Assembly: GCF_025950525.1 (NCBI RefSeq)
Contig: NZ_JAPDGS010000008.1
Coordinates: forward strand, 62,001-126,000
Origin: Stagnihabitans lacustris
Lineage (GTDB): Bacteria; Pseudomonadota; Alphaproteobacteria; Rhodobacterales; Rhodobacteraceae
Length of the DNA stretch: 64,000 nt
Direction: 5' to 3'
Positions 1 through 64,000 of the stretch are shown here, one piece after another. The notes below the pieces were generated by a model. It saw nothing but the letters and a program-made list of their open reading frames with translations, ran no database searches and was not told the DNA's origin. Each line of letters starts with the position of its first letter. Positions within the stretch are counted from its first letter, which is position 1. The position numbers and the translations under genes were made by a program.

Positions 1-631
1 GGGCGAGGGCGACCAACCCGATCCGGCCGACCTGATGCTGGCCGTGCAATCCGAAGGCGGTCTGGTGGGCGGCGCTTTTGTGGGCGGCGCGCTGGTCGGC
101 TATGTCTTCGGCTTTCCAACGCGGGAGGCGCATATCCAGCACTCGCACCGGCTGGCCGTCTTGCCCCAGGCGCGCGGGCTGGGGCTGGGTCTGCGGCTGA
201 AACGGTATCAGCGCGACTGGTGCCTTGCGCGGGGGATCACCCGGGTCAGGTGGACCTTCGATCCGCTGCGGTCGGTCAATGCCACCTTGAACATCCACCG
301 CCTTGGCGCCGAGGCCGGGACCTATCTGCCCGATCTTTACGGTGAAATGGCGGGGATCAACCGCGGTCTGGGGTCAGATCGGTTGATGGCCGATTGGGAC
401 CTGACCGCGCCGCATGTCGCGGCCCTCGCCCGGGACGAGACGCCCGACCGCGGCGCCCTGACCCCGCTGGAACTGACCCTGCCTCAGAACCTGGAGGCCC
501 TGGCCGCAAGCGACCCCGCCGCCGCCACGCGCCTGCGTCTGGACATGCGCGCCGCCCTGCAAAGCGCCTTTGCCGCAGGCCTGCGCATCCGGGATTTCGA
601 CCGAAGCACCCGGACCTATGCCCTGGGTTGA
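1..631 (+). CDS. GNAT-like acetyltransferase, 5' end outside window
   Basis: This is the carboxy-terminal part of a protein whose frame is already open at base 2, so the true start lies left of the window. The visible part has a GNAT-like core: a strand ending in LAVLPQARGLGLGLRLK resembles the acetyl-CoA pyrophosphate-binding loop, followed by a helix and WTFDPLRSVNATLNIHRLG, as in the predicted acetyltransferases of COG3375. The substrate is unknown. The next gene on the same strand begins 69 bases downstream with its own ribosome binding site, so co-transcription is uncertain. Confidence 0.6.
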   Translation, partial: GEGDQPDPADLMLAVQSEGGLVGGAFVGGALVGYVFGFPTREAHIQHSHRLAVLPQARGLGLGLRLKRYQRDWCLARGITRVRWTFDPLRSVNATLNIHRLGAEAGTYLPDLYGEMAGINRGLGSDRLMADWDLTAPHVAALARDETPDRGALTPLELTLPQNLEALAASDPAAATRLRLDMRAALQSAFAAGLRIRDFDRSTRTYALG

Positions 632-700
632 ACGCGGCTCTCGACTCACACCCGGTTGCGGGCTTATCGCTAGGGAAACCGCGCGACCAACGAGGACGAC

Positions 701-3118
701 ATGTCGACCGAAGACAGCTGGTTAAAGGTCCTGGACCTTCTGGCCGATGCCGTGGTGATCCTGCATCCCGAGGGCGAAATCCTGCACGCCAATCCCGCGG
801 GCCTGACCCTGCTGGGCGGGGCGCTGCATCAGGTGATCGGCCGCCCGCTGACCGCTTTCCTTGACCCGCCCGACCATGACGCCTTGCGCCGCGCCCTGCG
901 GCATGGCCTGGCTGGACAGACCCTGCCCCCCCTGCCCCTGCGTCTGGCCGATGCCGACATGACCGCGCAGCTGCACCGGCTGGAGACGGCCGCGGGCGCC
1001 GCCCCGGCGCTGGCCCTGTTCCTGCGCCCCGCCGATCAGGACACGATGCGGCTTTTGGCCTCTATCGTCGAGGGCAGCCAGGACGCGATCCTGACCAAGA
1101 CGCTGGACGGGACGATCACGTCCTGGAACTCTGCCGCCGAAGCGCTGTTCGGCTACAGCGCCGATCAGGCCATCGGCCGGTCTGTCACCATGCTGTTCCC
1201 GCTGGAACGCATCGCCGAGGAAAACGAGATCATCGCCCGCATCCGGCGCGGCGACATGGTCCGCCACTATGAGGCCACGCGCATCGCCCGGGATGGCCGG
1301 GTGCTGGACCTGTCCGTCACCGTCTCTCCGATCCGCAATGCCGAAGGCCTCGTCATCGGCGCCTCAAAGATCGCGCGCGACATGGGCCCCGAACGCGCCC
1401 GGGCCGAAAGGCTGACGGTGCTGGCCTCGGTCTATCAGAACTGCGGCGAGGCGATCATGATCTTGAACGCCAAGGGCGAATTCGTCGAGGTCAACTCGGG
1501 CTTTACCGCGATCACCGGATTCTCCGAGGCCGAGATGGTGGGGCGGTCCTTCAACGCCTTTCGGTCCGGCCGGCAATCCCCACATGAGGCGCGGCGCATG
1601 ATCCGCGAGCTGCGCCGCAACCGGATTTCCAAGGGCGAGATCTGGACCCGGCGCAAGGACGGCTCGGCCTTGGCGGGGTTCCTGACCATCACCGCGCTGC
1701 CCTGTGCCAGCCATGACAACCGCTATATCGCGATCCTGGCCGATGTGACCTCGTTGCGGCTGCAACAGGAAACGCTGGAGCGGCTGGCGCATTACGATGA
1801 CCTGACCGGCCTGCCCAACCGGCTGTTGATGCATGAACGCCTGGACCGCGCGCTAGGTCAGGCGCTGGCCACGGACAGCGAAGTGTCGGTCGCCTATCTG
1901 GACATCGACGGGTTCAAGGCGGTGAACGACCGCCACGGCCATGACGCCGGGGACGAGATCCTGATCGCCCTGGCGCAGCGCATGACGGCCTGTCTGGCGG
2001 CCTCGGATACGGTCGCGCGGATCGGGGGGGACGAGTTCGTGGTGATCCTGCCCCAGGCCCGTGGCCGCCCCCGACGGACCGAGGTGCTGGACCGGCTTTT
2101 GGCGCGCATCCGCCAGCCGATCCGCCGGGCGGGGTTGGAGATTCGGGTGGCGGCCTCGATCGGGGTGGCGACCTTTCCCCAGGATCGGGGCGGCGGGGAA
2201 CAGATCATCCGCCTGGCCGATCAGGCGATGTTCGAGGCGAAAAAGCAGGGCGGCAACCAGATCCGCCATTTCGACAGCGCCAGGCAGGAACGCGAGATCG
2301 GCCAGCGCCGTCTGGTGGGCGAAATCGAGACCGCCCTGACCGAAGGCCAATTCGAGCTGCATTTCCAGCCCAAGGTCCATCTGGCCACCGGCGCCATCGT
2401 GGGGGCCGAGGCGCTGTTGCGTTGGGTTCACCCCGCGGGCCTGCGCCTGCCCGGCGCCTTTCTGACGCAGGTGCTGGACCATCCGGTGATCGAAGAGATC
2501 GGCGCCTTTGTCATCGTCGACGCGCTGAAGGCGATCCGCAGCCTGCAGGCCGGGGGGCTGACGCTGCCCATCTCGATCAATGTCACCGCGCGCGACCTGC
2601 GGCGGCCGAATTTCGCGACCTATCTGCACCGCCAGGCGCAGCGCTTTGGGCTGAAGGATCACGCGCTGTTGCAGCTGGAGTTGCTGGAGACCGCCGCCCT
2701 GGACGACGATCCGCAAATCGCCCGCACCATCGACCGCTGTCACCGCGACGGCTTTCGTCTGGCCATCGACGATTTCGGCGTGGGCTTTGCCTCGTTGTCC
2801 TATCTGGGCCGCATCCCCGCCGACACGATCAAGCTGGACCGGTCCTTTGTGACCCACATTGCGACCGATGCCCCCAGCCGCAAGATCGCCAGCGCCGTGC
2901 TGGCCATGGCCACCGCCTTTGGCAAGCAGGTCGTGGCCGAGGGGGTCGAAACGCCGGGCGCGGCGCGGCAGCTTCTGGCTTTGGGCTGCGAGGTGGCGCA
3001 GGGCTTTTGCATCGCGCCACCCATGCCGCTGACGCATTTCCAGGCCTGGGCGGTGGAGTGGCACATGCGGGTCGCCGGGCTGTCGGGGTCCTTTGTCGAC
3101 AGCCCGCTTCTGGTCTAA
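701..3118 (+). CDS. PAS-PAS-PAS-GGDEF-EAL cyclic-di-GMP signalling protein
   Basis: An 805-residue protein predicted to make and/or degrade cyclic di-GMP. Three PAS-like sensor segments occupy roughly residues 5-110, 115-235 and 240-360. A GGDEF domain follows, with an intact GGDEF motif near residues 442-446. An EAL domain has EALLRW near residue 570, IDDFGVGFASLSYL, IKLDRSF and AEGVET, so its metal-binding and catalytic residues look complete. The usual RxxD inhibitory site just before GGDEF reads AASD, so product inhibition may be absent. No transmembrane segment is evident, so a cytoplasmic sensor is likely. The start is supported by GAGGA upstream. Its end overlaps the convergent kinase gene by 4 bases. 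Confidence 0.93.
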   Translation: MSTEDSWLKVLDLLADAVVILHPEGEILHANPAGLTLLGGALHQVIGRPLTAFLDPPDHDALRRALRHGLAGQTLPPLPLRLADADMTAQLHRLETAAGAAPALALFLRPADQDTMRLLASIVEGSQDAILTKTLDGTITSWNSAAEALFGYSADQAIGRSVTMLFPLERIAEENEIIARIRRGDMVRHYEATRIARDGRVLDLSVTVSPIRNAEGLVIGASKIARDMGPERARAERLTVLASVYQNCGEAIMILNAKGEFVEVNSGFTAITGFSEAEMVGRSFNAFRSGRQSPHEARRMIRELRRNRISKGEIWTRRKDGSALAGFLTITALPCASHDNRYIAILADVTSLRLQQETLERLAHYDDLTGLPNRLLMHERLDRALGQALATDSEVSVAYLDIDGFKAVNDRHGHDAGDEILIALAQRMTACLAASDTVARIGGDEFVVILPQARGRPRRTEVLDRLLARIRQPIRRAGLEIRVAASIGVATFPQDRGGGEQIIRLADQAMFEAKKQGGNQIRHFDSARQEREIGQRRLVGEIETALTEGQFELHFQPKVHLATGAIVGAEALLRWVHPAGLRLPGAFLTQVLDHPVIEEIGAFVIVDALKAIRSLQAGGLTLPISINVTARDLRRPNFATYLHRQAQRFGLKDHALLQLELLETAALDDDPQIARTIDRCHRDGFRLAIDDFGVGFASLSYLGRIPADTIKLDRSFVTHIATDAPSRKIASAVLAMATAFGKQVVAEGVETPGAARQLLALGCEVAQGFCIAPPMPLTHFQAWAVEWHMRVAGLSGSFVDSPLLV

Positions 3119-4674
3119 GCCTTGCGGGCGGCGCGCAGGGTGCGGGCCGCCAGTTGCAAGGCCTCAAACGCGGTGAAGCGCAGGGCGTGCAGATCGGCGA
3201 CCTTGCCCGTCGCGGGGGCAAAGATCACCGCATCGCCCGACATCGCGGCCATGGCGGCGGCAAGGTCGTGATGCACCCCCCCCGCCGGAGCCGCCAACAT
3301 CGCCGCCCCCAGAAGCACCGGCTCTTGACCGCCGGGCAAGGCGACCTGCCGCCCCGTCGTATCGGCCAGCATCTGACAGGCCAGCCGCGATTGCGCCGCC
3401 CCCCCCGAGGCCACGATCGTGTCAATCGCGATGCCCTTTGCGTCGAACCGGTCCAGCAGCTGTTTCAGCCCATAGCCGATGCCCGACAGCCCCCCCAGAT
3501 ACAGCGCGGCCAGCGTGTCGATGCCGCGGTCCAGCCCCAGCCCACTGATCACCGCCCGCGCATCTGGTTCCGCGAAAGGCGAGCGGTTGCCAAGGAACTC
3601 GGGCACCACGACGACTTCGGCGGCGGCAAGGATGGTTTCCGACAGCGTGGCCCCCAGCGTCTCGGCATGGGCGGCGACCTGCGCGATCCCCGGTCCCGCA
3701 TCGCGGTGCAGGTGGATCAGATGAGCCAAAGCCTCACCCGCCGCCGATTGCCCGCCCTCGTTCAGCCAAAGGCCGGGCAGCATGGCGTTGTAATAGGGCC
3801 CCCAGACACCGGGCACCGGCGTCGCCTGATGGGTCGAGGCCATGGAACAGGCCGAGGTGCCAAAGATATAGGCCAGCCGGCGCGTCGGATCGGCACTACC
3901 CGGCAAGGTCACGCCCAGGGTCCCCAAGCCCCCCGCATGGGCGTCGATCAGCGCGGCGGCCACCGGGGTTCCTTCGCACAGGCCAAGGTCACGCGCCGCC
4001 TGCGCCGTCAGGCCACCCAAGGGCGTGCCGGGGGCGACGATCTGGGTCCCGATCCGCCGGAAGCCCTCATCAGCCAAAGCACCCAGACCGATGGCGCGGA
4101 AATAGCCTTCGTCCCAGCGGTCTTCATGCGCCAGGTAAGTCCATTTGCACGTCACCGTGCAGGAGGACCTTTTCTCCGACCCCGTGGCCTTGAAGGTCAG
4201 CCAGTCGGGCAGGTCCCAGAACCTGCGCGCCCCCGCGAAGGCCTCAGGGCGGTGACGCGAGAGCCAGAGGAGCTTCGGCGTCTCCATCTCCGGCGAAATC
4301 CTGCCGCCGACATAGTCCAGCACCGCATAGCCGCCGCGGTTGATTTCCTCGGCCTCGGGGCTGGCGCGGTGGTCCATCCAGAGTATGACATCGCGGAGAG
4401 GGTCCTCGGAGGGGCTGACCGATACCCCCTCGGCCACCAGCGAACAGGTGGCGTCGAAGCCCACGCCCTTCACGCCCGAGGGGTCCAGCCCCTGCATGGC
4501 CTGACCCACCGCGATGCAAACCGCCTCCCAGATCTGGGCGGAGGACTGCTCGACGATTTCGCCCGCCTCGTGCCACAGGGTCAGGGGATGTTTGCCCACC
4601 CCCAGCATTTTCCCATCGGCCGAAAAGACCCCCGCCCGCGCCGAGCCCGTTCCGACATCCACCCCGATCAGCAT
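3115..4674 (-). CDS. FGGY-family carbohydrate kinase, probable D-ribulokinase
   Basis: A 519-residue FGGY sugar kinase. The amino-terminal phosphate-binding segment [12 protein letters not shown] lies at about residues 5-16. The middle holds YIFGTSACSM and the carboxy-terminal ATP-binding lobe holds ASGGAAQSR near residue 420. The family phosphorylates open-chain or ring sugars in the cytoplasm. Because it abuts a ribitol dehydrogenase-like SDR (TAAATG junction), the inferred reaction is D-ribulose to D-ribulose 5-phosphate. It is the last gene of the minus-strand sugar operon. Substrate identity is an inference from the neighbour; another ketopentose is possible. Confidence 0.85.
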   Translation of the reverse strand: MLIGVDVGTGSARAGVFSADGKMLGVGKHPLTLWHEAGEIVEQSSAQIWEAVCIAVGQAMQGLDPSGVKGVGFDATCSLVAEGVSVSPSEDPLRDVILWMDHRASPEAEEINRGGYAVLDYVGGRISPEMETPKLLWLSRHRPEAFAGARRFWDLPDWLTFKATGSEKRSSCTVTCKWTYLAHEDRWDEGYFRAIGLGALADEGFRRIGTQIVAPGTPLGGLTAQAARDLGLCEGTPVAAALIDAHAGGLGTLGVTLPGSADPTRRLAYIFGTSACSMASTHQATPVPGVWGPYYNAMLPGLWLNEGGQSAAGEALAHLIHLHRDAGPGIAQVAAHAETLGATLSETILAAAEVVVVPEFLGNRSPFAEPDARAVISGLGLDRGIDTLAALYLGGLSGIGYGLKQLLDRFDAKGIAIDTIVASGGAAQSRLACQMLADTTGRQVALPGGQEPVLLGAAMLAAPAGGVHHDLAAAMAAMSGDAVIFAPATGKVADLHALRFTAFEALQLAARTLRAARKA

Positions 4675-5394
4675 TTACAGATCCACCGTATTGGGCAGGA
4701 TCACCAGGTCCCGCACCACAACCCCTTTGCGCCGAGAAAGCATGAAAATCACCGCCTCGGCAACCTCTTCGGGCTGCATCAGACTGCCATTGGCGAGGGC
4801 CTCCTCCATCTTGGCCTTGGGCCAGTCATCCAGAAGGGCCGTCACCACCGGCCCGGGCAGGACCGCACCGACCCGCAGCCCCTTGGGCGCAAGCTGGCGA
4901 CGGATCGTGTGAACGAAGGCCTGCACCGCGAATTTGCTGGCCGTATAGATCGGCTCCCAGACGACCGGGACGACGCCCGCGATAGAGGAGGTCATGATGA
5001 TATCGCCCGAGCCCCTCTCGATCATATGCGGCAAGACGGCATGGACCGACCGAAAGGCCGCGTTGATGTTCAGGTTCAGCATCCGGTCCCATTGGGCGGT
5101 ATCGCCCGCCCAGACCTCGCCGCCGACATAGGCGCCCGCATTGGCGTGGAAGATGTCCAGCCTGCCGTGGCTGGCCAGAATCGCGGGCATCATGCCTTCG
5201 ACCGACGCAGGGTCCATCAGGTCGACCGCCAAGGCGCTGGCGCCGGGGATGCCCTTGGCGAGCCCCTCGGCCTTGGCCCCGTCGCGGTCGATCAGCACGA
5301 CAAGCGCGCCCTCTTCCGCCATGGCCCGCGCGCAGGCCAGACCGATCCCCGAGGCCGCCCCGGTGACGGCCGCCACTTTACCTGTCAGTTTCAT
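4675..5394 (-). CDS. SDR oxidoreductase, probable ribitol 2-dehydrogenase
   Basis: Classical short-chain dehydrogenase of 239 residues. The cofactor motif GAASGIG lies near residues 12-18, the active-site Ser in TSSIAG and the Tyr/Lys pair in YTASK. The tail ([26 protein letters not shown]) resembles rhizobial ribitol 2-dehydrogenases as I remember them, which would oxidise ribitol to D-ribulose. I chose the ATG at 5394 because GAGG lies 5 bases upstream; the ATG at 5409 has no visible Shine-Dalgarno. It sits between the permease and kinase genes with almost no spacer, consistent with one pathway: uptake, oxidation, phosphorylation. Confidence 0.85.
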
Positions 5395-5395
5395 C

Positions 5396-6625
5396 TTAGC
5401 CTCTGCCATGAGAAATACGCGACCGCCGCGCGAGACTGTCCACGATCACGGCGATGGCCAGCACGGCCCCGGTGATCATGTAGCGCAACGACGACGAGAG
5501 ATTGAGCAATGTCAGCCCCGAGGAAATCGCCTGAATGACGATGATCCCCAAAAGCGCCGACCAGGCACTTCCGCGGCCGCCGAATAGACTGGTCCCCCCG
5601 ATCACCGCTGCCGCAATGGCGTTCAAGTTGACGTCTCCGGTCCCGGCCTGCTGGCTGGACGACGCCAGACGTGAGGCCGCCAAGGTGCCGCCCAAAGCCG
5701 ACAACGTGCCGCACAGGACAAAGGCCGAAGTATAGATCCCCCGCACATTGATGCCGGCCCGCCGCGCAGCCTCGCGGTTGCCACCGACGGCGATGACCGA
5801 CCGGCCCCATTGGGTGCGGGTCAAGCCGTAGTTCAGGCAAACGACCAGCAGCACGAAAAGCCCGAACATCCATGGCAGACCCCGCCCCAGGTTCAGGTAA
5901 AAGATCGCCCCCTGCAGCGCGGCGGTGAGGACGGCGGCCTTTGTGACAAGGCCTCCCAAAGGCGGAACCGACAGGTTCGCCTTTCCGCGCCGCAGACGAC
6001 GACGTTGACCCGCGATCAGCATGACGATCCCGGGCAACAGCCCCAGCCCATGGGAGACGGCCGGAGGCATCACAAGCGTCTGGCCGAAACTGACCAGGGC
6101 GCTTTCATATGGCAGGTTGATCGACCCGGTCGGCCCAAGGATGTAAAGCTGCATCCCCAAAAGCGCCAGAAGACCGGACAGGGTCGATACGAAAGACGGC
6201 ATCCCCAGCCGGTTGAACAGCTGCGCATAGACCCAGCCCACCGCGCCGCCCATCACCAGGGCCGCCGCGATGGCCAGAAGCACGGGCCAGCCCTGCCCCA
6301 CCCAAAAGACCCCGACCATGGCCGAGGCGAAACCGCTGATCGAGCCCACCGAAAGGTCAATCTCTCCGACCAGCAGCACGCAGACGATGCCCAGCGAAAT
6401 GATCCCCACCGTGGCGCAATCAAACAGCAGGTTCACCAGGTTGTTCGGCACCAGGAAAATCGGATTCAGGATGGAAAACACCACCGAGATCACGACCAGC
6501 CCCACCGCCACCGGCAGCATCCCAAGGTCGCCCGATTTCACCCGGTCAACAAAGCTGCGCAGCGCGCCGGTCAGGCTGTCGTCATGGCGGACACGGCTGT
6601 CCGCGCGGTCCAGAGGGGCGCTCAT
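5396..6625 (-). CDS. RbsC-like sugar ABC transporter permease
   Basis: A 409-residue multispanning membrane protein of the ribose/xylose (CUT2) permease family. It shows the conserved [15 protein letters not shown] segment and hydrophobic helices throughout, with [14 protein letters not shown] in the cytoplasmic coupling region. It should form the channel for the sugar delivered by the periplasmic binding protein encoded two genes upstream. Its start overlaps the ATPase stop (ATGA), indicating translational coupling. Substrate specificity is not readable directly; ribitol or a related pentitol is inferred from the dehydrogenase and kinase. Confidence 0.92.
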
Positions 6626-7383
6626 TGGTGCTTCTCCATGCGGCGGGTGACGGCATTGTCGGTGGCCCCGGTGATCGCGGCCACAAGGTCTTGATGCGAG
6701 GTCGTCTGGTCAAAGACGCCGTTGTTGCGGCCCAATCGCAAGACCACGATGCGGTCGGCGACGGCGCGGACGTCTTCCATGTTGTGGCTGATCATGATGA
6801 CACCAAGCCCGCGGTCGCGGACGCGCTCGATCAGGTTCAGGACCTCGGCGGTTTGGGCGACACCCAGGGCCGCGGTCGGTTCGTCCAGCATGATGATGCG
6901 GGGGTTCAGGATCAGCGACCGCGCAATCGCCACGGTCTGACGCTGACCGCCCGACAGCGAGGCAATCGGCTCACGCACGGACGGTATCCGCGCGGCAAGT
7001 TCCTGCAGCAGGGTCCAGGACCGCGCCTCCATCGCCTCTTCGTCCAGCGCATAGGGAGAGAGTTCATGGCCCAGAAACAGGTTCGCCACCACGTCCAGGT
7101 TCTCGCAAAGCGCCAGGTCCTGATAGACCGTCGCAATCCCCAGCTTCATCGCCGCCGCCGGACTGTCCATCGTCACCTCGCGGCCCTCGTAACGGATCAC
7201 GCCAGAGGTGGGCTGATGCACCCCCGCGAGGACCTTGACCAAGGTCGATTTCCCCGCGCCATTGTCGCCCACCAGGGCCACGACCTCGCCCGGGTTGATA
7301 TCCAGTTCGATGTCCGTCAAAGCCGAAACGGCGCCGAATTTCTTCGACACGCCGCGCAGGCTGAGGATTGGTTGCTGTGCCAT
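6622..7383 (-). CDS. RbsA-like sugar ABC transporter ATP-binding protein, single domain
   Basis: ABC ATPase of 253 residues. It has Walker A GDNGAGKST, signature LSGGQRQTVAIARSL, Walker B IIMLDEPTAAL and the switch histidine in MISHNMEDV. CUT2 systems often carry two fused ATPase domains (about 500 residues); this one has a single domain, as in FrcA-type transporters. The start at 7383 is preceded by GGGGGGAGAAC; an upstream in-frame ATG would add 18 arginine-rich residues unlike the family. It is separated from the binding-protein gene by a GC-rich hairpin. Confidence 0.92.
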   Translation of the reverse strand: MAQQPILSLRGVSKKFGAVSALTDIELDINPGEVVALVGDNGAGKSTLVKVLAGVHQPTSGVIRYEGREVTMDSPAAAMKLGIATVYQDLALCENLDVVANLFLGHELSPYALDEEAMEARSWTLLQELAARIPSVREPIASLSGGQRQTVAIARSLILNPRIIMLDEPTAALGVAQTAEVLNLIERVRDRGLGVIMISHNMEDVRAVADRIVVLRLGRNNGVFDQTTSHQDLVAAITGATDNAVTRRMEKHQ

Positions 7384-7405
7384 GTTCTCCCCCCCTTTTG
7401 GTGGA

Positions 7406-7425
7406 CCGGCGCGTCTCCGCGCCGG
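7406..7425 (-). terminator. Intercistronic hairpin after sugar-binding protein gene
   Basis: Perfect 8-bp arms CCGGCGCG/CGCGCCGG with a TCTC loop lie between the binding-protein stop and the ATPase start. There is no T tract, so it is more likely an mRNA-stabilising or partial-termination element than a full terminator. Confidence 0.55.
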
Positions 7426-7433
7426 CCAAAGTC

Positions 7434-8465
7434 TCACTCGATGCCAAGCGCCTTGCAGGCCTCGGCATAGTCGGCCGTGCAGATATCGGCGGCCTTTTCG
7501 ATCCCCTTGTCAAAGATCTCGGCCTTGATGTTCTCGGCCGTCACGACGGCGGGAACAAACAGCTGCGAGGGCGCGCCATACAACTCTGACGTCGCCTCGG
7601 GGGTCTTGCCGTCGAGGAACAGCACCGCCGCCTGGGCCGCCGCCGCCGCCACAATCTCGGAGGGCTTGGAAATCGTGTTGTATTGGTCGCCCGCAATGAT
7701 CAGCTGCAACGCGGCTTGCGTCGCGTCATTGCCGGTGATCGGGGGAACCGGATCGACGCCCGCCGCCTTGAAGGCCGCAATCGCGCCGCCGCCGGTGCCG
7801 TCATTGGCCGCCACAACGCCCATGATTTCGGCGCCGAACCGGGTGACTTGGCCCGAAGCCCATTCCTGCGCCTTGGGCGGCGCCCAATCGGGGGTGTCGA
7901 ACTCGGCCAGGGTCTTGTAGCCCGACGCGGCCAGCGCCTCGTGGATGCCGTCACGGATCAGACCGGCGGCGGCGTCCGTGGGCGAGCCGTTGATCTGCAA
8001 CACGCCCGACCCTTCAGGAACGCCCTTGGCCTTCATATGTTCGACGAGGCTCTGAGCGATGGCAAAGCCGATGCCCTTGTTGTCAAAGGAGACATAGAAA
8101 TCCGGCGCCTTGTCCGGGATCGGGCGGTCATAGGCGATGACCTTGACGCCCTGGGCCTGCGCCTGCGCCACCAGCGACGCCGCAGCCGTCGAATCCACCG
8201 GGTCCAGCACGATCACGGTCGCGCCCTGCGCCATGACCGAGTTGAACTGCTGCTGTTGGTCGGCCGCATCGCCATTGGCGTTTTGGTAGATCACGGTGCA
8301 GGTCGGGCACAGCTTTTCCATCTCGGCCTTGAAGCCGGGATAGTCGTGCTGCTCATAGCGGGTCGAGGCTTGGTCGGGCATCAGGAAGGCCACAACCGCG
8401 CCATCGGCCGCCATCGAGGCCACCGGGAACAGGGCGGCCACCGAAGCCAAAAGGATCTTCTTCAT
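7434..8465 (-). CDS. RbsB-like periplasmic sugar-binding protein
   Basis: A 343-residue substrate-binding protein with a signal peptide (MKKILLASVAALFPVASMAA, cleavage near residue 20). It has the periplasmic-binding fold of the ribose/xylose family: FLMPDQASTRYEQHDYPGF, VIVLDPVDSTAA, VIAYDRPI and VVAANDGTGGGAIAAF. It should capture the sugar in the periplasm and deliver it to the permease encoded downstream. It is the first gene of the structural operon and lies downstream of the AraC regulator gene on the same strand, with a 117-bp gap that probably holds the promoter. Confidence 0.92.
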   Translation of the reverse strand: MKKILLASVAALFPVASMAADGAVVAFLMPDQASTRYEQHDYPGFKAEMEKLCPTCTVIYQNANGDAADQQQQFNSVMAQGATVIVLDPVDSTAAASLVAQAQAQGVKVIAYDRPIPDKAPDFYVSFDNKGIGFAIAQSLVEHMKAKGVPEGSGVLQINGSPTDAAAGLIRDGIHEALAASGYKTLAEFDTPDWAPPKAQEWASGQVTRFGAEIMGVVAANDGTGGGAIAAFKAAGVDPVPPITGNDATQAALQLIIAGDQYNTISKPSEIVAAAAAQAAVLFLDGKTPEATSELYGAPSQLFVPAVVTAENIKAEIFDKGIEKAADICTADYAEACKALGIE

Positions 8466-8582
8466 ATCTCACTCCCTCAGACAAACCTTCCCGTGCCGCC
8501 CGGGGGCGTCAGATGGAAGGTCTTGGAAAAGCCCCCTGTTGATCCGCGCACACCCGGGGGCCGGGGGGCGTGGCGGTTTGGG

Positions 8583-9458
8583 TCAGGCGGCCAACTGGTT
8601 CGCCTCCAGCAGGGCCCGAAAGCGGCTGGGGTTCATCCCCTTGCGCCGCAGGAATTGGCGGTTGAAGTTCGACAGGTTGTTGAACCCCACCGCAAAGCAG
8701 ATCTCTGTCACCGTCATGGCGACTTCGTTCATCAGCATCTGGCAGGCTAGGTTGATCCGCAGCCGGTTGACATATTCAACCAGCCCCATTCCCGTGTGAC
8801 GGCGAAAGCTGCGCGAAAAGGCGCTAGCCGTCATCCCCGCGACCAAAGCCAGATCCGTTTCCGCGAAATCTTCCGTCAGGTTCTGGTTGATGAAGGCCAG
8901 CGCCTTGTTCACCCCATCGGTCATGAAACCCGATGGGTCGGGCAAATAGGCATCCGAGGCGAGGCACGTGGCGCCCGGGTCGGACGCCAGCCGCGCCAAA
9001 AGGTCAAGGAACAGCGCAGCCCGGCGCGGCCCCTTGGCCCCGATCAGCTCGGCCAGGATCGGACCGCAGGCCTGCGAGGTGGCGTCGGAAAAGACGACCC
9101 CGCGACGGGACTGCGCGAACAGCGCCTGAAAGCCGCCGGTGTCGGGGAACAGGTCAGCCAGCCGCAAAAGCAGGTCCTGAGGGAATTGCAAAACGCGGTT
9201 GCGCAGCGCCACGGTCTCGCCGGGTGCCATATGGCTGACCCAGTTGTGCGGCAGGTTCGGCCCGGTCAGGACCAGATTGCCGGGGCCGAAATCCCCGATG
9301 AAATCGCCGACGTAATAGTGACCCGAGGTGGCGACGACGTGGTGAATCTCGAGTTCCGGGTGGAAATGCCAGCGCACGGTGTGAAACGGCCAGCCATGCG
9401 CCCAAGCGGTGAAGCTTTGGCCCTGTCCGATCTGGACGACTTCAAGATCCGGCGTCAT
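8583..9458 (-). CDS. AraC-family transcriptional regulator
   Basis: A 291-residue regulator. The amino-terminal half is a cupin-like sensor (AHGWPFHTVRWHFHPELEIHHVV). The carboxy-terminal 100 residues hold two helix-turn-helix motifs (DLALVAGMTASAFSRSFRR and VTEICFAVGFNNLSNFNRQF), typical of AraC/XylS proteins. The start at 9458 is supported by AAGGGGGGA upstream. It lies just ahead of the ribitol-type operon on the same strand and is the obvious candidate activator of it. The effector is unknown. Confidence 0.9.
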   Translation of the reverse strand: MTPDLEVVQIGQGQSFTAWAHGWPFHTVRWHFHPELEIHHVVATSGHYYVGDFIGDFGPGNLVLTGPNLPHNWVSHMAPGETVALRNRVLQFPQDLLLRLADLFPDTGGFQALFAQSRRGVVFSDATSQACGPILAELIGAKGPRRAALFLDLLARLASDPGATCLASDAYLPDPSGFMTDGVNKALAFINQNLTEDFAETDLALVAGMTASAFSRSFRRHTGMGLVEYVNRLRINLACQMLMNEVAMTVTEICFAVGFNNLSNFNRQFLRRKGMNPSRFRALLEANQLAA

Positions 9459-9662
9459 GCATCCCCCCTTATCAGCAGCCTCCGTTCCGCCGATCTTTGC
9501 ACAATGCATAGGATTTCAGCAGACCGCTACCACGACAACGCCGCCCCACCGATACTATTTTGTCTTTCTGCACCGCAGAGAAGTCGAAAACTGCACGAAA
9601 GGTCCGGGTTGGGCTGCGGCGATTCGCTGTTATGCCTCCGCTGCCGTGCGTCTGGCAGGCCG

Positions 9663-9690
9663 GCATCCGTTGGGCTTGCATCCGGTGGGC
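9663..9690. repeat. Short direct repeat before gph
   Basis: GCATCCGTTGGGC (9663-9675) and GCATCCGGTGGGC (9678-9690) differ at one base and repeat with a 15-bp period in the 267-bp divergent region between the AraC gene and gph. No other feature is evident in that region apart from the ribosome binding sites. Confidence 0.4.
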
Positions 9691-9725
9691 AGGGGTTTAC
9701 CCTTGGGCCAGCCAAAGGAGACACC

Positions 9726-10370
9726 ATGACCGCCATCGTCTTCGACCTTGACGGCACGCTGATCGACAGCCTGCCCGATATCCATGTCGCGCTGAACAAG
9801 GTGCTGGCGGGCGAGGGCGCGCGGCCCGTGACCGAGGCCGAGACCCGGGGCTTCATCGGCCATGGCATCCCGAACCTGGTCGCTCAGGCACGCCATGCGC
9901 GGGGGTTGGACCTGGACCGCCAGCACGCGATGACCGAGGCGATGATGGCGCATTACCTGGCCCATCCGGCCGATCTGACGCGGCCCTACCCCGGGGCTGT
10001 GGCGGCGCTGAACGCGTTGCGCGACCTCGGGCATCCCCTGGGGCTTTGCACCAACAAGGCCTTGAAACCGACGCTGGATATCCTGGATGCGCTGAACCTG
10101 CGCAGCCATTTCGCCGAGGTCATCGGCGGCGACAGCCTGCCGCAGAAAAAGCCCGACCCCGCGCCGCTTCATGCCTGTTTCGCAGGCCTTGGCGCCCCCC
10201 TGCTTTACGTCGGTGACAGCGAGGTCGACGCCGAAACCGCCCAACGCGCCGGCATCCGCTTTGCGCTTTACACCCAAGGCTATCGCAAGGCCCCGGTCGC
10301 GGACCTGCCCCATGACCTGGCCTTCGCGGACTATGCCGACCTTGTGGCTTGGGTCGCGGCGCGCGCCTGA
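9726..10370 (+). CDS. gph: HAD phosphatase, phosphoglycolate phosphatase type
   Basis: A 214-residue HAD hydrolase with motif I DLDGTLIDS near residue 7, motif II CTNKA, motif III lysine in QKKPDP and motif IV VGDSEVDAETA. A helical cap domain sits between motifs I and II. This matches Gph, which dephosphorylates 2-phosphoglycolate in the cytoplasm. It lacks the active-site signature of phosphonoacetaldehyde hydrolase (PhnX), so its place beside the phosphonate genes does not make it a phosphonatase. The start at 9726 follows AAGGAG. It ends immediately before the PHO-box repeats of phnC. Confidence 0.85.
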   Translation: MTAIVFDLDGTLIDSLPDIHVALNKVLAGEGARPVTEAETRGFIGHGIPNLVAQARHARGLDLDRQHAMTEAMMAHYLAHPADLTRPYPGAVAALNALRDLGHPLGLCTNKALKPTLDILDALNLRSHFAEVIGGDSLPQKKPDPAPLHACFAGLGAPLLYVGDSEVDAETAQRAGIRFALYTQGYRKAPVADLPHDLAFADYADLVAWVAARA

Positions 10371-10371
10371 C

Positions 10372-10411
10372 CTGTCACTGAAGCTTCACGCGGCCTTCAC
10401 CCCCGCGTCAC
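10372..10411 (+). promoter_or_regulatory. PHO box upstream of phnC, four units
   Basis: Four 7-bp units, each followed by a 4-bp spacer, repeat with an exact 11-bp period: CTGTCAC (10372), GCTTCAC (10383), CCTTCAC (10394), GCGTCAC (10405). This matches the known PhoB site architecture of direct CTGTCAY repeats. It lies 43 bases before the favoured phnC start, so phosphate-starvation control of phnCDE is inferred. Confidence 0.75.
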
Positions 10412-10454
10412 CTGCCCCCCCTATCCCCCTGTGAACCGCCAAGGGGAGCGCGCC

Positions 10455-11279
10455 GTGCTGCAGGTCAAAGACGTCACGAGGATTTTCGGCACCCGCCGCG
10501 CCGTCGATGCGGTCAGCTTTGCCATCGACCGCCCGGGCTTCATCGGGATCATCGGCAAATCGGGGGCGGGCAAGTCGACGCTGCTGCGGATGCTGAACCG
10601 GTTGACCGATGCCAGCAGCGGTCAGGTGCTGTTTCAGGGTCAGGACATCCTGAGCCTGAAGGGCCGCGAGCTGCGCGCCTGGCAGGGCCGCTGTGCGATG
10701 ATCTTTCAGCAGTTCAACCTTGTGCCGCGGATGGATGTGGCCAGCAATGTGCTGCATGGGCTGTTGTCGCGCCGACCCGTGACGCGGACGCTGTTCAACC
10801 TGTGGTCCGAAGAGGATATCCGGCACGCGCTGGCGATCCTGGACCGGCTGGGCATTGCCGATCAGGCCTCCAAGCGGGCCGAGGCGCTTTCGGGCGGCCA
10901 GCAACAGCGCGTGGCGATTGCCCGCGCCCTGATGCAGGACCCGGCGCTGATCCTGGCCGACGAGCCCATCGCCAGCCTTGACCCGATGAACGCGGCCCTG
11001 GTGATGGACGCGCTGCGCCGCATCCATGACGAGGACGGCCGCACCGTGATCGCCAACCTGCACACGCTGGACACCGCGCGGCGCTATTGCGACCGGGTGA
11101 TCGGGATGCGCGACGGCCGCGTCGTCTTTGACGGCACGCCCGATCAGCTGACCACCGGCGTCGCCCGCGACATCTATGGCGCGGATGAGACCTTCAACGA
11201 GGCCGCCACCTCGACCTCGTTGACCGATCTGCCGACCGCGCCCGACGGCCAATATGCCGAAGCGATGCTGGCCGACTAA
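10455..11279 (+). CDS. phnC: Phosphonate ABC transporter ATP-binding protein
   Basis: ABC ATPase of 274 residues with Walker [11 protein letters not shown]-loop IFQQFN, signature [15 protein letters not shown] and Walker [18 protein letters not shown] together with [10 protein letters not shown] is typical of PhnC. It energises import of phosphonates or phosphate esters with PhnD and two PhnE proteins. I favour the GTG at 10455 because AAGGGGAG lies 6 bases upstream; the GTG at 10431 would add 8 residues and has no such site. It is the first gene of the phn transporter operon and sits behind a four-unit PHO box. Confidence 0.93.
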
Positions 11280-11281
11280 GC

Positions 11282-11314
11282 CTTTGGGCGACCCGGGGTT
11301 CCGGGCGCCCAAAG
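11282..11314 (+). terminator. Hairpin between phnC and phnD
   Basis: Arms CTTTGGGCG/CGCCCAAAG enclose a second GC-rich inner stem. No T run follows, so it may be a processing or attenuation hairpin rather than a true terminator. Confidence 0.4.
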
Positions 11315-11358
11315 CTTTGACCACCCCGAACCTTTGACCAACCCCAAAAGGACGACCC

Positions 11359-12255
11359 ATGAAAAAGCTGCTTGCCGCCCTGATCGCCACGACCTGCATG
11401 ACGTCTGCCCATGCCGAAGGCATCACCGAGTTCAACATCGGCATCCTTGGCGGCGAAAACGCCCAGGACCGCATCACCTCGAACGAGTGCTACCGCGCGG
11501 CGATCGAGAAGGAGATCGGCGTCCCGGTCAAGGTCTTTACCCCGGCCGATTATGATGGCGTGATCCAGGGTCTGTTGGGCGGCACGCTGGACGTGGCCTT
11601 CCTGGGCGCCTCGGCCTATGCCAAGATCACCCTGACCGATGCCGCCGCCGTCGAAGCCCCGCTGACCGCGATGAACGTCGATGGCACCACGGGCTACTAC
11701 TCGATCGGTTTCACGCGCAAAGACACCGGCATCACCTCGATCGAAGAGGCCAAGGGCAAGATCTTTGCGTTCGGCGAGCCGAATTCGACCTCGGGCTTTT
11801 TGGTTCCGGCCTCGGAGCTGACCGCGATGCATGGCGACCTGAAGGCCTTCTTCAAGGACGTCCCCTTCTCGGGCGGGCATGAACAGACCATCGTCGGCGT
11901 GGCCAATGGCACCTATGACGCGGGCGTGTCCTTTGGCGACGGCATCGGCGATTGGGCCGAGGGTTACACCTCGGGCGGCTTCCACAAGGCGGCCGAAGCG
12001 GGCCTGGTGGACATGAACACCCTGGTCGAAATCTGGCGGTCCAAGCTGATCCCGAACGGGCCCTTCGTGATCCGCGCCGCCCTGCCGCAGGACGTCAAGG
12101 ACAAGGTCGTCAAACTGACCGACACCCTGGCCGAGGTGGACCATGCCTGCGCCATGTCGGTGAACGGCGGCGATCTGAAGGATTACGTCCCGGTCGAAGC
12201 GGGCTTCTATGACGGCATCGTCGAGGCCCGGAAGTTCCAAGACGCCCAGAAGTGA
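11359..12255 (+). CDS. phnD: Phosphonate-binding periplasmic protein
   Basis: A 298-residue binding protein with a signal peptide ending at about HAEG (residues 1-20). Family features include FNIGILGGENAQDR, DGVIQGLLGGTLDVAFLGASAY and FAFGEPNSTSGFLVP. The last of these lines the phosphonate-binding cleft in PhnD-type proteins. It delivers phosphonate to the PhnE1/PhnE2 channel. It lies 79 bases after phnC, and a strong hairpin separates it from the permease genes, which would favour higher expression of the binding protein. Confidence 0.93.
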   Translation: MKKLLAALIATTCMTSAHAEGITEFNIGILGGENAQDRITSNECYRAAIEKEIGVPVKVFTPADYDGVIQGLLGGTLDVAFLGASAYAKITLTDAAAVEAPLTAMNVDGTTGYYSIGFTRKDTGITSIEEAKGKIFAFGEPNSTSGFLVPASELTAMHGDLKAFFKDVPFSGGHEQTIVGVANGTYDAGVSFGDGIGDWAEGYTSGGFHKAAEAGLVDMNTLVEIWRSKLIPNGPFVIRAALPQDVKDKVVKLTDTLAEVDHACAMSVNGGDLKDYVPVEAGFYDGIVEARKFQDAQK

Positions 12256-12270
12256 TTTCATGACGGATGG

Positions 12271-12304
12271 CCGGGCCCCCGCCCATCGGGGGCCCGGTCT
12301 TTTC
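12271..12304 (+). terminator. Strong intercistronic hairpin after phnD
   Basis: Perfect 10-bp arms CCGGGCCCCC/GGGGGCCCGG with a 7-base loop are followed by TCTTTTC. This has the form of a rho-independent terminator inside the operon, and partial read-through into phnE is inferred. Confidence 0.7.
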
Positions 12305-12332
12305 ATTTCGGTCTTTTCATTGGAGCGGACCC

Positions 12333-13211
12333 ATGGTCGACCTGTCTTTCGGACCCGAGCCCGGGCGGCGGTGGAATGCCTCTGACCGGACCGAAGCCTA
12401 CCTGATCCTGACGCGGCGGCGGCGGGTCTATTCGTTGGCGATCCTGGGGCTGGTGGCCTTGCTTCTGGTCGCGGGCTTTCCCCTGGCCGAGGCGCGCAAC
12501 GCCGGCGGCTTTCTGCGCGGTCTGCCGCATGTTTTCGACTTCCCCGCCGAGATCCTGGCCGAGGCCTGGACGGGCCGCGCCGCGATCCCCGGGTTGATGG
12601 CCGAACATTTCCCCGCCCTGATCGAGACGCTGAACATCGCCGCCGTTTCCACCCTGATCGGCGCGCTATTGGCCGGGGTGCTGGCGCCCCTGTCGACCCG
12701 GGGCCTTGCGCGGTTTCCCCTGCTGATCCCGGTCTTTCGCCGCAGCCTGGACATCGCCCGCGCCGTGCCCGATGTGGTCATCGCATTGGTCCTGATCTTT
12801 GTCATGGGGGGCGGCCCGATCCCCGCCGTCATTGCCATCGCCTTTCACACCACCGGCGCGCTGGGGAAGCTGTTCTCCGAGGTGGCCGAAAACGCCAACC
12901 TGAAGCCGATCGAGGGCCTGACCTCGGTCGGCGCCACCTGGACGCAGCGCATGGCCTTTGGCCTTTTGCCGCAGGTCGCGCCGAACTGGCTGAGCTATGC
13001 GCTGATGCGCTTTGAAATCAACGTCAGGGCCTCGGCGATCCTGGGCTTTGTGGGCCAGGGCGGCATCGGCTATGATCTGAAGATTGCGCTGCAATGGGGA
13101 CAGGGGCGGTATGACCAGGTCGTGGCGATCTTTCTGCTGTTGTTCCTGACCATCGTGGCGATTGACCGGCTGTCCGACAGCCTGCGCCGCCGCCTGACCG
13201 AAGGGGCGTAA
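12333..13211 (+). CDS. phnE: Phosphonate ABC transporter permease 1
   Basis: A 292-residue membrane protein. One amino-terminal helix (SLAILGLVALLLVAGFPLA) is followed by a core of five to six helices with the coupling segment EGLTSVGATWTQRMAFGLLPQ, typical of PhnE. The start at 12333 is preceded by TGGAGCGG; an upstream in-frame ATG at 12267 falls inside the phnD terminator-like hairpin and is rejected. It ends one base before the second permease. The pair should form a heterodimeric channel served by PhnC and PhnD. Confidence 0.92.
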   Translation: MVDLSFGPEPGRRWNASDRTEAYLILTRRRRVYSLAILGLVALLLVAGFPLAEARNAGGFLRGLPHVFDFPAEILAEAWTGRAAIPGLMAEHFPALIETLNIAAVSTLIGALLAGVLAPLSTRGLARFPLLIPVFRRSLDIARAVPDVVIALVLIFVMGGGPIPAVIAIAFHTTGALGKLFSEVAENANLKPIEGLTSVGATWTQRMAFGLLPQVAPNWLSYALMRFEINVRASAILGFVGQGGIGYDLKIALQWGQGRYDQVVAIFLLLFLTIVAIDRLSDSLRRRLTEGA

Positions 13212-13212
13212 G

Positions 13213-14490
13213 ATGGACGCGACGCTGACCCAATTCCGCCGCCGCGCGCGGATTTCGCTGGCCCTGCCCGCGCTGGTGCTGGTCTATCTGTTTTACGCCG
13301 GCTGGGCCTTTCAGCTGGGCGATCTGGCGGCCAAGATGCGCTGGGACAATGCACAAATCCTGCTGGGCGATTTCGTGTCCTACAAGGTTCATGTGATCCG
13401 CGACAACCGGTCCGGCGCGATCACCGCGAACATCGACGGCGACGCCCGCGACGCTTTTGCGACCCTGCCGGATTGGGCGGGTCAGGTCGTCGACCTCGGC
13501 CAAGGCCATGTCGTGACCTATCTGCCCGACGGCGCGCGCTTTGACGTGCCGGGCTATGGCACGCTGACCGTGATGCAGGGGCCCGAGGGTCTGTCCGTCA
13601 GCGGCCCCCAAGGCGCCCTGCCGGATTGGGTCTCGGCCTCGCCCGCCAAGGTCACGATTGTGACAAAGGCGGGTCGGCTGAACTACATCAAGGCCCGGGC
13701 CGAGGTCTGGCGCTATTTCCCCGGCTGGGCCTCTTTCTTCTTCACGCTGGACACGCCCTGGGCGTCGAAATCCTGGGGCCAGCTTGCGGCGCTGGCGATC
13801 ACCGAACCCCGCCTTGACCCCGCAGTGTCGAACCTTGCGGCGATGGCCGATGCCTTCTGGCACAACCGGCTTTGGCACCATGCCGAGGTCTTTGCCGCCA
13901 TGGGCGAGACGGTGCTGATGGCCTTTCTGGGCACCGTGACGGCGGGGATCATCTCGTTGCCGCTGTCCTTCATGGCCGCACGCAACCTGATGCCCTTTGC
14001 CCCCCTGCGCTTTGCCCTGCGCCGGCTGTTCGACTTTATCCGCGGCACCGATGCGCTGATCTGGACGCTGCTTTTGTTGCGCGCCTTTGGCCCCGGGCCG
14101 ATGACCGGCGCGCTGGCCTTGGTCATGACCGACACCGGCGCCTTCGGGAAACTCTTCTCCGAGGCGCTGGAGAACATCGACGGCAAACAGGTCGAGGGCA
14201 TCCGGTCCACCGGCGCCTCACCGATGCAGCGCGCAAGGTTCGGCGTTCTGCCGCAGATCCTGCCGGTGTTTCTGTCGCAGCTGCTTTACGCGTTGGAAAG
14301 CAACACGCGGTCGGCGACTTTGGTCGGCGCGCTGGTTGGCGGCGGGATCGGGCTGTTGCTGACCCAGGCGATCCAGACGCAAAAGGATTGGGAGGACGTC
14401 GCCTACTACCTGCTTTTGATCGTGCTGACGGTGATGGCGATGGACGCGGTCTCGGGCTTTTTGCGCCGCAAGCTGATCAGGGGGGAATGA
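13213..14490 (+). CDS. phnE: Phosphonate ABC transporter permease 2, with large periplasmic insert
   Basis: A second PhnE-type permease, 425 residues against 292 for its partner. The extra length is a roughly 150-residue soluble segment between the first helix (ISLALPALVLVYLFYAGWAF) and the conserved membrane core, predicted to face the periplasm. The core carries EGIRSTGASPMQRARFGVLPQ as the ATPase coupling segment. Such long second permeases are known from alphaproteobacterial phn operons. It starts two bases after the first permease stop, indicating tight coupling. Confidence 0.92.
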   Translation: MDATLTQFRRRARISLALPALVLVYLFYAGWAFQLGDLAAKMRWDNAQILLGDFVSYKVHVIRDNRSGAITANIDGDARDAFATLPDWAGQVVDLGQGHVVTYLPDGARFDVPGYGTLTVMQGPEGLSVSGPQGALPDWVSASPAKVTIVTKAGRLNYIKARAEVWRYFPGWASFFFTLDTPWASKSWGQLAALAITEPRLDPAVSNLAAMADAFWHNRLWHHAEVFAAMGETVLMAFLGTVTAGIISLPLSFMAARNLMPFAPLRFALRRLFDFIRGTDALIWTLLLLRAFGPGPMTGALALVMTDTGAFGKLFSEALENIDGKQVEGIRSTGASPMQRARFGVLPQILPVFLSQLLYALESNTRSATLVGALVGGGIGLLLTQAIQTQKDWEDVAYYLLLIVLTVMAMDAVSGFLRRKLIRGE

Positions 14491-14505
14491 ATTGGGGGCG
14501 AATGA

Positions 14506-15120
14506 ATGACCAAACTGGGGAAAGACCCGCTGATCCATCCGGGCTGCATGGTCGTCGACAGCCAGTTCGGCCAGTGGTGCGAGGTGGGCGAGGGCAGCCG
14601 CGTCCTGCACTCGACCTTCGAGGACTACGCCTATTGCGACCGCCTGTCCGATATCGCGAATACAACGGTCGGCAAGTTCGCCAACATCGCCGCCATGACG
14701 CGGATCGGGCCGACGGATCATCCGTGGCGCAATGCCTCGCTGCATCACTTCCTGTATCGCAGTTCGTATTACTGGGAGGATGCCGAGGACGATCCGACCT
14801 TCTTTGACGCCCGGCAGGCGCGGCGGACGGTGATCGGGCCGGACACCTGGCTGGGCCATGGCGTGATCGTCAAGCCCGAGGTCACGATCGGCGCGGGCGC
14901 CATCATCGCCTCGGGCGCCGTCGTCACCAAGGACGTGCCGCCTTACATGATCATGGCAGGCCTGCCCGCCACACCCCTGCGGCCGCGCTATGAACCGGGT
15001 GTGGCCGACCGGATGATGGCACTGGCCTGGTGGGACTGGGACCATGGCCGCCTGCGCCAGGCCCTGCCGGATTTCCGCGCCTTGAAGGCCGAGGCCTTCC
15101 TCGAGAAATACAACGGCTAA
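14506..15120 (+). CDS. Phosphonate-associated hexapeptide-repeat transferase-like protein
   Basis: A 204-residue left-handed beta-helix protein with DapH/LpxA-type hexapeptide repeats (IGPDTWLGHGVIVKPEVTIG, IIASGAVVTKDV) and a carboxy-terminal helical tail. Proteins of this family (described as phosphonate metabolism proteins of the hexapeptide-repeat family) recur in C-P lyase operons. An acyl-transfer role on an aminophosphonate, analogous to PhnO, is conceivable but unproven. It follows the permease by 15 bases and precedes a PHO-box region. An alternative ATG lies 4 bases upstream but in another frame. Confidence 0.85.
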   Translation: MTKLGKDPLIHPGCMVVDSQFGQWCEVGEGSRVLHSTFEDYAYCDRLSDIANTTVGKFANIAAMTRIGPTDHPWRNASLHHFLYRSSYYWEDAEDDPTFFDARQARRTVIGPDTWLGHGVIVKPEVTIGAGAIIASGAVVTKDVPPYMIMAGLPATPLRPRYEPGVADRMMALAWWDWDHGRLRQALPDFRALKAEAFLEKYNG

Positions 15121-15136
15121 GGCCCAAGGGGTCCGG

Positions 15137-15176
15137 CCGTCACGAAACTGCAATCCCAAGGTCACGACCCTGTCAC
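15137..15176 (+). promoter_or_regulatory. PHO box upstream of phnG, four units
   Basis: Units CCGTCAC (15137), CTGCAAT (15148), AGGTCAC (15159) and CTGTCAC (15170) repeat with an exact 11-bp period, 41 bases before the phnG start. The same architecture precedes phnC. This implies a separate PhoB-dependent promoter for the C-P lyase core genes. Confidence 0.7.
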
Positions 15177-15217
15177 CGAAACGGCGCAGAAGGCAGGCGC
15201 AACCAGAGGATTTTGCC

Positions 15218-15646
15218 GTGACCTCCGTGAACGAACGCCGGGCCGTGATGGGCCTGCTCTCCCGCGCCAGGCCCGACCGCCTGGCCGAACTTCTTCCCGC
15301 CCTGCCCGAGGCGACCGAGCTGCGCGCCCCGCAGGTTGGAACCGTCATGGTCCAAGGCCGGATCGGCGGCACCGGGGCGGCCTTCAACATGGGCGAGATG
15401 ACGGTGACGCGCTGCGTGCTGCAGGTCGGCAGCTTTGCCGGTCACGCCCATGTTCAGGGTCGCGACAAGGCCCATGCGCGGCGCGCGGCGGTGGTTGATG
15501 CGTTATGGCAGGCCGATCCGGGGTCGGTCGCAGGCCTGCTTGCGACGCTGCAAGCCGAAGAGGCCGCCCGCCGCCAGGCCCGCGCCGCAAAGGCCGCCGC
15601 AACCCGGGTCGAGTTTTTCACCCTCGTCCGTGGAGAAGACGCATGA
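15218..15646 (+). CDS. phnG: C-P lyase core subunit PhnG
   Basis: A 142-residue PhnG homologue starting at GTG with AGAGGA upstream. Recognisable segments are RRAVMGLLSRARPDRLAELL near the start, TVMVQGRIGGTGAAFNMGEM and VTRCVLQVGSFAGHAHVQGR, then VVDALWQADP. PhnG is part of the PhnGHIJ complex and with PhnI and PhnL transfers the phosphonate onto ATP, releasing adenine. The gene overlaps phnH by ATGA and heads the catalytic operon. Confidence 0.95.
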   Translation: MTSVNERRAVMGLLSRARPDRLAELLPALPEATELRAPQVGTVMVQGRIGGTGAAFNMGEMTVTRCVLQVGSFAGHAHVQGRDKAHARRAAVVDALWQADPGSVAGLLATLQAEEAARRQARAAKAAATRVEFFTLVRGEDA

Positions 15647-16203
15647 CCCTGTTGACCGGCGGCTTCCACGACGCCCCCCGCCAATCCGCCCGCGCCTTTC
15701 GGCTGGCGCTGAACGCCCTGTCACGCCCTGGCCGGATCGAGACCGTCTCGGGCGCCGAGGGCCCTGCGCCCTTGTCGGCGGCGGCGGCAACGCTGCTTCT
15801 GGTGCTGGCCGACCGCGACACGCCGATCCATCTGGGCGCCAGCCACGATGTGCAGGCGGTCCGCGACTGGATCACCTTTCACACCGGCGCGCCCTTTGTC
15901 GCGCCCGAAGCCGCCATGCTGGCCCTTGGCACCTGGGACACCCTGCCCCGCGCGCGCTTTCCGCTGGGCCTGCCCGACTATCCCGACCGCTCGGCCACGC
16001 TGATCGTCGAGACCGCGACGCTGACGACAGAGGGCCCGCGCCTGACCGGCCCCGGCATCCAGACCGAGGCCCACCTTTCCCTGCCCGAAGTGACCGCCTT
16101 TCAGGAGAACCGCGCGCTGTTCCCGCAAGGTCTGGACTTCTTTTTCACCTGCGGCGCGCGCCTTGCCGCCCTGCCCCGTTCAACCCGCGTGGAGGCCGTC
16201 TGA
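15643..16203 (+). CDS. phnH: C-P lyase core subunit PhnH
   Basis: A 186-residue PhnH homologue (GFHDAPRQSARAFRLALNAL, SRPGRIETV, DRDTPIHLG, GLPDYPDRSATLIVE, TGPGIQ). PhnH is a structural member of the C-P lyase core complex. It begins in a 4-base overlap with phnG and ends at the phnI start, so translation is probably coupled along the whole operon. Length and motif order agree with the family. Confidence 0.95.
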   Translation: MTLLTGGFHDAPRQSARAFRLALNALSRPGRIETVSGAEGPAPLSAAAATLLLVLADRDTPIHLGASHDVQAVRDWITFHTGAPFVAPEAAMLALGTWDTLPRARFPLGLPDYPDRSATLIVETATLTTEGPRLTGPGIQTEAHLSLPEVTAFQENRALFPQGLDFFFTCGARLAALPRSTRVEAV

Positions 16204-17276
16204 TGTATGTTGCCGTCAAAGGGGGCGAGCGCGCCATCGACGCCGCCCATGCCTGGTTGGCCTGCGAACGCCGCGGCGATCCGGGGGTTTCCGAACTTTC
16301 GGTCGCCCAGATCCGCGAGCAACTGACCCTGGCCGTCAACCGCGTCATGACCGAAGGCGCTTTGTATGATCCCGACCTTGCCGCGCTGGCGATCAAGCAG
16401 GCACGCGGCGACCTGATCGAGGCGATCTTCTTGCTGCGCGCCTATCGCACGACCCTGCCGCGCTTCGGGTCTTCGGTTCCTTTGGACACCGAGGCGATGG
16501 AGGTGACGCGGCGGGTTTCTGCGACCTTCAAGGACCTGCCGGGCGGGCAGGTTCTGGGGCCGACCTTCGACTATACCCACCGCCTGCTGGATTTCACGCT
16601 GATGGCCGAGGGCGAGCTTCCGACCGCGCCGACCGCGCCGATCCGGGACGAAAAAGTCCCGCATGTCATGGCTTTGCTGGACCGCGACGGGCTGATCGAA
16701 GCCGCCCCCCAGGGCGGCCAACCCATCGACATGACGCGGACGCCGATGGAATACCCGGCCGACCGCGCGCTTCGTCTGCAAGCCATCGGGCGGGGCGACG
16801 AGGGTTTTCTTCTGGGCCTGGCCTATTCCACCCAACGCGGTTATGGGCGCACTCACGCCTTTGTGGGCGAATTGCGCATCGGCGCGGTCACGGTGGAAAT
16901 GGAGGTTCCCGAACTGGGGTTCGCCATCGAAATCGGCGAGATCGAGGTTTCCGAATGTGAGACCGTTAACCAGTTCAAAGGCTCCAAGACCGAGCCGCCG
17001 CAGTTCACCCGCGGCTACGGTTTGGTCTTTGGCCAGAACGAACGCAAGGCCCTGTCGGTGTCTTTGGTCGACCGCGCCTTGCGCTGGGAGGAACTGGGCG
17101 AGGACTTTGCAGGCGCCCCGGCGCAGGACGAGGAATTCGTGCTGTCCCATTGCGACAACGTGCAGGCGACGGGCTTCCTGGAGCATATCAAACTGCCGCA
17201 TTACGTCGACTTCCAGGCCGAACTGGAGCTGATCCGCCGCCTGCGCCGCAACGCGCATCAGGAGGCCGCAGAATGA
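16203..17276 (+). CDS. phnI: C-P lyase core subunit PhnI, nucleosidase
   Basis: A 357-residue PhnI homologue (MYVAVKGGERAIDAAHAWLA, AFLRAYRTTLPR-like region, YAFVGELRIG-like region, GYGLVFGQNERKA, SHCDNVQATGFLEHIKLPHY). PhnI acts as a purine ribonucleoside-type enzyme that removes adenine while PhnGHL install the phosphonate at ribose C1. The start at 16203 overlaps the phnH stop. The carboxy-terminal residues overlap phnJ by 4 bases. Confidence 0.95.
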   Translation: MYVAVKGGERAIDAAHAWLACERRGDPGVSELSVAQIREQLTLAVNRVMTEGALYDPDLAALAIKQARGDLIEAIFLLRAYRTTLPRFGSSVPLDTEAMEVTRRVSATFKDLPGGQVLGPTFDYTHRLLDFTLMAEGELPTAPTAPIRDEKVPHVMALLDRDGLIEAAPQGGQPIDMTRTPMEYPADRALRLQAIGRGDEGFLLGLAYSTQRGYGRTHAFVGELRIGAVTVEMEVPELGFAIEIGEIEVSECETVNQFKGSKTEPPQFTRGYGLVFGQNERKALSVSLVDRALRWEELGEDFAGAPAQDEEFVLSHCDNVQATGFLEHIKLPHYVDFQAELELIRRLRRNAHQEAAE

Positions 17277-18118
17277 CCTCCGCAATGACCCTGGCAGAGA
17301 CCAGTTTCAACTTCGCCTATCTGGACGAAGACACCAAACGGATGATCCGCCGCGCGATCCTGAAGGCGGTGGCCGTGCCCGGTTATCAGGTCCCCTTTGC
17401 CAGCCGCGAAATGCCGATGCCCTATGGGTGGGGCACGGGCGGCGTGCAGGTCACGGCCGCTTGTCTGATGCCGGAAGACGTGCTGAAGGTCATTGACCAA
17501 GGCGCCGATGACACGACCAATGCGGTATCCATCCGCAAGTTCTTTCAGCGCACCTCGGGGGTTGCGGTCACGGAGCGCACCGCCGAGGCGAGTGTGATCC
17601 AAACCCGCCACCGCATCCCCGAAGCCGCCCTGACCGAGGATCAGATCCTGGTCTATCAGGTCCCGATCCCCGAGCCCCTGCGCTTTCTTGAACCGCGCGA
17701 AACCGAGACGCGCAAGATGCATGAGCTGGAGGAATATGGCCTCATGCATGTCAAGCTGTATGAGGATATCGCGCGGCATGGCACGATTGCGACGGCCTAT
17801 GCCTATCCGGTCAAGGTCGAGGGGCGCTATGTGATGGACCCCTCGCCGATCCCGAAATTCGACAATCCGAAACTGTCGGGCAACGCCGCCTTGCAGCTGT
17901 TTGGCGCCGGGCGCGAGGCGCGGATTTACGCGGTCCCGCCCCATACCCAGGTCGTCAGCCTGGACTTCGACGACCATCCCTTTGTGGCCTCAAAGGCCGA
18001 TCACGCCTGCGACATCTGTGGCTCTGCGACCTCTTACCTGGACGAGGTCATCACCGACGACAAGGGCGGACGGATGTTTGTCTGTTCCGACACCGACTAT
18101 TGCCGGGGAGGCCAATGA
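17273..18118 (+). CDS. phnJ: C-P lyase PhnJ, radical SAM-type carbon-phosphorus lyase
   Basis: A 281-residue PhnJ, the enzyme that splits the C-P bond of ribose 1-phosphonate 5-phosphate, giving alkane and a cyclic phosphate. The iron-sulfur cysteines are at residues 246, 249, 271 and 277 in the spacing CX2CX21CX5C, which is characteristic of PhnJ rather than of canonical radical SAM proteins. The central segment AMPYGWGTGG-like (PMPYGWGTGGVQVT) is also diagnostic. It overlaps phnI and phnK by a few bases. All key residues appear intact. Confidence 0.96.
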   Translation: MTSAMTLAETSFNFAYLDEDTKRMIRRAILKAVAVPGYQVPFASREMPMPYGWGTGGVQVTAACLMPEDVLKVIDQGADDTTNAVSIRKFFQRTSGVAVTERTAEASVIQTRHRIPEAALTEDQILVYQVPIPEPLRFLEPRETETRKMHELEEYGLMHVKLYEDIARHGTIATAYAYPVKVEGRYVMDPSPIPKFDNPKLSGNAALQLFGAGREARIYAVPPHTQVVSLDFDDHPFVASKADHACDICGSATSYLDEVITDDKGGRMFVCSDTDYCRGGQ

Positions 18119-18894
18119 TGGACCTGTCACATGCGCCCAGCCTGCCGATCCTGTCGGTGCGCGACCTGGTGAAGACCTATGGCACGCGCCTGGGTTGCGG
18201 GCCGATCAGCTTTGACCTTTACCCCGGCGAAGTGCTGGGGATCGTTGGCGAAAGCGGCTCGGGGAAATCGACGTTGCTGTCTTGTCTGGCGGGGCATCTG
18301 GCGCCGGATCAGGGCCGCGTCCTGTGGCAGGGCGGCGATGTCCTGACCCTGGCCGAGGCCGCGCGGCGGCGCCTGTTGCGCAGCGATTGGGCCTATGTCC
18401 ACCAGAACCCGCGCGACGGTTTGCGCATGGGCGTCAGCGCCGGCGGCAATGTCGGAGAGCGTCTGATGGGCGCCGGTGCGCGCCATTACGGCGAGATCCG
18501 CGAGAAGGCCGAGGATTGGCTTGGCCGCGTCGAGATCGACCCTGGCCGCATCGACGACAAGCCGCGGGCGTTTTCGGGCGGGATGCAGCAACGCTTGCAG
18601 ATCGCGCGCAACCTTGTGACCGGGCCGAAGCTGGTGTTCATGGACGAGCCGACCGGGGGCCTGGATGTCAGCGTTCAGGCGCGGCTTCTGGACCTGTTGC
18701 GCGGGTTGGTGCGGCAGATGGGGCTTTCGGTCATCATCGTGACGCATGACCTGGCGGTGGTGCGTTTGCTGGCGCATCGGCTGATGGTGATGAAGGGCGG
18801 CCATGTGGTCGAACAGGGCCTGACCGATCAGGTGCTGGACGATCCGCAGCACGCCTATACGCAGCTTTTGGTTTCCTCGGTTTTGCAGGTCTGA
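18115..18894 (+). CDS. phnK: C-P lyase ABC-type ATPase PhnK
   Basis: A 259-residue ABC-family ATPase with Walker A GESGSGKST, signature FSGGMQQRLQIARNL and Walker B LVFMDEPTGGLD. The FSGGMQQRLQ form is typical of PhnK. PhnK binds the PhnJ face of the C-P lyase core and is not a transporter component. Two adjacent ATG codons (18115, 18118) are possible starts; GGGGAGG lies just upstream. The gene overlaps phnJ by 4 bases and is followed by phnL after a single base. Confidence 0.94.
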   Translation: MMDLSHAPSLPILSVRDLVKTYGTRLGCGPISFDLYPGEVLGIVGESGSGKSTLLSCLAGHLAPDQGRVLWQGGDVLTLAEAARRRLLRSDWAYVHQNPRDGLRMGVSAGGNVGERLMGAGARHYGEIREKAEDWLGRVEIDPGRIDDKPRAFSGGMQQRLQIARNLVTGPKLVFMDEPTGGLDVSVQARLLDLLRGLVRQMGLSVIIVTHDLAVVRLLAHRLMVMKGGHVVEQGLTDQVLDDPQHAYTQLLVSSVLQV

Positions 18895-18895
18895 C

Positions 18896-19594
18896 ATGAT
18901 CGAAGTGCGCAACTTGTCCAAATCCTTCACCCTGCACAATCAGGGCGGCGTCCGGCTTTCGGTGATGGAGGGGGCGGAGGTGTCGGTTGCCCCCGGCGAA
19001 TGTGTGGCGCTGACCGGCGCTTCGGGGGCGGGGAAATCGACGCTGATGCGGATGATCCAGGGCAATTACCTGGCCGCGGGCGGGTCGATCCGCATTGGCG
19101 GAACCGAGATCGTGGGCGCCGATCCGCGCGTGGTCATCGCGCTGCGACGGTCGGTCTTGGGCCATGTCAGCCAGTTCCTGCGTGTCGTGCCCCGCGTGCC
19201 GACAGTGGATGTGGTGGCCGAGCCGCTGTTGGGGCTGGGCCTGCCTTCGGATGTGGCGCGCGACAGGGCCGAAACCCTGCTGCGCCGCCTGAACATTCCG
19301 GCGCGGCTGTGGTCCTTGTCGCCCACAACCTTTTCGGGGGGCGAACAACAGCGGGTCAACATCGCCCGGGGGTTCATCCATGCCTGGCCGGTTCTGTTGC
19401 TGGACGAACCGACGGCCAGTCTGGATGCTGGCAACCGCGAAGTGGTCCTGACGTTGATCGAAGAGGCCAAGGCGCGCGGCGCCGCGATCCTAGGGATTTT
19501 CCACGACGAGGCGGCGCGGGCCCGGGTTTGCGACCGTTTGGTCGATGTGACGGGATTCACCCCCTCCAAAGAACCTTCGGAGCGTGTCGCATGA
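18896..19594 (+). CDS. phnL: C-P lyase ABC-type ATPase PhnL
   Basis: A 232-residue ABC-family ATPase with Walker A GASGAGKST, signature FSGGEQQRVNIARGF and Walker B VLLLDEPTASLD. The opening IEVRNLSKSFTLHNQGGVRL and the FSGGEQQRVNIARG signature identify PhnL. It acts with PhnGHI in coupling phosphonate to ATP and, with PhnK, binds PhnJ. It overlaps phnN by 4 bases. Confidence 0.94.
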   Translation: MIEVRNLSKSFTLHNQGGVRLSVMEGAEVSVAPGECVALTGASGAGKSTLMRMIQGNYLAAGGSIRIGGTEIVGADPRVVIALRRSVLGHVSQFLRVVPRVPTVDVVAEPLLGLGLPSDVARDRAETLLRRLNIPARLWSLSPTTFSGGEQQRVNIARGFIHAWPVLLLDEPTASLDAGNREVVLTLIEEAKARGAAILGIFHDEAARARVCDRLVDVTGFTPSKEPSERVA

Positions 19595-20112
19595 TCTTTG
19601 CCGTCGTGGGGCCCTCTGGGGCGGGCAAGGATACGCTTTTGGCCGGCGCGGTTGCGGCCTGCCCGGGGCTGCACTGGGCGCGGCGTGTGGTGACGCGCCC
19701 GACCCAAGAAGGCGGCGAGCCGTTTGAGGGCGTCGACGCTGCGACCTTTGCCCGCCGCCTTGCTGCGGGGGAATTCGCGCTGCATTGGCAGGCCCATGGG
19801 CTGCGCTACGGGATTGCCCATGGCGAATTAAGCGGGGATCGCGTGGTGTTCAACGGGTCGCGTCAGGCGATCGGGGCGGCGATGGAACGCCTGCCCGGCC
19901 TGCGGGTGATCCGCATCACCGCGCCGTCGAAAGTGCTGGCCGAACGTCTGGCCGCCCGGGGCCGCGAAAGCCGCACAGAGATCGAGGCCCGGTTGGCGCG
20001 CGCCTCTTATGACCTGCCCGAGGGGGTGGATGTCGTCGATGTGGTGAACGACGCCACGCCAGATATCGGCGTGGCGCGGCTTTTGGCGGCGCTTCAGCCC
20101 GCCAGGGTGTGA
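19591..20112 (+). CDS. phnN: Ribose 1,5-bisphosphokinase
   Basis: A 173-residue P-loop kinase of the guanylate-kinase fold with Walker A GPSGAGKDT at residues 7-15, an RRVVTRP substrate loop, FALHWQAHGLRYG and RITAPSKVLAERLAARGRES. PhnN phosphorylates ribose 1,5-bisphosphate to PRPP, the last step that returns the ribose of the C-P lyase pathway to central metabolism. The amino-terminal methionine overlaps the phnL stop. Its 3' end overlaps the convergent DUF1045 gene by 19 bases. Confidence 0.94.
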   Translation: MIFAVVGPSGAGKDTLLAGAVAACPGLHWARRVVTRPTQEGGEPFEGVDAATFARRLAAGEFALHWQAHGLRYGIAHGELSGDRVVFNGSRQAIGAAMERLPGLRVIRITAPSKVLAERLAARGRESRTEIEARLARASYDLPEGVDVVDVVNDATPDIGVARLLAALQPARV

Positions 20113-20750
20113 CGGGCCATCAGGTGAAAGCCGGTGTCCGTTTCGCCAAACAGGCACAGGTCCTGCACCACAAAAGGCGCGGGCAGCGGGCCGAAATGCG
20201 CCGCGGCGCGGGGTTCGATCTGATCCAGGACCTCGGCCGGGAAAGCACCCGAAAGCGTCAGGTGAAAGCGGAATTCCTCCATCACATGCGGATAGCCCCA
20301 TTGGTCCAAAAGCGCGCGTTTGCGGGGGGACAGCGTTTCGGGACGGCGGCGGGCCAATTCGGCCTCGGTCAAGGGCGCGCGGGCCGGGTCAAGGTCGCGC
20401 ACGACCCGGGCCGCCAGCGCCTGCAACGCCGTGGTGTCGCCGCGCGGGATCAAGGCCAGGAACGACCCAAGCCGCGCCATCTGCAACCCATCCAACGTCA
20501 CGGGCGCAAGGTGCGCGCACAGGTCCGCGAAAGCCTGCGAAAGCCGGGCCTGGTCCCAGCCCTCGGCCAGGCGAAACGGCGCCTTGACCGTGCCGTGAAA
20601 GCCGTATTTCCGCGGCTCGGCGGTCCAGAGGGCAAGCCCCTCGGGCTGCGTCACCGGCGCACCCAAGGCGTTGTCCCAGCCCAGCCACTCCGCCGCAAGG
20701 TCGGCAAAAGCCCCCTGCCCCGCCCAGTAAATCGCATAACGCCGATACAT
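20094..20750 (-). CDS. DUF1045 / 2H-phosphoesterase-like phosphonate operon protein
   Basis: A 218-residue protein of the DUF1045 family that recurs in phosphonate operons (MYRRYAIYWAGQGAFADLAA). Two HxT motifs, HGT at residues 52-54 (followed by VKAPFRL) and HLT at 163-165, fit the 2H phosphoesterase fold that opens cyclic phosphates. No phnP gene (the beta-lactamase-fold phosphodiesterase that opens 5-phosphoribosyl 1,2-cyclic phosphate) is present, so a PhnP-replacing role is attractive but inferred. The start at 20750 follows GGAGG. It diverges from phnM across a PHO box. Confidence 0.85.
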   Translation of the reverse strand: MYRRYAIYWAGQGAFADLAAEWLGWDNALGAPVTQPEGLALWTAEPRKYGFHGTVKAPFRLAEGWDQARLSQAFADLCAHLAPVTLDGLQMARLGSFLALIPRGDTTALQALAARVVRDLDPARAPLTEAELARRRPETLSPRKRALLDQWGYPHVMEEFRFHLTLSGAFPAEVLDQIEPRAAAHFGPLPAPFVVQDLCLFGETDTGFHLMARHTLAG

Positions 20751-20772
20751 CAGTGCCTCCTTTTCCCCCCTC

Positions 20773-20803
20773 TTGTCATGCCCTTGTGACACGCCCGTGT
20801 CAC
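20773..20803 (+). promoter_or_regulatory. PHO-box-like repeats between DUF1045 gene and phnM
   Basis: TTGTCAT (20773) and TTGTGAC (20784) repeat with an 11-bp period, and GTGTCAC follows at 20797. The region also forms an imperfect palindrome (12 of 13 positions) around 20784-20809. It serves the divergent promoters of phnM and the DUF1045 gene. Confidence 0.6.
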
Positions 20804-20831
20804 GAGGGCGAAACCCAAGCCGGAACCAAAG

Positions 20832-21968
20832 ATGACCGATACCGTTTTGACCAATGCCCGCATCCTGTTGCCCGATGGCCTGATCCATGGGTCGATCCTG
20901 ATCCGTCAGGGCGTCGTTGTCGACGTCTCGACCGGACCTGCCCCGCGCGACGCCCTGGACTGTGACCGCGACCTGATCCTTCCGGGTCTGGTGGAACTGC
21001 ACACCGACAACCTGGAGCGTCACATCGAGCCGCGCCCCAAGGTCGACTGGCCGCACCGCGCCGCGATCCTGGCCCATGACGGAGAGCTTGCGGCCTGCGG
21101 CATCACCACGGTTTTCGACGCGCTGCGGCTAGGGTCCGACAATGACCCCGAGGGCGAGTTGGGGGAATATGCCCGCCAGTTGGCCGATGACATCCTGGAC
21201 CTGCGGGCCGAGGGCGCCTTGCGCATCGACCACCGCATCCATCTGCGCGCCGAGGTCTGTTCGGTGACGCTGATGGCCGAGCTGGACCGGTTCGGCCCCG
21301 AGGACGGCGTGGGCATCGTCAGCCTGATGGACCACACGCCGGGGCAAAGACAGTTCCGCGACATCGACAAGCTGCGGGCCTATGTGATCGGCAAAAGGGG
21401 CCTGTCCGAAGAGGGCTTCCAAGCCAAGATCGCCGCAGAGCAGGCTTTGGGTGAGCGGGTGCGCGACAGCCACGAAGCCGCCACCGTCGCCGCCTGCCGC
21501 CGCTATGGCGCGACCTTGGCCAGCCATGACGACACCACCGCCGAGCAGGTCATGGCCAGCCACGCCTTCGGCGCCCGCCTGGCCGAGTTCCCCACCACGC
21601 ACGAGGCCGCCGAGGCCTGCCGCGCCCATGGCATCGCCGTCATGATGGGCGCGCCGAACCTGATCCGCGGCGGGTCACATTCCGGCAATGTCGCGGCGCG
21701 CGCCCTGGCCGAGGCGGATTTGCTGGACATCGTCTCGTCGGATTATGTGCCCGCCGCGCTGTTGATGGCGGGGCTGATGCTGGGCGATCTGTGGGACGAC
21801 CTGGCCCGCGGCATGGCGACGGTCAGCGCCAATCCTGCCGCCTCGGTCGGGCTGCGGGACCGCGGGCTGATTGCGCCGGGGATGCGGGCCGACCTGATCC
21901 GCGTGCGGCGGCTGGACGGCGGGGCGCGGGTGCGCGGCACTTGGGTGCAGGGTCAGCGCGTCGGCTGA
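20832..21968 (+). CDS. phnM: Ribose 1-methylphosphonate 5-triphosphate diphosphatase PhnM
   Basis: A 378-residue amidohydrolase-fold enzyme with ILPGLVELHTDNLERH (metal-binding HxD variant near residue 56), ASHDDTT, HGIAVMMGAPNLIRGGSHSGN and SSDYVPAALL. PhnM removes pyrophosphate from the triphosphate produced by PhnGHIL, yielding the substrate of PhnJ. It is transcribed separately from phnG-N, divergently from the DUF1045 gene. Its 3' end overlaps the convergent cbiO gene by 16 bases. Confidence 0.95.
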   Translation: MTDTVLTNARILLPDGLIHGSILIRQGVVVDVSTGPAPRDALDCDRDLILPGLVELHTDNLERHIEPRPKVDWPHRAAILAHDGELAACGITTVFDALRLGSDNDPEGELGEYARQLADDILDLRAEGALRIDHRIHLRAEVCSVTLMAELDRFGPEDGVGIVSLMDHTPGQRQFRDIDKLRAYVIGKRGLSEEGFQAKIAAEQALGERVRDSHEAATVAACRRYGATLASHDDTTAEQVMASHAFGARLAEFPTTHEAAEACRAHGIAVMMGAPNLIRGGSHSGNVAARALAEADLLDIVSSDYVPAALLMAGLMLGDLWDDLARGMATVSANPAASVGLRDRGLIAPGMRADLIRVRRLDGGARVRGTWVQGQRVG

Positions 21969-22786
21969 CCCCAGCCCGCCATCATCGCCCGAAACGCTGC
22001 CGCATCGCGCGGCGGCGCTTCGGTCTTCAGGCCCAAGTCCCGCGCGGCCAGCCACAGATCGACCAGCACTGGAGGCCGCAATCCCACCTGCGCCAGCGCC
22101 GCGGCATCGGTCAACAGGGCCTCGGCCGGCCCCTGCCCTGTCACGCGGCCATCCTTGAACAAGGCGACCTCGTCGGCCAGGGTCCAGGCCAGCTCGATGT
22201 CATGGGTCGAAAAGACCAGCGTCATGCCCTTTGCGGCCAAATGGCGCAGATGGGCCATCAGCTGTTCGCTGGCGGCAAGATCCAGCCCCGCCGTCGGCTC
22301 GTCCAACAGCAGCACATCGGGATGCATCGCCACCGCCCCCGCAATCGCCGCCCGCTTTTTCTGGCCGCCCGACAGCATATGCGTCGGACGATGCGCCAGA
22401 TCGGTCAGGCCAAGGGCCTCCAGCGCCTCGGCCACACGGGCGCGGGCCTGCGCTTCGGACAGGCCAAGGTTCAGCGGACCGAAAGAGACATCTTCGGCCA
22501 CCGTCGCCGCGAAAAGCTGATCGTCGGGGTCTTGCAGCACAAGGGCCACCCGGGACCGCCACGCCGTCAAGTCGCGTCGGGTATAGCCGACCGGCTGACC
22601 TTGCAGCAGGACACGCCCCCGCGCGGGCCGCAGCGTCCCGTTCAGATGCAGGAACAGCGTCGACTTGCCCGCGCCATTCGGCCCCAGAATGGCAAGGCTG
22701 CGCCCCCTCTGGATCGTCAGGTCCAGCCCCTGCAGCGCCGGGACCTCGCCGGGGAAGGTGTAATGCAGGTCTTGGGCCTGGATCAC
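21953..22786 (-). CDS. cbiO: Cobalt ECF transporter ATPase
   Basis: A 277-residue ABC ATPase with Walker A GPNGAGKST, Q-loop VLQDPDDQLF, signature LSGGQKKRAAIAGAV and Walker B VLLLDEPTAGLD. LSGGQKKR and QDPDDQLF are typical of ECF transporter ATPases. The start is the GTG at 22786, which overlaps the cbiQ stop (GTGA); the open frame continues upstream but without family resemblance. It powers cobalt uptake with CbiM, CbiN and CbiQ and lies at the end of the riboswitch-controlled operon. Confidence 0.93.
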   Translation of the reverse strand: MIQAQDLHYTFPGEVPALQGLDLTIQRGRSLAILGPNGAGKSTLFLHLNGTLRPARGRVLLQGQPVGYTRRDLTAWRSRVALVLQDPDDQLFAATVAEDVSFGPLNLGLSEAQARARVAEALEALGLTDLAHRPTHMLSGGQKKRAAIAGAVAMHPDVLLLDEPTAGLDLAASEQLMAHLRHLAAKGMTLVFSTHDIELAWTLADEVALFKDGRVTGQGPAEALLTDAAALAQVGLRPPVLVDLWLAARDLGLKTEAPPRDAAAFRAMMAGWGQPTR

Positions 22787-23517
22787 GCGGGCCACCCAAG
22801 CGCCAGCACCAGGATTTGCACCACGGCGATCCCGGCCAACACGGGCCAGGACGCCGCGGGGCGATCCGACAGCACCCGCATCTCGCCACTCCAGCCGCGG
22901 GCGGCCATCCCCGTCTCCAGCCGGCGGGCCCGGTCCATGGCGCGCGGCAAAAGCCCCGCAATGACCAGTGCGGTCGACCGCAGCCAAAGCCGGTTGGTCC
23001 GATGCCCCAGCCGCGCGCTTTGCGCATGGGTCATGGCGACGGCGCTTTCGCCGATCAGAAAGGTGAAGCGATAGGTCAGCAGCGCGATCTCGACGATTTC
23101 GGCGGGCAGGCCAAGTCGGCGCAGACCGGCCATCAGGTCGGCGGCGGGCGTGGTCAGCGACAGAAGGATCAGGCAAAAGGTCGCGGCCATGGCGCGCAGG
23201 CACAGGGCGGCGGCGTCCTGCAGGCCATGGGGGGCAAGGCCCAGACCTTCGGGTCCGACCTGCACCAACAGAACCACGGCGCCGCTGGCCATGAAGCCCA
23301 AAGGCAGCGCCGCGACCGACAGCCAAAGCCCCAAGGGCACCCGCGCCGCGCCAAAGGTCACGGCCAGGATAACCAAGGCCACCACCGCCGCGCCAGGCCA
23401 CGGCGGGACACTGACCGCGACGATCAGAAAGCCCAAGGTCAACAGCGCCTTTTCGGCCAAGGGCCGGTGGCGCCAGCGGGACAGGCTGGCCGCCCGGTCA
23501 ATCACGCCGATGGACAT
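22783..23517 (-). CDS. cbiQ: Cobalt ECF transporter transmembrane subunit
   Basis: A 244-residue T-component with hydrophobic helices and the two ATPase-coupling motifs of the family (ARRLETGMAARGWSG and a RTNRLWLRSTAL region). The amino terminus SIGVIDRAASLSRWRHRPLAEKALL fits CbiQ. The start overlaps the cbiN stop by one base (TAATG). It links the CbiMN substrate module to CbiO in the cytoplasmic membrane. Confidence 0.93.
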   Translation of the reverse strand: MSIGVIDRAASLSRWRHRPLAEKALLTLGFLIVAVSVPPWPGAAVVALVILAVTFGAARVPLGLWLSVAALPLGFMASGAVVLLVQVGPEGLGLAPHGLQDAAALCLRAMAATFCLILLSLTTPAADLMAGLRRLGLPAEIVEIALLTYRFTFLIGESAVAMTHAQSARLGHRTNRLWLRSTALVIAGLLPRAMDRARRLETGMAARGWSGEMRVLSDRPAASWPVLAGIAVVQILVLALGWPA

Positions 23518-23792
23518 TATTCCGACCGTTCAGCCTTGGCGCGCTCGTGGCGGCGGCCGATGGCATAACCGATCACCAGGGCGCCCAACACGGCCTGCAA
23601 CGTGAAGAACAGCCCCTCGACCTCGCCGCTGGGGGGTTTCCACAGGGGGGTGGCCCAGGGGGTGAAATCGGGGTTGCTCTCTTCGATATGGGCGGCGGCC
23701 TGACCATCCGCCCCACCAAACTCGCCACCGCGCAACAGGGGCAGCGCGACCAGGGCCGCCACGGCCAAAAGCATCCAGGTCTGCCGGGTCAT
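23517..23792 (-). CDS. cbiN: Cobalt transport accessory protein
   Basis: A 91-residue protein with two transmembrane helices ([18 protein letters not shown] and [20 protein letters not shown]) flanking a periplasmic loop with [14 protein letters not shown]. This is the exact organisation of CbiN, which loads cobalt into CbiM. The gene overlaps cbiM by 4 bases. Nickel systems carry NikN instead, but the CbiN-type loop and the B12 riboswitch favour cobalt. Confidence 0.9.
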
Positions 23793-24454
23793 CCGCGTGC
23801 CTCCCCGGCCAAAACCGCGACCTTGTTGTCCGTCTTGCCCGCCAGGGCGTCGATCACGACGACGGTCAAAAGCCCCTCGGCTATCGCCAGCGGGATCTGG
23901 GTCAGCGCAAAGATCGAGGCGAATTTCGCCATGGCCCCGGCAAAGCCGCTGACCGCGTCGGGATAGGCCAGCGCCAGTTGGAACGAGGTGAAGACATAGG
24001 TCGCCAGATCGCCCAAAGCCGCGGCCAAAAAGATCGTGACCGAGGCGCCAAGCCCCACCGCGCGCCCGGCCCGCCAGATGCCCCAGGCGACCCAGGGCCC
24101 CACAACGGCCATCGAAAAGGCATTGGCGCCCAGCGTGGTCAGCCCGCCATGGGCCAACAACAGCGCCTGAAACAACAAGACGATCACCCCCAGCACCGAC
24201 ATGACCGCCGGGCCAAAGACCACGGCGCCAAGCCCGGTCCCGGTCGGATGCGAACAAGAGCCCGTCACCGAGGGGATCTTCAGCGCCGACAGCACGAAGG
24301 CAAAGGCGCCAGCGGCGGCAAGCGTCATCCGCGCCTCGGGGCGTTCGGCGATGATCCGGCGCAACCTTATGGCGCCTGCCACCACGAAGGGGGCGGTCGC
24401 GGCATACCAGGCGGCGCATTGGGCGGCGGGCAAATAGCCCTCCATGATGTGCAT
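23789..24454 (-). CDS. cbiM: Cobalt transport substrate-binding membrane protein
   Basis: A 221-residue S-component. The amino terminus [11 protein letters not shown] carries the metal-coordinating Met-His start of the CbiM/NikM family. Other conserved segments are [19 protein letters not shown] and [21 protein letters not shown]. The start at 24454 follows GGAAGGA. It is the first gene after the cobalamin riboswitch, so expression should fall when adenosylcobalamin is plentiful. Confidence 0.94.
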
Positions 24455-24528
24455 GGGTCGTCCTTCCACTTTGGCGCCGCATGAGTGACGGCCACGGGCA
24501 CCCCGCCCGGGTCGGCTGCGACGCGTTG

Positions 24529-24712
24529 TGATGGCAGGTCTCCTGACTCGCGGGTCGAAGGACTTTGGCCACCTTCCCGGCGCGCTCTCCCCCGTGGAAT
24601 GGGGGGCGCCAGTGGTAATCGACCAGTCCTCACCGCTTACAGTTGCGGGGGCAGCCACGGAATAGGCCCCTGATGGGTAATCCTCACCGTGTTCCCTTTT
24701 CATCCCCATTGG
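24529..24712 (-). promoter_or_regulatory. Cobalamin riboswitch upstream of cbiMNQO
   Basis: Read on the minus strand, the segment contains the consensus elements in order: CGGTGAGGATTACCC, GGCTGCCCCCGCAACTGTAA, CCACTGGCG (B12 box near 24609-24616), GGGAAGGTGGCC and GAGTCAGGAGACCTGCCA. This is the standard adenosylcobalamin aptamer. It lies 75 bases before cbiM and should repress cobalt uptake when B12 is abundant. Confidence 0.93.
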
Positions 24713-24735
24713 CTTTGGGGAACCATCCCCGCCAC

Positions 24736-26541
24736 CTAAGCCCCGGGGTCAGATTCTGTCAAGGCGACATGCGGCAGATGGGGTTCGGTTCCCGACACCA
24801 GGGCGCCACGACCGTCGGCATAAAGGTGCAGCGTGATGCCGCCTTGGGACAGGCTCCAGACCGGGGTCCCTTGGGCGGGCGTTTCGCGGAAGGGGACATG
24901 GGGCACGGGCGGCAAGGCGGGCGTGCGCGGCGGGGGGATGCGCAGGTCGGGGCGGGCCGAAAACATCTCTGCAAAGGCCAAAAGCCGGTGGTCGTCCTGC
25001 GATTTGCCCGCAAAGGTCAGGCCCGCGGGCATCTGGGTATCGGCCATCAGCCCCATGGGCACGGTGACGGTGGGCACGCCCAGATGACGGATCGCCAGGT
25101 TGCCATTGGCGATCCAGGTGCCGTTTTGCCAGGCATGATCGGCCGAGGCCTTGTTCGTGTCGCTGTCCGCCCGCGCAATATCCGCCGCCGCCGGAAAGAT
25201 CACGGCGTCGAAACCATGGGTGTCCATCCAGTCCTCCAGATCCAGGCGACGGGTGGTTTCCAGCCCGTGCAGAGCCTGTTCCATCAAGGGAATGTCGCGG
25301 TAATCGGCATGGGCGCCAGCATGAGAGGGGTAGACCTCCAGCGCATCGCCAAAGCCGACATAGCGGTCGGGCAGCGCGCCCGGAGGATGGGGGAAGATGC
25401 GGGCGCCGTCGACATGCGCCAAACCGGGATGGCCGTTGGTCTTCAGGAAATCATCCCAGGCCCAGACGGAAAGGTCCAGGATCTCACGCTCTTTGAAGCC
25501 GGGGGGGATCAGGCCGCGGGTCCAGATCGTTGGGGCATCATAGCCCTCGTAGGTTTCGATCAAGGGGAATTCGGTAAGGATGACCTCGGCGCCCTGCCCT
25601 GTCAGCCAGGCCACCGCCTGGTCCAGAAGCGCCAGGATCGACGGCCGCGTGTGGATGGTTTGCCCCGTCGGGCCACCGATCCCGGTGCCGGTTTTCGTCT
25701 CTGCACCCGCGTAAAGCCGGGGGAGGGCGAAGCGTTTGCCCCGCAGCGTCTGGGGCTTGGGCGGGGTCAGGGCGGGCAGGCTTACCCAAGGCTGATCGCG
25801 CCAGAAATCGCCCCGGGTCACAGAGTCCGGCGCGGTCAAAAGCGGGACAAGTTCGGCCATATCGGCCATGGTCCGGGTATGGGGCACCACGACATCCATC
25901 GTCGGCACCAGGGGCCAGTTCCCCCGGATCGAGATGGCGCCGCGTGACGGCGTCCAGGCGCAAAGCCCGTTGTTGGCGGCAGGCGCGCGGCCCGAGGACC
26001 AGGTTTCCTCGCCCAGACCAAAGGCCGCAAAGCTGGCAGCCGTCGCCGTTCCCGACCCGTTGGACGACCCGGAAGCAAAGGCCGCCGTCAGGAAATCGCC
26101 ATTATAGGGACTTTCCGCACGACCATAGAGCCCCCGTTGCATCCCGCCATTGGCCATCGGCGGCATGTTGGTCAGACCGATCAGAACGGCCCCGGCGGCG
26201 CGCAGTTGCGCGATGGTAAAGGCGTCTTCCCGCGCCACCAGATCGGCAAACGCAGGCGATCCCGCGGCCACGGTCATCCCGCGGACCTTGAAGCTGTTCT
26301 TGGCGGTATAGGGGATGCCGTCCAGCGGCCCCAGAACCTGACCGCGCAGGCGGCGCAGGTCCGAAGCCGCGGCCTCCTCCAGCGCCTTGGGGTTCAGCAC
26401 TGGCACCGCGTTCAGGCAGGGCCCTGCCCGGTCATAACTCGCGATGCGTTGCAGATAAGCGAGCGTCAGCCCCGTGCTGGTGACAGAGCCATGACGCAGC
26501 GCGTCCCGCAGATCGGCAATGGTCGCCTCGATCACATCCAT
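24736..26541 (-). CDS. Amidase-signature hydrolase, divergent subfamily
   Basis: A 601-residue amidase-signature protein. Lys81 ([11 protein letters not shown]), Ser159/160 (ASGSSNGSG) and Ser183 in [11 protein letters not shown] correspond to the Lys-cisSer-Ser triad. The usual TGGSIR motif is replaced by TWSSGR, and there is a roughly 100-residue carboxy-terminal extension, so this is a divergent subfamily, possibly acting on a bulky amide. No signal peptide is seen. The start at 26541 has only a weak AGGCGGA upstream; an ATG at 26586 would overlap the preceding gene. It lies 13 bases after the replication initiator gene, an odd pairing. Confidence 0.82.
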
Positions 26542-26554
26542 GGTTTCCGCCTTG

Positions 26555-27253
26555 TCAGAGCCTGTTTTCGCCGACCAGAAGCACACGTCGCACGTTCGGA
26601 TAGGCGCGGTAGATGGCGGCCTGCAGCTCTGCCATCAGATGCGTCTGGATGTATTGCAAGGCAAAGCTGGACGCGGCTTCCAGCGTCAAAAGCCCGCCTT
26701 CGCAGGCCAAAGGCCGCAGCTTGGCATACCAGGCGGCGAAACGGGCGGGATTGGCCTCTGTCAGATGGGCCGCCACCTGCTCCCATTGCGGATCGTTGGA
26801 CCGGGCGCGGGTGAAATCGACCTTCACGACCTTGGGCTGATCGACCGCGCGTCCCTCTTTGCTGTGGCCGGCCATGCGGCTTTGGAAATCGGGACCAACC
26901 TGAGTCCAAACAGGCTCTGACAAGGCGTAAATGCGGTCGATGCACAGGCGATAGCTGCTGACACGGCCCCGGGCGCCCCGACGCTTGATCTCCAGAAACC
27001 CGGCCTCGATCAGCCGTTTGGTCTCGCGCTTGGCGGTGCGTTCGTCGACCGACCAGAGCGCCGCCATCTCTCGGTGGCCCATGGTCAAATCGTCCTCGGA
27101 CCAGTTATACCGGGCCGTCACCACGGCGATCAGCCGCAGCATCGAGGTTTGTTCAACCCCGCTGCCCGAGAGGCCAGCAACCGACAAAGCGGTCAGGAGG
27201 TCGTATTTCTGAACCCCGGCGCCTGGGCCAGAGAGATGCTTGGGTCGCATCAT
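26555..27253 (-). CDS. DnaA-like plasmid replication initiator
   Basis: A 232-residue protein. The amino-terminal half is a winged-helix-like domain (KYDLLTALSVAGL, ARYNWSEDDLTMGHREMAAL, SVDERTAKRETKRLIEAGFL). The last 80 residues (WEQVAAHL, FAAWYAKLRPLACEGGLLTL, ALQYIQTHLMAELQAAIYRA) resemble DnaA domain I. No AAA+ or DnaA domain IV is present. This is the organisation I associate with DnaA-like replicases of Rhodobacterales plasmids. Divergent parAB genes and an iteron-bearing spacer support the call. The start is the first of two ATG codons; no good Shine-Dalgarno is seen. Confidence 0.8.
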   Translation of the reverse strand: MMRPKHLSGPGAGVQKYDLLTALSVAGLSGSGVEQTSMLRLIAVVTARYNWSEDDLTMGHREMAALWSVDERTAKRETKRLIEAGFLEIKRRGARGRVSSYRLCIDRIYALSEPVWTQVGPDFQSRMAGHSKEGRAVDQPKVVKVDFTRARSNDPQWEQVAAHLTEANPARFAAWYAKLRPLACEGGLLTLEAASSFALQYIQTHLMAELQAAIYRAYPNVRRVLLVGENRL

Positions 27254-27599
27254 GGTGCTGCTGCTCGCTTCGGTTGATCCGATTCTTTATGTGGATATCT
27301 CGGGGGATTTCGCGTTTTTTGTCAATGAGGTTTCGAAAGACGGGAAAAGCGCGCTTCTTTCCAAGAACTCAGGAAAATGAGGGTATATTGGTATAGGGTG
27401 ACAGGCTGGGTGTCCCCTATTTCATCCCCTCATGTCCCCTATTTCCGCGGGTTTCGAGATAGGGTGTCCCCTATTTTCCCGCGTTGCCCCGCCAAACTCT
27501 CGTTTTTCAGCGAAAAAACCCAAAGAACGTGATTTTTGAATTTGCGGATTCGGCTATTCGCGCTATTCAGCATTTCAACGACAATAACGCGAGCATACC
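27254..27599. other. Putative replication origin between initiator gene and parA
   Basis: A 346-bp spacer that is more AT-rich than its surroundings, between divergently transcribed initiator and parA genes. It holds a DnaA-box-like TGTGGATAT (27290-27298, one mismatch to TGTGGATAA), a purine-rich AT stretch (27300-27400), a set of iterons (27393-27477) and two GCTATTC repeats (27553, 27562). Origin function is inferred from position and repeats. Confidence 0.65.
27393..27477. repeat. Iteron cluster, TGTCCCCTATTT repeats
   Basis: Three direct copies of TGTCCCCTATTT start at 27411, 27433 and 27465 (spacings 22 and 32, close to whole helical turns). An inverted near-copy ATAGGGTGACA lies at 27393. 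The third copy is part of the inverted repeat ATAGGGTGTCCCCTAT (27459-27474). Initiator-binding iterons are the likely role. Confidence 0.75.
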
Positions 27600-28904
27600 A
27601 TGCGCGACTACAGCTATTTGCAGCAGATGAACGAACGCAGCCTTGCCCAACAGGCGGCGGTGCGGCGATCGACCTTTTCGCCGGCCGAGGTCAAGACGCT
27701 GCGGCCCTTTTCGATCTGGGAGATTTCGACCTTCATGTTCGATGTCCCTGCCGACACTTTGCGTAAAAAGCTGGCCGAGGACCCGACCCTGCCCCAGGGC
27801 GAGGTCGAGGAAGATGGCCGCCAGCGCTGGTTTACCCTGTCAGAGATCAACGAGTTGCGCCGTCGCGTGCGGTTTCGCGGCAAACCGCTTAGCCCGGAAC
27901 GTCCCAAGGGGCCGGCGCTGCGGGTGGCGGTGTCCAACTTCAAGGGGGGCGTTGGCAAGACGGTCGTGGCGCAGCACCTGGCCAATGCGGCGGCGCTGGA
28001 TGGCTATCGGGTCTTGGTCATCGACTTTGACCCTCAGGCGACGCTGACACATTCGATGGGGCTGGTCGAGGTCAAGGAGTGGAACACGGTCTGGGGCATC
28101 ATGTGCCGCGACCTGTGCCGCGAGGCGGATCGGATCATGGAAAGCTATGATGATCCGGCCGATTGCCCCTATCCGGCGGCTGACGAGCTGCCCAAGGATG
28201 TGCAGGAAATCGGCACGATGCGGGCGCAGGACTTCATTCAAAAGACCTCCTGGCCGACCATCGACATCATCCCCTCCTGTGCCAATGCGGCTTTCGTCGA
28301 GTTTGCCAGCGCCCAGTATCGCAGTCTGCACAAGGCCTGGAGCTTTTTCGGCTGCGTGGCGCGCTATCTGGATGAGCTGCCGCATGACCAGTATGACGTG
28401 GTGATCTTTGATTGCCCCCCGGCGATTGGCTATCAGTCCCTGAACGCGGCTTTTGCGGCGGATGTCCTCTATATCCCCTCGGGGCCGGGCTATTGGGAAT
28501 ACGATTCGACGACGTCCTTCCTGGGGCAGTTGGGCGATGCGCTGCAGGAAATTTCGATGGGGTTTGAAAAGATTGCGGCCAACGCCGGGATCAAGCTGCC
28601 GAAGTCCTTCCTGGATGTGCGGGTCTTGATGACGCGCTATGAGACGGCCAATCCGCTTCATGCCGCCATGCTGGAGGCGTTTCGCAATGTCTTTGGCGCC
28701 GATGTCTGCCAGCATCCGATCGAGATGACGCGGGCGGTCGAACAGTCGGGGCGGTTCCAGATGTCGGTCTATGAGCAGGATTACCGGGAGATGACGCGCG
28801 AGACCTGGAAGCGGGCGCGGCAGTCGTTCGACAATGCCTATCAGGAGTTCAAGGGCTCGATGCTGAAAGCTTGGGCTGCGCGCAATGCGGAGGGTGGCAA
28901 ATGA
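27600..28904 (+). CDS. parA: Plasmid partition ATPase ParA
   Basis: A 434-residue ParA/RepA-type ATPase. The first 100 residues form a DNA-binding segment with an MerR-like region (ADTLRKKLAEDPTLPQGEV, RWFTLSEINELRRR), as in long plasmid ParA proteins that autoregulate. The deviant Walker A KGGVGKT lies at residues 115-121, followed by VIDFDPQAT and FDCPPAIGY. It drives segregation of the replicon together with ParB. The gene reads away from the putative origin and overlaps parB by 4 bases. Confidence 0.9.
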   Translation: MRDYSYLQQMNERSLAQQAAVRRSTFSPAEVKTLRPFSIWEISTFMFDVPADTLRKKLAEDPTLPQGEVEEDGRQRWFTLSEINELRRRVRFRGKPLSPERPKGPALRVAVSNFKGGVGKTVVAQHLANAAALDGYRVLVIDFDPQATLTHSMGLVEVKEWNTVWGIMCRDLCREADRIMESYDDPADCPYPAADELPKDVQEIGTMRAQDFIQKTSWPTIDIIPSCANAAFVEFASAQYRSLHKAWSFFGCVARYLDELPHDQYDVVIFDCPPAIGYQSLNAAFAADVLYIPSGPGYWEYDSTTSFLGQLGDALQEISMGFEKIAANAGIKLPKSFLDVRVLMTRYETANPLHAAMLEAFRNVFGADVCQHPIEMTRAVEQSGRFQMSVYEQDYREMTRETWKRARQSFDNAYQEFKGSMLKAWAARNAEGGK

Positions 28905-29929
28905 CCAAGGGCAATCGGTTTGGCATCGGTCCGGTGGATCTGCCCGCGGAGCCGCGGCGTCCGCGCGATCCGGGGCCGATGAGCGTGGCGGTGCGCGAGG
29001 TGGCGGCCAGCGCGCAAGAGGCCAGCGACAGTCTGGTCGAGAGCCGTCGGCAGAACGCGGCGGATGCGCGGGAATACCGCGCCGCGCGGGAGTCGGGTCG
29101 GGTTATCCTGTCGCTGGGGCTGGATCAGATCGGCGTCACCGCCCTGCCCCGTGACCGGATGGATCTTGCGGATGTGGCGACCTCGGAGGCGATGGAGGAG
29201 CTGAAGGCCTCGATCCGGGAGCGCGGGCAACGCGAGCCGATCGAGGTTTTCGCCAGTGCCGCGGGCTGGGAGCTGAAGGCGGGCTGGCGGCGGTTGACGG
29301 CCTTGCGGCAGCTGCGCGAAGAAACCGGCGATCCGCGGTTCGATCAAGTGCTGGCGCGGGTGACGTCGGGTGGCGAGGATCGGGCGGCGCTGTATCTCGA
29401 CATGGTCGAAGAGAACGTCATCCGCCAGGACCTGAGTTTCGCCGAAATGGCGCATATCGCCATCGAGCTGGCGCGGGACCCGGCTGCGGGGGTGGCCTCG
29501 GTCGAGGATGCCGTGGGGCGGCTTTACCGCGCTTTGCACAAGGTGAAGCGGTCCTATATCCGCGCCTTTGTCGCCTTGATGGGGCAGGTGGACTTGCCGT
29601 TCCCCCGGGCCGTTTCGCGCGATCTTGGGGTGGAAGTGGCGCGCAAGTTGGCCATCGTGTCCCAGGCCGAAGTGGCGGGTCTGCAGGCGCGTCTGGCCCG
29701 GGTCAGTCGCGAGGAAGAGCAGGCTGAAGCGCTGCGGTTGTTCCTGAAGCCTGTGACCGAGGCAAGCGACAAGGGCCCGGATCAGAAGTTCGAGTTCCGT
29801 ATCGGCGAGGCCAAAGTGACCGCCCGCAACGGCGAGTTGCGCATCCGGGCGGCGATGGATTTCACCGCTTTGGACCGCGCCGAACTGGACCGCGCCGTCA
29901 GCGCCTTTTTCGCGGCCTTGGGCGAATAG
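28901..29929 (+). CDS. parB: Plasmid partition protein ParB
   Basis: A 342-residue ParB/RepB-type protein. The CTPase/ParB-N domain shows DVATSEAMEELKASIRERGQ, EPIEVF and GWELKAGWRRLTALRQL near residues 85-145, then a helix-turn-helix region (ENVIRQDLSFAEMAHIAIEL). It loads at parS and stimulates ParA. The start at 28901 overlaps the parA stop. Its 3' end is 4 bases from the convergent copA stop and sits against two palindromes that may be terminator and/or parS. Confidence 0.88.
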   Translation: MTKGNRFGIGPVDLPAEPRRPRDPGPMSVAVREVAASAQEASDSLVESRRQNAADAREYRAARESGRVILSLGLDQIGVTALPRDRMDLADVATSEAMEELKASIRERGQREPIEVFASAAGWELKAGWRRLTALRQLREETGDPRFDQVLARVTSGGEDRAALYLDMVEENVIRQDLSFAEMAHIAIELARDPAAGVASVEDAVGRLYRALHKVKRSYIRAFVALMGQVDLPFPRAVSRDLGVEVARKLAIVSQAEVAGLQARLARVSREEEQAEALRLFLKPVTEASDKGPDQKFEFRIGEAKVTARNGELRIRAAMDFTALDRAELDRAVSAFFAALGE

Positions 29930-29931
29930 CC

Positions 29932-29984
29932 GGTTACCGAGCGGTAACTTTCGGGCCGGTTACCGGGCGGTAACCGGCCCTTTT
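29932..29984 (+). terminator. Tandem palindromes after parB; terminator and possible parS
   Basis: Two 18-bp palindromes with arms GGTTACCG/CGGTAACC lie at 29932-29949 (one mismatch) and 29958-29975 (perfect). The second extends to a 12-bp stem (29953-29980) with loop GGGC followed by TTTT, a good rho-independent terminator for parB. The same bases encode the last residues of copA on the other strand. Confidence 0.65.
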
Positions 29985-32369
29985 CAATCGCAGGGCATTG
30001 CCAAGGACAAAGACCGACGACAAGGCCATGGCCCCGGCGGCGAAGCCGGGCGACAGGCCAAGACCCAAAGCGCCGGTCGCCATCGGGATCAGGGCTGCGT
30101 TGTAGGCAAAGGCCCAGAACAGGTTCTGCCGGATGTTGCGCATCACGGCCTGGCTCAGGTCCACCGCGTCGGCCAGCGCGGGCAGGCGGCCGCCGACCAG
30201 CACGACATCGGCGGCCTCGATCGCCACTTCCGTCCCTGTCCCCATCGCCACGCCGACATCCGCCGCCGCAAGCGCCGGTGCGTCGTTGATCCCGTCGCCG
30301 ACAAAGGCCAGCACGCCGCCCGCCCGCAGCCGTTCCACCGCGGCCACTTTCCCGGCGGGCAAGACACCCGCCACCACCTCGTCGATCCCCAGACCCCGGG
30401 CGATGGCTTCCGCCGTCCGAGCGTCATCGCCCGTCACCATCGCCAGCCGCAACCCCATCGCCCGCAGCCGCGCCAGCGCCTCCGGGGTCGAGGCCTTGAC
30501 CGGGTCCGCCACCGCCAGCATCGCCGCCAGCACGCCATCGACCGCGGCATAAAGCGGGCTGCGACCTTGGGCGGTCAGGCCTTCGACTGCCGCCGCAAAG
30601 GGCGCGACCGACAGGCCCTGCGCCGCCATCTGCGCGCCATTGCCCACCGCCACGCGCCGCCCCGCGACAAGCCCCGAAACCCCCTGCCCGGTGGTCGAGC
30701 TGAAATCCCCCACCTCCCGGATCGGCCCCTCCCAGGCCGCCACCAAAGCCCGCGCGATGGGATGCTCTGACCGCGCCTCAATGGCGGCCACCAGGTCCAG
30801 AACCGTCTCACGGGTGAAGCCCGCGGCCAGGATCAGGTCGGTCAACACCGGGCGCCCCTCGGTCAGCGTGCCGGTCTTGTCCATGGCCACCACCCGCACC
30901 TCGGCCAGCCGTTGCAGCGCCTCACCCTTGCGGAACAGGACCCCCAATTCAGCCCCGCGCCCCGTCCCCACCAGGATCGAGGTCGGCACCGCCAGCCCCA
31001 TCGCACAGGGGCAGGCGATGATCAGCACCGCCACCGCATGAACCACCGCCAGCCCCAGCGACGGCGCGGGTCCAAGCGCCAGCCATCCCAGAAAGGTCAA
31101 ACCCGCCACAAGGATCACCGCCGGCACAAACCACAGCGTGATCCGGTCCACCGCGCCCTGAATCGGCAGCTTGTCGCCCTGCGCCGCCTCGACCATGCGG
31201 ATGATCTGCGCCAGGACCGTCGCCCCGCCGATCGCCTGCGCCTCCATCTCGAAGGCCCCGGACTGGTTCACCGTCCCCCCGGTCACGACCGCCCCCGGGG
31301 CCTTTTCCACGGGCAGGGGCTCTCCGGTGATCATCGATTCGTCCACCCAGCTTTGGCCCTGCGTCACCACGCCATCGACCGGCACACGGGCGCCGGGTTG
31401 CACCTCGATTCGGTCGCCAAGGCGCAATTCGCCCAGGGCCACATCCCGGAAAGCCCCGCCGCGAAACGCCCTTGCCGTCGGCGCCTGAAGCCCCACCAGC
31501 CGCCGGATCGCCTGACCGGTCTGCCCCTTGGCCCGCGCCTCCAGCCAGCGGCCAAACAGGATCAGCGTCACGATCACCGCGGCGCTTTCGAAATAGACCG
31601 TCCCCGAGCCAGTAGGCAAAAGCCCCGGTGCGAAAACCGCCACCATCGAAAAGCCCCAGGCCGCCAGACTGCCCAAGGCAACCAGCGAATTCATATCCGG
31701 AGAAAGGCGAAAAAGCGCAGGTAAGCCTTTGATATAAAAACGAAAGCCTGGGAACGCCATCACCAGGCTTGTCAAGATGGCCTGCAGCCGCCAAGAGGTC
31801 TGCATCCCGATGTTTTCCATGATCCAGTGATGCAGGGCAGGGATCAGATGGCCCCCCATCTCCAGCGCAAAGACCGGCAGGGTCAGGCCCGCAGCCACCC
31901 AGAAATCGCGCCGCAACTGCGCCTCATCGGCCTCGCGTCTTGCGGTCAAGGCATCGGTCCTCCCCCGCACCGCCTCTGTCGCATCATAGCCCGCGCGGTC
32001 GACCGCGGCGATCAGCGAGGCCAGACCCGCCGTCCCCGTCACCTGCGCGCGTTCGGTCGCGAGGTTGACCGAGACCCGGACCACGCCCGGCACCGCCGCC
32101 AGGGCCTTTTCCACCCGTCCGACGCATGACGCGCAGGTCATGCCTGTCACCTCCAGGTCGGTGATCCCGGGTCGCAGATCATAGCCTGCCCGCGTTACGG
32201 CTGCGATCAGGGCCGCACGGTCCAGCCTGCCTGCGATCTCGGCCCGCTCGGTCGCCAGGTTGACCGCGACCGATGCCACCCCCGGCACCGCCGCCAGCGC
32301 CTTTTCCACCCGGCCCACGCAGCTGGCACAGGTCATGCCGTCGATTTCCAGGGTCTCGTGGTCGTTCAT
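29934..32369 (-). CDS. copA: Copper-exporting P1B-type ATPase
   Basis: An 811-residue heavy-metal P-type ATPase. Two amino-terminal metal-binding domains carry MTCASC at residues 12-17 and 77-82. The membrane metal motif is [11 protein letters not shown], the phosphorylation motif DKTGTLTEG, with SEHPIA and [11 protein letters not shown] further on. FAYNAAL and MALSS in the last helices fit the Cu(I)-specific P1B-1 group. It exports Cu(I) from the cytoplasm or loads cuproenzymes. AGGAGG precedes the start, and a CueR-type promoter lies upstream. It diverges from a copper-chaperone gene. Confidence 0.93.
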
Positions 32370-32391
32370 CGGGGCCTCCTGCCTTGTGCTT

Positions 32392-32422
32392 CAGATAAGG
32401 ACCCCGGGCGGCCCAAGGTCAA
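32392..32422 (-). promoter_or_regulatory. MerR/CueR-type copA promoter
   Basis: On the minus strand TTGACC (-35) is separated by 19 bp from TATCTG (-10). The spacer holds an imperfect dyad GACCTTGGG/CCGGGGTC. A 19-bp spacer overlapped by a dyad is the hallmark of CueR/HmrR-controlled copper promoters. No merR-family gene is in the window. Confidence 0.6.
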
Positions 32423-32483
32423 GGCGCGGCCTTGCAGGGCGGCCATGACGGGCTTACATCTGTCAGAGCCAAGGAGGCTCGCG

Positions 32484-32672
32484 ATGCAATTTCACGTTGA
32501 AAACATGACCTGTGGCGGCTGCGTGCGCGGTGTGACCCGGGCGATCCAGTCGGTCGATCCTGCCGCCGAAGTGGCCGCCGACCTTGCGACCCATGACGTC
32601 GAGGTCAAGACCTCTGCCGCCCGAGAATTGCTTGCCAAGGCCTTGGCCGAGGCCGGATTCGAAGCGGCCTAA
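32484..32672 (+). CDS. Small HMA-domain copper chaperone
   Basis: A 62-residue heavy-metal-associated domain with MTCGGC at residues 8-13, the Cu(I)-binding CxxC motif, and a ferredoxin-like pattern through its full length. It resembles CopZ and probably delivers Cu(I) to CopA, whose gene is transcribed divergently 114 bases away. AAGGAGG lies just ahead of the ATG. A plausible promoter (TTGCAG, 17 bp, TACATC) lies at 32432-32460. The gene overlaps the convergent membrane-anchor gene by 4 bases. Confidence 0.88.
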   Translation: MQFHVENMTCGGCVRGVTRAIQSVDPAAEVAADLATHDVEVKTSAARELLAKALAEAGFEAA

Positions 32673-33541
32673 CGCTGGCCGTAGAACAGGCCGACGACAT
32701 GTTCGGCCTCGGCAAAGAACAGCCAGCGTTGCGCGGCTGCGCCCAACAAGTGCAGCGCCGCCATCAGACCAAAGACCCAAGGCGCCTGCGGCAGGATCAA
32801 AAGCCCCAGCGCGGGCAAGACCAGCAGCGCCAGGGCAATGGCCCGCAGCCGCCGCGCATGTTTGCGCCCGACGTGAAAAATCATCTCGCGCATCAGGTAA
32901 TTCGGCGCGGTATGGGGCTGTTCAAAGACCCGGACGGTGCCGATCCGGTCCAGGCCCGTGGCCGTGCCAAGGGTCTGACCGGCCTTGGCGAAGGCGCGGT
33001 CTCCGGCCCGGAAATGCGCCAGCACGGCGATCAGCGTGGCCAGCGTGCCGATCAGGGCGGGCAGGGTTAGGCCCGCAAGAAGCGCGCCGCCGGTCAGGAC
33101 ATAACCCAGGAACAGCGCCGGCACCGTTGGCGAATTCCAGCGCGGGACGGTCTTCAGCTGGGCATAGATCATCGAGGTCGTGAAGGCCGTTGCAAGCGCG
33201 CCGGCCGCCCCGATCCAGCCAAGCACGCTGGGCAGGGGGGCGCCCGCGATATCCGACAGGGCCACCGGGGCCAGGATCAACAGCGTCGCCACCGCCGCGA
33301 TCCCCTCGCGCGAAAGCCACGAGCTGCGCCATTGGCTAAAGGCGCGCCATGCGCGTTCGGGATGGCCCAGGTGAAAGGTCGAGGTCAGAAGGCCCGCGAC
33401 CGTCAGCCCATAGGCCAGGCCCCAGTGCAGGAAGGCGGCAAGGCCATGAGAGGGCGCAAGGCCAAGGCCAAGGAAGGCCAAAAGGCCAAGGCCCATGCCG
33501 GAAAGCGTCGTGAAGAGGATGACAGAGGGGGCGGGATGCAT
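32669..33541 (-). CDS. DmsC/SoeC-type membrane anchor subunit
   Basis: A 290-residue membrane protein with about eight hydrophobic helices and the DmsC-family pattern TSTFHLGHPERAWRAFSQWRS-like near the second helix (key residues HLGHP...WR..S.WRSSWLSRE). It anchors the molybdoenzyme and iron-sulfur subunits to the membrane and exchanges electrons with quinone. It reads in the same direction as the two partner genes but is 419 bases away from them, separated by a repeat-rich spacer. That distance is unusual for subunits of one complex. Confidence 0.82.
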   Translation of the reverse strand: MHPAPSVILFTTLSGMGLGLLAFLGLGLAPSHGLAAFLHWGLAYGLTVAGLLTSTFHLGHPERAWRAFSQWRSSWLSREGIAAVATLLILAPVALSDIAGAPLPSVLGWIGAAGALATAFTTSMIYAQLKTVPRWNSPTVPALFLGYVLTGGALLAGLTLPALIGTLATLIAVLAHFRAGDRAFAKAGQTLGTATGLDRIGTVRVFEQPHTAPNYLMREMIFHVGRKHARRLRAIALALLVLPALGLLILPQAPWVFGLMAALHLLGAAAQRWLFFAEAEHVVGLFYGQR

Positions 33542-33572
33542 ATGTTTTCCGGTCTGGCGCTGTTCCCGGGGA

Positions 33573-33735
33573 GGTTGCGCCCCCGGTTCGGTGGAAAGTC
33601 TGGGGGGTCACTCGCCCGGGGCTGTTAGAAGGTCGGGGATGTTGCGCGCCCGGACCTGTTGGAAAGCCGGAGATGTTGCGCCGCCGGACCCGTTGTAAAA
33701 GCCGGGGGTTTCACACCCCCGGACCCCCGTGGAAT
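33573..33735. repeat. Degenerate tandem array of about 34-bp units
   Basis: About four and a half units with a 33-34 bp period. Each unit follows the pattern TTGCGC, CCCGGA, GTTGGAAAG, CGGGG with substitutions. Units start near 33573, 33606, 33640, 33674 and 33708. The last unit runs into the intergenic element at 33703-33755. Confidence 0.65.
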
Positions 33736-33755
33736 ATTTGAGCCAGTATGAAAGG
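33703..33755 (+). repeat. Rhodobacterales-type intergenic element, copy 1
   Basis: Hairpin CCGGGGGT/ACCCCCGG-like, then GGACCCCC, then GGAATATTT and ATGAAA. The same layout occurs at 41038 and, inverted, at 61662. Confidence 0.6.
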
Positions 33756-33960
33756 GGAAGGGGCGCGGGCGTTTTGGGTGCGATCTTGGCCTTGGGGCGG
33801 GGCAGGGCGGGTGATTGCGCTGCGGCGCTTTTGCGGGCCGGGTTGCGTCTGCGTCGAAGGTGCGTGGCTTTGTGACGATGGGGGCGGTCAAACCGAGCGA
33901 GCGTGCCTGGACCTTGTGTGCCGGGGGTGGGGCGGCGCGGCCCGGTGTTTGGGCTTGGGG

Positions 33961-34692
33961 TCATGGCAGGCGTCCCAGCATCTTGTCCAGCCATCCGGCC
34001 AGACCCTGCGCCTTGATGTCCAGCAAGGGGGCCAGGGGCGAGGTTTCCAGCCGGTCTTTCTTGCGGGGCGGCAAGTATTTGTTCGACGGCTTGGTCCCAA
34101 GGTCGGGCATCAGGTCATAGCCGCCGCGTTGGGCGACCAGCTGGCTGACCTTGGACGCCGGGTCCGAAAGGTCGCCGAAATGGCGCGCGCCGGTCGGGCA
34201 GGTGCGCACGCAGGCGGGCTCGCGGTCGATCTCGGGCAAAGCCTCATCATAGATACGGTCGACGCAGAGGGTGCATTTCTTCATCACCTTCTCGGTCGGG
34301 TCCAGTTCCCGCGCGCCGTAAGGGCAGGCCCAGGCGCAAAGGCCGCAGCCGATGCAGGCGTCCTCGTTCACCAGGACGATGCCGTCTTCAGCGCGTTTAT
34401 ACGAGGCGCCGGTGGGGCAGACGGTGACGCAGGGGGCATCCGAGCAATGCAGGCAAGACCGGGGGAAGTTGATGGTTTGTGCTGTGCCATCAGCGGGTTG
34501 CACGGCATAAGTGTGGACCCGGTTCAGAAAGGCGCCCATCGGCTCGGAGCCATAGGGGTCCTGGTCCGACAGGCCCTGAGAATGGTCGTTCCAGCCCTTG
34601 CAGGCGGTGACGCAGGCTTGGCAGCCGACACAGGTGTCAAGGTCGATCACCAGACCCAGTTGCTTGTCGACATGGGTGGGCAGCGAGGTCAT
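33961..34692 (-). CDS. Four-cluster ferredoxin subunit of molybdoenzyme, SoeB/DmsB type
   Basis: A 243-residue iron-sulfur protein with four cysteine groups: CVGCQACVTACKGWN, CLHCSDAPCVTVCPTGA, CIGCGLCAWACPYGA and CTLCVDRI with CVRTCPTGA. This is the DmsB/NrfC arrangement for four [4Fe-4S] clusters that carry electrons between the molybdenum subunit and the membrane anchor. No signal sequence is present, in keeping with a cytoplasm-facing complex. Its start overlaps the TfoX-like gene by 4 bases. Confidence 0.9.
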   Translation of the reverse strand: MTSLPTHVDKQLGLVIDLDTCVGCQACVTACKGWNDHSQGLSDQDPYGSEPMGAFLNRVHTYAVQPADGTAQTINFPRSCLHCSDAPCVTVCPTGASYKRAEDGIVLVNEDACIGCGLCAWACPYGARELDPTEKVMKKCTLCVDRIYDEALPEIDREPACVRTCPTGARHFGDLSDPASKVSQLVAQRGGYDLMPDLGTKPSNKYLPPRKKDRLETSPLAPLLDIKAQGLAGWLDKMLGRLP

Positions 34693-35021
34693 GGGGATTT
34701 CGCCTTCTTCGGGGCCTTGGGCTTGGGGGCGGGCAGGGTTTCGGCGAGGGCGCGCAGCGCAAGCGTGACCGGCTCGGGGTCGTCCAGGGCCCCCTGGGCG
34801 TCGATATAGGGTTTGGAACCGGGGTAGGGGTGGCCTTGGGGGGCATCGGGCAGATATGCGCGGGCGGCTTGGGTGTCTTTGACGAAAAGCGTGTCGTCGC
34901 AGACGAAACCCAGCACCTTGCCATCCAGATACAGCGCGTATTCCCCGAACATCGGTTTCGTCGTCAGGGGCAGGGGGATCAGGTCCAGCAGCGCCGTTAT
35001 GGTTTCCTTGCGGGTGCTCAT
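34689..35021 (-). CDS. TfoX amino-terminal domain protein
   Basis: A 110-residue protein with a TfoX-N domain (TTKPMFGEYALYLDGKVLGFV, DDTLFVKDT, YPGSKPYID) and a lysine- and proline-rich tail. The domain was named from the competence regulator TfoX/Sxy, but the short stand-alone proteins have no established function. It is inserted between the molybdenum and iron-sulfur subunit genes with 4-base overlaps on both sides, so it is translated as part of that operon. A role in assembly or regulation of the complex is speculation. Confidence 0.85.
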   Translation of the reverse strand: MSTRKETITALLDLIPLPLTTKPMFGEYALYLDGKVLGFVCDDTLFVKDTQAARAYLPDAPQGHPYPGSKPYIDAQGALDDPEPVTLALRALAETLPAPKPKAPKKAKSP

Positions 35022-37765
35022 TTGACCCCCTTGGCCCGGGTGGTCCCTTGCGGGACGGCGCGGGGGATCGGGGGGAAGGCGGGCAGGGCCTCGGTCCGGG
35101 GACCGACGTTTTCAATGCGAACCTTCAGGTCGAACCAGGCGGCCTGGCCTGTGACCGGGTCGGAATTGGCCCAACGCTGGCCGTCGCCCTTTTCGGGCAA
35201 AAGCTCACTGATCAGGTGGTTGAGGAGGAAGCCCTCCTTCGCCTCATGGGCGCCCTCGTCCAGCGCCCAGGCCCCTTTGCGCTTGCCGATCGCATTCCAG
35301 GTCCAGACGGTGTTTTCGTTCAGCGCCGCCATATGGGCGACCGGCACCGTGATCTCTCCGCTGACCGAGGTCAGGCGGGCGTAATCGCCATCCTTGAACC
35401 CGTTCGCCTCCCAGATTTTCGTGGGCACATACAGGACGTTCTGGCCGCGGATCTGGCGCAGCCAGGCGTTTTGCGTGCCCCAGGAATGATACATGTCCAT
35501 CGGGCGCTGGGTCAGGGCATGGATCGGGAAGGCGTCGTCGGTGCAGGGATACCAGCAGGGCAATGGGTCCATCGCCTTGATCAGTTGCGGGCGCAGATGG
35601 TCGGGGGGCTGGATCGGGCCCAGCCCCTCGGCCGCCATCTGAAACCGGCGCATCGGCTCGGACCAGAGGTTGAACAGATAGGGCTGCGGGCTTTCGTAGA
35701 ACGAGGTTTTCACGGCCCAATTCTGGTAATCCATGTTCCAGGGTTTGAAAAACCGCGCGTTTTCGGGGACATGGGCCTGATAGAAGCCGCCGTTCTGCTT
35801 GTAGGCCTCGATCTGGTTCGGGTTGGCGTCACCGCGGCCTTCCGCCGTGCCATCGCCCCGATAGCCGATCAGCGGGCCGACACCGGGGCGGCGGATGTGG
35901 TTCTGGATATAATCGGCATAGTCCTTGAACTTTGGGCTTCCATCGGGCGCCACCATGGGGGCAAGGCCAAGCCGGTGGCCAAGGTCCAACAGCACCGACT
36001 GAAAGCCGCGCACGTCGCGGTCAGGCTCGATCACGGGCCAGCGGATGCTGTCGCCTGCCGCATCCGGCTCCGAAATCGGCCGATCCAGCAGGCTGATGCA
36101 GTCGTGACGTTCCAGATAGGTCGTATCGGGAAGGATCAGGTCGGCATAGGCCACCATCTCTGACGCATAGGCGTCGGAATAGATGATGCGGGGGATGATA
36201 TAGTCGCCCGATGCGTCGCGGTCGGTCAGCATCTCCATGACCTTGGCCGTGTTCATCGACGAGTTCCAGGCCATGTTGGCCATATACAGGAACAACGTGT
36301 CGATGCGGTAAGGGTCGCCGGCATGGGCGTTGGGGATCAGCATATGCATCAGCCCATGGGCGGAGAACGGGTTCTCCCAGGTGAAGGCCTTGTCGATGCG
36401 GGCGGGGGTGCCGTCCTCCTTCAGCGCCAGTTGCTCGGGCGAGCGGATATAGCCGAGGTGGGGGCCGGAAAGGGGCTTGCCCGGGGCGGTGACGAAATGC
36501 GGCGTCGGATGGGCCTCGACCGGTTTGGGATAGGGCGGCTTGAAGCGGTAGCCGCCGGGGGTCTCCACGGTGCCCAGCAGGATTTGCAGCAGATGCAGCG
36601 CGCGGGCGGTTTGAAAGCCGTTGGCATGGGCAGAGATGCCGCGCATGGCGTGGAAGCTTACGGGCCTGCCGGGCATGGTCTTGTGATGGTCGCCGCGGAA
36701 GTCGGTCCATTCGCAGGCGATTTCGATGGCCTGGTTGAAGGCGACATCGGCCAGCTCAGCGGCCAAGGACCGGATGCGGGCGGCGGGGATGCCACAGCGG
36801 GCGGCCACCGCCTCGGGGGCGTGTTCGGGCGACAGGTAGCGTTCCGCCATGTGCTGAAACACGGTGCGGTTGCCGCTATGGACCGCGCCAAGGTCGGGTT
36901 GCACGCCCTTGCCATCCCAAGGCGCGGGCATGCCCGTGCGGCGGTCGATCACAAAGGGCTGAGATTCCGCATTGCGCACGAAAAGCCCCTTTTCGGGGCC
37001 GTCTTCCTGGATCAACAGCGGCGCATTGGTCCAGCGGGCCAGGTAATCCAGGTCGATCTTGCCGGCCTCGAACAGGCAATGGATCAGGCTTAGGATCAGC
37101 AGCCCATCGGTCCCCGGCGTGATGCCGAACCAGTCGTCGGCCACGGCATTGTATCCGGTGCGGATCGGGTTCACCCCCACGACGCGCACCCCGCGCGCCT
37201 TCAGCTTGCCAAGGCCGATCTTGATGGGATTGCTGTCATGATCCTCGGCCACGCCGAACATGACGAAGAGTTTCGTGCGGTCCCAATCCGGTTGGCCGAA
37301 TTCCCAGAACGCGCCGCCCATCGTGTAGATGCCCGCCGCGGCCATGTTGACGGAACAGAACCCGCCATGTGCCGCGTAATTCGGCGTCCCGAAGGCTTGC
37401 GCCCACCAGCCGGTGAAAGACTGCGACTGGTCGCGGCCGGTAAAGAAGGCAAGCTTCTCGGGCGCGGTTTCGCGCAGGGGTTTCATCCAGGCGGCGGCCG
37501 TCGACAACGCCTCCTCCCAGGTGATTTCCTCAAACGCGCCAGAGCCCCTTGGCCCCACCCGGCGCAAGGGCACCCGCAGCCGCGAGGGCGCCTTGACCTG
37601 CATGATGCCGCTGGCGCCCTTGGCACACAGCACACCCTTGTTCACCGGATGGTCGCGGTTGCCCTCGATATAGGTCACTTGACCCGACTTCAGATGAACC
37701 TGAATCCCGCAGCGGCAGGCGCACATGTAACAGGTCGTGCGGGCGATCTGGGTCTGGTCGGTCAT
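35018..37765 (-). CDS. Molybdopterin oxidoreductase catalytic subunit, probable sulfite dehydrogenase SoeA type
   Basis: A 915-residue DMSO-reductase-family enzyme. Cysteines 12, 15, 19 and 47 (CYMCACRCG, GVLCAKG) bind a [4Fe-4S] cluster near the amino terminus. The central pterin-binding segments include FTGRDQSQSFTGWWAQAFG and the carboxy-terminal dinucleotide-binding domain follows. There is no Tat signal, so the enzyme should face the cytoplasm. With the B and C subunits this matches SoeABC, which oxidises sulfite to sulfate in the cytoplasm. DmsABC-, Psr- or Arr-like reductases remain alternatives. GGAAAG precedes the start. Confidence 0.85.
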   Translation of the reverse strand: MTDQTQIARTTCYMCACRCGIQVHLKSGQVTYIEGNRDHPVNKGVLCAKGASGIMQVKAPSRLRVPLRRVGPRGSGAFEEITWEEALSTAAAWMKPLRETAPEKLAFFTGRDQSQSFTGWWAQAFGTPNYAAHGGFCSVNMAAAGIYTMGGAFWEFGQPDWDRTKLFVMFGVAEDHDSNPIKIGLGKLKARGVRVVGVNPIRTGYNAVADDWFGITPGTDGLLILSLIHCLFEAGKIDLDYLARWTNAPLLIQEDGPEKGLFVRNAESQPFVIDRRTGMPAPWDGKGVQPDLGAVHSGNRTVFQHMAERYLSPEHAPEAVAARCGIPAARIRSLAAELADVAFNQAIEIACEWTDFRGDHHKTMPGRPVSFHAMRGISAHANGFQTARALHLLQILLGTVETPGGYRFKPPYPKPVEAHPTPHFVTAPGKPLSGPHLGYIRSPEQLALKEDGTPARIDKAFTWENPFSAHGLMHMLIPNAHAGDPYRIDTLFLYMANMAWNSSMNTAKVMEMLTDRDASGDYIIPRIIYSDAYASEMVAYADLILPDTTYLERHDCISLLDRPISEPDAAGDSIRWPVIEPDRDVRGFQSVLLDLGHRLGLAPMVAPDGSPKFKDYADYIQNHIRRPGVGPLIGYRGDGTAEGRGDANPNQIEAYKQNGGFYQAHVPENARFFKPWNMDYQNWAVKTSFYESPQPYLFNLWSEPMRRFQMAAEGLGPIQPPDHLRPQLIKAMDPLPCWYPCTDDAFPIHALTQRPMDMYHSWGTQNAWLRQIRGQNVLYVPTKIWEANGFKDGDYARLTSVSGEITVPVAHMAALNENTVWTWNAIGKRKGAWALDEGAHEAKEGFLLNHLISELLPEKGDGQRWANSDPVTGQAAWFDLKVRIENVGPRTEALPAFPPIPRAVPQGTTRAKGVK

Positions 37766-37923
37766 CTGGTCTTTCCGGTCTTCTGGACGGTCAACTTCGG
37801 AGGTCTGGCCCGCCAAGGATAGGGCCAGTTTCCCAATGTTAACCTATCCAGAAGGAAAGTTTCCGTTAAAATCCAGCGAAATCGGATCAGCGGCCCGGAA
37901 AAGAGATCAAGCCGTTTGGGCGG

Positions 37924-38655
<732 letters not shown>

Positions 38656-38663
38656 CTATCTTG

Positions 38664-38810
38664 TCCGGCCGGTCTTCTGGCTTGGTTTCCTCCCCTGCCG
38701 CGCCTTCCCGGGTCCTCCCAGTGGCATCTTGCGGCGGGTCCACCTTACAGCGTTGGGCACGCGGCGGAGTTGCACCGCCTTCCCGGCCTTTGCAGGCGCC
38801 GGACGGGGAA
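38664..38810 (-). promoter_or_regulatory. Cobalamin riboswitch upstream of bluB
   Basis: On the minus strand the order is GGTGCAACTCCGCC, CGCTGTAAGGTGG, GCCACTGG (B12 box 38718-38725), CCGGGAAGGCGCGGC and AGCCAGAAGACCGGCC. This is a second adenosylcobalamin aptamer, 57 bases ahead of bluB. A run of 11 G residues (38822-38832) lies immediately upstream of the RNA. Confidence 0.92.
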
Positions 38811-38883
38811 GGGATAGGGCAGGGGGGGGGGGCGGGTCAAGGGCGCTCTGGCTCCATTGCGTAGCCCGGGGCATGCCCCGGGG

Positions 38884-41016
38884 TCAGCGCGCCCGGATCA
38901 GACGCAAGACCTCGGCGGCGGCCTGGGGGATATTGGTTCCCGGGCCAAAGATCGCCTTGACGCCCGCGGCCTTCAGTTCCTCGTAGTCTTGGGCCGGGAT
39001 GACGCCGCCGCAGATCACCAGGATATCCCCGGCGCCCTTTTCCCGCAGCGCGGCAATCAGTTTCGGCGCCAAGGTCCGATGACCCGCCGCCTGCGACGAG
39101 ATCCCCACCACATGCACATCGTTGTCGATGGCGTCTTGCGCGGCCTCTTCGGGGGTCTGGAACAAGGGCCCCATGTCGACGTCAAAGCCCATATCGGCAA
39201 AGGCGGTTGCGATGACCTTGGCGCCGCGGTCATGGCCATCCTGGCCCATCTTGACCACCAGCATGCGGGGGCGGCGACCCTCAGCCGTCTCAAAGGCCTT
39301 GATATCTGCAGCAATCGCCTCAAAGCCTGCGTCCCCGTGATAGGCCGCGCCATAGACGCCCGACAGCGTCCGCACCTCTGCCCGGTGACGGCCAAAGACG
39401 TTTTCCATGGCAAGCGAGATTTCCCCCACCGTGGCGCGGGCGCGGGCGGCGGTCACGGCCGCCTCCAGCAGGTTGGCCGATCCGCGAGCGGCCTCTTCCA
39501 GGCGCGCAAGGGCTGCGATCACCCTGGCCTCATCCCGGACGGCGCGGGTCGTGGCCAGCCGGGCGATCTGCGCATCGCGCACGGCCATATTGTCGATGGA
39601 CAGGATATCGACCGGCGTATCACTCTTGGGCTGGTATTTGTTCACGCCGACAATCACTTCGGTGCCGCGGTCGATCAGAGCCTGTCGGCGCGCGGCGGAT
39701 TCCTCGATCCGCAGTTTCGGCATCCCACTGGCCACGGCGCGGGTCATGCCACCCAGGGATTCCACCTCTTCGATCAGCGCCCAGGCCTTGTCGGCCAGTT
39801 CCGCCGTCAGGGCCTCGACGTAATAGGAGCCCGCCAAGGGGTCGGCGACATGGGTGATGCCGGTTTCTTCCTGAAGGATCAACTGGGTGTTGCGCGCGAT
39901 CCGGGCCGAGGCTTCGGTGGGCAGCGCCATGGCCTCGTCAAAGGAATTGGTGTGCAGGGATTGGGTGCCCCCAAGCGCCGCCGCCATCGCCTCATAGGCC
40001 GTTCGGATGACGTTGTTATAGGGGTCTTTTTCCTGCAAGCTGACGCCCGAGGTCTGGCAATGGGTGCGCAGCATCAGGGATTCCGGCTTGGTGGCGCCGA
40101 ATTCCGTCATGATGCGGTGCCAGAGCAGGCGGGCGGCGCGCAGCTTCGCGGCCTCCATGAAGAAATTCATCCCGATGGCGAAAAAGAACGACAGGCGCGG
40201 GGCGAAGGCGTCGACATCCATGCCGCGCGCAATCGCGGCGCGGACATATTCGCGGCCATCGGCGAGGGTGAAGCCCAGCTCTTGCACCAGGTTCGCCCCG
40301 GCCTCTTGCATGTGATAGCCGGAAATCGAGATCGAGTTGAACTTCGGCATATCGCTGGCGGTATAGGCGATGATGTCCGAGACGATCCGCATCGAGGGTT
40401 CGGGCGGATAGATATAGGTGTTGCGCACCATGAATTCTTTGAGGATGTCGTTCTGGATCGTGCCAGACAGCGCCGCGCGGGGGACGCCCTGTTCCTCGCC
40501 TGCCACGATGAAAGACGCCAGGATCGGAATGACCGCGCCGTTCATCGTCATGGAAACGCTGACTTTATCCAAGGGGATACCGTCAAACAGGATCTTCATG
40601 TCCTCGACGCTGTCGATGGCGACGCCGGCCTTGCCGACATCGCCGACGACGCGGGGGTGGTCGCTGTCATAGCCGCGATGGGTGGCCAGGTCGAAGGCGA
40701 CAGAGACGCCCTGTTGACCGGCGGCCAGCGCCTTGCGGTAAAAGGCGTTGGATTCCTCGGCCGTGGAAAACCCCGCATATTGCCGGATCGTCCAGGGGCG
40801 GCCGGCATACATCGTGGCCCGGACCCCCCGGGTGAAAGGCGCAAGACCGGGGAAGCCGCCCATATGGGCGAGGTCATTGGCATCTTCGGCGGTGTAAAGC
40901 GGCTTGACCGCGATGCCTTCAAGCGTTTGCCAATTCAGCGTCTCGGGGGCGGCGCCCTTCAGCTCTTTGGTGGCAAGCTTTTCCCAATCCTTGGCCGTCC
41001 AGTCGGAATTCGTCAT
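38884..41016 (-). CDS. Methylmalonyl-CoA mutase
   Basis: A 710-residue single-chain mutase. The catalytic TIM barrel ([42 protein letters not shown]) is followed by the B12-binding domain with [10 protein letters not shown], the base-off DxHxxG motif near residue 605, [11 protein letters not shown] and [10 protein letters not shown]. It isomerises methylmalonyl-CoA to succinyl-CoA with adenosylcobalamin. The gene follows pccA by 106 bases containing two hairpins. The epimerase and the MeaB chaperone genes are not in the window. Confidence 0.95.
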
Positions 41017-41037
41017 CGTGATCTCCTCGTGGAGGTC

Positions 41038-41118
41038 GCCGGGGGCGCTGCCCCCGGACCCCCGGGATATTTATGAAAAGATGAATTCGAAGCGGCGCGC
41101 CGGTCAGGGGCGCCGCTT
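41038..41118. repeat. Intergenic element copy 2 plus hairpin between pccA and mutase genes
   Basis: A GC palindrome (CCGGGGGC/GCCCCCGG) is followed by GGACCCCC, GGGATATTT and ATGAAAAGATGAA. A second hairpin AAGCGGCGC/GCGCCGCTT (41090-41118) follows. Both lie in the spacer between two co-oriented genes. Confidence 0.65.
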
Positions 41119-41122
41119 GGTG

Positions 41123-43123
<2,001 letters not shown>

Positions 43124-43131
43124 GATGGGCC

Positions 43132-44664
43132 TCACAAGGGAATATTGTCGTGTTTCTTCCACGGGTTGACCAGCTTTTTGCCCCGCAGCGAGGCAAAGGC
43201 GCGGGCGATCCGTTTGCGCGTCGAATGGGGCATGATCACCTCGTCGATAAAGCCCTTTTCGGCGGCGACGAAGGGGTTGGCAAAGCGCGCCTCATAGTCG
43301 GCCTGGCGGGCGGCGATCTTGTCGCGGTCGCCCAGTTCCGACCGATACAGGATTTCCACCGCGCCTTTCGCCCCCATCACCGCGATTTCGGCGGTGGGCC
43401 AGGCATAGTTGAAATCGCCGCGCAGGTGTTTGGAGGCCATCACGTCATAGGCGCCGCCATAGGCCTTGCGGGTGATGACCGTCACCTTGGGCACCGTCGC
43501 CTCGCCGTAAGCGAACAGCAGTTTCGCGCCATGCTTGATGACGCCGCCCAGTTCCTGCGTCACGCCGGGCAGAAAGCCGGGGACATCGACAAAGGTCAGG
43601 ATCGGAATCTCGAAGGCATCGCAGAACCGCACGAAGCGCGCGGCCTTGCGGCTGGCGTCGATGTCCAGACAGCCTGCCAGAACCATCGGCTGATTGGCCA
43701 CGACGCCGACCGTCTGACCCTCCAGCCGGATAAAGCCGGTGACGATATTGCCGGCATAGGCGGCCTGGATTTCAAAGAAATCGGCCTCGTCGGCGGTCTT
43801 CAGGATCAGTTCCTTGATGTCATAGGGCGTGTTCGGGTTGTCGGGGATCAGCGTGTCAAGGCTGGCCTCCAGCCGGGCGGGGTCGTCAAAGAAGGGGCGG
43901 ACCGGCGCCTTTTCGCGGTTGTTCAAGGGCAGGAAGTCGAAGAGGCGCCGGGCCTCGGCCAGGGTTTCCACGTCGTTTTCAAAGGCGCCATCGGCGACCG
44001 AGGATTTCGACGTATGGGTCCGCGCCCCACCCAGCTCTTCGGCGGTCACGACCTCGTTCGTGACGGTTTTCACCACATCGGGGCCGGTGACGAACATGTA
44101 AGAGCTGTCGCGGACCATGAAGATGAAGTCGGTCATGGCGGGGGAATAGACCGCCCCGCCCGCGCAAGGCCCCATGATCAGCGAGATTTGCGGCACGACA
44201 CCAGAGGCCATGATGTTGCGCTGAAAGACCTCGGCGTAACCGGCCAAGGAGGCCACACCTTCCTGGATGCGCGCCCCGCCGCTGTCATTGATGCCGATGA
44301 CCGGGGCGCCGTTCTGGATGGCCATATCCATGATCTTGCAGATCTTTTGCGCATGGGTTTCGGACAAAGACCCGCCAAAGACCGTGAAATCCTGACTGAA
44401 GACATAGACCTGGCGGCCGTTGATCGTGCCCCAGCCGGTCACGACGCCGTCGCCTGCGGGGCGGTCGGATTCCATGCCGAATTCGGTGCAGCGATGGGCC
44501 ATGAACATGTCGAACTCTTCGAAAGAGCCCTCGTCCAGCAGCAGTTCCACCCGTTCCCGCGCGGTCAGCTTGCCCTTGGCGTGCTGGGCGTCGATGCGGC
44601 GCTGACCGCCGCCCTGACGCGCGGCCTCGCGGCGGTTTTCCAGCTCTTGCAACACGTCTTTCAT
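43132..44664 (-). CDS. pccB: Propionyl-CoA carboxylase beta subunit
   Basis: A 510-residue carboxyltransferase. Typical segments are [48 protein letters not shown] and [17 protein letters not shown] for the amino half, and [14 protein letters not shown] and [19 protein letters not shown] for the carboxy half. It transfers carboxyl from biotin to propionyl-CoA, giving methylmalonyl-CoA. The start at 44664 follows GGGGGA; an ATG 12 bases upstream is also possible. It is the first gene of the pccB-pccA-mutase run and diverges from pccR. Confidence 0.95.
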
Positions 44665-44730
44665 GCGTCCCCCCATCGTTCCCTGACCCCTATTGTAATT
44701 TTATTGCGCATGTCTCGGGTTTTCGTGCCA

Positions 44731-44765
44731 TCTTGCAAATCAGCAAACTTCGCAGATTCGCAAAA
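44731..44765. promoter_or_regulatory. Probable PccR operator between pccR and pccB
   Basis: GCAAA-like cores recur at 44735, 44743, 44752 (as GCAG) and 44760, with spacings of 8, 9 and 8 bases. The best copy, CTTGCAAAT, resembles the TTTGCAAA half-sites I recall for Rhodobacter PccR. The block runs into the pccR start codon, which fits autoregulation and control of divergent pccB. Confidence 0.6.
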
Positions 44766-46171
44766 TGACACAAGCCAAACTCTTCTCCGGATTGACGATA
44801 CGGGCGATGCGGGCCGACGCAAGGATGACGCAGGCCGAATTGGCCGGGAAACTGGATATTTCGCCCAGCTACCTGAACCAGATCGAACAGAACCAGCGGC
44901 CCCTGTCGGCCAATGTGCTGATCGCCTTGTCACGGGTCTTTCGCGTCGATGTCGCGGCGTTTTCGGATGATGCCCAGGACCGGCTGATCTATGACCTGCG
45001 CGATGCCCTGTCGGACCCGGCCTTTGGGGGCGCGGAAACCCCGGCCGTCGAGGTGAAATCGGTGGCGCAGAACGCGCCTTCGGTGGCCCGGGCGCTGATC
45101 CGGCTGCAGGGCGCGCATCGGGCGACGCTGGATCGTTACATGGCGCTGGACCAGACGACCGGTGAGCAGAACCTGCCCTATGACGAGGTGCGCGATTACT
45201 TCCATTCCATTGGCAATTACGTGGACGAGCTGGACACGATGGCGGAAGCGGTCAGTGAGGCTTTGCCGATTGCCGGGGCCGAGGCGCATGAACGGATCAA
45301 GGCGCGGTTGGTGCAACGGCATGGCGTGCAGGTGGGCTATGACCGGGGCCTGGATCACCGCAAGCCGATCCGGCGGTTTGACCGCGCGGCGGGGGTGGTG
45401 ACGGTGGATGCCTTTGCCGACCGCCCGACGCAGACCTTTGCGTTGGCGCATCAACTGGCGCTGCTGGAGGCGGGGGCGCAGATCGACCGGATCGCGCGGG
45501 GGGCGGGGTTTCGCAGTCCGGACGCCATGGCCGTGGCGCGGGTGGCGCTGGCCAACCATTTCGCCGGGGCTTTGGTCTTGCCCTATGGGCGGTTCCTGTC
45601 TGCGGCGGGGGCGCTGCGCCATGACATCCTGGCCTTGGCGGCCAGTTTCGGCGCCAGCCTGGAACAGGTCTGTCACCGGCTTTCCACAATGCAAAGGCCG
45701 GGGATGGAGGGGGTGCCGTTTTACTTTCTGCGAGTGGACCGGGCGGGGAACATCACCAAACGACACTCTGCGACGCGGTTCCAGTTTGCGCGTTATGGCG
45801 GGGCCTGTCCCCTGTGGAACGTGCATGAGGCCTTCGAGACGCCCGATCGGATGCTGACCCAGGTGGCCGAGATGCCGGACGGGCTGCGCTATCTGTCGCT
45901 GGCGGTGGCGATCACCAAAAGGGGGGCCACGGCCCATGCGCCGGTGCGGCGCTATGCTTTGGGGTTGGGGTGCGACATCGCTTATGCGGATCGGGTGGTC
46001 TTTGCCGATGGGCTGGATGTGAAGCGCGGAGAGGTGGCGCGGATCGGGACCTCGTGCCGCTTGTGTGACCGGGCGGATTGCGCGCAACGGGCCTTTCCGC
46101 CGGTGGGACGCCGGTTGAGCATCGACCCGGATTTGCGCCGAGACGTGCCTTATGAACACGGGCAGGGGTAA
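44765..46171 (+). CDS. pccR: Short-chain fatty acyl-CoA regulator, PccR type
   Basis: A 468-residue regulator. An amino-terminal XRE helix-turn-helix (MTQAELAGKLDISPSYLNQIEQNQRP split at residues 21-46) is followed by a ScfR-type sensor with an ImmA/IrrE-like region (TFALAHQLALLE) and a carboxy-terminal cysteine cluster (CRLCDRADCAQRAFPP). In Rhodobacter sphaeroides PccR activates propionyl-CoA assimilation genes; the divergent pccB gene makes the same role likely here. No Shine-Dalgarno is visible before the ATG, so the message may be leaderless. Confidence 0.9.
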   Translation: MTQAKLFSGLTIRAMRADARMTQAELAGKLDISPSYLNQIEQNQRPLSANVLIALSRVFRVDVAAFSDDAQDRLIYDLRDALSDPAFGGAETPAVEVKSVAQNAPSVARALIRLQGAHRATLDRYMALDQTTGEQNLPYDEVRDYFHSIGNYVDELDTMAEAVSEALPIAGAEAHERIKARLVQRHGVQVGYDRGLDHRKPIRRFDRAAGVVTVDAFADRPTQTFALAHQLALLEAGAQIDRIARGAGFRSPDAMAVARVALANHFAGALVLPYGRFLSAAGALRHDILALAASFGASLEQVCHRLSTMQRPGMEGVPFYFLRVDRAGNITKRHSATRFQFARYGGACPLWNVHEAFETPDRMLTQVAEMPDGLRYLSLAVAITKRGATAHAPVRRYALGLGCDIAYADRVVFADGLDVKRGEVARIGTSCRLCDRADCAQRAFPPVGRRLSIDPDLRRDVPYEHGQG

Positions 46172-46177
46172 TGGTTA

Positions 46178-46234
46178 GGGGGAAGCGCCCACCTCAAGCC
46201 CCGGGCAAGCGCCCGGGACGGGGTGGGCGCTCCC
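46178..46234. terminator. Bidirectional terminator between pccR and ABC ATPase gene
   Basis: A long hairpin lies between convergent genes: outer arms GGGGAAGCGCCCACC and GGTGGGCGCTCCCC, inner arms CCCGGGC/GCCCGGG. Short T/A runs flank it. Confidence 0.7.
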
Positions 46235-46240
46235 CTTCCC

Positions 46241-47305
46241 TTATAGCCGCGCTTCGGTGGCGGGGTCGAACAGATGCACGCGCGCGGGGTCGATGGACAG
46301 GCCCACCACATCGCCCGGGTGGATATCGCGCCGCAGGTTGGCCGACACGGTCAGCATCGGTTCGGTGTCGGTCACAAGATACGAGGTCGAGCCGGTTTGT
46401 TCGACCAGCGCCACGGGCAGGCGCAAGGCTCCGTCCGGGTCCACGGCCAGATGTTCGGGGCGCAGGCCCGCCAGCACCTTGCGGCCCGGTTGGCTGCGGG
46501 TTGTCGTCGCAATCACAGGCTCACCGGGGAGGGCGAGTTTTACACCCTGGTCCGTCGTCACCGCGTCGATGAAGTTCATCGCCGGGCTGCCGATAAAGCC
46601 CGCGACAAAGCGGTTGGCGGGGCGGTCATAAAGCTCCAAGGGCGCGCCTTGCTGTTCGATAACCCCCGCCCGCATCACGACGACATGATCGGCCATGGTC
46701 ATCGCCTCGATCTGGTCATGGGTCACATAGACCGAGGTCGCGCCCAGCCGGTTGTGCAACTTGCGGATCTCGGCGCGCATATGGACGCGCAGGGCGGCAT
46801 CCAGGTTGGACAGCGGCTCGTCGAACAGAAAGGCCTTGGGCTCGCGGATGATCGCCCGGCCCATGGCGACGCGTTGCCTTTGGCCGCCCGACAGCGCGCG
46901 GGGATAGCGGTCCAGCAGGGGGGTCAGGCCGATGGTCTCGGCGATATCCTCGGCGCGTTTGCGGGCCACGGGTTTGGGAACGCCTTTCAGCCGCAGGGCA
47001 TAGGTCAGGTTCTCGGCCACCGTCATATGCGGATACAAAGCATAGCTTTGAAAGACCATGGCGATGTCGCGCAGGCGCGGCGGCAGGGTGGTGACATCCT
47101 GCCCCGCGATGTGGATCGCCCCGCCGGTGATCGTCTCCAGCCCCGCGATGGTGCGCAGCAGGGTGCTTTTCCCGCAGCCCGACGGGCCGACCAAGGCGAC
47201 AAACCCGCCCTTGGGGATCGCCAGATTGACCGATTTCAACGCGTGATAGCCGCCGTAATGTTTCTCGATGCCGGTCAGTTCGATCTGGTTCATTGCGCCG
47301 TTCAT
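46241..47305 (-). CDS. UgpC/MsmK-type ABC transporter ATPase
   Basis: A 354-residue CUT1-type ATPase with Walker A GPSGCGKST, signature LSGGQRQRVAMGRAI, Walker B AFLFDEPLSNLD, the switch VTHDQIEAMTMAD and a carboxy-terminal OB-fold regulatory domain (RPEHLAVDPDG, VSANLRRDIHPGDVVGLSI). It powers the two permeases encoded directly upstream. The start at 47305 overlaps the permease stop (ATGA) and follows GGAG; another ATG 12 bases on is possible. Confidence 0.92.
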   Translation of the reverse strand: MNGAMNQIELTGIEKHYGGYHALKSVNLAIPKGGFVALVGPSGCGKSTLLRTIAGLETITGGAIHIAGQDVTTLPPRLRDIAMVFQSYALYPHMTVAENLTYALRLKGVPKPVARKRAEDIAETIGLTPLLDRYPRALSGGQRQRVAMGRAIIREPKAFLFDEPLSNLDAALRVHMRAEIRKLHNRLGATSVYVTHDQIEAMTMADHVVVMRAGVIEQQGAPLELYDRPANRFVAGFIGSPAMNFIDAVTTDQGVKLALPGEPVIATTTRSQPGRKVLAGLRPEHLAVDPDGALRLPVALVEQTGSTSYLVTDTEPMLTVSANLRRDIHPGDVVGLSIDPARVHLFDPATEARL

Positions 47306-48129
47306 TTCAGGGCTCCGGAGGTCAGGCCAGAAACGATCCGGCGTTGCAGCAAAACAAAGATCGCAAGAATCGGGGTCACATAGATCGCGGAATAGGCCAT
47401 GATCGCGTTCCAGTCCTTTGAATTCGGCCCAAGAAAGCCTTGCAGCCCGACCGAGGCCGGTTGAAGACCCGGGTCCTGGATGATCGACTTGGAATAGATG
47501 AACTCGCCAAAGGCGCTCATGAAGGTCAGGATGGCGCAGACCAGCACGCCATTGCGCACCAGGGGCAGCACGATGGAGGTAAAGGCCCCAAGGCGCGAGT
47601 TGCCATCGACCAAGGCGGCCTCTTCCAACTCCCGCGGGACGGACATGAAGGCGGCGCGGGTCAGGACCACAAAGAAGGGCATCGCCTTGGCGGCCGCGCC
47701 CAGGATCACGGCGCTGCGGGGCCAGTTCAGCAGCCCCAACTGGTTGAAGGCCACAAACAAGGGCGTCACCATGACCGAGGCGGGCAGGACCTGCAGCATC
47801 AGGATGGTGAACAGCCCGACATCGACCCAGGCGTTGCGATAGCGCGCCAGCACATAGGCGCAACCGGTGCCGAAAAACACGGTCAGCGCGGTGACGCCCG
47901 ACGCGATAACGACCGAATTCCACAGATAGGGCGCCATGTTCCGGTCGGTCCAGACATAGGAATAGACGCCGAAATCGGGGTCATTCGGCCAGAAAGTCGG
48001 CGGCGAGACAAAGATTTCGGACTGGGTTTTGACCGCGGTCACATACATCCAATACAGCGGGAACAGATAGATGGCCGCGAAAAAGACCGCAAAGCCGAAC
48101 CAGACCCAGGGGCGCTTCACCATATTCAT
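47302..48129 (-). CDS. Carbohydrate ABC transporter permease, UgpE type
   Basis: A 275-residue membrane permease with six predicted helices and the ATPase-coupling EAA loop EEAALVDGNSRLGAFTSIVLPL. It pairs with the preceding permease in a CUT1-type sugar importer. The start overlaps the upstream permease stop; an ATG two codons later is an alternative. The substrate is not readable from sequence. Confidence 0.92.
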   Translation of the reverse strand: MNMVKRPWVWFGFAVFFAAIYLFPLYWMYVTAVKTQSEIFVSPPTFWPNDPDFGVYSYVWTDRNMAPYLWNSVVIASGVTALTVFFGTGCAYVLARYRNAWVDVGLFTILMLQVLPASVMVTPLFVAFNQLGLLNWPRSAVILGAAAKAMPFFVVLTRAAFMSVPRELEEAALVDGNSRLGAFTSIVLPLVRNGVLVCAILTFMSAFGEFIYSKSIIQDPGLQPASVGLQGFLGPNSKDWNAIMAYSAIYVTPILAIFVLLQRRIVSGLTSGALK

Positions 48130-49025
48130 CCGCGCACCTCGCCCCTTGTGGATCGCACGTAGATCACGGCGGCAAACAGCACCAGGACCAGCATCATGAC
48201 CGAGATCGTGGCGCCGCGGGCGAAGTCGTAAAGTTTGAAGCTCATCTGCCAGGCCCAGTATTGCGAGACGTTCGAGGTGTTGGCCGGGCCGCCCTCGGTG
48301 ATTGCGGGGAAAAGGTCGAATTGCTGCAGCGTGCCGATCAGGCCCAAGCTTAGCACCGCGCCGATGGTGGAGCGCATCATCGGCAGGGTGATGGTGCGGA
48401 ACCTTTGCCAGGCGGTCGCGCCGTCCAGCTCCGCCGCCTCATAGATGTCACGCGGGATGGCGGCGAGGCCCACCGAGAGCAACAGCATGTTGAAGGCCAG
48501 ACCCAGCCAGATGTTCGCGATGATGACGGCATACAGCGACAGGTTGGGATCGGACTTCCAGAAGACCGGCTCGGAAATCAGCCCGACGCCTTGCAACAGC
48601 GCGTTCAAGACGCCGTAGTCGCCCGCCAGGATGAAACTCCAGATCGCGCCGACCACAAGGCCGGGCATGACCCAGGACACCAGGAACAGGCCCCGGATCG
48701 TGGCCGACCCCGGGAAGTTCTGGTGAAAGAACAGCGCCAGCGCAAAGCCCAGGGTGAACTGGCCGGCGATGGAGCCCACCACGAAAAGCGCCGTGTTCTT
48801 CATCACCAGCCAGAATTCCGGCTGCGCCACGACGGATCGGTAATTGTCGAACCCCGCCCAGGGGCGGATCAGGCTTCCAAGGGAGAACATGTCAACCTCT
48901 TGAAAGCTCATCAGCACGTTGTAGACCAAGGGCAGGCCGGCCATCGCCATCAAAAAGGCCATGGCGGCGCCGATCAGGATCAGGTCAAACCCGATGCCGT
49001 CGGTCAGGCTGCGAAGGATGCGCAT
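48126..49025 (-). CDS. Carbohydrate ABC transporter permease, UgpA type
   Basis: A 299-residue membrane permease with six helices and the EAA loop EAAELDGATAWQRFRTITLPM. It is the first of two CUT1 permeases in this operon and follows the binding-protein gene after a 54-bp spacer that contains a GC-rich hairpin. Together with the second permease it forms the membrane channel. Confidence 0.92.
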   Translation of the reverse strand: MRILRSLTDGIGFDLILIGAAMAFLMAMAGLPLVYNVLMSFQEVDMFSLGSLIRPWAGFDNYRSVVAQPEFWLVMKNTALFVVGSIAGQFTLGFALALFFHQNFPGSATIRGLFLVSWVMPGLVVGAIWSFILAGDYGVLNALLQGVGLISEPVFWKSDPNLSLYAVIIANIWLGLAFNMLLLSVGLAAIPRDIYEAAELDGATAWQRFRTITLPMMRSTIGAVLSLGLIGTLQQFDLFPAITEGGPANTSNVSQYWAWQMSFKLYDFARGATISVMMLVLVLFAAVIYVRSTRGEVRG

Positions 49026-49045
49026 TGGGGTCTCCGGTTAAGAGT

Positions 49046-49072
49046 GCCCGGGGGAGGGAGCGTCCCCCGGGC
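49046..49072 (-). terminator. Intercistronic hairpin after binding-protein gene
   Basis: Perfect 10-bp arms GCCCGGGGGA/TCCCCCGGGC with a 7-base loop lie between the binding-protein stop and the first permease start. No T run follows, so it is likely an mRNA-stabilising or partial terminator. Confidence 0.55.
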
Positions 49073-49079
49073 GGCGACG

Positions 49080-50288
49080 TCAGCCTTTCAGGATGCCGTC
49101 GATGGTGGCTTGCGCCTGGTCCAGCGCCTCTTGCGACGTGGCCTGGCCGGTCAGCGCCTGTTGCATCGCGTCATAGATCGCCTTCGAGATCTTGGCCCAT
49201 TCCGGGTGCGGACCGCGCGGCTGGGCATATTTCAGCTGCTCCTGGAACACGGCCAAAGCCGCATCCTTGCGGGCGTCGCCGGTCGAGGGCAAAGCGATGT
49301 CGCTGCGCGCCGGGATGTTGGAAAACTCGGGGAACAGACGGTCGGCCTGGGACACGAAATACTCCAGCATCCGGAAGCTTTCATCGGGATGTTCGGTCGC
49401 GGCAAAGATGCCCCAGTTGAAATCGCCCATGGCCGAGGACCGCGCCCCGCCCGCCGTTTCGGTCGGAAGCAGCGTCACGCCCCAATCGAACTTGGCGTCG
49501 GTGGACATGCGCCCCAGCTCCCACGGGCCGGAGATCGCCATCGCCGCATTGCCCGCGTTGAAGGTGCCGGTCGAATCCCACTGGCCTTGGGACAGCACAT
49601 CCTGAGAGCCCAGCTTTTCGGTGACAAGCGTCTTCCACAGGTCCAGCGCCTTGACCGCGCCGGGGCCGTTCACCGCCTGATAGCCGCCGCCCGACATCTG
49701 AATCCACGGCAGGAACTGGAAGGTGCCTTCCTCGTTTGCCCGCGCCGACCAGGTCAGGCCGTAAACCTTGTTGGCCGGATCGTTCAGCTTGCGGGCATCC
49801 TCCAGCAGCTCGTCCCAGGTCTGGGGCGGGTTCGCGATGCCAGCCTTGGCAAACAGGTCCTTGTTGTAAAACAGCGCGATCGTGTTGGTGGCCTTTGGCA
49901 CGCCATAGACCTTGCCGTCCCACATCACCGAATTCCACGGGCCGGGGTAATAGCTGTCGGCCTTGATCACCGTGCTGGCCGCCACCCGTTCCGTGATGTC
50001 CAGCATGGCGCCGCGCGAGGAAAACATCGCGAAATCCGGGTTATCAAGGCTGATCATGTCGGGCGGATTGCCGGTGGCCACGGCCTTCAGCGTTTCGTTC
50101 ACCAGATCGTCAAAGGCCACGGCGCGGAATTCGACCACGATATCCTCGTTCGCGTCGTCGAACTCTTTCGCCATGGTCGGGATCAACCCGTTGTCGCCAT
50201 CCAGCCCCCAGATCGTCAGCTTGACCGGCTCGGCTTGGGCCGACAATGCGATCACCGAAGCGGTCATCGCCAAAAACAGTTTCTTCAT
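49080..50288 (-). CDS. Extracellular sugar-binding protein, family 1
   Basis: A 402-residue periplasmic binding protein with a signal peptide cleaved after SAQA (residue 19). Typical segments are [50 protein letters not shown] and [16 protein letters not shown]. It captures a sugar or sugar-like compound for the CUT1 transporter. It lies 43 bases after the isomerase gene in the operon led by the oxidoreductase gene. Confidence 0.92.
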
Positions 50289-50331
50289 GTCTTCCTCCCG
50301 TTGGTTGTTTGAAAACAGGCTTGTGCGCCTG

Positions 50332-51258
50332 TTACTTGGTCAGCGAGGGGTCTCCGCCCTCGTATTGTGCCGACAGCGGAACAAAGTCGCCGCCCCGGCA
50401 ATCCTTCAGGTAATTCAGCGCCCGGACCTGGCCGGTCATCTCCAGCGCGTCGCGGTAAACCGGGTCATGCCAGCCCTCGATGTCGATGGAGCCCTGGTAG
50501 CCGCCGAGGCGAAGTTCGCTGATGATGTCGGTCCAGTTGCTGTCGCCAAAGCCCGGCGTGCGCATGAAGACAAAGGGGTGACGCCCGAAAATCCCATGCT
50601 CGCGGATCACGTCGTGGCGGACGGTGGCATCTTTGCCGTGGACGTGAAAGATCTTGGACGCCCATTTCCGGATCTGCGGCAGGGGGTCGATCAGGTAAAC
50701 CAACTGATGACAGGGCTCCCATTCCAGACCCAGATTGTCGTCCGGGGTCTCGTTGAACATCATCTCCCAGGCGTCGGGGTTATGGGCGATGTTCCAGTCG
50801 CCGGTCTGCCAGTTGCCATCCATGGCGCAGTTTTCAAAGGCGATGCGGATGCCCTTGTCCGCCGCGCGCTTGGCCAGGTCGGACCAGATTTCGCGGTAGC
50901 GCGGCAGGCTTTCGGGCAGCGGGCGACCGCGCAGCCGGCCGGTAAAGCCCGCAACGGTATGCGCGCCGAAGTGATGGGCGTTGTCGATGCAATCCTTCCA
51001 GCCCTGCAGGGTCTGAAGGTCCATTTCCCCGGTTTCCAGCGGGTTGCCGAACATGCCCAGCGTTCCCATGGTGATGTCGCGATCCCCGATGGCATCGCGG
51101 CAGCGCTTGCCGAGGTCTGCAAGGTTCTGGCCATTGGTGGTCTGCCAGAAAAACGGCTCAAAGCTTTCAAAGCCAAGGTCTGCGATTTGCGCGATGCGGG
51201 CGGCGGCCTCGCCTCCGCTTGCAGAGATCATCGTGCCGATGCGAAGTGTCTGTGTCAT
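50332..51258 (-). CDS. Sugar phosphate isomerase/epimerase-type TIM-barrel protein
   Basis: A 308-residue protein of the xylose-isomerase-like TIM-barrel superfamily. Candidate metal ligands are Glu in [11 protein letters not shown], His in IFHVHGKDA and Glu in [10 protein letters not shown]. Relatives isomerise or epimerise sugars, or act on keto-inositols, in the cytoplasm. The gene overlaps the oxidoreductase gene by 4 bases and precedes the transporter genes, so it should act on the imported compound after oxidation. The exact reaction is unknown. Confidence 0.85.
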
Positions 51259-52274
51259 AGGGGCCTCATGTCGGTAGGGGCGCCGGTGGTGGCGCTGTCG
51301 ATGGCGGCAAAGACCATGGCAAGCGAGCGGATGTTGTCGCGGCCCTCGGTCAGGGGTTTGCTGCGGGTTTCCACCGCGCGCAGGAAATCAAGGATCACGC
51401 CGGCATGGCCTTCGACCATGGGCGGGGCAGGGGGGATGTCGACGGGGGTCAGGGGGCGGAAGAAGCCCTCGGTGCCGTTTACACGGTGCGCGGTGATGCC
51501 CTCGTTGCCGTCCCACAGGATCGTGCCTTCGGTGCCGATGATGCGCCACGAGGCCTCCCAGGCGGTGTTGGCGCCCTCGGCACACCAGGACCCGCGATAG
51601 GTCATGGTCACGCCGCCCTCGAAGTCGAAAAGCGCATCGGCGGATGCGCCATGGGCATACCAAGAGCCCTTGGGGTTGGTTTCCCGCGCATAGACCCCGG
51701 TTGCGGGTCGGTCGATGATCCAGCGGGCGGCGTCAAAGGTGTGGATCGCCATGTCCAGCAGCAGGACATGTTCCATCTGATCCCGAAACCCGCCGAAATG
51801 CGCCCCGATGAAGAAGTCGACATGGACGGCGGTCAGCTCTCCGATCAGGGGCAGAGCCTGTTTGATCCGGCGGATGCCGGGCAGGAAACGGCGGTTCTGG
51901 ATGACGGCATGAAGCCGGTTCGCTTGGGCCGCTGCGGTGATCAGGTCGCGCGCCTCGTCCAGCGAGTTGGCCATGGGTTTTTCCGACAGGACATGGGCGC
52001 CATGGGCCAGCGCGGTCTTGACGACCTGCGCCCGGGCGGCGGGGATCACCAGGTCAAACACCAGGTCGGGCTTCAGGTCCTGCAGCATGGCGGCCAGGTC
52101 GGTGCCCGTCGCCACATCCAGATTATGCTTTGCCGCCCGCGCCTTGGCCGTGCCCAGGTCCAGATCGACCAGACCCGCCAGCCGGATGCCAGCCGCCAGT
52201 TCCGGCACGTCGCGCAGCGCAGAAAGCCAGCCGTCCGACATGGCTCCGCAGCCCACCAAAACGGCGGTTTGCAT
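51255..52274 (-). CDS. Gfo/Idh/MocA-family oxidoreductase
   Basis: A 339-residue NAD(P)-dependent oxidoreductase with a Rossmann start AVLVGCGAMSDGW, the family motif SEKPM near residue 97 and a carboxy-terminal alpha/beta domain with HTFDAARW-type active-site residues. Relatives oxidise sugars or cyclitols. The start at 52274 follows GGAGGGGA. It heads the minus-strand operon and diverges from the LacI gene across two identical operators. Confidence 0.9.
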   Translation of the reverse strand: MQTAVLVGCGAMSDGWLSALRDVPELAAGIRLAGLVDLDLGTAKARAAKHNLDVATGTDLAAMLQDLKPDLVFDLVIPAARAQVVKTALAHGAHVLSEKPMANSLDEARDLITAAAQANRLHAVIQNRRFLPGIRRIKQALPLIGELTAVHVDFFIGAHFGGFRDQMEHVLLLDMAIHTFDAARWIIDRPATGVYARETNPKGSWYAHGASADALFDFEGGVTMTYRGSWCAEGANTAWEASWRIIGTEGTILWDGNEGITAHRVNGTEGFFRPLTPVDIPPAPPMVEGHAGVILDFLRAVETRSKPLTEGRDNIRSLAMVFAAIDSATTGAPTDMRPL

Positions 52275-52320
52275 GAAAATCCCCTCCCTCAGCGACAACG
52301 GGCCCCTCCAGGCGGCGTCA

Positions 52321-52390
52321 TCGCAAACGTTTACGAAGGCTTGAGGCAAGGGGTGATTCCTGTCAAGACGGTTTCGCAAACGTTTACGAA
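52321..52390. promoter_or_regulatory. Two identical LacI-type operators
   Basis: TCGCAAACGTTTACGAA occurs at 52321-52337 and again, identical over 17 bp, at 52374-52390, a 53-bp separation. Each is a near-palindrome centred on CG. They lie in the divergent promoter of the oxidoreductase and LacI genes; a TTGACA -35-like hexamer for the minus strand sits between them (52361-52366). Confidence 0.75.
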
Positions 52391-52400
52391 CGGGACTTCG

Positions 52401-53423
52401 ATGGCCGATATCCGCGACCTGGCGCTTCACCTGAACATCTCGACCGGGACGGTCAGCCGGGCGCTGAACAACCGGCCCGGGGTCAATGCCGCGACCCGCG
52501 CCCGCGTGCTGGAGGCCGCGATCGAGCTGGGCTATGTCGCCAACCAATCCGGCCGCAGCTTGCGGCGCGGCGCCACCAACACCATCGGTTTCCTGATCGA
52601 GACGGGCTCGGCGGCCAATCAGGAATCGGGCGACTTCTTCTTTATCCTTTTGGACGCCTTGCACCTGTATCTGGCGGGCAAGGGCTTTGATCTGATGATC
52701 CTGCCCTGTCATTCCGCCGATGACCCGGCCGAGTTTCTGGGTCGCCTCGTGGCCCGTGGTCTGGTCGATGCCGTGGTGATCACCGCGACCCGTCGTCACG
52801 ACCGCCGGATCGAGATGCTGACGCGGTCGACCCTGCCCTTCCTGACGCTGGGGCGGTCAGAGACCCCGGGCGCCTACCCTTGGATCGACATGGATTTCGA
52901 CGGCGTCGCGCGCCGCTCGGTCGCGGAACTGGTGGCGCAGGGCCACCGTCGGATCGCGCTGGCCCTGCCGGACAACGACGTGATGTTGGGCTATCACTAT
53001 CGCCGCGGCTATGAGGCGGCGATGGCCGATGCCGGCCTGACCCTGGACCCTGCCCTGATCTTTCGCAACCCGACCTCCGAGGCGGGGGGCTTTGCGCTGG
53101 GGCGGCAACTTGCGCAGGCCCGGCCCTCGGCGGTGATGCTGTGTTCCGAGGCCACGACCGTCGGCCTTTATGCCGGCCTGCAACGCGAGGGGATCACCCC
53201 CGGCCCGGACCTGTCCATCGTCACCTTCCGCGAGAACCCGCAGCTGCGCTTTCTGTCGCCGGCACCTGCGACCTTCCGCGTCGACATCTCGGCCATCGGG
53301 CGGCTGATCGGCGAGAATGTGATTGCGCTTTTGTCCCCCGACACCCGCCCCGAGGCCGCCCGCGCGGAAATCCTGGTGCCCTTGGACTATCTTCCGGGCG
53401 CTTCGATCTGCCCGCCACGCTGA
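52401..53423 (+). CDS. LacI-family transcriptional regulator 1
   Basis: A 340-residue LacI/GalR regulator. The helix-turn-helix (IRDLALHLNISTGTVSRALN) occupies residues 3-22 and the hinge helix ANQSGRSLRRG lies near residue 50. The effector-binding core then contains TIGFLIETGSAANQ and AVMLCSEATTVGLYA. It is predicted to repress its own gene and the divergent sugar operon through the two 17-bp operators just upstream. The start is the ATG at 52401, directly after the second operator, with no obvious Shine-Dalgarno beyond GGGAC. Confidence 0.92.
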   Translation: MADIRDLALHLNISTGTVSRALNNRPGVNAATRARVLEAAIELGYVANQSGRSLRRGATNTIGFLIETGSAANQESGDFFFILLDALHLYLAGKGFDLMILPCHSADDPAEFLGRLVARGLVDAVVITATRRHDRRIEMLTRSTLPFLTLGRSETPGAYPWIDMDFDGVARRSVAELVAQGHRRIALALPDNDVMLGYHYRRGYEAAMADAGLTLDPALIFRNPTSEAGGFALGRQLAQARPSAVMLCSEATTVGLYAGLQREGITPGPDLSIVTFRENPQLRFLSPAPATFRVDISAIGRLIGENVIALLSPDTRPEAARAEILVPLDYLPGASICPPR

Positions 53424-53438
53424 TCGCTGCATTTTCTG

Positions 53439-53456
53439 GTTGCATACGTTTGCAAA
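53439..53456 (+). promoter_or_regulatory. LacI-2 operator O1
   Basis: GTTGCATACGTTTGCAAA, 42 bases before the NTF2-like gene. The identical sequence recurs inverted at 54718, and near-copies occur at 63061 and 63243. Confidence 0.75.
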
Positions 53457-53497
53457 GTCGGTGAGGATCACCGCAAACAGCCGCGTCAGGAGTCGTC

Positions 53498-54625
53498 ATG
53501 GCCGAGAAATCCGAACAGCCGGTCAAAGCCGGCAAGATCATGCAGGTCGAGCGCCGCGATTACCCCGAAATCGCCCCCGAAGGCGCCAAGCGCGTCCAGG
53601 CGATGCAGGGCTTTGACGATTGCTATGCCGATATCGTCGATTACATCATCCGCTGCACCCACAAGATCTGGGACGAGCGGGACATCGGCCTGATCTACAC
53701 CCACTACACCCACAATTGCGTGCTGTATGGCACGACCGGCACGCTTTACACCCGCGAAGAGGTCGTGCGCGACACGATCCAGCGGCTTGTCAGCTTTCCA
53801 GAGCGGCGCGGCATGGGCACCCATGTGATCTGGAAGGGCGATGATCAACAGGGGTTTTACACCTCACATCTGGTGACGGGCACGGGGCGGCACAGCCAGA
53901 ACGGCCATCTGGGAGCGGCGACGGGGCGCATGTTCACCTCGCGCACCGTGGCCGACTGCATGATCTATCAAAACAAGATCTACCGCGAATGGGTTGTGGC
54001 CGATACGACCGCCATCCTGCAGCAACTGGGCGTCGACGTGCAGGGTTACGCCGAGCGCATCGCCAAGGCGGCCTTTGACAAGGGCATGGTTTCCTTGGAC
54101 ATTGGCGAGAACCGCCACATGATCGGCCAATACCCGCCCGAGGCTGAGGCCGATCTCTCTCTGGCCTCTACCGACCTGGAACGCCACACCTTGCGCTGGA
54201 TGCATGACGTCTTCAACCGCAAGATGTTGGGCCAGATCGCGCAGGTCTATGCACCGACCGCGCAATATCATGGCCCGCTGATGGCCGAGCTTTACGGTCA
54301 TGCCGCGATCATCCATCAGACTCTGGGGCTCATTGGCTCTCTCCCCGATGCGGCCTTTACCGTGCATCACATCTGTTCGACCCCTTGCGAAGAGGGCGGC
54401 GAAAAGGTCGCCGTGCGCTGGATCATGGAGGGCCACCATATCGGCTATGGCATCCTGAACCACCTGGGCAATCCGACCGGCAAGCGCGTGCAGATCATGG
54501 GCATCACCCATTTCCACTACAAGAATGGCAAGATCGTCGATGAATGGCGCGTCTATGACGAGGCTTCGGCCCTGGTTCAGGTGAAACTGGCGCAGATGGC
54601 CGACGTCAAAGCCGCCAGCCTGTAA
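53498..54625 (+). CDS. Double SnoaL/NTF2-fold protein
   Basis: A 375-residue protein with two NTF2-like (SnoaL) segments, at about residues 40-185 (YADIVDYIIRCTHKIWDERD, YTHYTHNCVLYG, YREWVVADT) and 215-365 (RHTLRWMHDVFNRKM, QVYAPTAQYHGPL, KIVDEWRVYDE). The two halves share the pattern in which a helix is followed by an aromatic-His strand, suggesting internal duplication. SnoaL-like folds serve cyclases, isomerases and hydrolases, so no reaction can be named. It has its own operator and terminator, apart from the transporter operon. Confidence 0.75.
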   Translation: MAEKSEQPVKAGKIMQVERRDYPEIAPEGAKRVQAMQGFDDCYADIVDYIIRCTHKIWDERDIGLIYTHYTHNCVLYGTTGTLYTREEVVRDTIQRLVSFPERRGMGTHVIWKGDDQQGFYTSHLVTGTGRHSQNGHLGAATGRMFTSRTVADCMIYQNKIYREWVVADTTAILQQLGVDVQGYAERIAKAAFDKGMVSLDIGENRHMIGQYPPEAEADLSLASTDLERHTLRWMHDVFNRKMLGQIAQVYAPTAQYHGPLMAELYGHAAIIHQTLGLIGSLPDAAFTVHHICSTPCEEGGEKVAVRWIMEGHHIGYGILNHLGNPTGKRVQIMGITHFHYKNGKIVDEWRVYDEASALVQVKLAQMADVKAASL

Positions 54626-54643
54626 GCTTCTGACAGCGTTGCC

Positions 54644-54676
54644 AAGCGGCCCCCGATCCGGGGGCCGCTTGTTTTT
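54644..54676 (+). terminator. Rho-independent terminator after NTF2-like gene
   Basis: Perfect 11-bp arms AAGCGGCCCCC/GGGGGCCGCTT, a 5-base loop and a G-TTTTT tail end the transcript of the preceding gene. Confidence 0.88.
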
Positions 54677-54717
54677 CCGGCACTTGCCCGGCGCAGAACG
54701 GCGGCCCGCAGATTCTG

Positions 54718-54735
54718 TTTGCAAACGTATGCAAC
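54718..54735 (-). promoter_or_regulatory. LacI-2 operator O2
   Basis: TTTGCAAACGTATGCAAC is the exact reverse complement of O1 and lies 71 bases before the binding-protein gene of the transporter operon. Confidence 0.75.
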
Positions 54736-54806
54736 ATGTGTTTGTCTGCCGGAAGAACGGAGGGGGCGAACGCCCTCCGCGGCATCTTAACAGAGGGGTA
54801 AACACC

Positions 54807-56048
54807 ATGACGATGAATTTCCGGGCATTGGCGGGCGCGGCCAGCCTGATCGCCCTTTTGGCGGGCGGCGCAAACGCGGCCTGCATGATCGAGGGCGCGG
54901 GCTCGGTTCGCATCCTGTCGAACGACTTCGATGCGCTGCGGATCGTGAACGACACCGCCGCCGAATGTGCCTCGGATGCGGTCAAGGTCACGGCCAATGC
55001 CTCGGCCGAACACAAGAACATTCAGGGGCCTGCGCTGTCGGCCAACCCGTCGGAATACACCGTTGCCGTGGTGGCCAACAATTCGATCGTGCCGCTGCTG
55101 TCGGGCGACCTGATCCGGCCGCTGGATGATCTGGTGGCGAAATATGGCGCCTCGCTGTCGCCCAACCAGCTGATCAAGATCGACGGCAAGGTCATGGCGA
55201 TTGCCTTCATGGGCAATGGCCAGCACCTGTTCTACCGCAAGGACATCCTGGAAAAGGCCGGCGTCGCTGTGCCCAAGACCTATGAAGAGGTCCTGGCCGC
55301 CGCCGAGGCGATCAAGGCCGCCGGTCTGATGGACCACCCGCTTGCCGCGTCGGACAAGCCCGGCTGGGACCTGGCCGCGGAATTCGTCAACATGTATCTG
55401 GGCACGGGGGCAGAGTTCTTTGCAGCCGGCAGCGCCGATCTGGCCATCGACAATGACCAGGGCCGCGCGGTTCTGGCCAATATGCGGGCGCTGACGGGCT
55501 ATATGAACCCCGATTACCTGACCTATGACGCCAACGAGCTGAACAAGCTTTGGGATGCCGGCTCGATTGCGATGATGACGCAATGGGGTTCGCTGGCGGG
55601 CGCGGCCATCGGCCCGGACGCCAATCCCGAGGTTGCCGCCAACACCGAATTCGCCGCAGCGCCGACGCTGGCCGGCGGCACCGTTCCCACGGCGGCCCTG
55701 TGGTGGGACGGCTTCACCATCGCCAAGAACATCAGCGACGAAGATGCGGCTGCCTCGTTCCAGGCCATGGTCCATGCCATCTCTCCGGACATGATGAAGG
55801 CCAATGCCGACAAGGCCACCTGGCTGATCGCAGGCTTTGAACCCGGCAAGGCGGCTTCGGGCGTCATCGCCAATGCCTCGGGCGGGGCGCGCGCCTATCC
55901 GATGCAGCCCTATATGGGCCTGTTGCACACGGCGCTTTCGGCCGAACTCGCGGACTTCATCGCCGGCAAGGAAGAGGCTGACCAGGCGCTTGCCGATGTG
56001 AAGGCCGCCTATGACGCCGCAGCCAAAGAGGGCGGCTTTCTGAAGTAA
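54807..56048 (+). CDS. Extracellular solute-binding protein, family 1
   Basis: A 413-residue periplasmic binding protein with a signal peptide cleaved near GGANA (residue 23). The mature part has ANPSEYTVAVVANNSIVPLL, GKVMAIAFMGNGQHLFYRKD, MMTQWGSLAGAA and ALWWDGFTIAKN. Two Cys residues (NAACMIEG, AAECASD) occur near the mature amino terminus and could form a disulfide. It should recruit the ligand for the CUT1-type transporter that follows. The start at 54807 follows GAGGGG. A hairpin lies between it and the permease gene. Confidence 0.9.
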   Translation: MTMNFRALAGAASLIALLAGGANAACMIEGAGSVRILSNDFDALRIVNDTAAECASDAVKVTANASAEHKNIQGPALSANPSEYTVAVVANNSIVPLLSGDLIRPLDDLVAKYGASLSPNQLIKIDGKVMAIAFMGNGQHLFYRKDILEKAGVAVPKTYEEVLAAAEAIKAAGLMDHPLAASDKPGWDLAAEFVNMYLGTGAEFFAAGSADLAIDNDQGRAVLANMRALTGYMNPDYLTYDANELNKLWDAGSIAMMTQWGSLAGAAIGPDANPEVAANTEFAAAPTLAGGTVPTAALWWDGFTIAKNISDEDAAASFQAMVHAISPDMMKANADKATWLIAGFEPGKAASGVIANASGGARAYPMQPYMGLLHTALSAELADFIAGKEEADQALADVKAAYDAAAKEGGFLK

Positions 56049-56055
56049 CCCTCTC

Positions 56056-56088
56056 CCCGGCCGTGTTCCCTCCTCGGGCACGGCCGGG
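56056..56088 (+). terminator. Intercistronic hairpin after binding-protein gene
   Basis: Perfect 10-bp arms CCCGGCCGTG/CACGGCCGGG with a 13-base loop lie between the binding-protein stop and the permease start; weak CTCCCTTTC follows. Partial termination or message stabilisation is likely. Confidence 0.55.
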
Positions 56089-56137
56089 CTCCCTTTCCCG
56101 GTTATACCGGACCCTGCCCTTCAAAAGGACCGGTCGG

Positions 56138-57160
56138 ATGCCCCATCGCACCTTCTTTGCTTTCATGGCGCCCTCGATCCTGGCCATGATCCTGTTCATC
56201 ACCCTGCCGATCCTGTCGGTCATCGTGCAAAGCTTTTATCAGGGCCACGAAGCGGTTGTGGTGACGGTGGAAAACTGCACCCCCTTTGGCTGCGAGAGCC
56301 AGACCAAGGTTGACACCGAGGCCATGGCGAAACTGCAGGCCGAGGCGCCCATGGGCCAATTCGCCGGCTGGGCCAATTATACCAACCGCAATCACCTGGC
56401 CACCGCCGAGCTGGCGCAGATCTGGGCCGAGGGCGGTGACATGCTGGCCAAGGTGATGAACCTGCCCTTTTACAAGGCGCTGGCCTTCACACTGACCTAT
56501 TGCTTCCTTGTCACCCCCCTGGCCATGGCCCTGGGCTTTGCGATTTCCTTGGCGATCAATACCTTGCCTTCAGTGCTGAAGGGGCCTGCGATCTTTTTCT
56601 CGATCCTGCCGATGATCATCACGCCGCTGGTGGGCTCGCTTATCGTGGCCTGGATGTTCAACCCGCAAGGCATCGTCGGCGCCAGTCTGCAATCCCTGAC
56701 CGGCGACCCGACGCTAAGCTTGCGCGCTTCGGCGCCGCTGACCTGGGTTGTGCTGTTGGGCTACGGCATCTGGACCAATGCGCCGTTTTCCTTCGTGGTG
56801 TTTTACGCAGGCCTGCAATCGGTGCCGCAAGACACGATCGAAAGCGCGCGGATCGACGGCGCAAGCCGCTGGGAAATCGTGCGTTTCGTCATCATCCCGC
56901 ATCTGATGCCCTTGGCGACCTTTGTGGCCCTGGTGCAGCTGATGGACAACTTCCGCGTCTTTGAACCCGTCGTGGGCTTTTCGGCCGAGGCCAATGCGAC
57001 CTCGCTGTCCTGGCTGGTGTTCAACGACCTGGTTTCCGCCGACAGCCAGCAATTCGGATCGGCCGGGGCGACTTCTGTGCTGACCATTGTCGGCGTCCTG
57101 ATCCTGCTTGCGCCCGTGCTGGTCCGCACCTGGCGCGACTTCAACCGCAAGGCTGTCTGA
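56138..57160 (+). CDS. ABC transporter permease, MalF type
   Basis: A 340-residue permease. After the first helix a periplasmic loop contains CTPFGC, a potential disulfide pair, and about 60 further residues. The membrane core has the EAA loop ESARIDGASRWEIVRFVIIPH. The start at 56138 is preceded by AAAGGA; upstream codons in the same frame fall in the hairpin. It overlaps the next permease gene by one base (TGATG). Confidence 0.9.
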   Translation: MPHRTFFAFMAPSILAMILFITLPILSVIVQSFYQGHEAVVVTVENCTPFGCESQTKVDTEAMAKLQAEAPMGQFAGWANYTNRNHLATAELAQIWAEGGDMLAKVMNLPFYKALAFTLTYCFLVTPLAMALGFAISLAINTLPSVLKGPAIFFSILPMIITPLVGSLIVAWMFNPQGIVGASLQSLTGDPTLSLRASAPLTWVVLLGYGIWTNAPFSFVVFYAGLQSVPQDTIESARIDGASRWEIVRFVIIPHLMPLATFVALVQLMDNFRVFEPVVGFSAEANATSLSWLVFNDLVSADSQQFGSAGATSVLTIVGVLILLAPVLVRTWRDFNRKAV

Positions 57161-58044
57161 TGGCCAATTCATCCCCCACCCGCCTGCCATTGGGCCTGCG
57201 CGCCCTGACCCTGGGCTTTCTGGCCGTCTGGCTGATCGCCGCTGCCTTCCCCTTTGTCTGGACGGTCTGGGGGTCTTTCAAGGTCGAGGCCGACTTCTTC
57301 AGCCGTCAAAGCTTTTGGAACGCCATCGAGGGCGTCCGCACCCAGATGCAAACCGGCGGCGCCTTCACCGGCGCGGGCTATGAGGGCGCCTGGATCAAGA
57401 ATGAGTTCTGGCGCGCGGCGGTCAACACGCTGATCGTCACGATCTCGGTCACGGCGATTTCGCTGACCCTGGGCACGATGGGCGGCTATGCTTTGGCCCG
57501 CAGTGGTCAACGTTACGCCTTCTGGATCTTGATTGCCGCATTGGTGTTTCGCGCCATGCCGCATATCACTCTGGTCTCGGGCTATCTGCTGCCGTTCTTT
57601 CAGCTGAACATCTGGGGCTATCTGCCGACGACGATCATCGTTTTGGTGGCGATCAACCAGCCCTTCACGCTGTGGATGCTGCACTCGTTTTTCCTGTCGA
57701 TCCCCAAGGACCTGGACGAAAGCGCCATGGTCGATGGCTGCACGCGGTTTCAGGCCTTTCGGATGGTCATCATCCCGGTCATGTGGCCCGGGGTCATCAC
57801 CACGGGGCTGTTCAGCTTTCTGTTGGGATACAACGACTTCGCCGTGACCTCGATGCTGCTGCGCCAGGAAAACCAGACCATGATCCCCAAGATCGGGTCC
57901 TTCCTGGGGTCGATCCAGAACGAGGGCAACATCATGTTCGCCGTCGCGGCCGTGGTTTCGGCCACCGTGCCTTTGTTCCTCCTCGTCCTCTTCTTCCAGC
58001 GCCAGATCGTTTCCGGTCTGACCGCCGGCGCTGTCAAAGGGTAA
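57160..58044 (+). CDS. ABC transporter permease, MalG type
   Basis: A 294-residue permease with the first helix LGFLAVWLIAAAFPFVWTVW, a periplasmic segment of about 60 residues, and the EAA loop ESAMVDGCTRFQAFRMVIIPV. It forms the second half of the channel. It starts in a one-base overlap with the MalF-type gene and ends 3 bases before the ATPase gene. Confidence 0.92.
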   Translation: MANSSPTRLPLGLRALTLGFLAVWLIAAAFPFVWTVWGSFKVEADFFSRQSFWNAIEGVRTQMQTGGAFTGAGYEGAWIKNEFWRAAVNTLIVTISVTAISLTLGTMGGYALARSGQRYAFWILIAALVFRAMPHITLVSGYLLPFFQLNIWGYLPTTIIVLVAINQPFTLWMLHSFFLSIPKDLDESAMVDGCTRFQAFRMVIIPVMWPGVITTGLFSFLLGYNDFAVTSMLLRQENQTMIPKIGSFLGSIQNEGNIMFAVAAVVSATVPLFLLVLFFQRQIVSGLTAGAVKG

Positions 58045-58047
58045 GCC

Positions 58048-59079
58048 ATGGCCGATATTCGTCTGATCAACCTGTCGAAACGCTGGGGGCCGGTGTCGGC
58101 TGTGGCGGATGTGAACCTGGATATCGCGGATGGCGAATTCGTCGTCTTCCTGGGGCCTTCGGGCTGCGGCAAGACCACGACCATGCGGATGATCGCCGGT
58201 CTGGAAAGCGTATCCGAGGGGGAAATTCGCATCGGCGGGAAACTGGTGAACACGCTGGAACCCAAGGACCGCGACATCTCGATGGTGTTTCAGTCCTATG
58301 GGCTTTACCCCAACCTGACGGTTTACGAAAACATCCGCTTTCCCCTGCGCGTCCGCAAAGTCCCCGCCGATCAGCACCACGCCCGCGTGATGAAAGCGTC
58401 AGAGATGGTCGAGCTGGGCCCCTATCTGGACCGCCGCCCGGCGAACCTTTCAGGCGGTCAACGTCAGCGCGTCGCCTTGGCCCGGGCGATTGTCCGCGAG
58501 CCCAACGCCTTTCTGATGGACGAGCCGCTGTCGAACCTGGATGCGAAACTGCGGGTCTCGACCCGGGCGCAGATCAAGAACCTGCACCACACGCTGAAGA
58601 CCACGACGATCTATGTGACCCATGACCAGATCGAGGCCATGACCCTGGCCGACCGCGTCGTCGTCATGTCGCATGGCCTTGTCCAGCAAGTCGGCACGCC
58701 CACCGAGATCTACGACCGCCCCGCCAATACCTTTGTCGCGGGCTTCATCGGGTCTCCGGCGATGAACCTGGTTCCCGGCGTGGTCCAGGATGGCACCTTC
58801 ACCGCCCCCGGCCTGACCCTGACCGGCCTTGCGCCGCAGACCGCGACCGTCGGTTTCCGCGCCGAAGACGTTTCGGTGGCGCAGGAAGGCCAGATCCACT
58901 CCACCGTCTATGCGATGGAGCTGTTGGGCGATGCCACCCTGGTTTCCGTCCGTCTGGGTGAGGCTTTGGTGTCGGTCAAGGCGGCCAAGGATTTCCGCAC
59001 CACGATCGGCGCCCCCATCGCCATTCATGTCCCCCCCGCGGCCTTGCATCTGTTCGACGCCAAGGGCCAACGTATTTGA
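58048..59079 (+). CDS. MalK/UgpC-type ABC transporter ATPase
   Basis: A 343-residue CUT1-type ATPase with Walker A GPSGCGKTT, signature LSGGQRQRVALARAI, Walker B AFLMDEPLSNLD, the switch VTHDQIEAMTLAD and a carboxy-terminal OB-fold (GFRAEDVSVAQEG). It energises the transporter formed by the three preceding products. It is followed after 57 bases by the LacI regulator gene, probably on the same transcript. Confidence 0.93.
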   Translation: MADIRLINLSKRWGPVSAVADVNLDIADGEFVVFLGPSGCGKTTTMRMIAGLESVSEGEIRIGGKLVNTLEPKDRDISMVFQSYGLYPNLTVYENIRFPLRVRKVPADQHHARVMKASEMVELGPYLDRRPANLSGGQRQRVALARAIVREPNAFLMDEPLSNLDAKLRVSTRAQIKNLHHTLKTTTIYVTHDQIEAMTLADRVVVMSHGLVQQVGTPTEIYDRPANTFVAGFIGSPAMNLVPGVVQDGTFTAPGLTLTGLAPQTATVGFRAEDVSVAQEGQIHSTVYAMELLGDATLVSVRLGEALVSVKAAKDFRTTIGAPIAIHVPPAALHLFDAKGQRI

Positions 59080-59136
59080 CCCTCTTGCCTGACCTGTCGT
59101 TTCCGGCCAAGGCTAGTCCGATTGCGGGAGGGCAAC

Positions 59137-60156
59137 TTGGCCAACGATAAAGTCACGTCACTGGAGGTCGCAGCCCTTGCGGGTGTCAGCCAATCCGCCG
59201 TCAGCCGGGTGTTCACGCCCGGGTCTTCGGTCAGCAAGAAGACCCAGGAAAAGGTCCTGGCCGCCGCAGCCCAGCTTGGGTATCGGCCAAACGTGCTGGC
59301 GCGGTCGCTGAAGTCGGGGAAAAGCCGGATCATCGGTCTGGTGGTCGCCTATCTGGAGAACTACTTTTACCCCGAGATGGTGGAGCGCCTGTCCGCCGAT
59401 CTGCAAAAGGTCGGCTACCACGTGCTGATCTTTCTGGCGCCGGTGGCTTCGGCCAATGTCGATCAGATCGTGCGGGAGCTGATGGATTATCAGGTCGATG
59501 GCATCGTCCTGGCCTCGGTCGCGCTGTCCTCGGACCTTGCGGCGCGCTGCCAGTCGACGGGCCTGCCGGTCGTGCTGTTCAACCGCGCCCATGATGATCC
59601 GTCGCTGTCCTCGGTCACGACCGACAACTTCGAGGGCGGCCGCGCGGTCGCCGATTACCTGTGTTCGCTGGGCCATGAACGCATCGCCTATATCGCCGGT
59701 TTCGCAGGCGCCACGACGCAGCGCGACCGTGAGGCCGGGTTCCGTGCCGGGCTTGCGGCGGCGGGCCAGACGCTTTTCGCCCGCGCCGATGGCAATTTCG
59801 ACCACAACGCCGCGCAATCGGCCGCCCGAGAGCTGTTCGCCACCTCACGTCGGCCGGATGCGGTCTTTGTCGGCAACGACCACATGGCCTTCGCCGTCAT
59901 GGATGTGCTGCGCTTTGAACTGGGCCTGCGCATCCCCGAGGATGTCTCGGTCGTGGGCTTTGACGATGTGCCGCCCGCGCGTTGGCCGTCCTATAACCTG
60001 ACCACTTATCGCCAGCACGCCGATCAGATGGTCGCCTCCACCGTCGAGTTGTTGATGACCGCGATCCAGACCGGCGAGGCCATCGCCACGCAAGTCGTCC
60101 TGCCCGGCGCGCTGACGATCCGCGGATCAACCCGCCGCCATGGGGTCCGCGCATGA
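59137..60156 (+). CDS. LacI-family transcriptional regulator 2
   Basis: A 339-residue LacI/GalR regulator. The helix-turn-helix SLEVAALAGVSQSAVSRVF lies near residues 6-24, with the hinge NVLARSLKSGKS, then the effector core (IIGLVVAYLENYFYP, DAVFVGNDHMAFAVMD, VVGFDDVPPARWPSY). The likely start is the TTG at 59137, 4 bases after GGGAGGG; a TTG at 59122 is possible. It sits inside the operon and is the natural candidate to bind the four 18-bp operators of this region. It overlaps the small downstream gene by ATGA. Confidence 0.9.
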   Translation: MANDKVTSLEVAALAGVSQSAVSRVFTPGSSVSKKTQEKVLAAAAQLGYRPNVLARSLKSGKSRIIGLVVAYLENYFYPEMVERLSADLQKVGYHVLIFLAPVASANVDQIVRELMDYQVDGIVLASVALSSDLAARCQSTGLPVVLFNRAHDDPSLSSVTTDNFEGGRAVADYLCSLGHERIAYIAGFAGATTQRDREAGFRAGLAAAGQTLFARADGNFDHNAAQSAARELFATSRRPDAVFVGNDHMAFAVMDVLRFELGLRIPEDVSVVGFDDVPPARWPSYNLTTYRQHADQMVASTVELLMTAIQTGEAIATQVVLPGALTIRGSTRRHGVRA

Positions 60157-60290
60157 CCGATCTGCAAAAAGCCATCGAGGCCAAGGGCCTGCGCCTGTCG
60201 CCCAAGGCGATGGAGGCCGCATTGGCCGGTGCCCGCCACCTGCGCGCCGAGGTGGCCAAGATCACGGAATACCTTGCCAAAGATGACTGA
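60153..60290 (+). CDS. 45-residue AtzG/GatC-like small protein
   Basis: A short gene read from ATG at 60153 to TGA at 60290. The protein (MTDLQKAIEAKGLRLSPKAM, then a helical AALAGARHLRAEVAKITEYL) is mostly alpha-helical and follows the pattern of AtzG/DUF4089 and GatC proteins, which are small partners that embrace amidase-signature subunits. It overlaps the LacI gene by 4 bases and the amidase gene by 8 bases (ATGACTGA), so translation is coupled on both sides. AtzG and GatC are longer (about 70-100 residues), so it may be a reduced form. Function is inferred from position and pattern. Confidence 0.7.
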   Translation: MTDLQKAIEAKGLRLSPKAMEAALAGARHLRAEVAKITEYLAKDD

Positions 60291-61638
60291 CCCCCAGACT
60301 GGCCCCAAGACTGATCCCTGTGACCTGACACTTCCCGAGGCCGCGCTTGCCCTGCGCCGGGGCCTGACCTCGGTTGCCCTGACCGAGGCGACCCTGGCCC
60401 GCATCGCCGCCAGTCCGCTGCAGGCCTTCACCCATATCGCCGCCGATGCCCTGACCCAGGCCAAGGCCGCCGATGCCCGCATCGCAGCCGGTGAGGCAAA
60501 CCCTTTCTGCGGCATCCCGGTGGGCGTAAAGGACCTGATCGACGTCGCCGGTCAGCCCGCCACCTCGGGCTCGCGCGCGCTGGCGCATCGCATCGCCGAA
60601 ACGGATGCCCCCACCGTCGCCCGCCTGCGCGCGGCGGGCTCCGTCCTGATCGGCAAGGTCGCCACCTACGAATTCGCCATGGTCGGCCCGGATTTCACCT
60701 TGGCCCATCCGCCCGCCCGCAACCCCTGGAACCCGGCCCATATCACCGGTGGCTCCTCTTCCGGCTCGGCCTCCGCCGTGGCGGGGGGGCTGGTGCGTGT
60801 GTCGCTGGGCACCGATACCGGCGGGTCAATCCGCGCGCCTGCCGCCTATTGCGGTTGCGTCGGGCTGAAGCCGTCTTACGGTCGCACCGCGCGGGCAGGG
60901 GCCTTCCCGCTCTCGCCCAGCCTGGACCATATCGGCCCGCTGGCCCGCACGGTCGAAGAGGCCGCGATGACGCTGGACCTGTTGTCGGACGCAGCCCCCG
61001 TGATGCCGACGCTGAACGACGGCATCCGCGGCCTGACCATCGGCTTTGCGCGCGCCTGGTTTGCGGATGACCCGCAGGCCCATCCCGAACTGGTCCGGCT
61101 GATGGACGAAGCCGCCTCGACCTTGTCGCTGTTGGGCGCCCGCATCCGGCTGATCGACCTGCCCGACTACCCCACGACCGAGGCCGCGGCCTCGGTGATC
61201 CTGCACGCCGAAGCGCTGGCCGAACATCAGGCCCTGATTGCGTCCTCTCAGGATCTTTACGGTCGCCCGACCCTGCAATGCCTGGCCTTCGGCGCCGTGT
61301 TGACCGATGACGACGTGGCACTGGCGCGCAAGGCGCAAGCCCGCCTGAAGACCGAGATGACCCGCGCGATGGAAGGCGTCGATCTGATCCTGACCGCCAC
61401 GACCCTGACCCCGGCGCTGCCCTTTTCGGCCTTTGACGGCGAAAAGGCGGTCTGGACGCCGATGCGGACCATCGCCTTCAACCTGACCGGTCAACCCGCC
61501 ATCTCGATCCCCTGCGGCTTTGCGGATGGCCTGCCCATGGGCCTGCAACTGATCGCCCGCAACGGCGCCGACGCCTTGGTCTGCCGCGCCGCCCAAGCCT
61601 ATGAGCGCGCCACGGTCCATTCCCTGCTGCACCCATGA
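60283..61638 (+). CDS. Amidase-signature hydrolase, AtzE type
   Basis: A 451-residue amidase with a complete catalytic set: Lys83 (GIPVGVKDLID), Ser158/159 (GGSSSGS) and nucleophile Ser182 (TDTGGSIRAPA). The fold and length match AtzE and GatA-like amidases. It should hydrolyse an amide or urea-like bond of the imported compound in the cytoplasm. The start at 60283 lies within the overlap with the AtzG-like gene, which favours assembly of a two-protein complex. A terminator follows 1 base after its stop. Confidence 0.92.
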   Translation: MTDPQTGPKTDPCDLTLPEAALALRRGLTSVALTEATLARIAASPLQAFTHIAADALTQAKAADARIAAGEANPFCGIPVGVKDLIDVAGQPATSGSRALAHRIAETDAPTVARLRAAGSVLIGKVATYEFAMVGPDFTLAHPPARNPWNPAHITGGSSSGSASAVAGGLVRVSLGTDTGGSIRAPAAYCGCVGLKPSYGRTARAGAFPLSPSLDHIGPLARTVEEAAMTLDLLSDAAPVMPTLNDGIRGLTIGFARAWFADDPQAHPELVRLMDEAASTLSLLGARIRLIDLPDYPTTEAAASVILHAEALAEHQALIASSQDLYGRPTLQCLAFGAVLTDDDVALARKAQARLKTEMTRAMEGVDLILTATTLTPALPFSAFDGEKAVWTPMRTIAFNLTGQPAISIPCGFADGLPMGLQLIARNGADALVCRAAQAYERATVHSLLHP

Positions 61639-61639
61639 C

Positions 61640-61661
61640 AAAAGGGCGCAACCGCCCTTTT
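61640..61661 (+). terminator. Rho-independent terminator after amidase gene
   Basis: Perfect 9-bp arms AAAAGGGCG/CGCCCTTTT with a CAAC loop, ending in the T run of the arm itself. It ends the 54807-61638 operon and, being flanked by A and T runs, could also act on the other strand. Confidence 0.85.
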
Positions 61662-61713
61662 CATCTTTTCAGAAATATCCCGCAGGGGGTCCGGGGGACG
61701 CGAAGTCCCCCGG
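61662..61713 (-). repeat. Intergenic element copy 3, inverted
   Basis: On the minus strand it reads CCCGGGGGACTT, CGTCCCCCGG, ACCCCC, GGGATATTT and TGAAAAGATGAA, matching the copy at 41038. It lies between convergent genes. Confidence 0.65.
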
Positions 61714-61718
61714 GTGTG

Positions 61719-63014
61719 TCAACCGCGCACCTGCATCCGATCCAGTCGCAGCTGGGCCGCGCGGCGATGGCCTTCCAGCCCCTCGCTCGCCGCCTGCCGC
61801 GCCGCCGGAGGCGCCACCTGCTTGACGCCCTCTTCGGTCAGCCACTGATGCGTCGCGATCTTGACATAGGCGCCGACCCAAAGCCCGCCGGTATAGCGCC
61901 CCGCGGCCATGGTCGGCAGCGTGTGATTGGTGCCCGAGCATTTGTCGGAATAGACCACCGAGGCGAGTTCCCCGATGAACAAAGAGCCATAATTCGTCAG
62001 CTTGGCCGCCAGCCCATGCGGGTCGCTGGTGTGAACCTGCAGATGTTCGGCGGCGATGAAGTCGGAATAGGCGATCATCGCGGCCTCGTCCTCGCAGACC
62101 GCCACTTCGCCGTAATCGGCCCAAGCCGGCGCCGCGACATGGGCCGTCGAGAGGGTTGCCAGCTGCTTTTCCACCTCGGCCACCACCGCCTCGGCCAGGG
62201 CCTTGGAGGTCGTGATCAGACCCACCCGCGTGCGCACATCATGTTCCGCCTGGGCCAGCAGGTCGGTCGCCAACATTTCGGCGTCGCCGGTCTCATCCGC
62301 CAGCACATAGATCTCTGACGGGCCCGCCAGTTGGTCGATGCCGACGGGGCCAAAGACCTGCCGCTTGGCCTCGTTCACAAAGGCATTGCCGGGGCCCATG
62401 ATCTTCATCACGGCCGGCACGGTTTCGGTGCCATAAGCCATGGCCGCAATCGCCTGAGCGCCGCCGATGCGGAAGATGCGGTCCGCGCCCGACAGGTGAC
62501 AGCCCGCCACCATCGCCTCATGCGCATTGGGCGGCAGGCAGGCGATGACCTCCTTCACGCCCGCCACCTTGGCCGGAACGATGGTCATGATCGGCGCCGA
62601 CAAAAGCGGAAAGCGCCCGCCCGGGACATAGCAGCCCACGCGCTCGATCGGGATGACGCGGTGGCCCATGAAAACGCCGGGCAGGGGTTCGACATCCAGC
62701 GGCAGGATCGTCGCCAGCTGCGCCTGCGCAAAGCGGCGGACATTGGTGATCGCGAATTCGGTATCCTTGCGGGTCTGCGGGTCCAGGTTGGCCACCGCGG
62801 CCTCACGCTGCGCCTGCGTCACCTCGAAAACCGTCAGATCGGATTTGTCGAACTCGGCGCCATAGCGCGCGACGGCCGCGTCGCCATGGGCCTTCACATC
62901 GGCCAGAACCTTGGCGACAAGGTCGGCCACGGGGCGGTTGTCGGCCTCGGCTGACCTTGTGGGGGCCTTGACCCAGGTCACTTTGGCCGCAGGATAGGCT
63001 TCACGATGCGTCAT
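61719..63014 (-). CDS. Histidinol dehydrogenase paralogue 1
   Basis: A 431-residue HisD-fold dehydrogenase. By alignment to E. coli HisD the zinc ligands Gln255, His258, Asp357 and His416 and the catalytic Glu323/His324 are all present (AQAEHD, AAEHLQ, SDKCSGTNHTLPT, EGLEGH). The NAD-binding segment is PGNAFVNEAKRQVFG. It is not next to other histidine genes and has a LacI-2 operator upstream, so a catabolic alcohol-to-acid oxidation is more likely than histidine biosynthesis. It diverges from a second HisD paralogue. Confidence 0.85.
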   Translation of the reverse strand: MTHREAYPAAKVTWVKAPTRSAEADNRPVADLVAKVLADVKAHGDAAVARYGAEFDKSDLTVFEVTQAQREAAVANLDPQTRKDTEFAITNVRRFAQAQLATILPLDVEPLPGVFMGHRVIPIERVGCYVPGGRFPLLSAPIMTIVPAKVAGVKEVIACLPPNAHEAMVAGCHLSGADRIFRIGGAQAIAAMAYGTETVPAVMKIMGPGNAFVNEAKRQVFGPVGIDQLAGPSEIYVLADETGDAEMLATDLLAQAEHDVRTRVGLITTSKALAEAVVAEVEKQLATLSTAHVAAPAWADYGEVAVCEDEAAMIAYSDFIAAEHLQVHTSDPHGLAAKLTNYGSLFIGELASVVYSDKCSGTNHTLPTMAAGRYTGGLWVGAYVKIATHQWLTEEGVKQVAPPAARQAASEGLEGHRRAAQLRLDRMQVRG

Positions 63015-63060
63015 CTGATGTCTCCGTCACGCGGGGGATATTTGCCCTTTTCTAGGATAC

Positions 63061-63078
63061 GTTGAATACGATTGCAAA
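63061..63078 (+). promoter_or_regulatory. LacI-2 operator O3
   Basis: GTTGAATACGATTGCAAA matches O1 at 16 of 18 positions and lies 46 bases upstream of the minus-strand HisD paralogue. Confidence 0.7.
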
Positions 63079-63242
63079 CAGCGAAACCCGCAGCCGCGTA
63101 TTTTTCCGCCGTCCCTGTCGCAACGCCCCGGAAAAGCAGGGGAAAAGCTTGGGAATCTGGGCGCTCAAAACTTGCGCACAGAAATTTCCGCCCCGTCCTG
63201 CAATCGCCCCCTTGCCATTGCGCCCGGCTTTGGCCTATCCAT

Positions 63243-63260
63243 ATTGCAAACGTATTCAAA
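63243..63260 (-). promoter_or_regulatory. LacI-2 operator O4
   Basis: ATTGCAAACGTATTCAAA, read on the minus strand, matches O1 at 15 of 18 positions. It ends 12 bases before the plus-strand HisD paralogue, so it probably overlaps the start of transcription or the leader. Confidence 0.7.
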
Positions 63261-63272
63261 CCTGAGGGCGAC

Positions 63273-64000
63273 ATGGCACCCACCTGGCTCAAGCGCGGCA
63301 AACCCGAGTCGGAACGGGCGGCGGACGATGCGGCGGTCCGCGTGACAGTCGAAACCGTGCTGGCCGATATCGCGGCGCGGGGCGACCAGGCGGTGCGCGA
63401 CCTGTCGGTCAAGTTCGACCGCTATGACCCGCCCGCCTTCCGCCTGACGCCGTCCGAGATCGAGGCCGCGATCCAGAAGGTCGCCCCCCGCGACATGGAG
63501 GACATCCGCTTTGCCCAAGCGCAGATCCGCCGCTTTGCCGAAGCCCAACGCGCCAGCATGACCGATATCGAGGTCGAAACGCTGCCCGGCGTCTTCCTTG
63601 GCCATCGCAACATTCCGGTGCAATCGGTTGGCTGCTATGTGCCGGGCGGCAAGTTCCCGATGGTGGCAAGCGCGCATATGTCGGTGCTGACGGCCTCGGT
63701 TGCGGGTGTGCCGCGCATCATCGCCAGCGCCCCGCCGGTGCATGGCGCGCCGCATCCGGCCATCGTGGCCGCCATGGCCCTGGGTGGCGCGCATGAGATC
63801 TATGTGATGGGCGGGATGCAGGCCGTCGGCGCCATGGCCATCGGCACACAGACCATTCAGCCGGTGGATATGCTGGTCGGCCCCGGCAATGCCTATGTGG
63901 CCGAGGCGAAACGTCAGCTGTATGGCCGCGTCGGCATCGACCTGTTCGCAGGCCCGACCGAGACCATGGTGATCGCCGATGACACGGTCGATGCCGAGCT
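63273..64000 (+). CDS. Histidinol dehydrogenase paralogue 2, sulfopropanediol dehydrogenase-like, 3' end outside window
   Basis: The gene starts at ATG 63273 with GAGGGCG upstream and stays open to the right edge (242 codons visible). The product is a HisD-fold enzyme: [78 protein letters not shown] and [11 protein letters not shown]. These segments resemble, from memory, the subgroup annotated as sulfopropanediol 3-dehydrogenase (HpsN). The catalytic Glu/His and most zinc ligands lie beyond the edge, so completeness cannot be judged. The 257-bp divergent spacer to the other paralogue holds two LacI-2 operators. Confidence 0.8.

Follow-up and report, generated by a model that had tools for sequence, protein, structure and literature searches.

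A DnaA-like-II replication and partition module on a circular contig of Stagnihabitans lacustris, a putative replicon with chromid-like features

Introduction

The closest described systems to the locus treated here are the DnaA-like-II replicons, which combine an initiator carrying only domain I of DnaA, without the AAA+ ATPase, with an adjoining parAB operon, and in which a conserved palindrome within the module is reportedly, since Petersen's work of 2011, a further feature. Both of the former features are found in our locus, and a palindrome is apparently the counterpart of the third, the match being one of presence only. Chromids, as described in excerpts of PMC6090056 and PMC9025767, join plasmid-type replication and partition functions to chromosome-like composition and codon usage. 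The present study follows up an earlier note on a 64,000-nucleotide stretch of Stagnihabitans lacustris DNA (the window), in which a module at 26555-29929 was taken to mark the contig as an extrachromosomal, chromid-like element.

Results

Initiator and family placement

The rep gene (26555..27253, minus strand) encodes a 232-aa protein that was identified as a DnaA-like-II plasmid replication initiator by its Pfam DnaA_N match, its plasmid homologues, and its position in the tree. The DnaA domain I-like carboxy-terminal part, residues 156-213 (26615..26788, minus strand), matched DnaA_N above the curated cut-off (E 4e-7), and AAA+ families gave no match to Rep at E ≤ 1, which bears out the earlier reading of a small initiator with a domain-I-like carboxy terminus and no AAA+ ATPase; the profile search that had been proposed for 26555-27253 thus matched DnaA domain I. 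DnaA_N was matched in all 19 aligned Rep members, and the 19-sequence profile, when compared with solved structures, retrieved the DnaA N-terminal chains 4tps_B (5e-5) and 2e0g_A (1e-4). Residues 50-92 (26978..27106, minus strand) are a possible winged-helix DNA-binding part; HTH_Crp_2 matched the window Rep weakly (E 0.039, under the cut-off) and reached E ≤ 0.01 in 8 of the 19 family members. A single-sequence fold of Rep was set aside, its mean pLDDT being 36.

Homologues of Rep were matched in 292 plasmid records, each less than 60% identical to the window protein, and a Rep search of the genome-contig collection for related loci found nothing. The divergent arrangement of rep and parA-parB was present in 20 of 22 chosen plasmid records, the remaining two (Marinibacterium L045 and Defluviimonas L084) being cut at the record end. 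With replicon types of the references taken from Table 1 of PMC9025767, Rep, ParA, and ParB each grouped with typed DnaA-like-II references and apart from DnaA-like-I (100/100 in all three trees), so that the DnaA-like replicase and parAB of Rhodobacterales named in the earlier note could be narrowed to DnaA-like-II. The two cut records were kept out of the ParA, ParB, and spacer sets, with L045 retained in the Rep tree, and S. pontiacus OXR, whose ParA accession is identical to that of pDSM110277_b, was left out of the trees and of the palindrome and array sets.

Spacer and candidate origin

Open reading frames confirmed that rep diverges from parA-parB across a 346-bp spacer (27254..27599), which its sequence and iteron array make the probable origin of replication. 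Three exact plus-strand iterons, TGTCCCCTATTT, lie at 27411..27422, 27433..27444, and 27465..27476, with spacings of 22 and 32 bp; their 11-bp core has exactly three occurrences over all 130,867 bp of the replicon, each of them in the spacer, and the three-site array scored 18/18, a value that none of 300 dinucleotide-shuffled versions of the spacer reached. When the spacing was fitted freely, 12 of the 14 type-II spacers gave 22/32 as the best value and 6 of the 7 type-I spacers gave 21/32, the latter pattern having been noticed post hoc. At a fixed 22/32, 13 of the 14 type-II spacers outscored all 300 of their own shuffles, the T. omphalii type-II spacer was matched by 34 of 300, and type-I arrays had scores that 0 to 13 of 300 shuffles equalled or exceeded; the array of the congener G010 scored 15/18 at 22/32 versus 16 at 24/42.

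The phased iterons that had been read in the spacer therefore stand as three exact copies, and the accompanying DnaA-box-like site is present but not conserved: the window holds two such sites with one mismatch to TTATNCACA, one of them at 27290..27298 on the minus strand, and sites with at most one mismatch occurred in just 3 of 22 spacers, at differing positions, for which reason the box was dropped as a conserved origin element. GC skew around 27400, suggested as a check, was uninformative and was likewise dropped (340 of 1000 shuffles of 2-kb blocks reached the observed range). By eye, an inverted iteron-like copy was seen on the minus strand at 27393..27403 (ATAGGGTGACA on the plus strand), and an imperfect inverted repeat immediately 5' of parA (27557..27592) may be an operator. 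The stretch upstream of the iteron array in relatives looks similar to that of the window.

Cargo, composition, and distribution of the replicon

The cargo proved to be as first read, Pfam and NCBIfam naming phn, cbi, bluB, mutase, and carboxylase genes among the 50 of 111 called genes that were scanned on the contig (C20). The C-P lyase genes (13213..21968, plus strand, scanned except for 18896-20789) comprise phnE, an acetyltransferase, phnG, phnH, an unnamed gene at the place of phnI, phnJ, phnK, and phnM, of which phnE, G, H, K, and M were named by NCBIfam and PhnJ by Pfam. They are followed by the cobalt ECF transporter genes cbiQ and cbiM (21953..24454, minus strand, NCBIfam, scanned except for 21953-22795), and 37924..46171 holds bluB, methylmalonyl-CoA mutase, pccA, and pccB on the minus strand and a RamB-like regulator, below the cut-off, on the plus strand; pccA and pccB are what we take the biotin carboxylase and carboxyltransferase subunits beside the mutase to be.

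In composition, C20 lies close to the large contigs. Its GC content of 65.75%, against 65.1 ± 1.2% in 27 samples of large contigs, is within the 2.5% of the chromosome used as the GC criterion for chromids; its tetranucleotide correlation is 0.84-0.93, chromosomal samples starting from 0.82, and its codon-usage correlation is 0.9983, versus 0.993-0.997 for chromosomal contigs on crude gene calls. Composition is no clean test here, as larger deviations than that of C20 are shown by C3, C6, and C21, all three linked to chromosomal contigs. Relative to the chromids in the excerpts of PMC6090056 and PMC9025767, C20 is alike in its plasmid-type rep and parAB and its chromosome-like composition and codon usage, and unlike them in being small (131 kb) and in having a close congener without a match.

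These data support, at the level of sequence, a replicon with chromid-like features. A less likely alternative is that C20 is an accessory plasmid of the ordinary kind, spread by horizontal transfer, rather than a stably co-inherited chromid-like replicon, and it draws on several observations: rep was found in just 3 of 16 genus genomes, namely its own, G010 (73%), and G011 (40%); the close relative G015, 99% complete, gave no match for rep, PhnJ, or full-length mutase; the nearest ParA and ParB, G010 aside, come from plasmids of other genera; and the mutases of G003, G005, and G008 (3 of the 10 other genus mutases tested) fall outside the group of the C20 mutase. Against it, C20 fits the large contigs in GC, tetranucleotides, and codon usage, whereas C12 does not; the C20 mutase groups with those of seven other genus members (100/99); and short contigs of G010 hold parts of this replicon, on which its genes and those of the cargo keep their order, the copper ATPase gene excepted. 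PhnJ and full-length mutase occur in 12 and 11 of the 16 genus genomes, respectively (own included), and were detected here on C20 only; because G015 has neither, they are not essential to the lineage. The proposal of a chromid-like replicon thus holds for composition, codon usage, the spread of the cargo in the genus, and G010, and does not hold for conservation of the replicon over the genus.

Partition genes and palindromes

ParA (27600..28904, plus strand, 434 aa) is a partition ATPase of clade II that matched AAA_31 (E 3e-26) and partition_RepA (E 6e-58, which is below the cut-off of that model) and is 94.7% identical to its counterpart in G010. The centromere-binding protein ParB (28901..29929, plus strand, 342 aa, ATG at 28901) was identified by profile matches, both under cut-off (ParB_N, E 5e-4; partition_RepB, E 1e-10), and by its tree. 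The module continues beyond the end originally given, 29929, to 29974, with two GTTACCGNNCGGTAAC palindromes 3' of parB: GTTACCGAGCGGTAAC (29933..29948), a candidate parS, and GTTACCGGGCGGTAAC (29959..29974), which lies within a 28-bp hairpin and is a candidate parS and/or terminator. Palindromes of this type number just two in the 4.05-Mb genome, both at 29933-29974, where they are overlapped by the 3' end of a copper-type P-type ATPase gene (29934..32369, minus strand). Relatives carry palindromes at a like position, in 34 of the 36 type-II rows no more than 300 bp beyond the 3' end of parB, by a criterion fixed after the sequences had been inspected; L216 and L229 have none.

Mapped on the ParB tree, the palindrome classes required 6 changes, compared with a shuffled mean of 11.8, and none of 200 shuffles was as low; class C, taken by itself, showed no clear clustering (27 of 500 shuffles gave as few changes), and L225 lies away from the window and Cereibacter. 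The test was run without C. sphaeroides p.B, L206 (equal to the window), L207, L235, and other type-I loci. Palindrome type and ParB phylogeny therefore appear broadly to track each other in the 36 sequences, and the two palindromes at 29933-29974 are probably the centromere. That they are a mere terminator of parAB, with the true centromere in the spacer or elsewhere, seems improbable: the second copy does lie in a perfect 28-bp hairpin with a short run of T after it, and in DnaA-like-I replicons a GTTCCCCGCGGGGAAC-like palindrome lies inside the spacer, but no comparably long stem is present at the first copy, several copies are found in some relatives (L215 has at least five), class and tree broadly agree, and the two parB genes of G240 are each accompanied by a different palindrome, the second of these genes forming a long branch whose type is unsure.

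Closure of the contig

The 130,944-bp contig C20 has an exact 77-bp overlap of its end with its start, giving a circle of 130,867 bp, its ends overlap those of no other contig, and dnaA lies on a different contig, C15, all of which agrees with the extrachromosomal element that had been proposed; the circularization check was made on contig-end sequence. A join to a chromosome with dnaA and rRNA operons, or an initiator of an unrelated regulator family, had been named as grounds for refutation, and neither a join to the dnaA contig nor such an initiator was found; because no 16S rRNA was found in the genome bin, only the closure of the contig bears on the rRNA operons. It is very improbable that the module belongs to a plasmid integrated in the chromosome and that the self-overlap is an assembly repeat artefact, for although chromosomal contigs also end in mutual overlaps of 59-77 bp, C6 has a 51-bp self-overlap as well as links to C11 and C16, and C20 shares the composition of the large contigs, the end of C20 overlaps its own start only, the 77-mer occurs only at the two C20 ends among the loci fetched up to that point, C4 (with its own rep-parAB), C5 (with a ParA), and C12 behave like C20, and no tRNA lies on C20.

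Discussion

In our view, 26555-29974 very likely contains the genes and sites by which a DnaA-like-II replicon, closed at 130,867 bp and showing chromid-like features, is replicated and partitioned; we propose that it works as follows. The N-terminal winged helix of Rep would bind the 22/32-spaced iteron array, and the carboxy-terminal domain I-like part would then recruit the DnaB helicase, either alone or together with host DnaA; recruitment of host replication proteins is proposed since Rep itself lacks an ATPase. ParB would bind the two palindromes 3' of parB and ParA would move replicon copies apart; the replicon would be of low copy number and stably inherited. With its different palindrome and ParB lineage, it would be able to coexist with C4, the DnaA-like-I replicon of the same cell.

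Two wider and linked readings are offered jointly and tentatively, at somewhat short of an even chance. The first is that ParB lineage and palindrome class mark subgroups of DnaA-like-II that are able to coexist, such that the type would comprise several compatibility groups; the palindrome classes are GTAACCC, GTTACCC, GTTACCG, and perhaps GTTTAACGG, and G240 may hold two subgroups in one cell. The second is that the pcc-mcm module, carried by most of the genus, has in this lineage moved between chromosome and DnaA-like-II replicon. In the relative G002, the mutase cluster lies between flanks that in the present genome sit on C17 without the cluster, and propionate use, along with phosphonate use, would therefore have been gained and lost with the replicon. 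Such flanks were absent from G014, G006, G003, G011, G012, G007, and G008, which do carry the cluster, in fetched stretches of 12 to 40 kb, some ending near the cluster, and G005 gave no pcc-mcm match at the threshold used; since the G002 site was seen nowhere else among these stretches, the move could have gone in either direction. A B12-dependent propionate pathway and phosphonate breakdown, both common in the genus, are here placed on a separately inherited replicon, so these abilities may come or go in one step. From the palindrome classes, a simple rule based on sequence may be drawn as to which DnaA-like plasmids can share a cell.

A literature search that did not include the founding paper, Petersen 2011, returned no account of the 22/32 array or of the palindrome classes, and newness is not claimed. 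Among known systems, the DnaA-like-I replicons (Phaeobacter pGal_A255 and, in the same genome, the second circular contig C4, with its own rep-parAB) share a like gene order, a domain I initiator, and a related array, but form a separate clade, have an array that mostly fits best at 21/32, and bear their palindrome in the spacer. The Cereibacter sphaeroides plasmids of 105-134 kb (pC, p.B) have the nearest named ParA (up to 89% identical) and ParB (64%) and the same palindrome class as the window, although their Rep is just ~49-50% identical to the window Rep and the neighbouring genes differ. Paracoccus aminophilus pAMI5 groups with the DnaA-like-II replicons in our trees. The DnaA-like-II plasmids pDSM14862_d and pDSM110277_b of Sulfitobacter have the same domain I Rep, divergent parAB, 22/32 array, and palindrome 3' of parB as the window, and their Rep, ParA, and ParB share a clade with those of the window. 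The window palindrome, GTTACCGNNCGGTAAC, contrasts with the commoner GTAACCC..GGGTTAC of DnaA-like-II replicons, and the module is a further example of this already known kind.

Structure and class of the replicon

The replicon that carries the replication and partition module is real, circular by its assembly, and of the DnaA-like-II type, and the earlier note, which had read the module as marking a plasmid or chromid, was right in the main. The source genome bin comprises 4.05 Mb in 21 contigs (93.6% complete). The last 77 bases of contig C20 (130,944 bp, bases 62001-126000 of which form the window) are identical to its first 77, and this exact self-overlap, together with the pattern of contig end links, makes a 130,867-bp circle the best reading of C20. 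C4, C5, and C12 also have exact 77-bp self-overlaps and are without links to other contigs; ten contigs (C2, C3, C6, C11, C13, C16-C19, and C21) are mutually linked by 59-77 bp, and the contig-end overlap comparison gave no end link for C14, C15, and five small contigs. The chromosomal dnaA sits on C15, in keeping with an extrachromosomal C20. ARAGORN found no tRNA on C20, and 16S rRNA was not found anywhere in the bin. C5 is 56,580 bp long and C12 5,612 bp, the latter foreign in composition (52.5% GC); C10 (L033; 2,500 bp) has neither G nor C, and its first 120 bases are N.

The class trees had 22 rows for Rep and 21 each for ParA and ParB, with reference types from Table 1 of PMC9025767 and the type of pGal_A255 from a passage of PMC4148982. 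The window's three proteins fall with typed DnaA-like-II (type II) references at 100/100 in each tree, which narrows down the noted assignment to the known Rhodobacterales class of DnaA-like replicases with parAB. The proteins of the module on C4 group with DnaA-like-I (type I) references (100/100 each), so that one cell holds two DnaA-like replicons of different groups. C4 (L027, L056, L057) is self-closing at 59,558 bp, with the rep of its DnaA-like-I module at about 48006-48728.

The initiator and its spacer

Rep (26555-27253, minus strand; 232 aa) is the small initiator with a DnaA domain-I-like carboxy terminus that had been described: DnaA_N matches at residues 156-213, and a 19-member Rep profile recovered solved DnaA chains. 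All 19 members match DnaA_N, 8 of them also a Crp-like helix-turn-helix (E ≤ 0.01), and W175 and F197 are invariant in 19/19 aligned members. The invariant F matches E. coli DnaA F46, which contacts the helicase DnaB; E21, a contact too, is not kept in the family. Homologues of Rep occur in 292 of 72,556 plasmid records, every one less than 60% identical, with at least 80% of Rep covered in 289. The genes parA (27600-28904) and parB (28901-29929), both on the plus strand, form an operon divergent from rep, an order matched in 20 of 22 plasmid records chosen by hand, the other two being cut by the record end.

The 346-bp rep-parA spacer holds three iterons, TGTCCCCTATTT, 22 and 32 bp apart, whose 11-bp core occurs nowhere on C20 outside the array; by eye, an inverted copy lies upstream. 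With spacing left free, the best fit was 22/32 for 12 of the 14 type-II spacers, the others being T. omphalii (22/31) and Pseudosulfitobacter p5 (a tie between 22/32 and 22/20); for six of seven type-I spacers it was 21/32, R. pomeroyi giving 21/33. With 22/32 fixed, 13 of 14 type-II spacers scored above all 300 of their own shuffles, the T. omphalii score being reached by 34/300; type-I array scores were reached by 0 to 13 of 300. The array of the genus member G010 is weaker (15/18 at 22/32, another spacing scoring 16). The phased iterons noted earlier thus stand, and the accompanying DnaA-box-like site, present in 3/22 spacers compared, is not conserved.

Candidate centromere palindromes

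Conserved palindromes were reportedly described by Petersen in 2011. Two GTTACCGNNCGGTAAC palindromes lie directly 3' of parB and are the sole exact copies in the 4.05-Mb bin, where the reversed control pattern had zero matches. These candidate parS sites (29933-29974) overlap the 3' end of a convergent copper ATPase gene, which was not found beside parB in G010; G010 keeps both palindromes with one changed base in each. Under a criterion of perfect arms of at least 7, set after looking at the data, a palindrome follows parB in 14/14 type-II modules compared and in 34 of the 36 type-II rows of a ParB tree that also has 2 type-I rows. The 34 divide into 26 GTAACCC, 4 GTTACCC, 3 GTTACCG, and 1 of GTTTAACGG type. 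Across all groups, type-I and "none" rows included, the labels require 6 changes on the tree against a shuffled mean of 11.8 (0/200 as low). GTTACCC forms a single ParB clade (98/96), and GTTACCG requires 2 changes, 27/500 shuffles being as low. DnaA-like-I replicons have GTTCCCCGCGGGGAAC-like palindromes located in the spacer. In a further genome, G240, two parB genes of or near type II (L237 on C133; L236 on C113) are each followed by a palindrome of another kind; the second ParB, a long branch at the type-II edge and of unsure type, may represent a further group.

Cargo and its history in the genus

The gene content of C20 was surveyed in 50 of 111 called genes, one in part. The C-P lyase and cobalamin-linked propionate cargo previously proposed was recovered: NCBIfam models above cut-off identified phnE, G, H, K, and M, a phn-linked acetyltransferase, cbiM, cbiQ, bluB, and methylmalonyl-CoA mutase, and Pfam identified PhnJ; the gene at the phnI place drew no clear family name, and pccA and pccB are our own names, from carboxylase matches adjoining the mutase. 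Among the 50 genes no conjugation genes were seen and no core genes recognised, a histidinol dehydrogenase homologue (window 61719-63014), which may act in histidine synthesis or in a related role, aside.

PhnJ is single-copy in the source genome, on C20, and occurs in 12/16 genus genomes, the G010 copy being a fragment. Full-length mutase occurs in 11/16, the source genome included, where it is on C20 only; C15 carries a different mutase. The C20 mutase shares a group (100/99) with mutases from seven other members of the genus; outside it lie the G003, G005, and G008 mutases. In G002, the carboxylase-mutase (pcc-mcm) cluster, whose strong match in the source genome is on C20 only, lies between flanks that in the source genome sit 1.2 kb apart on C17. 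At this junction (C17:74728-77970; L240), the right flank with tRNA-Glu is inverted relative to G002 and the pcc-mcm genes are missing. The cluster may have moved, either onto or off the replicon; seven other genus members carry it, and G002-like flanks were not seen beside it in the stretches fetched from them.

An rpoB tree covering 10 genomes (the rest, G002 among them, had no usable match) puts G000 (the source genome), G010, and G015 in one clade (98/98); dnaA joins G000 and G015 at 100/100. In G010 (75% complete), pieces of the replicon lie on separate small contigs: rep and parA (L202), parB to mutase with order kept, the copper ATPase gene excepted (L284), and phnE up to the gene preceding phnJ (L285). 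In G015 (99% complete), rep, PhnJ, and full-length mutase were all not found, an absence that could reflect loss in assembly or binning.

Chromid status and comparison with known replicons

C20 has a GC content of 65.75%, against 65.1 ± 1.2% in samples of the large contigs, which it also resembles in tetranucleotide and codon usage; C12 does not. Composition by itself does not settle chromid status, because larger deviations (0.55-0.72) than that of C20 are seen in C3, C6, and C21, which have links to chromosomal contigs. Chromid criteria are set out in PMC6090056 and PMC9025767; of the four in the latter, C20 agrees by our measures in parAB, GC, and imprint, the fourth being copy number. "Chromid-like", as first suggested, is a fair label; "essential chromid" is not supported, given G015.

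For the palindrome classes, the array geometry, and the missing chromosomal cluster, no description was found in the literature searched. The kind of replicon is already known: passages of PMC9025767 and PMC6209633 treat DnaA-like replicons as plasmids and chromids, with further literature in sections of PMC3832669, PMC4148982, and PMC13386836. Those of Paracoccus are termed essential chromids in the relevant passage of PMC6209633, and a passage of PMC6052148 describes, for photosynthesis, how a gene cluster moved onto plasmids of the DnaA-like-I type.
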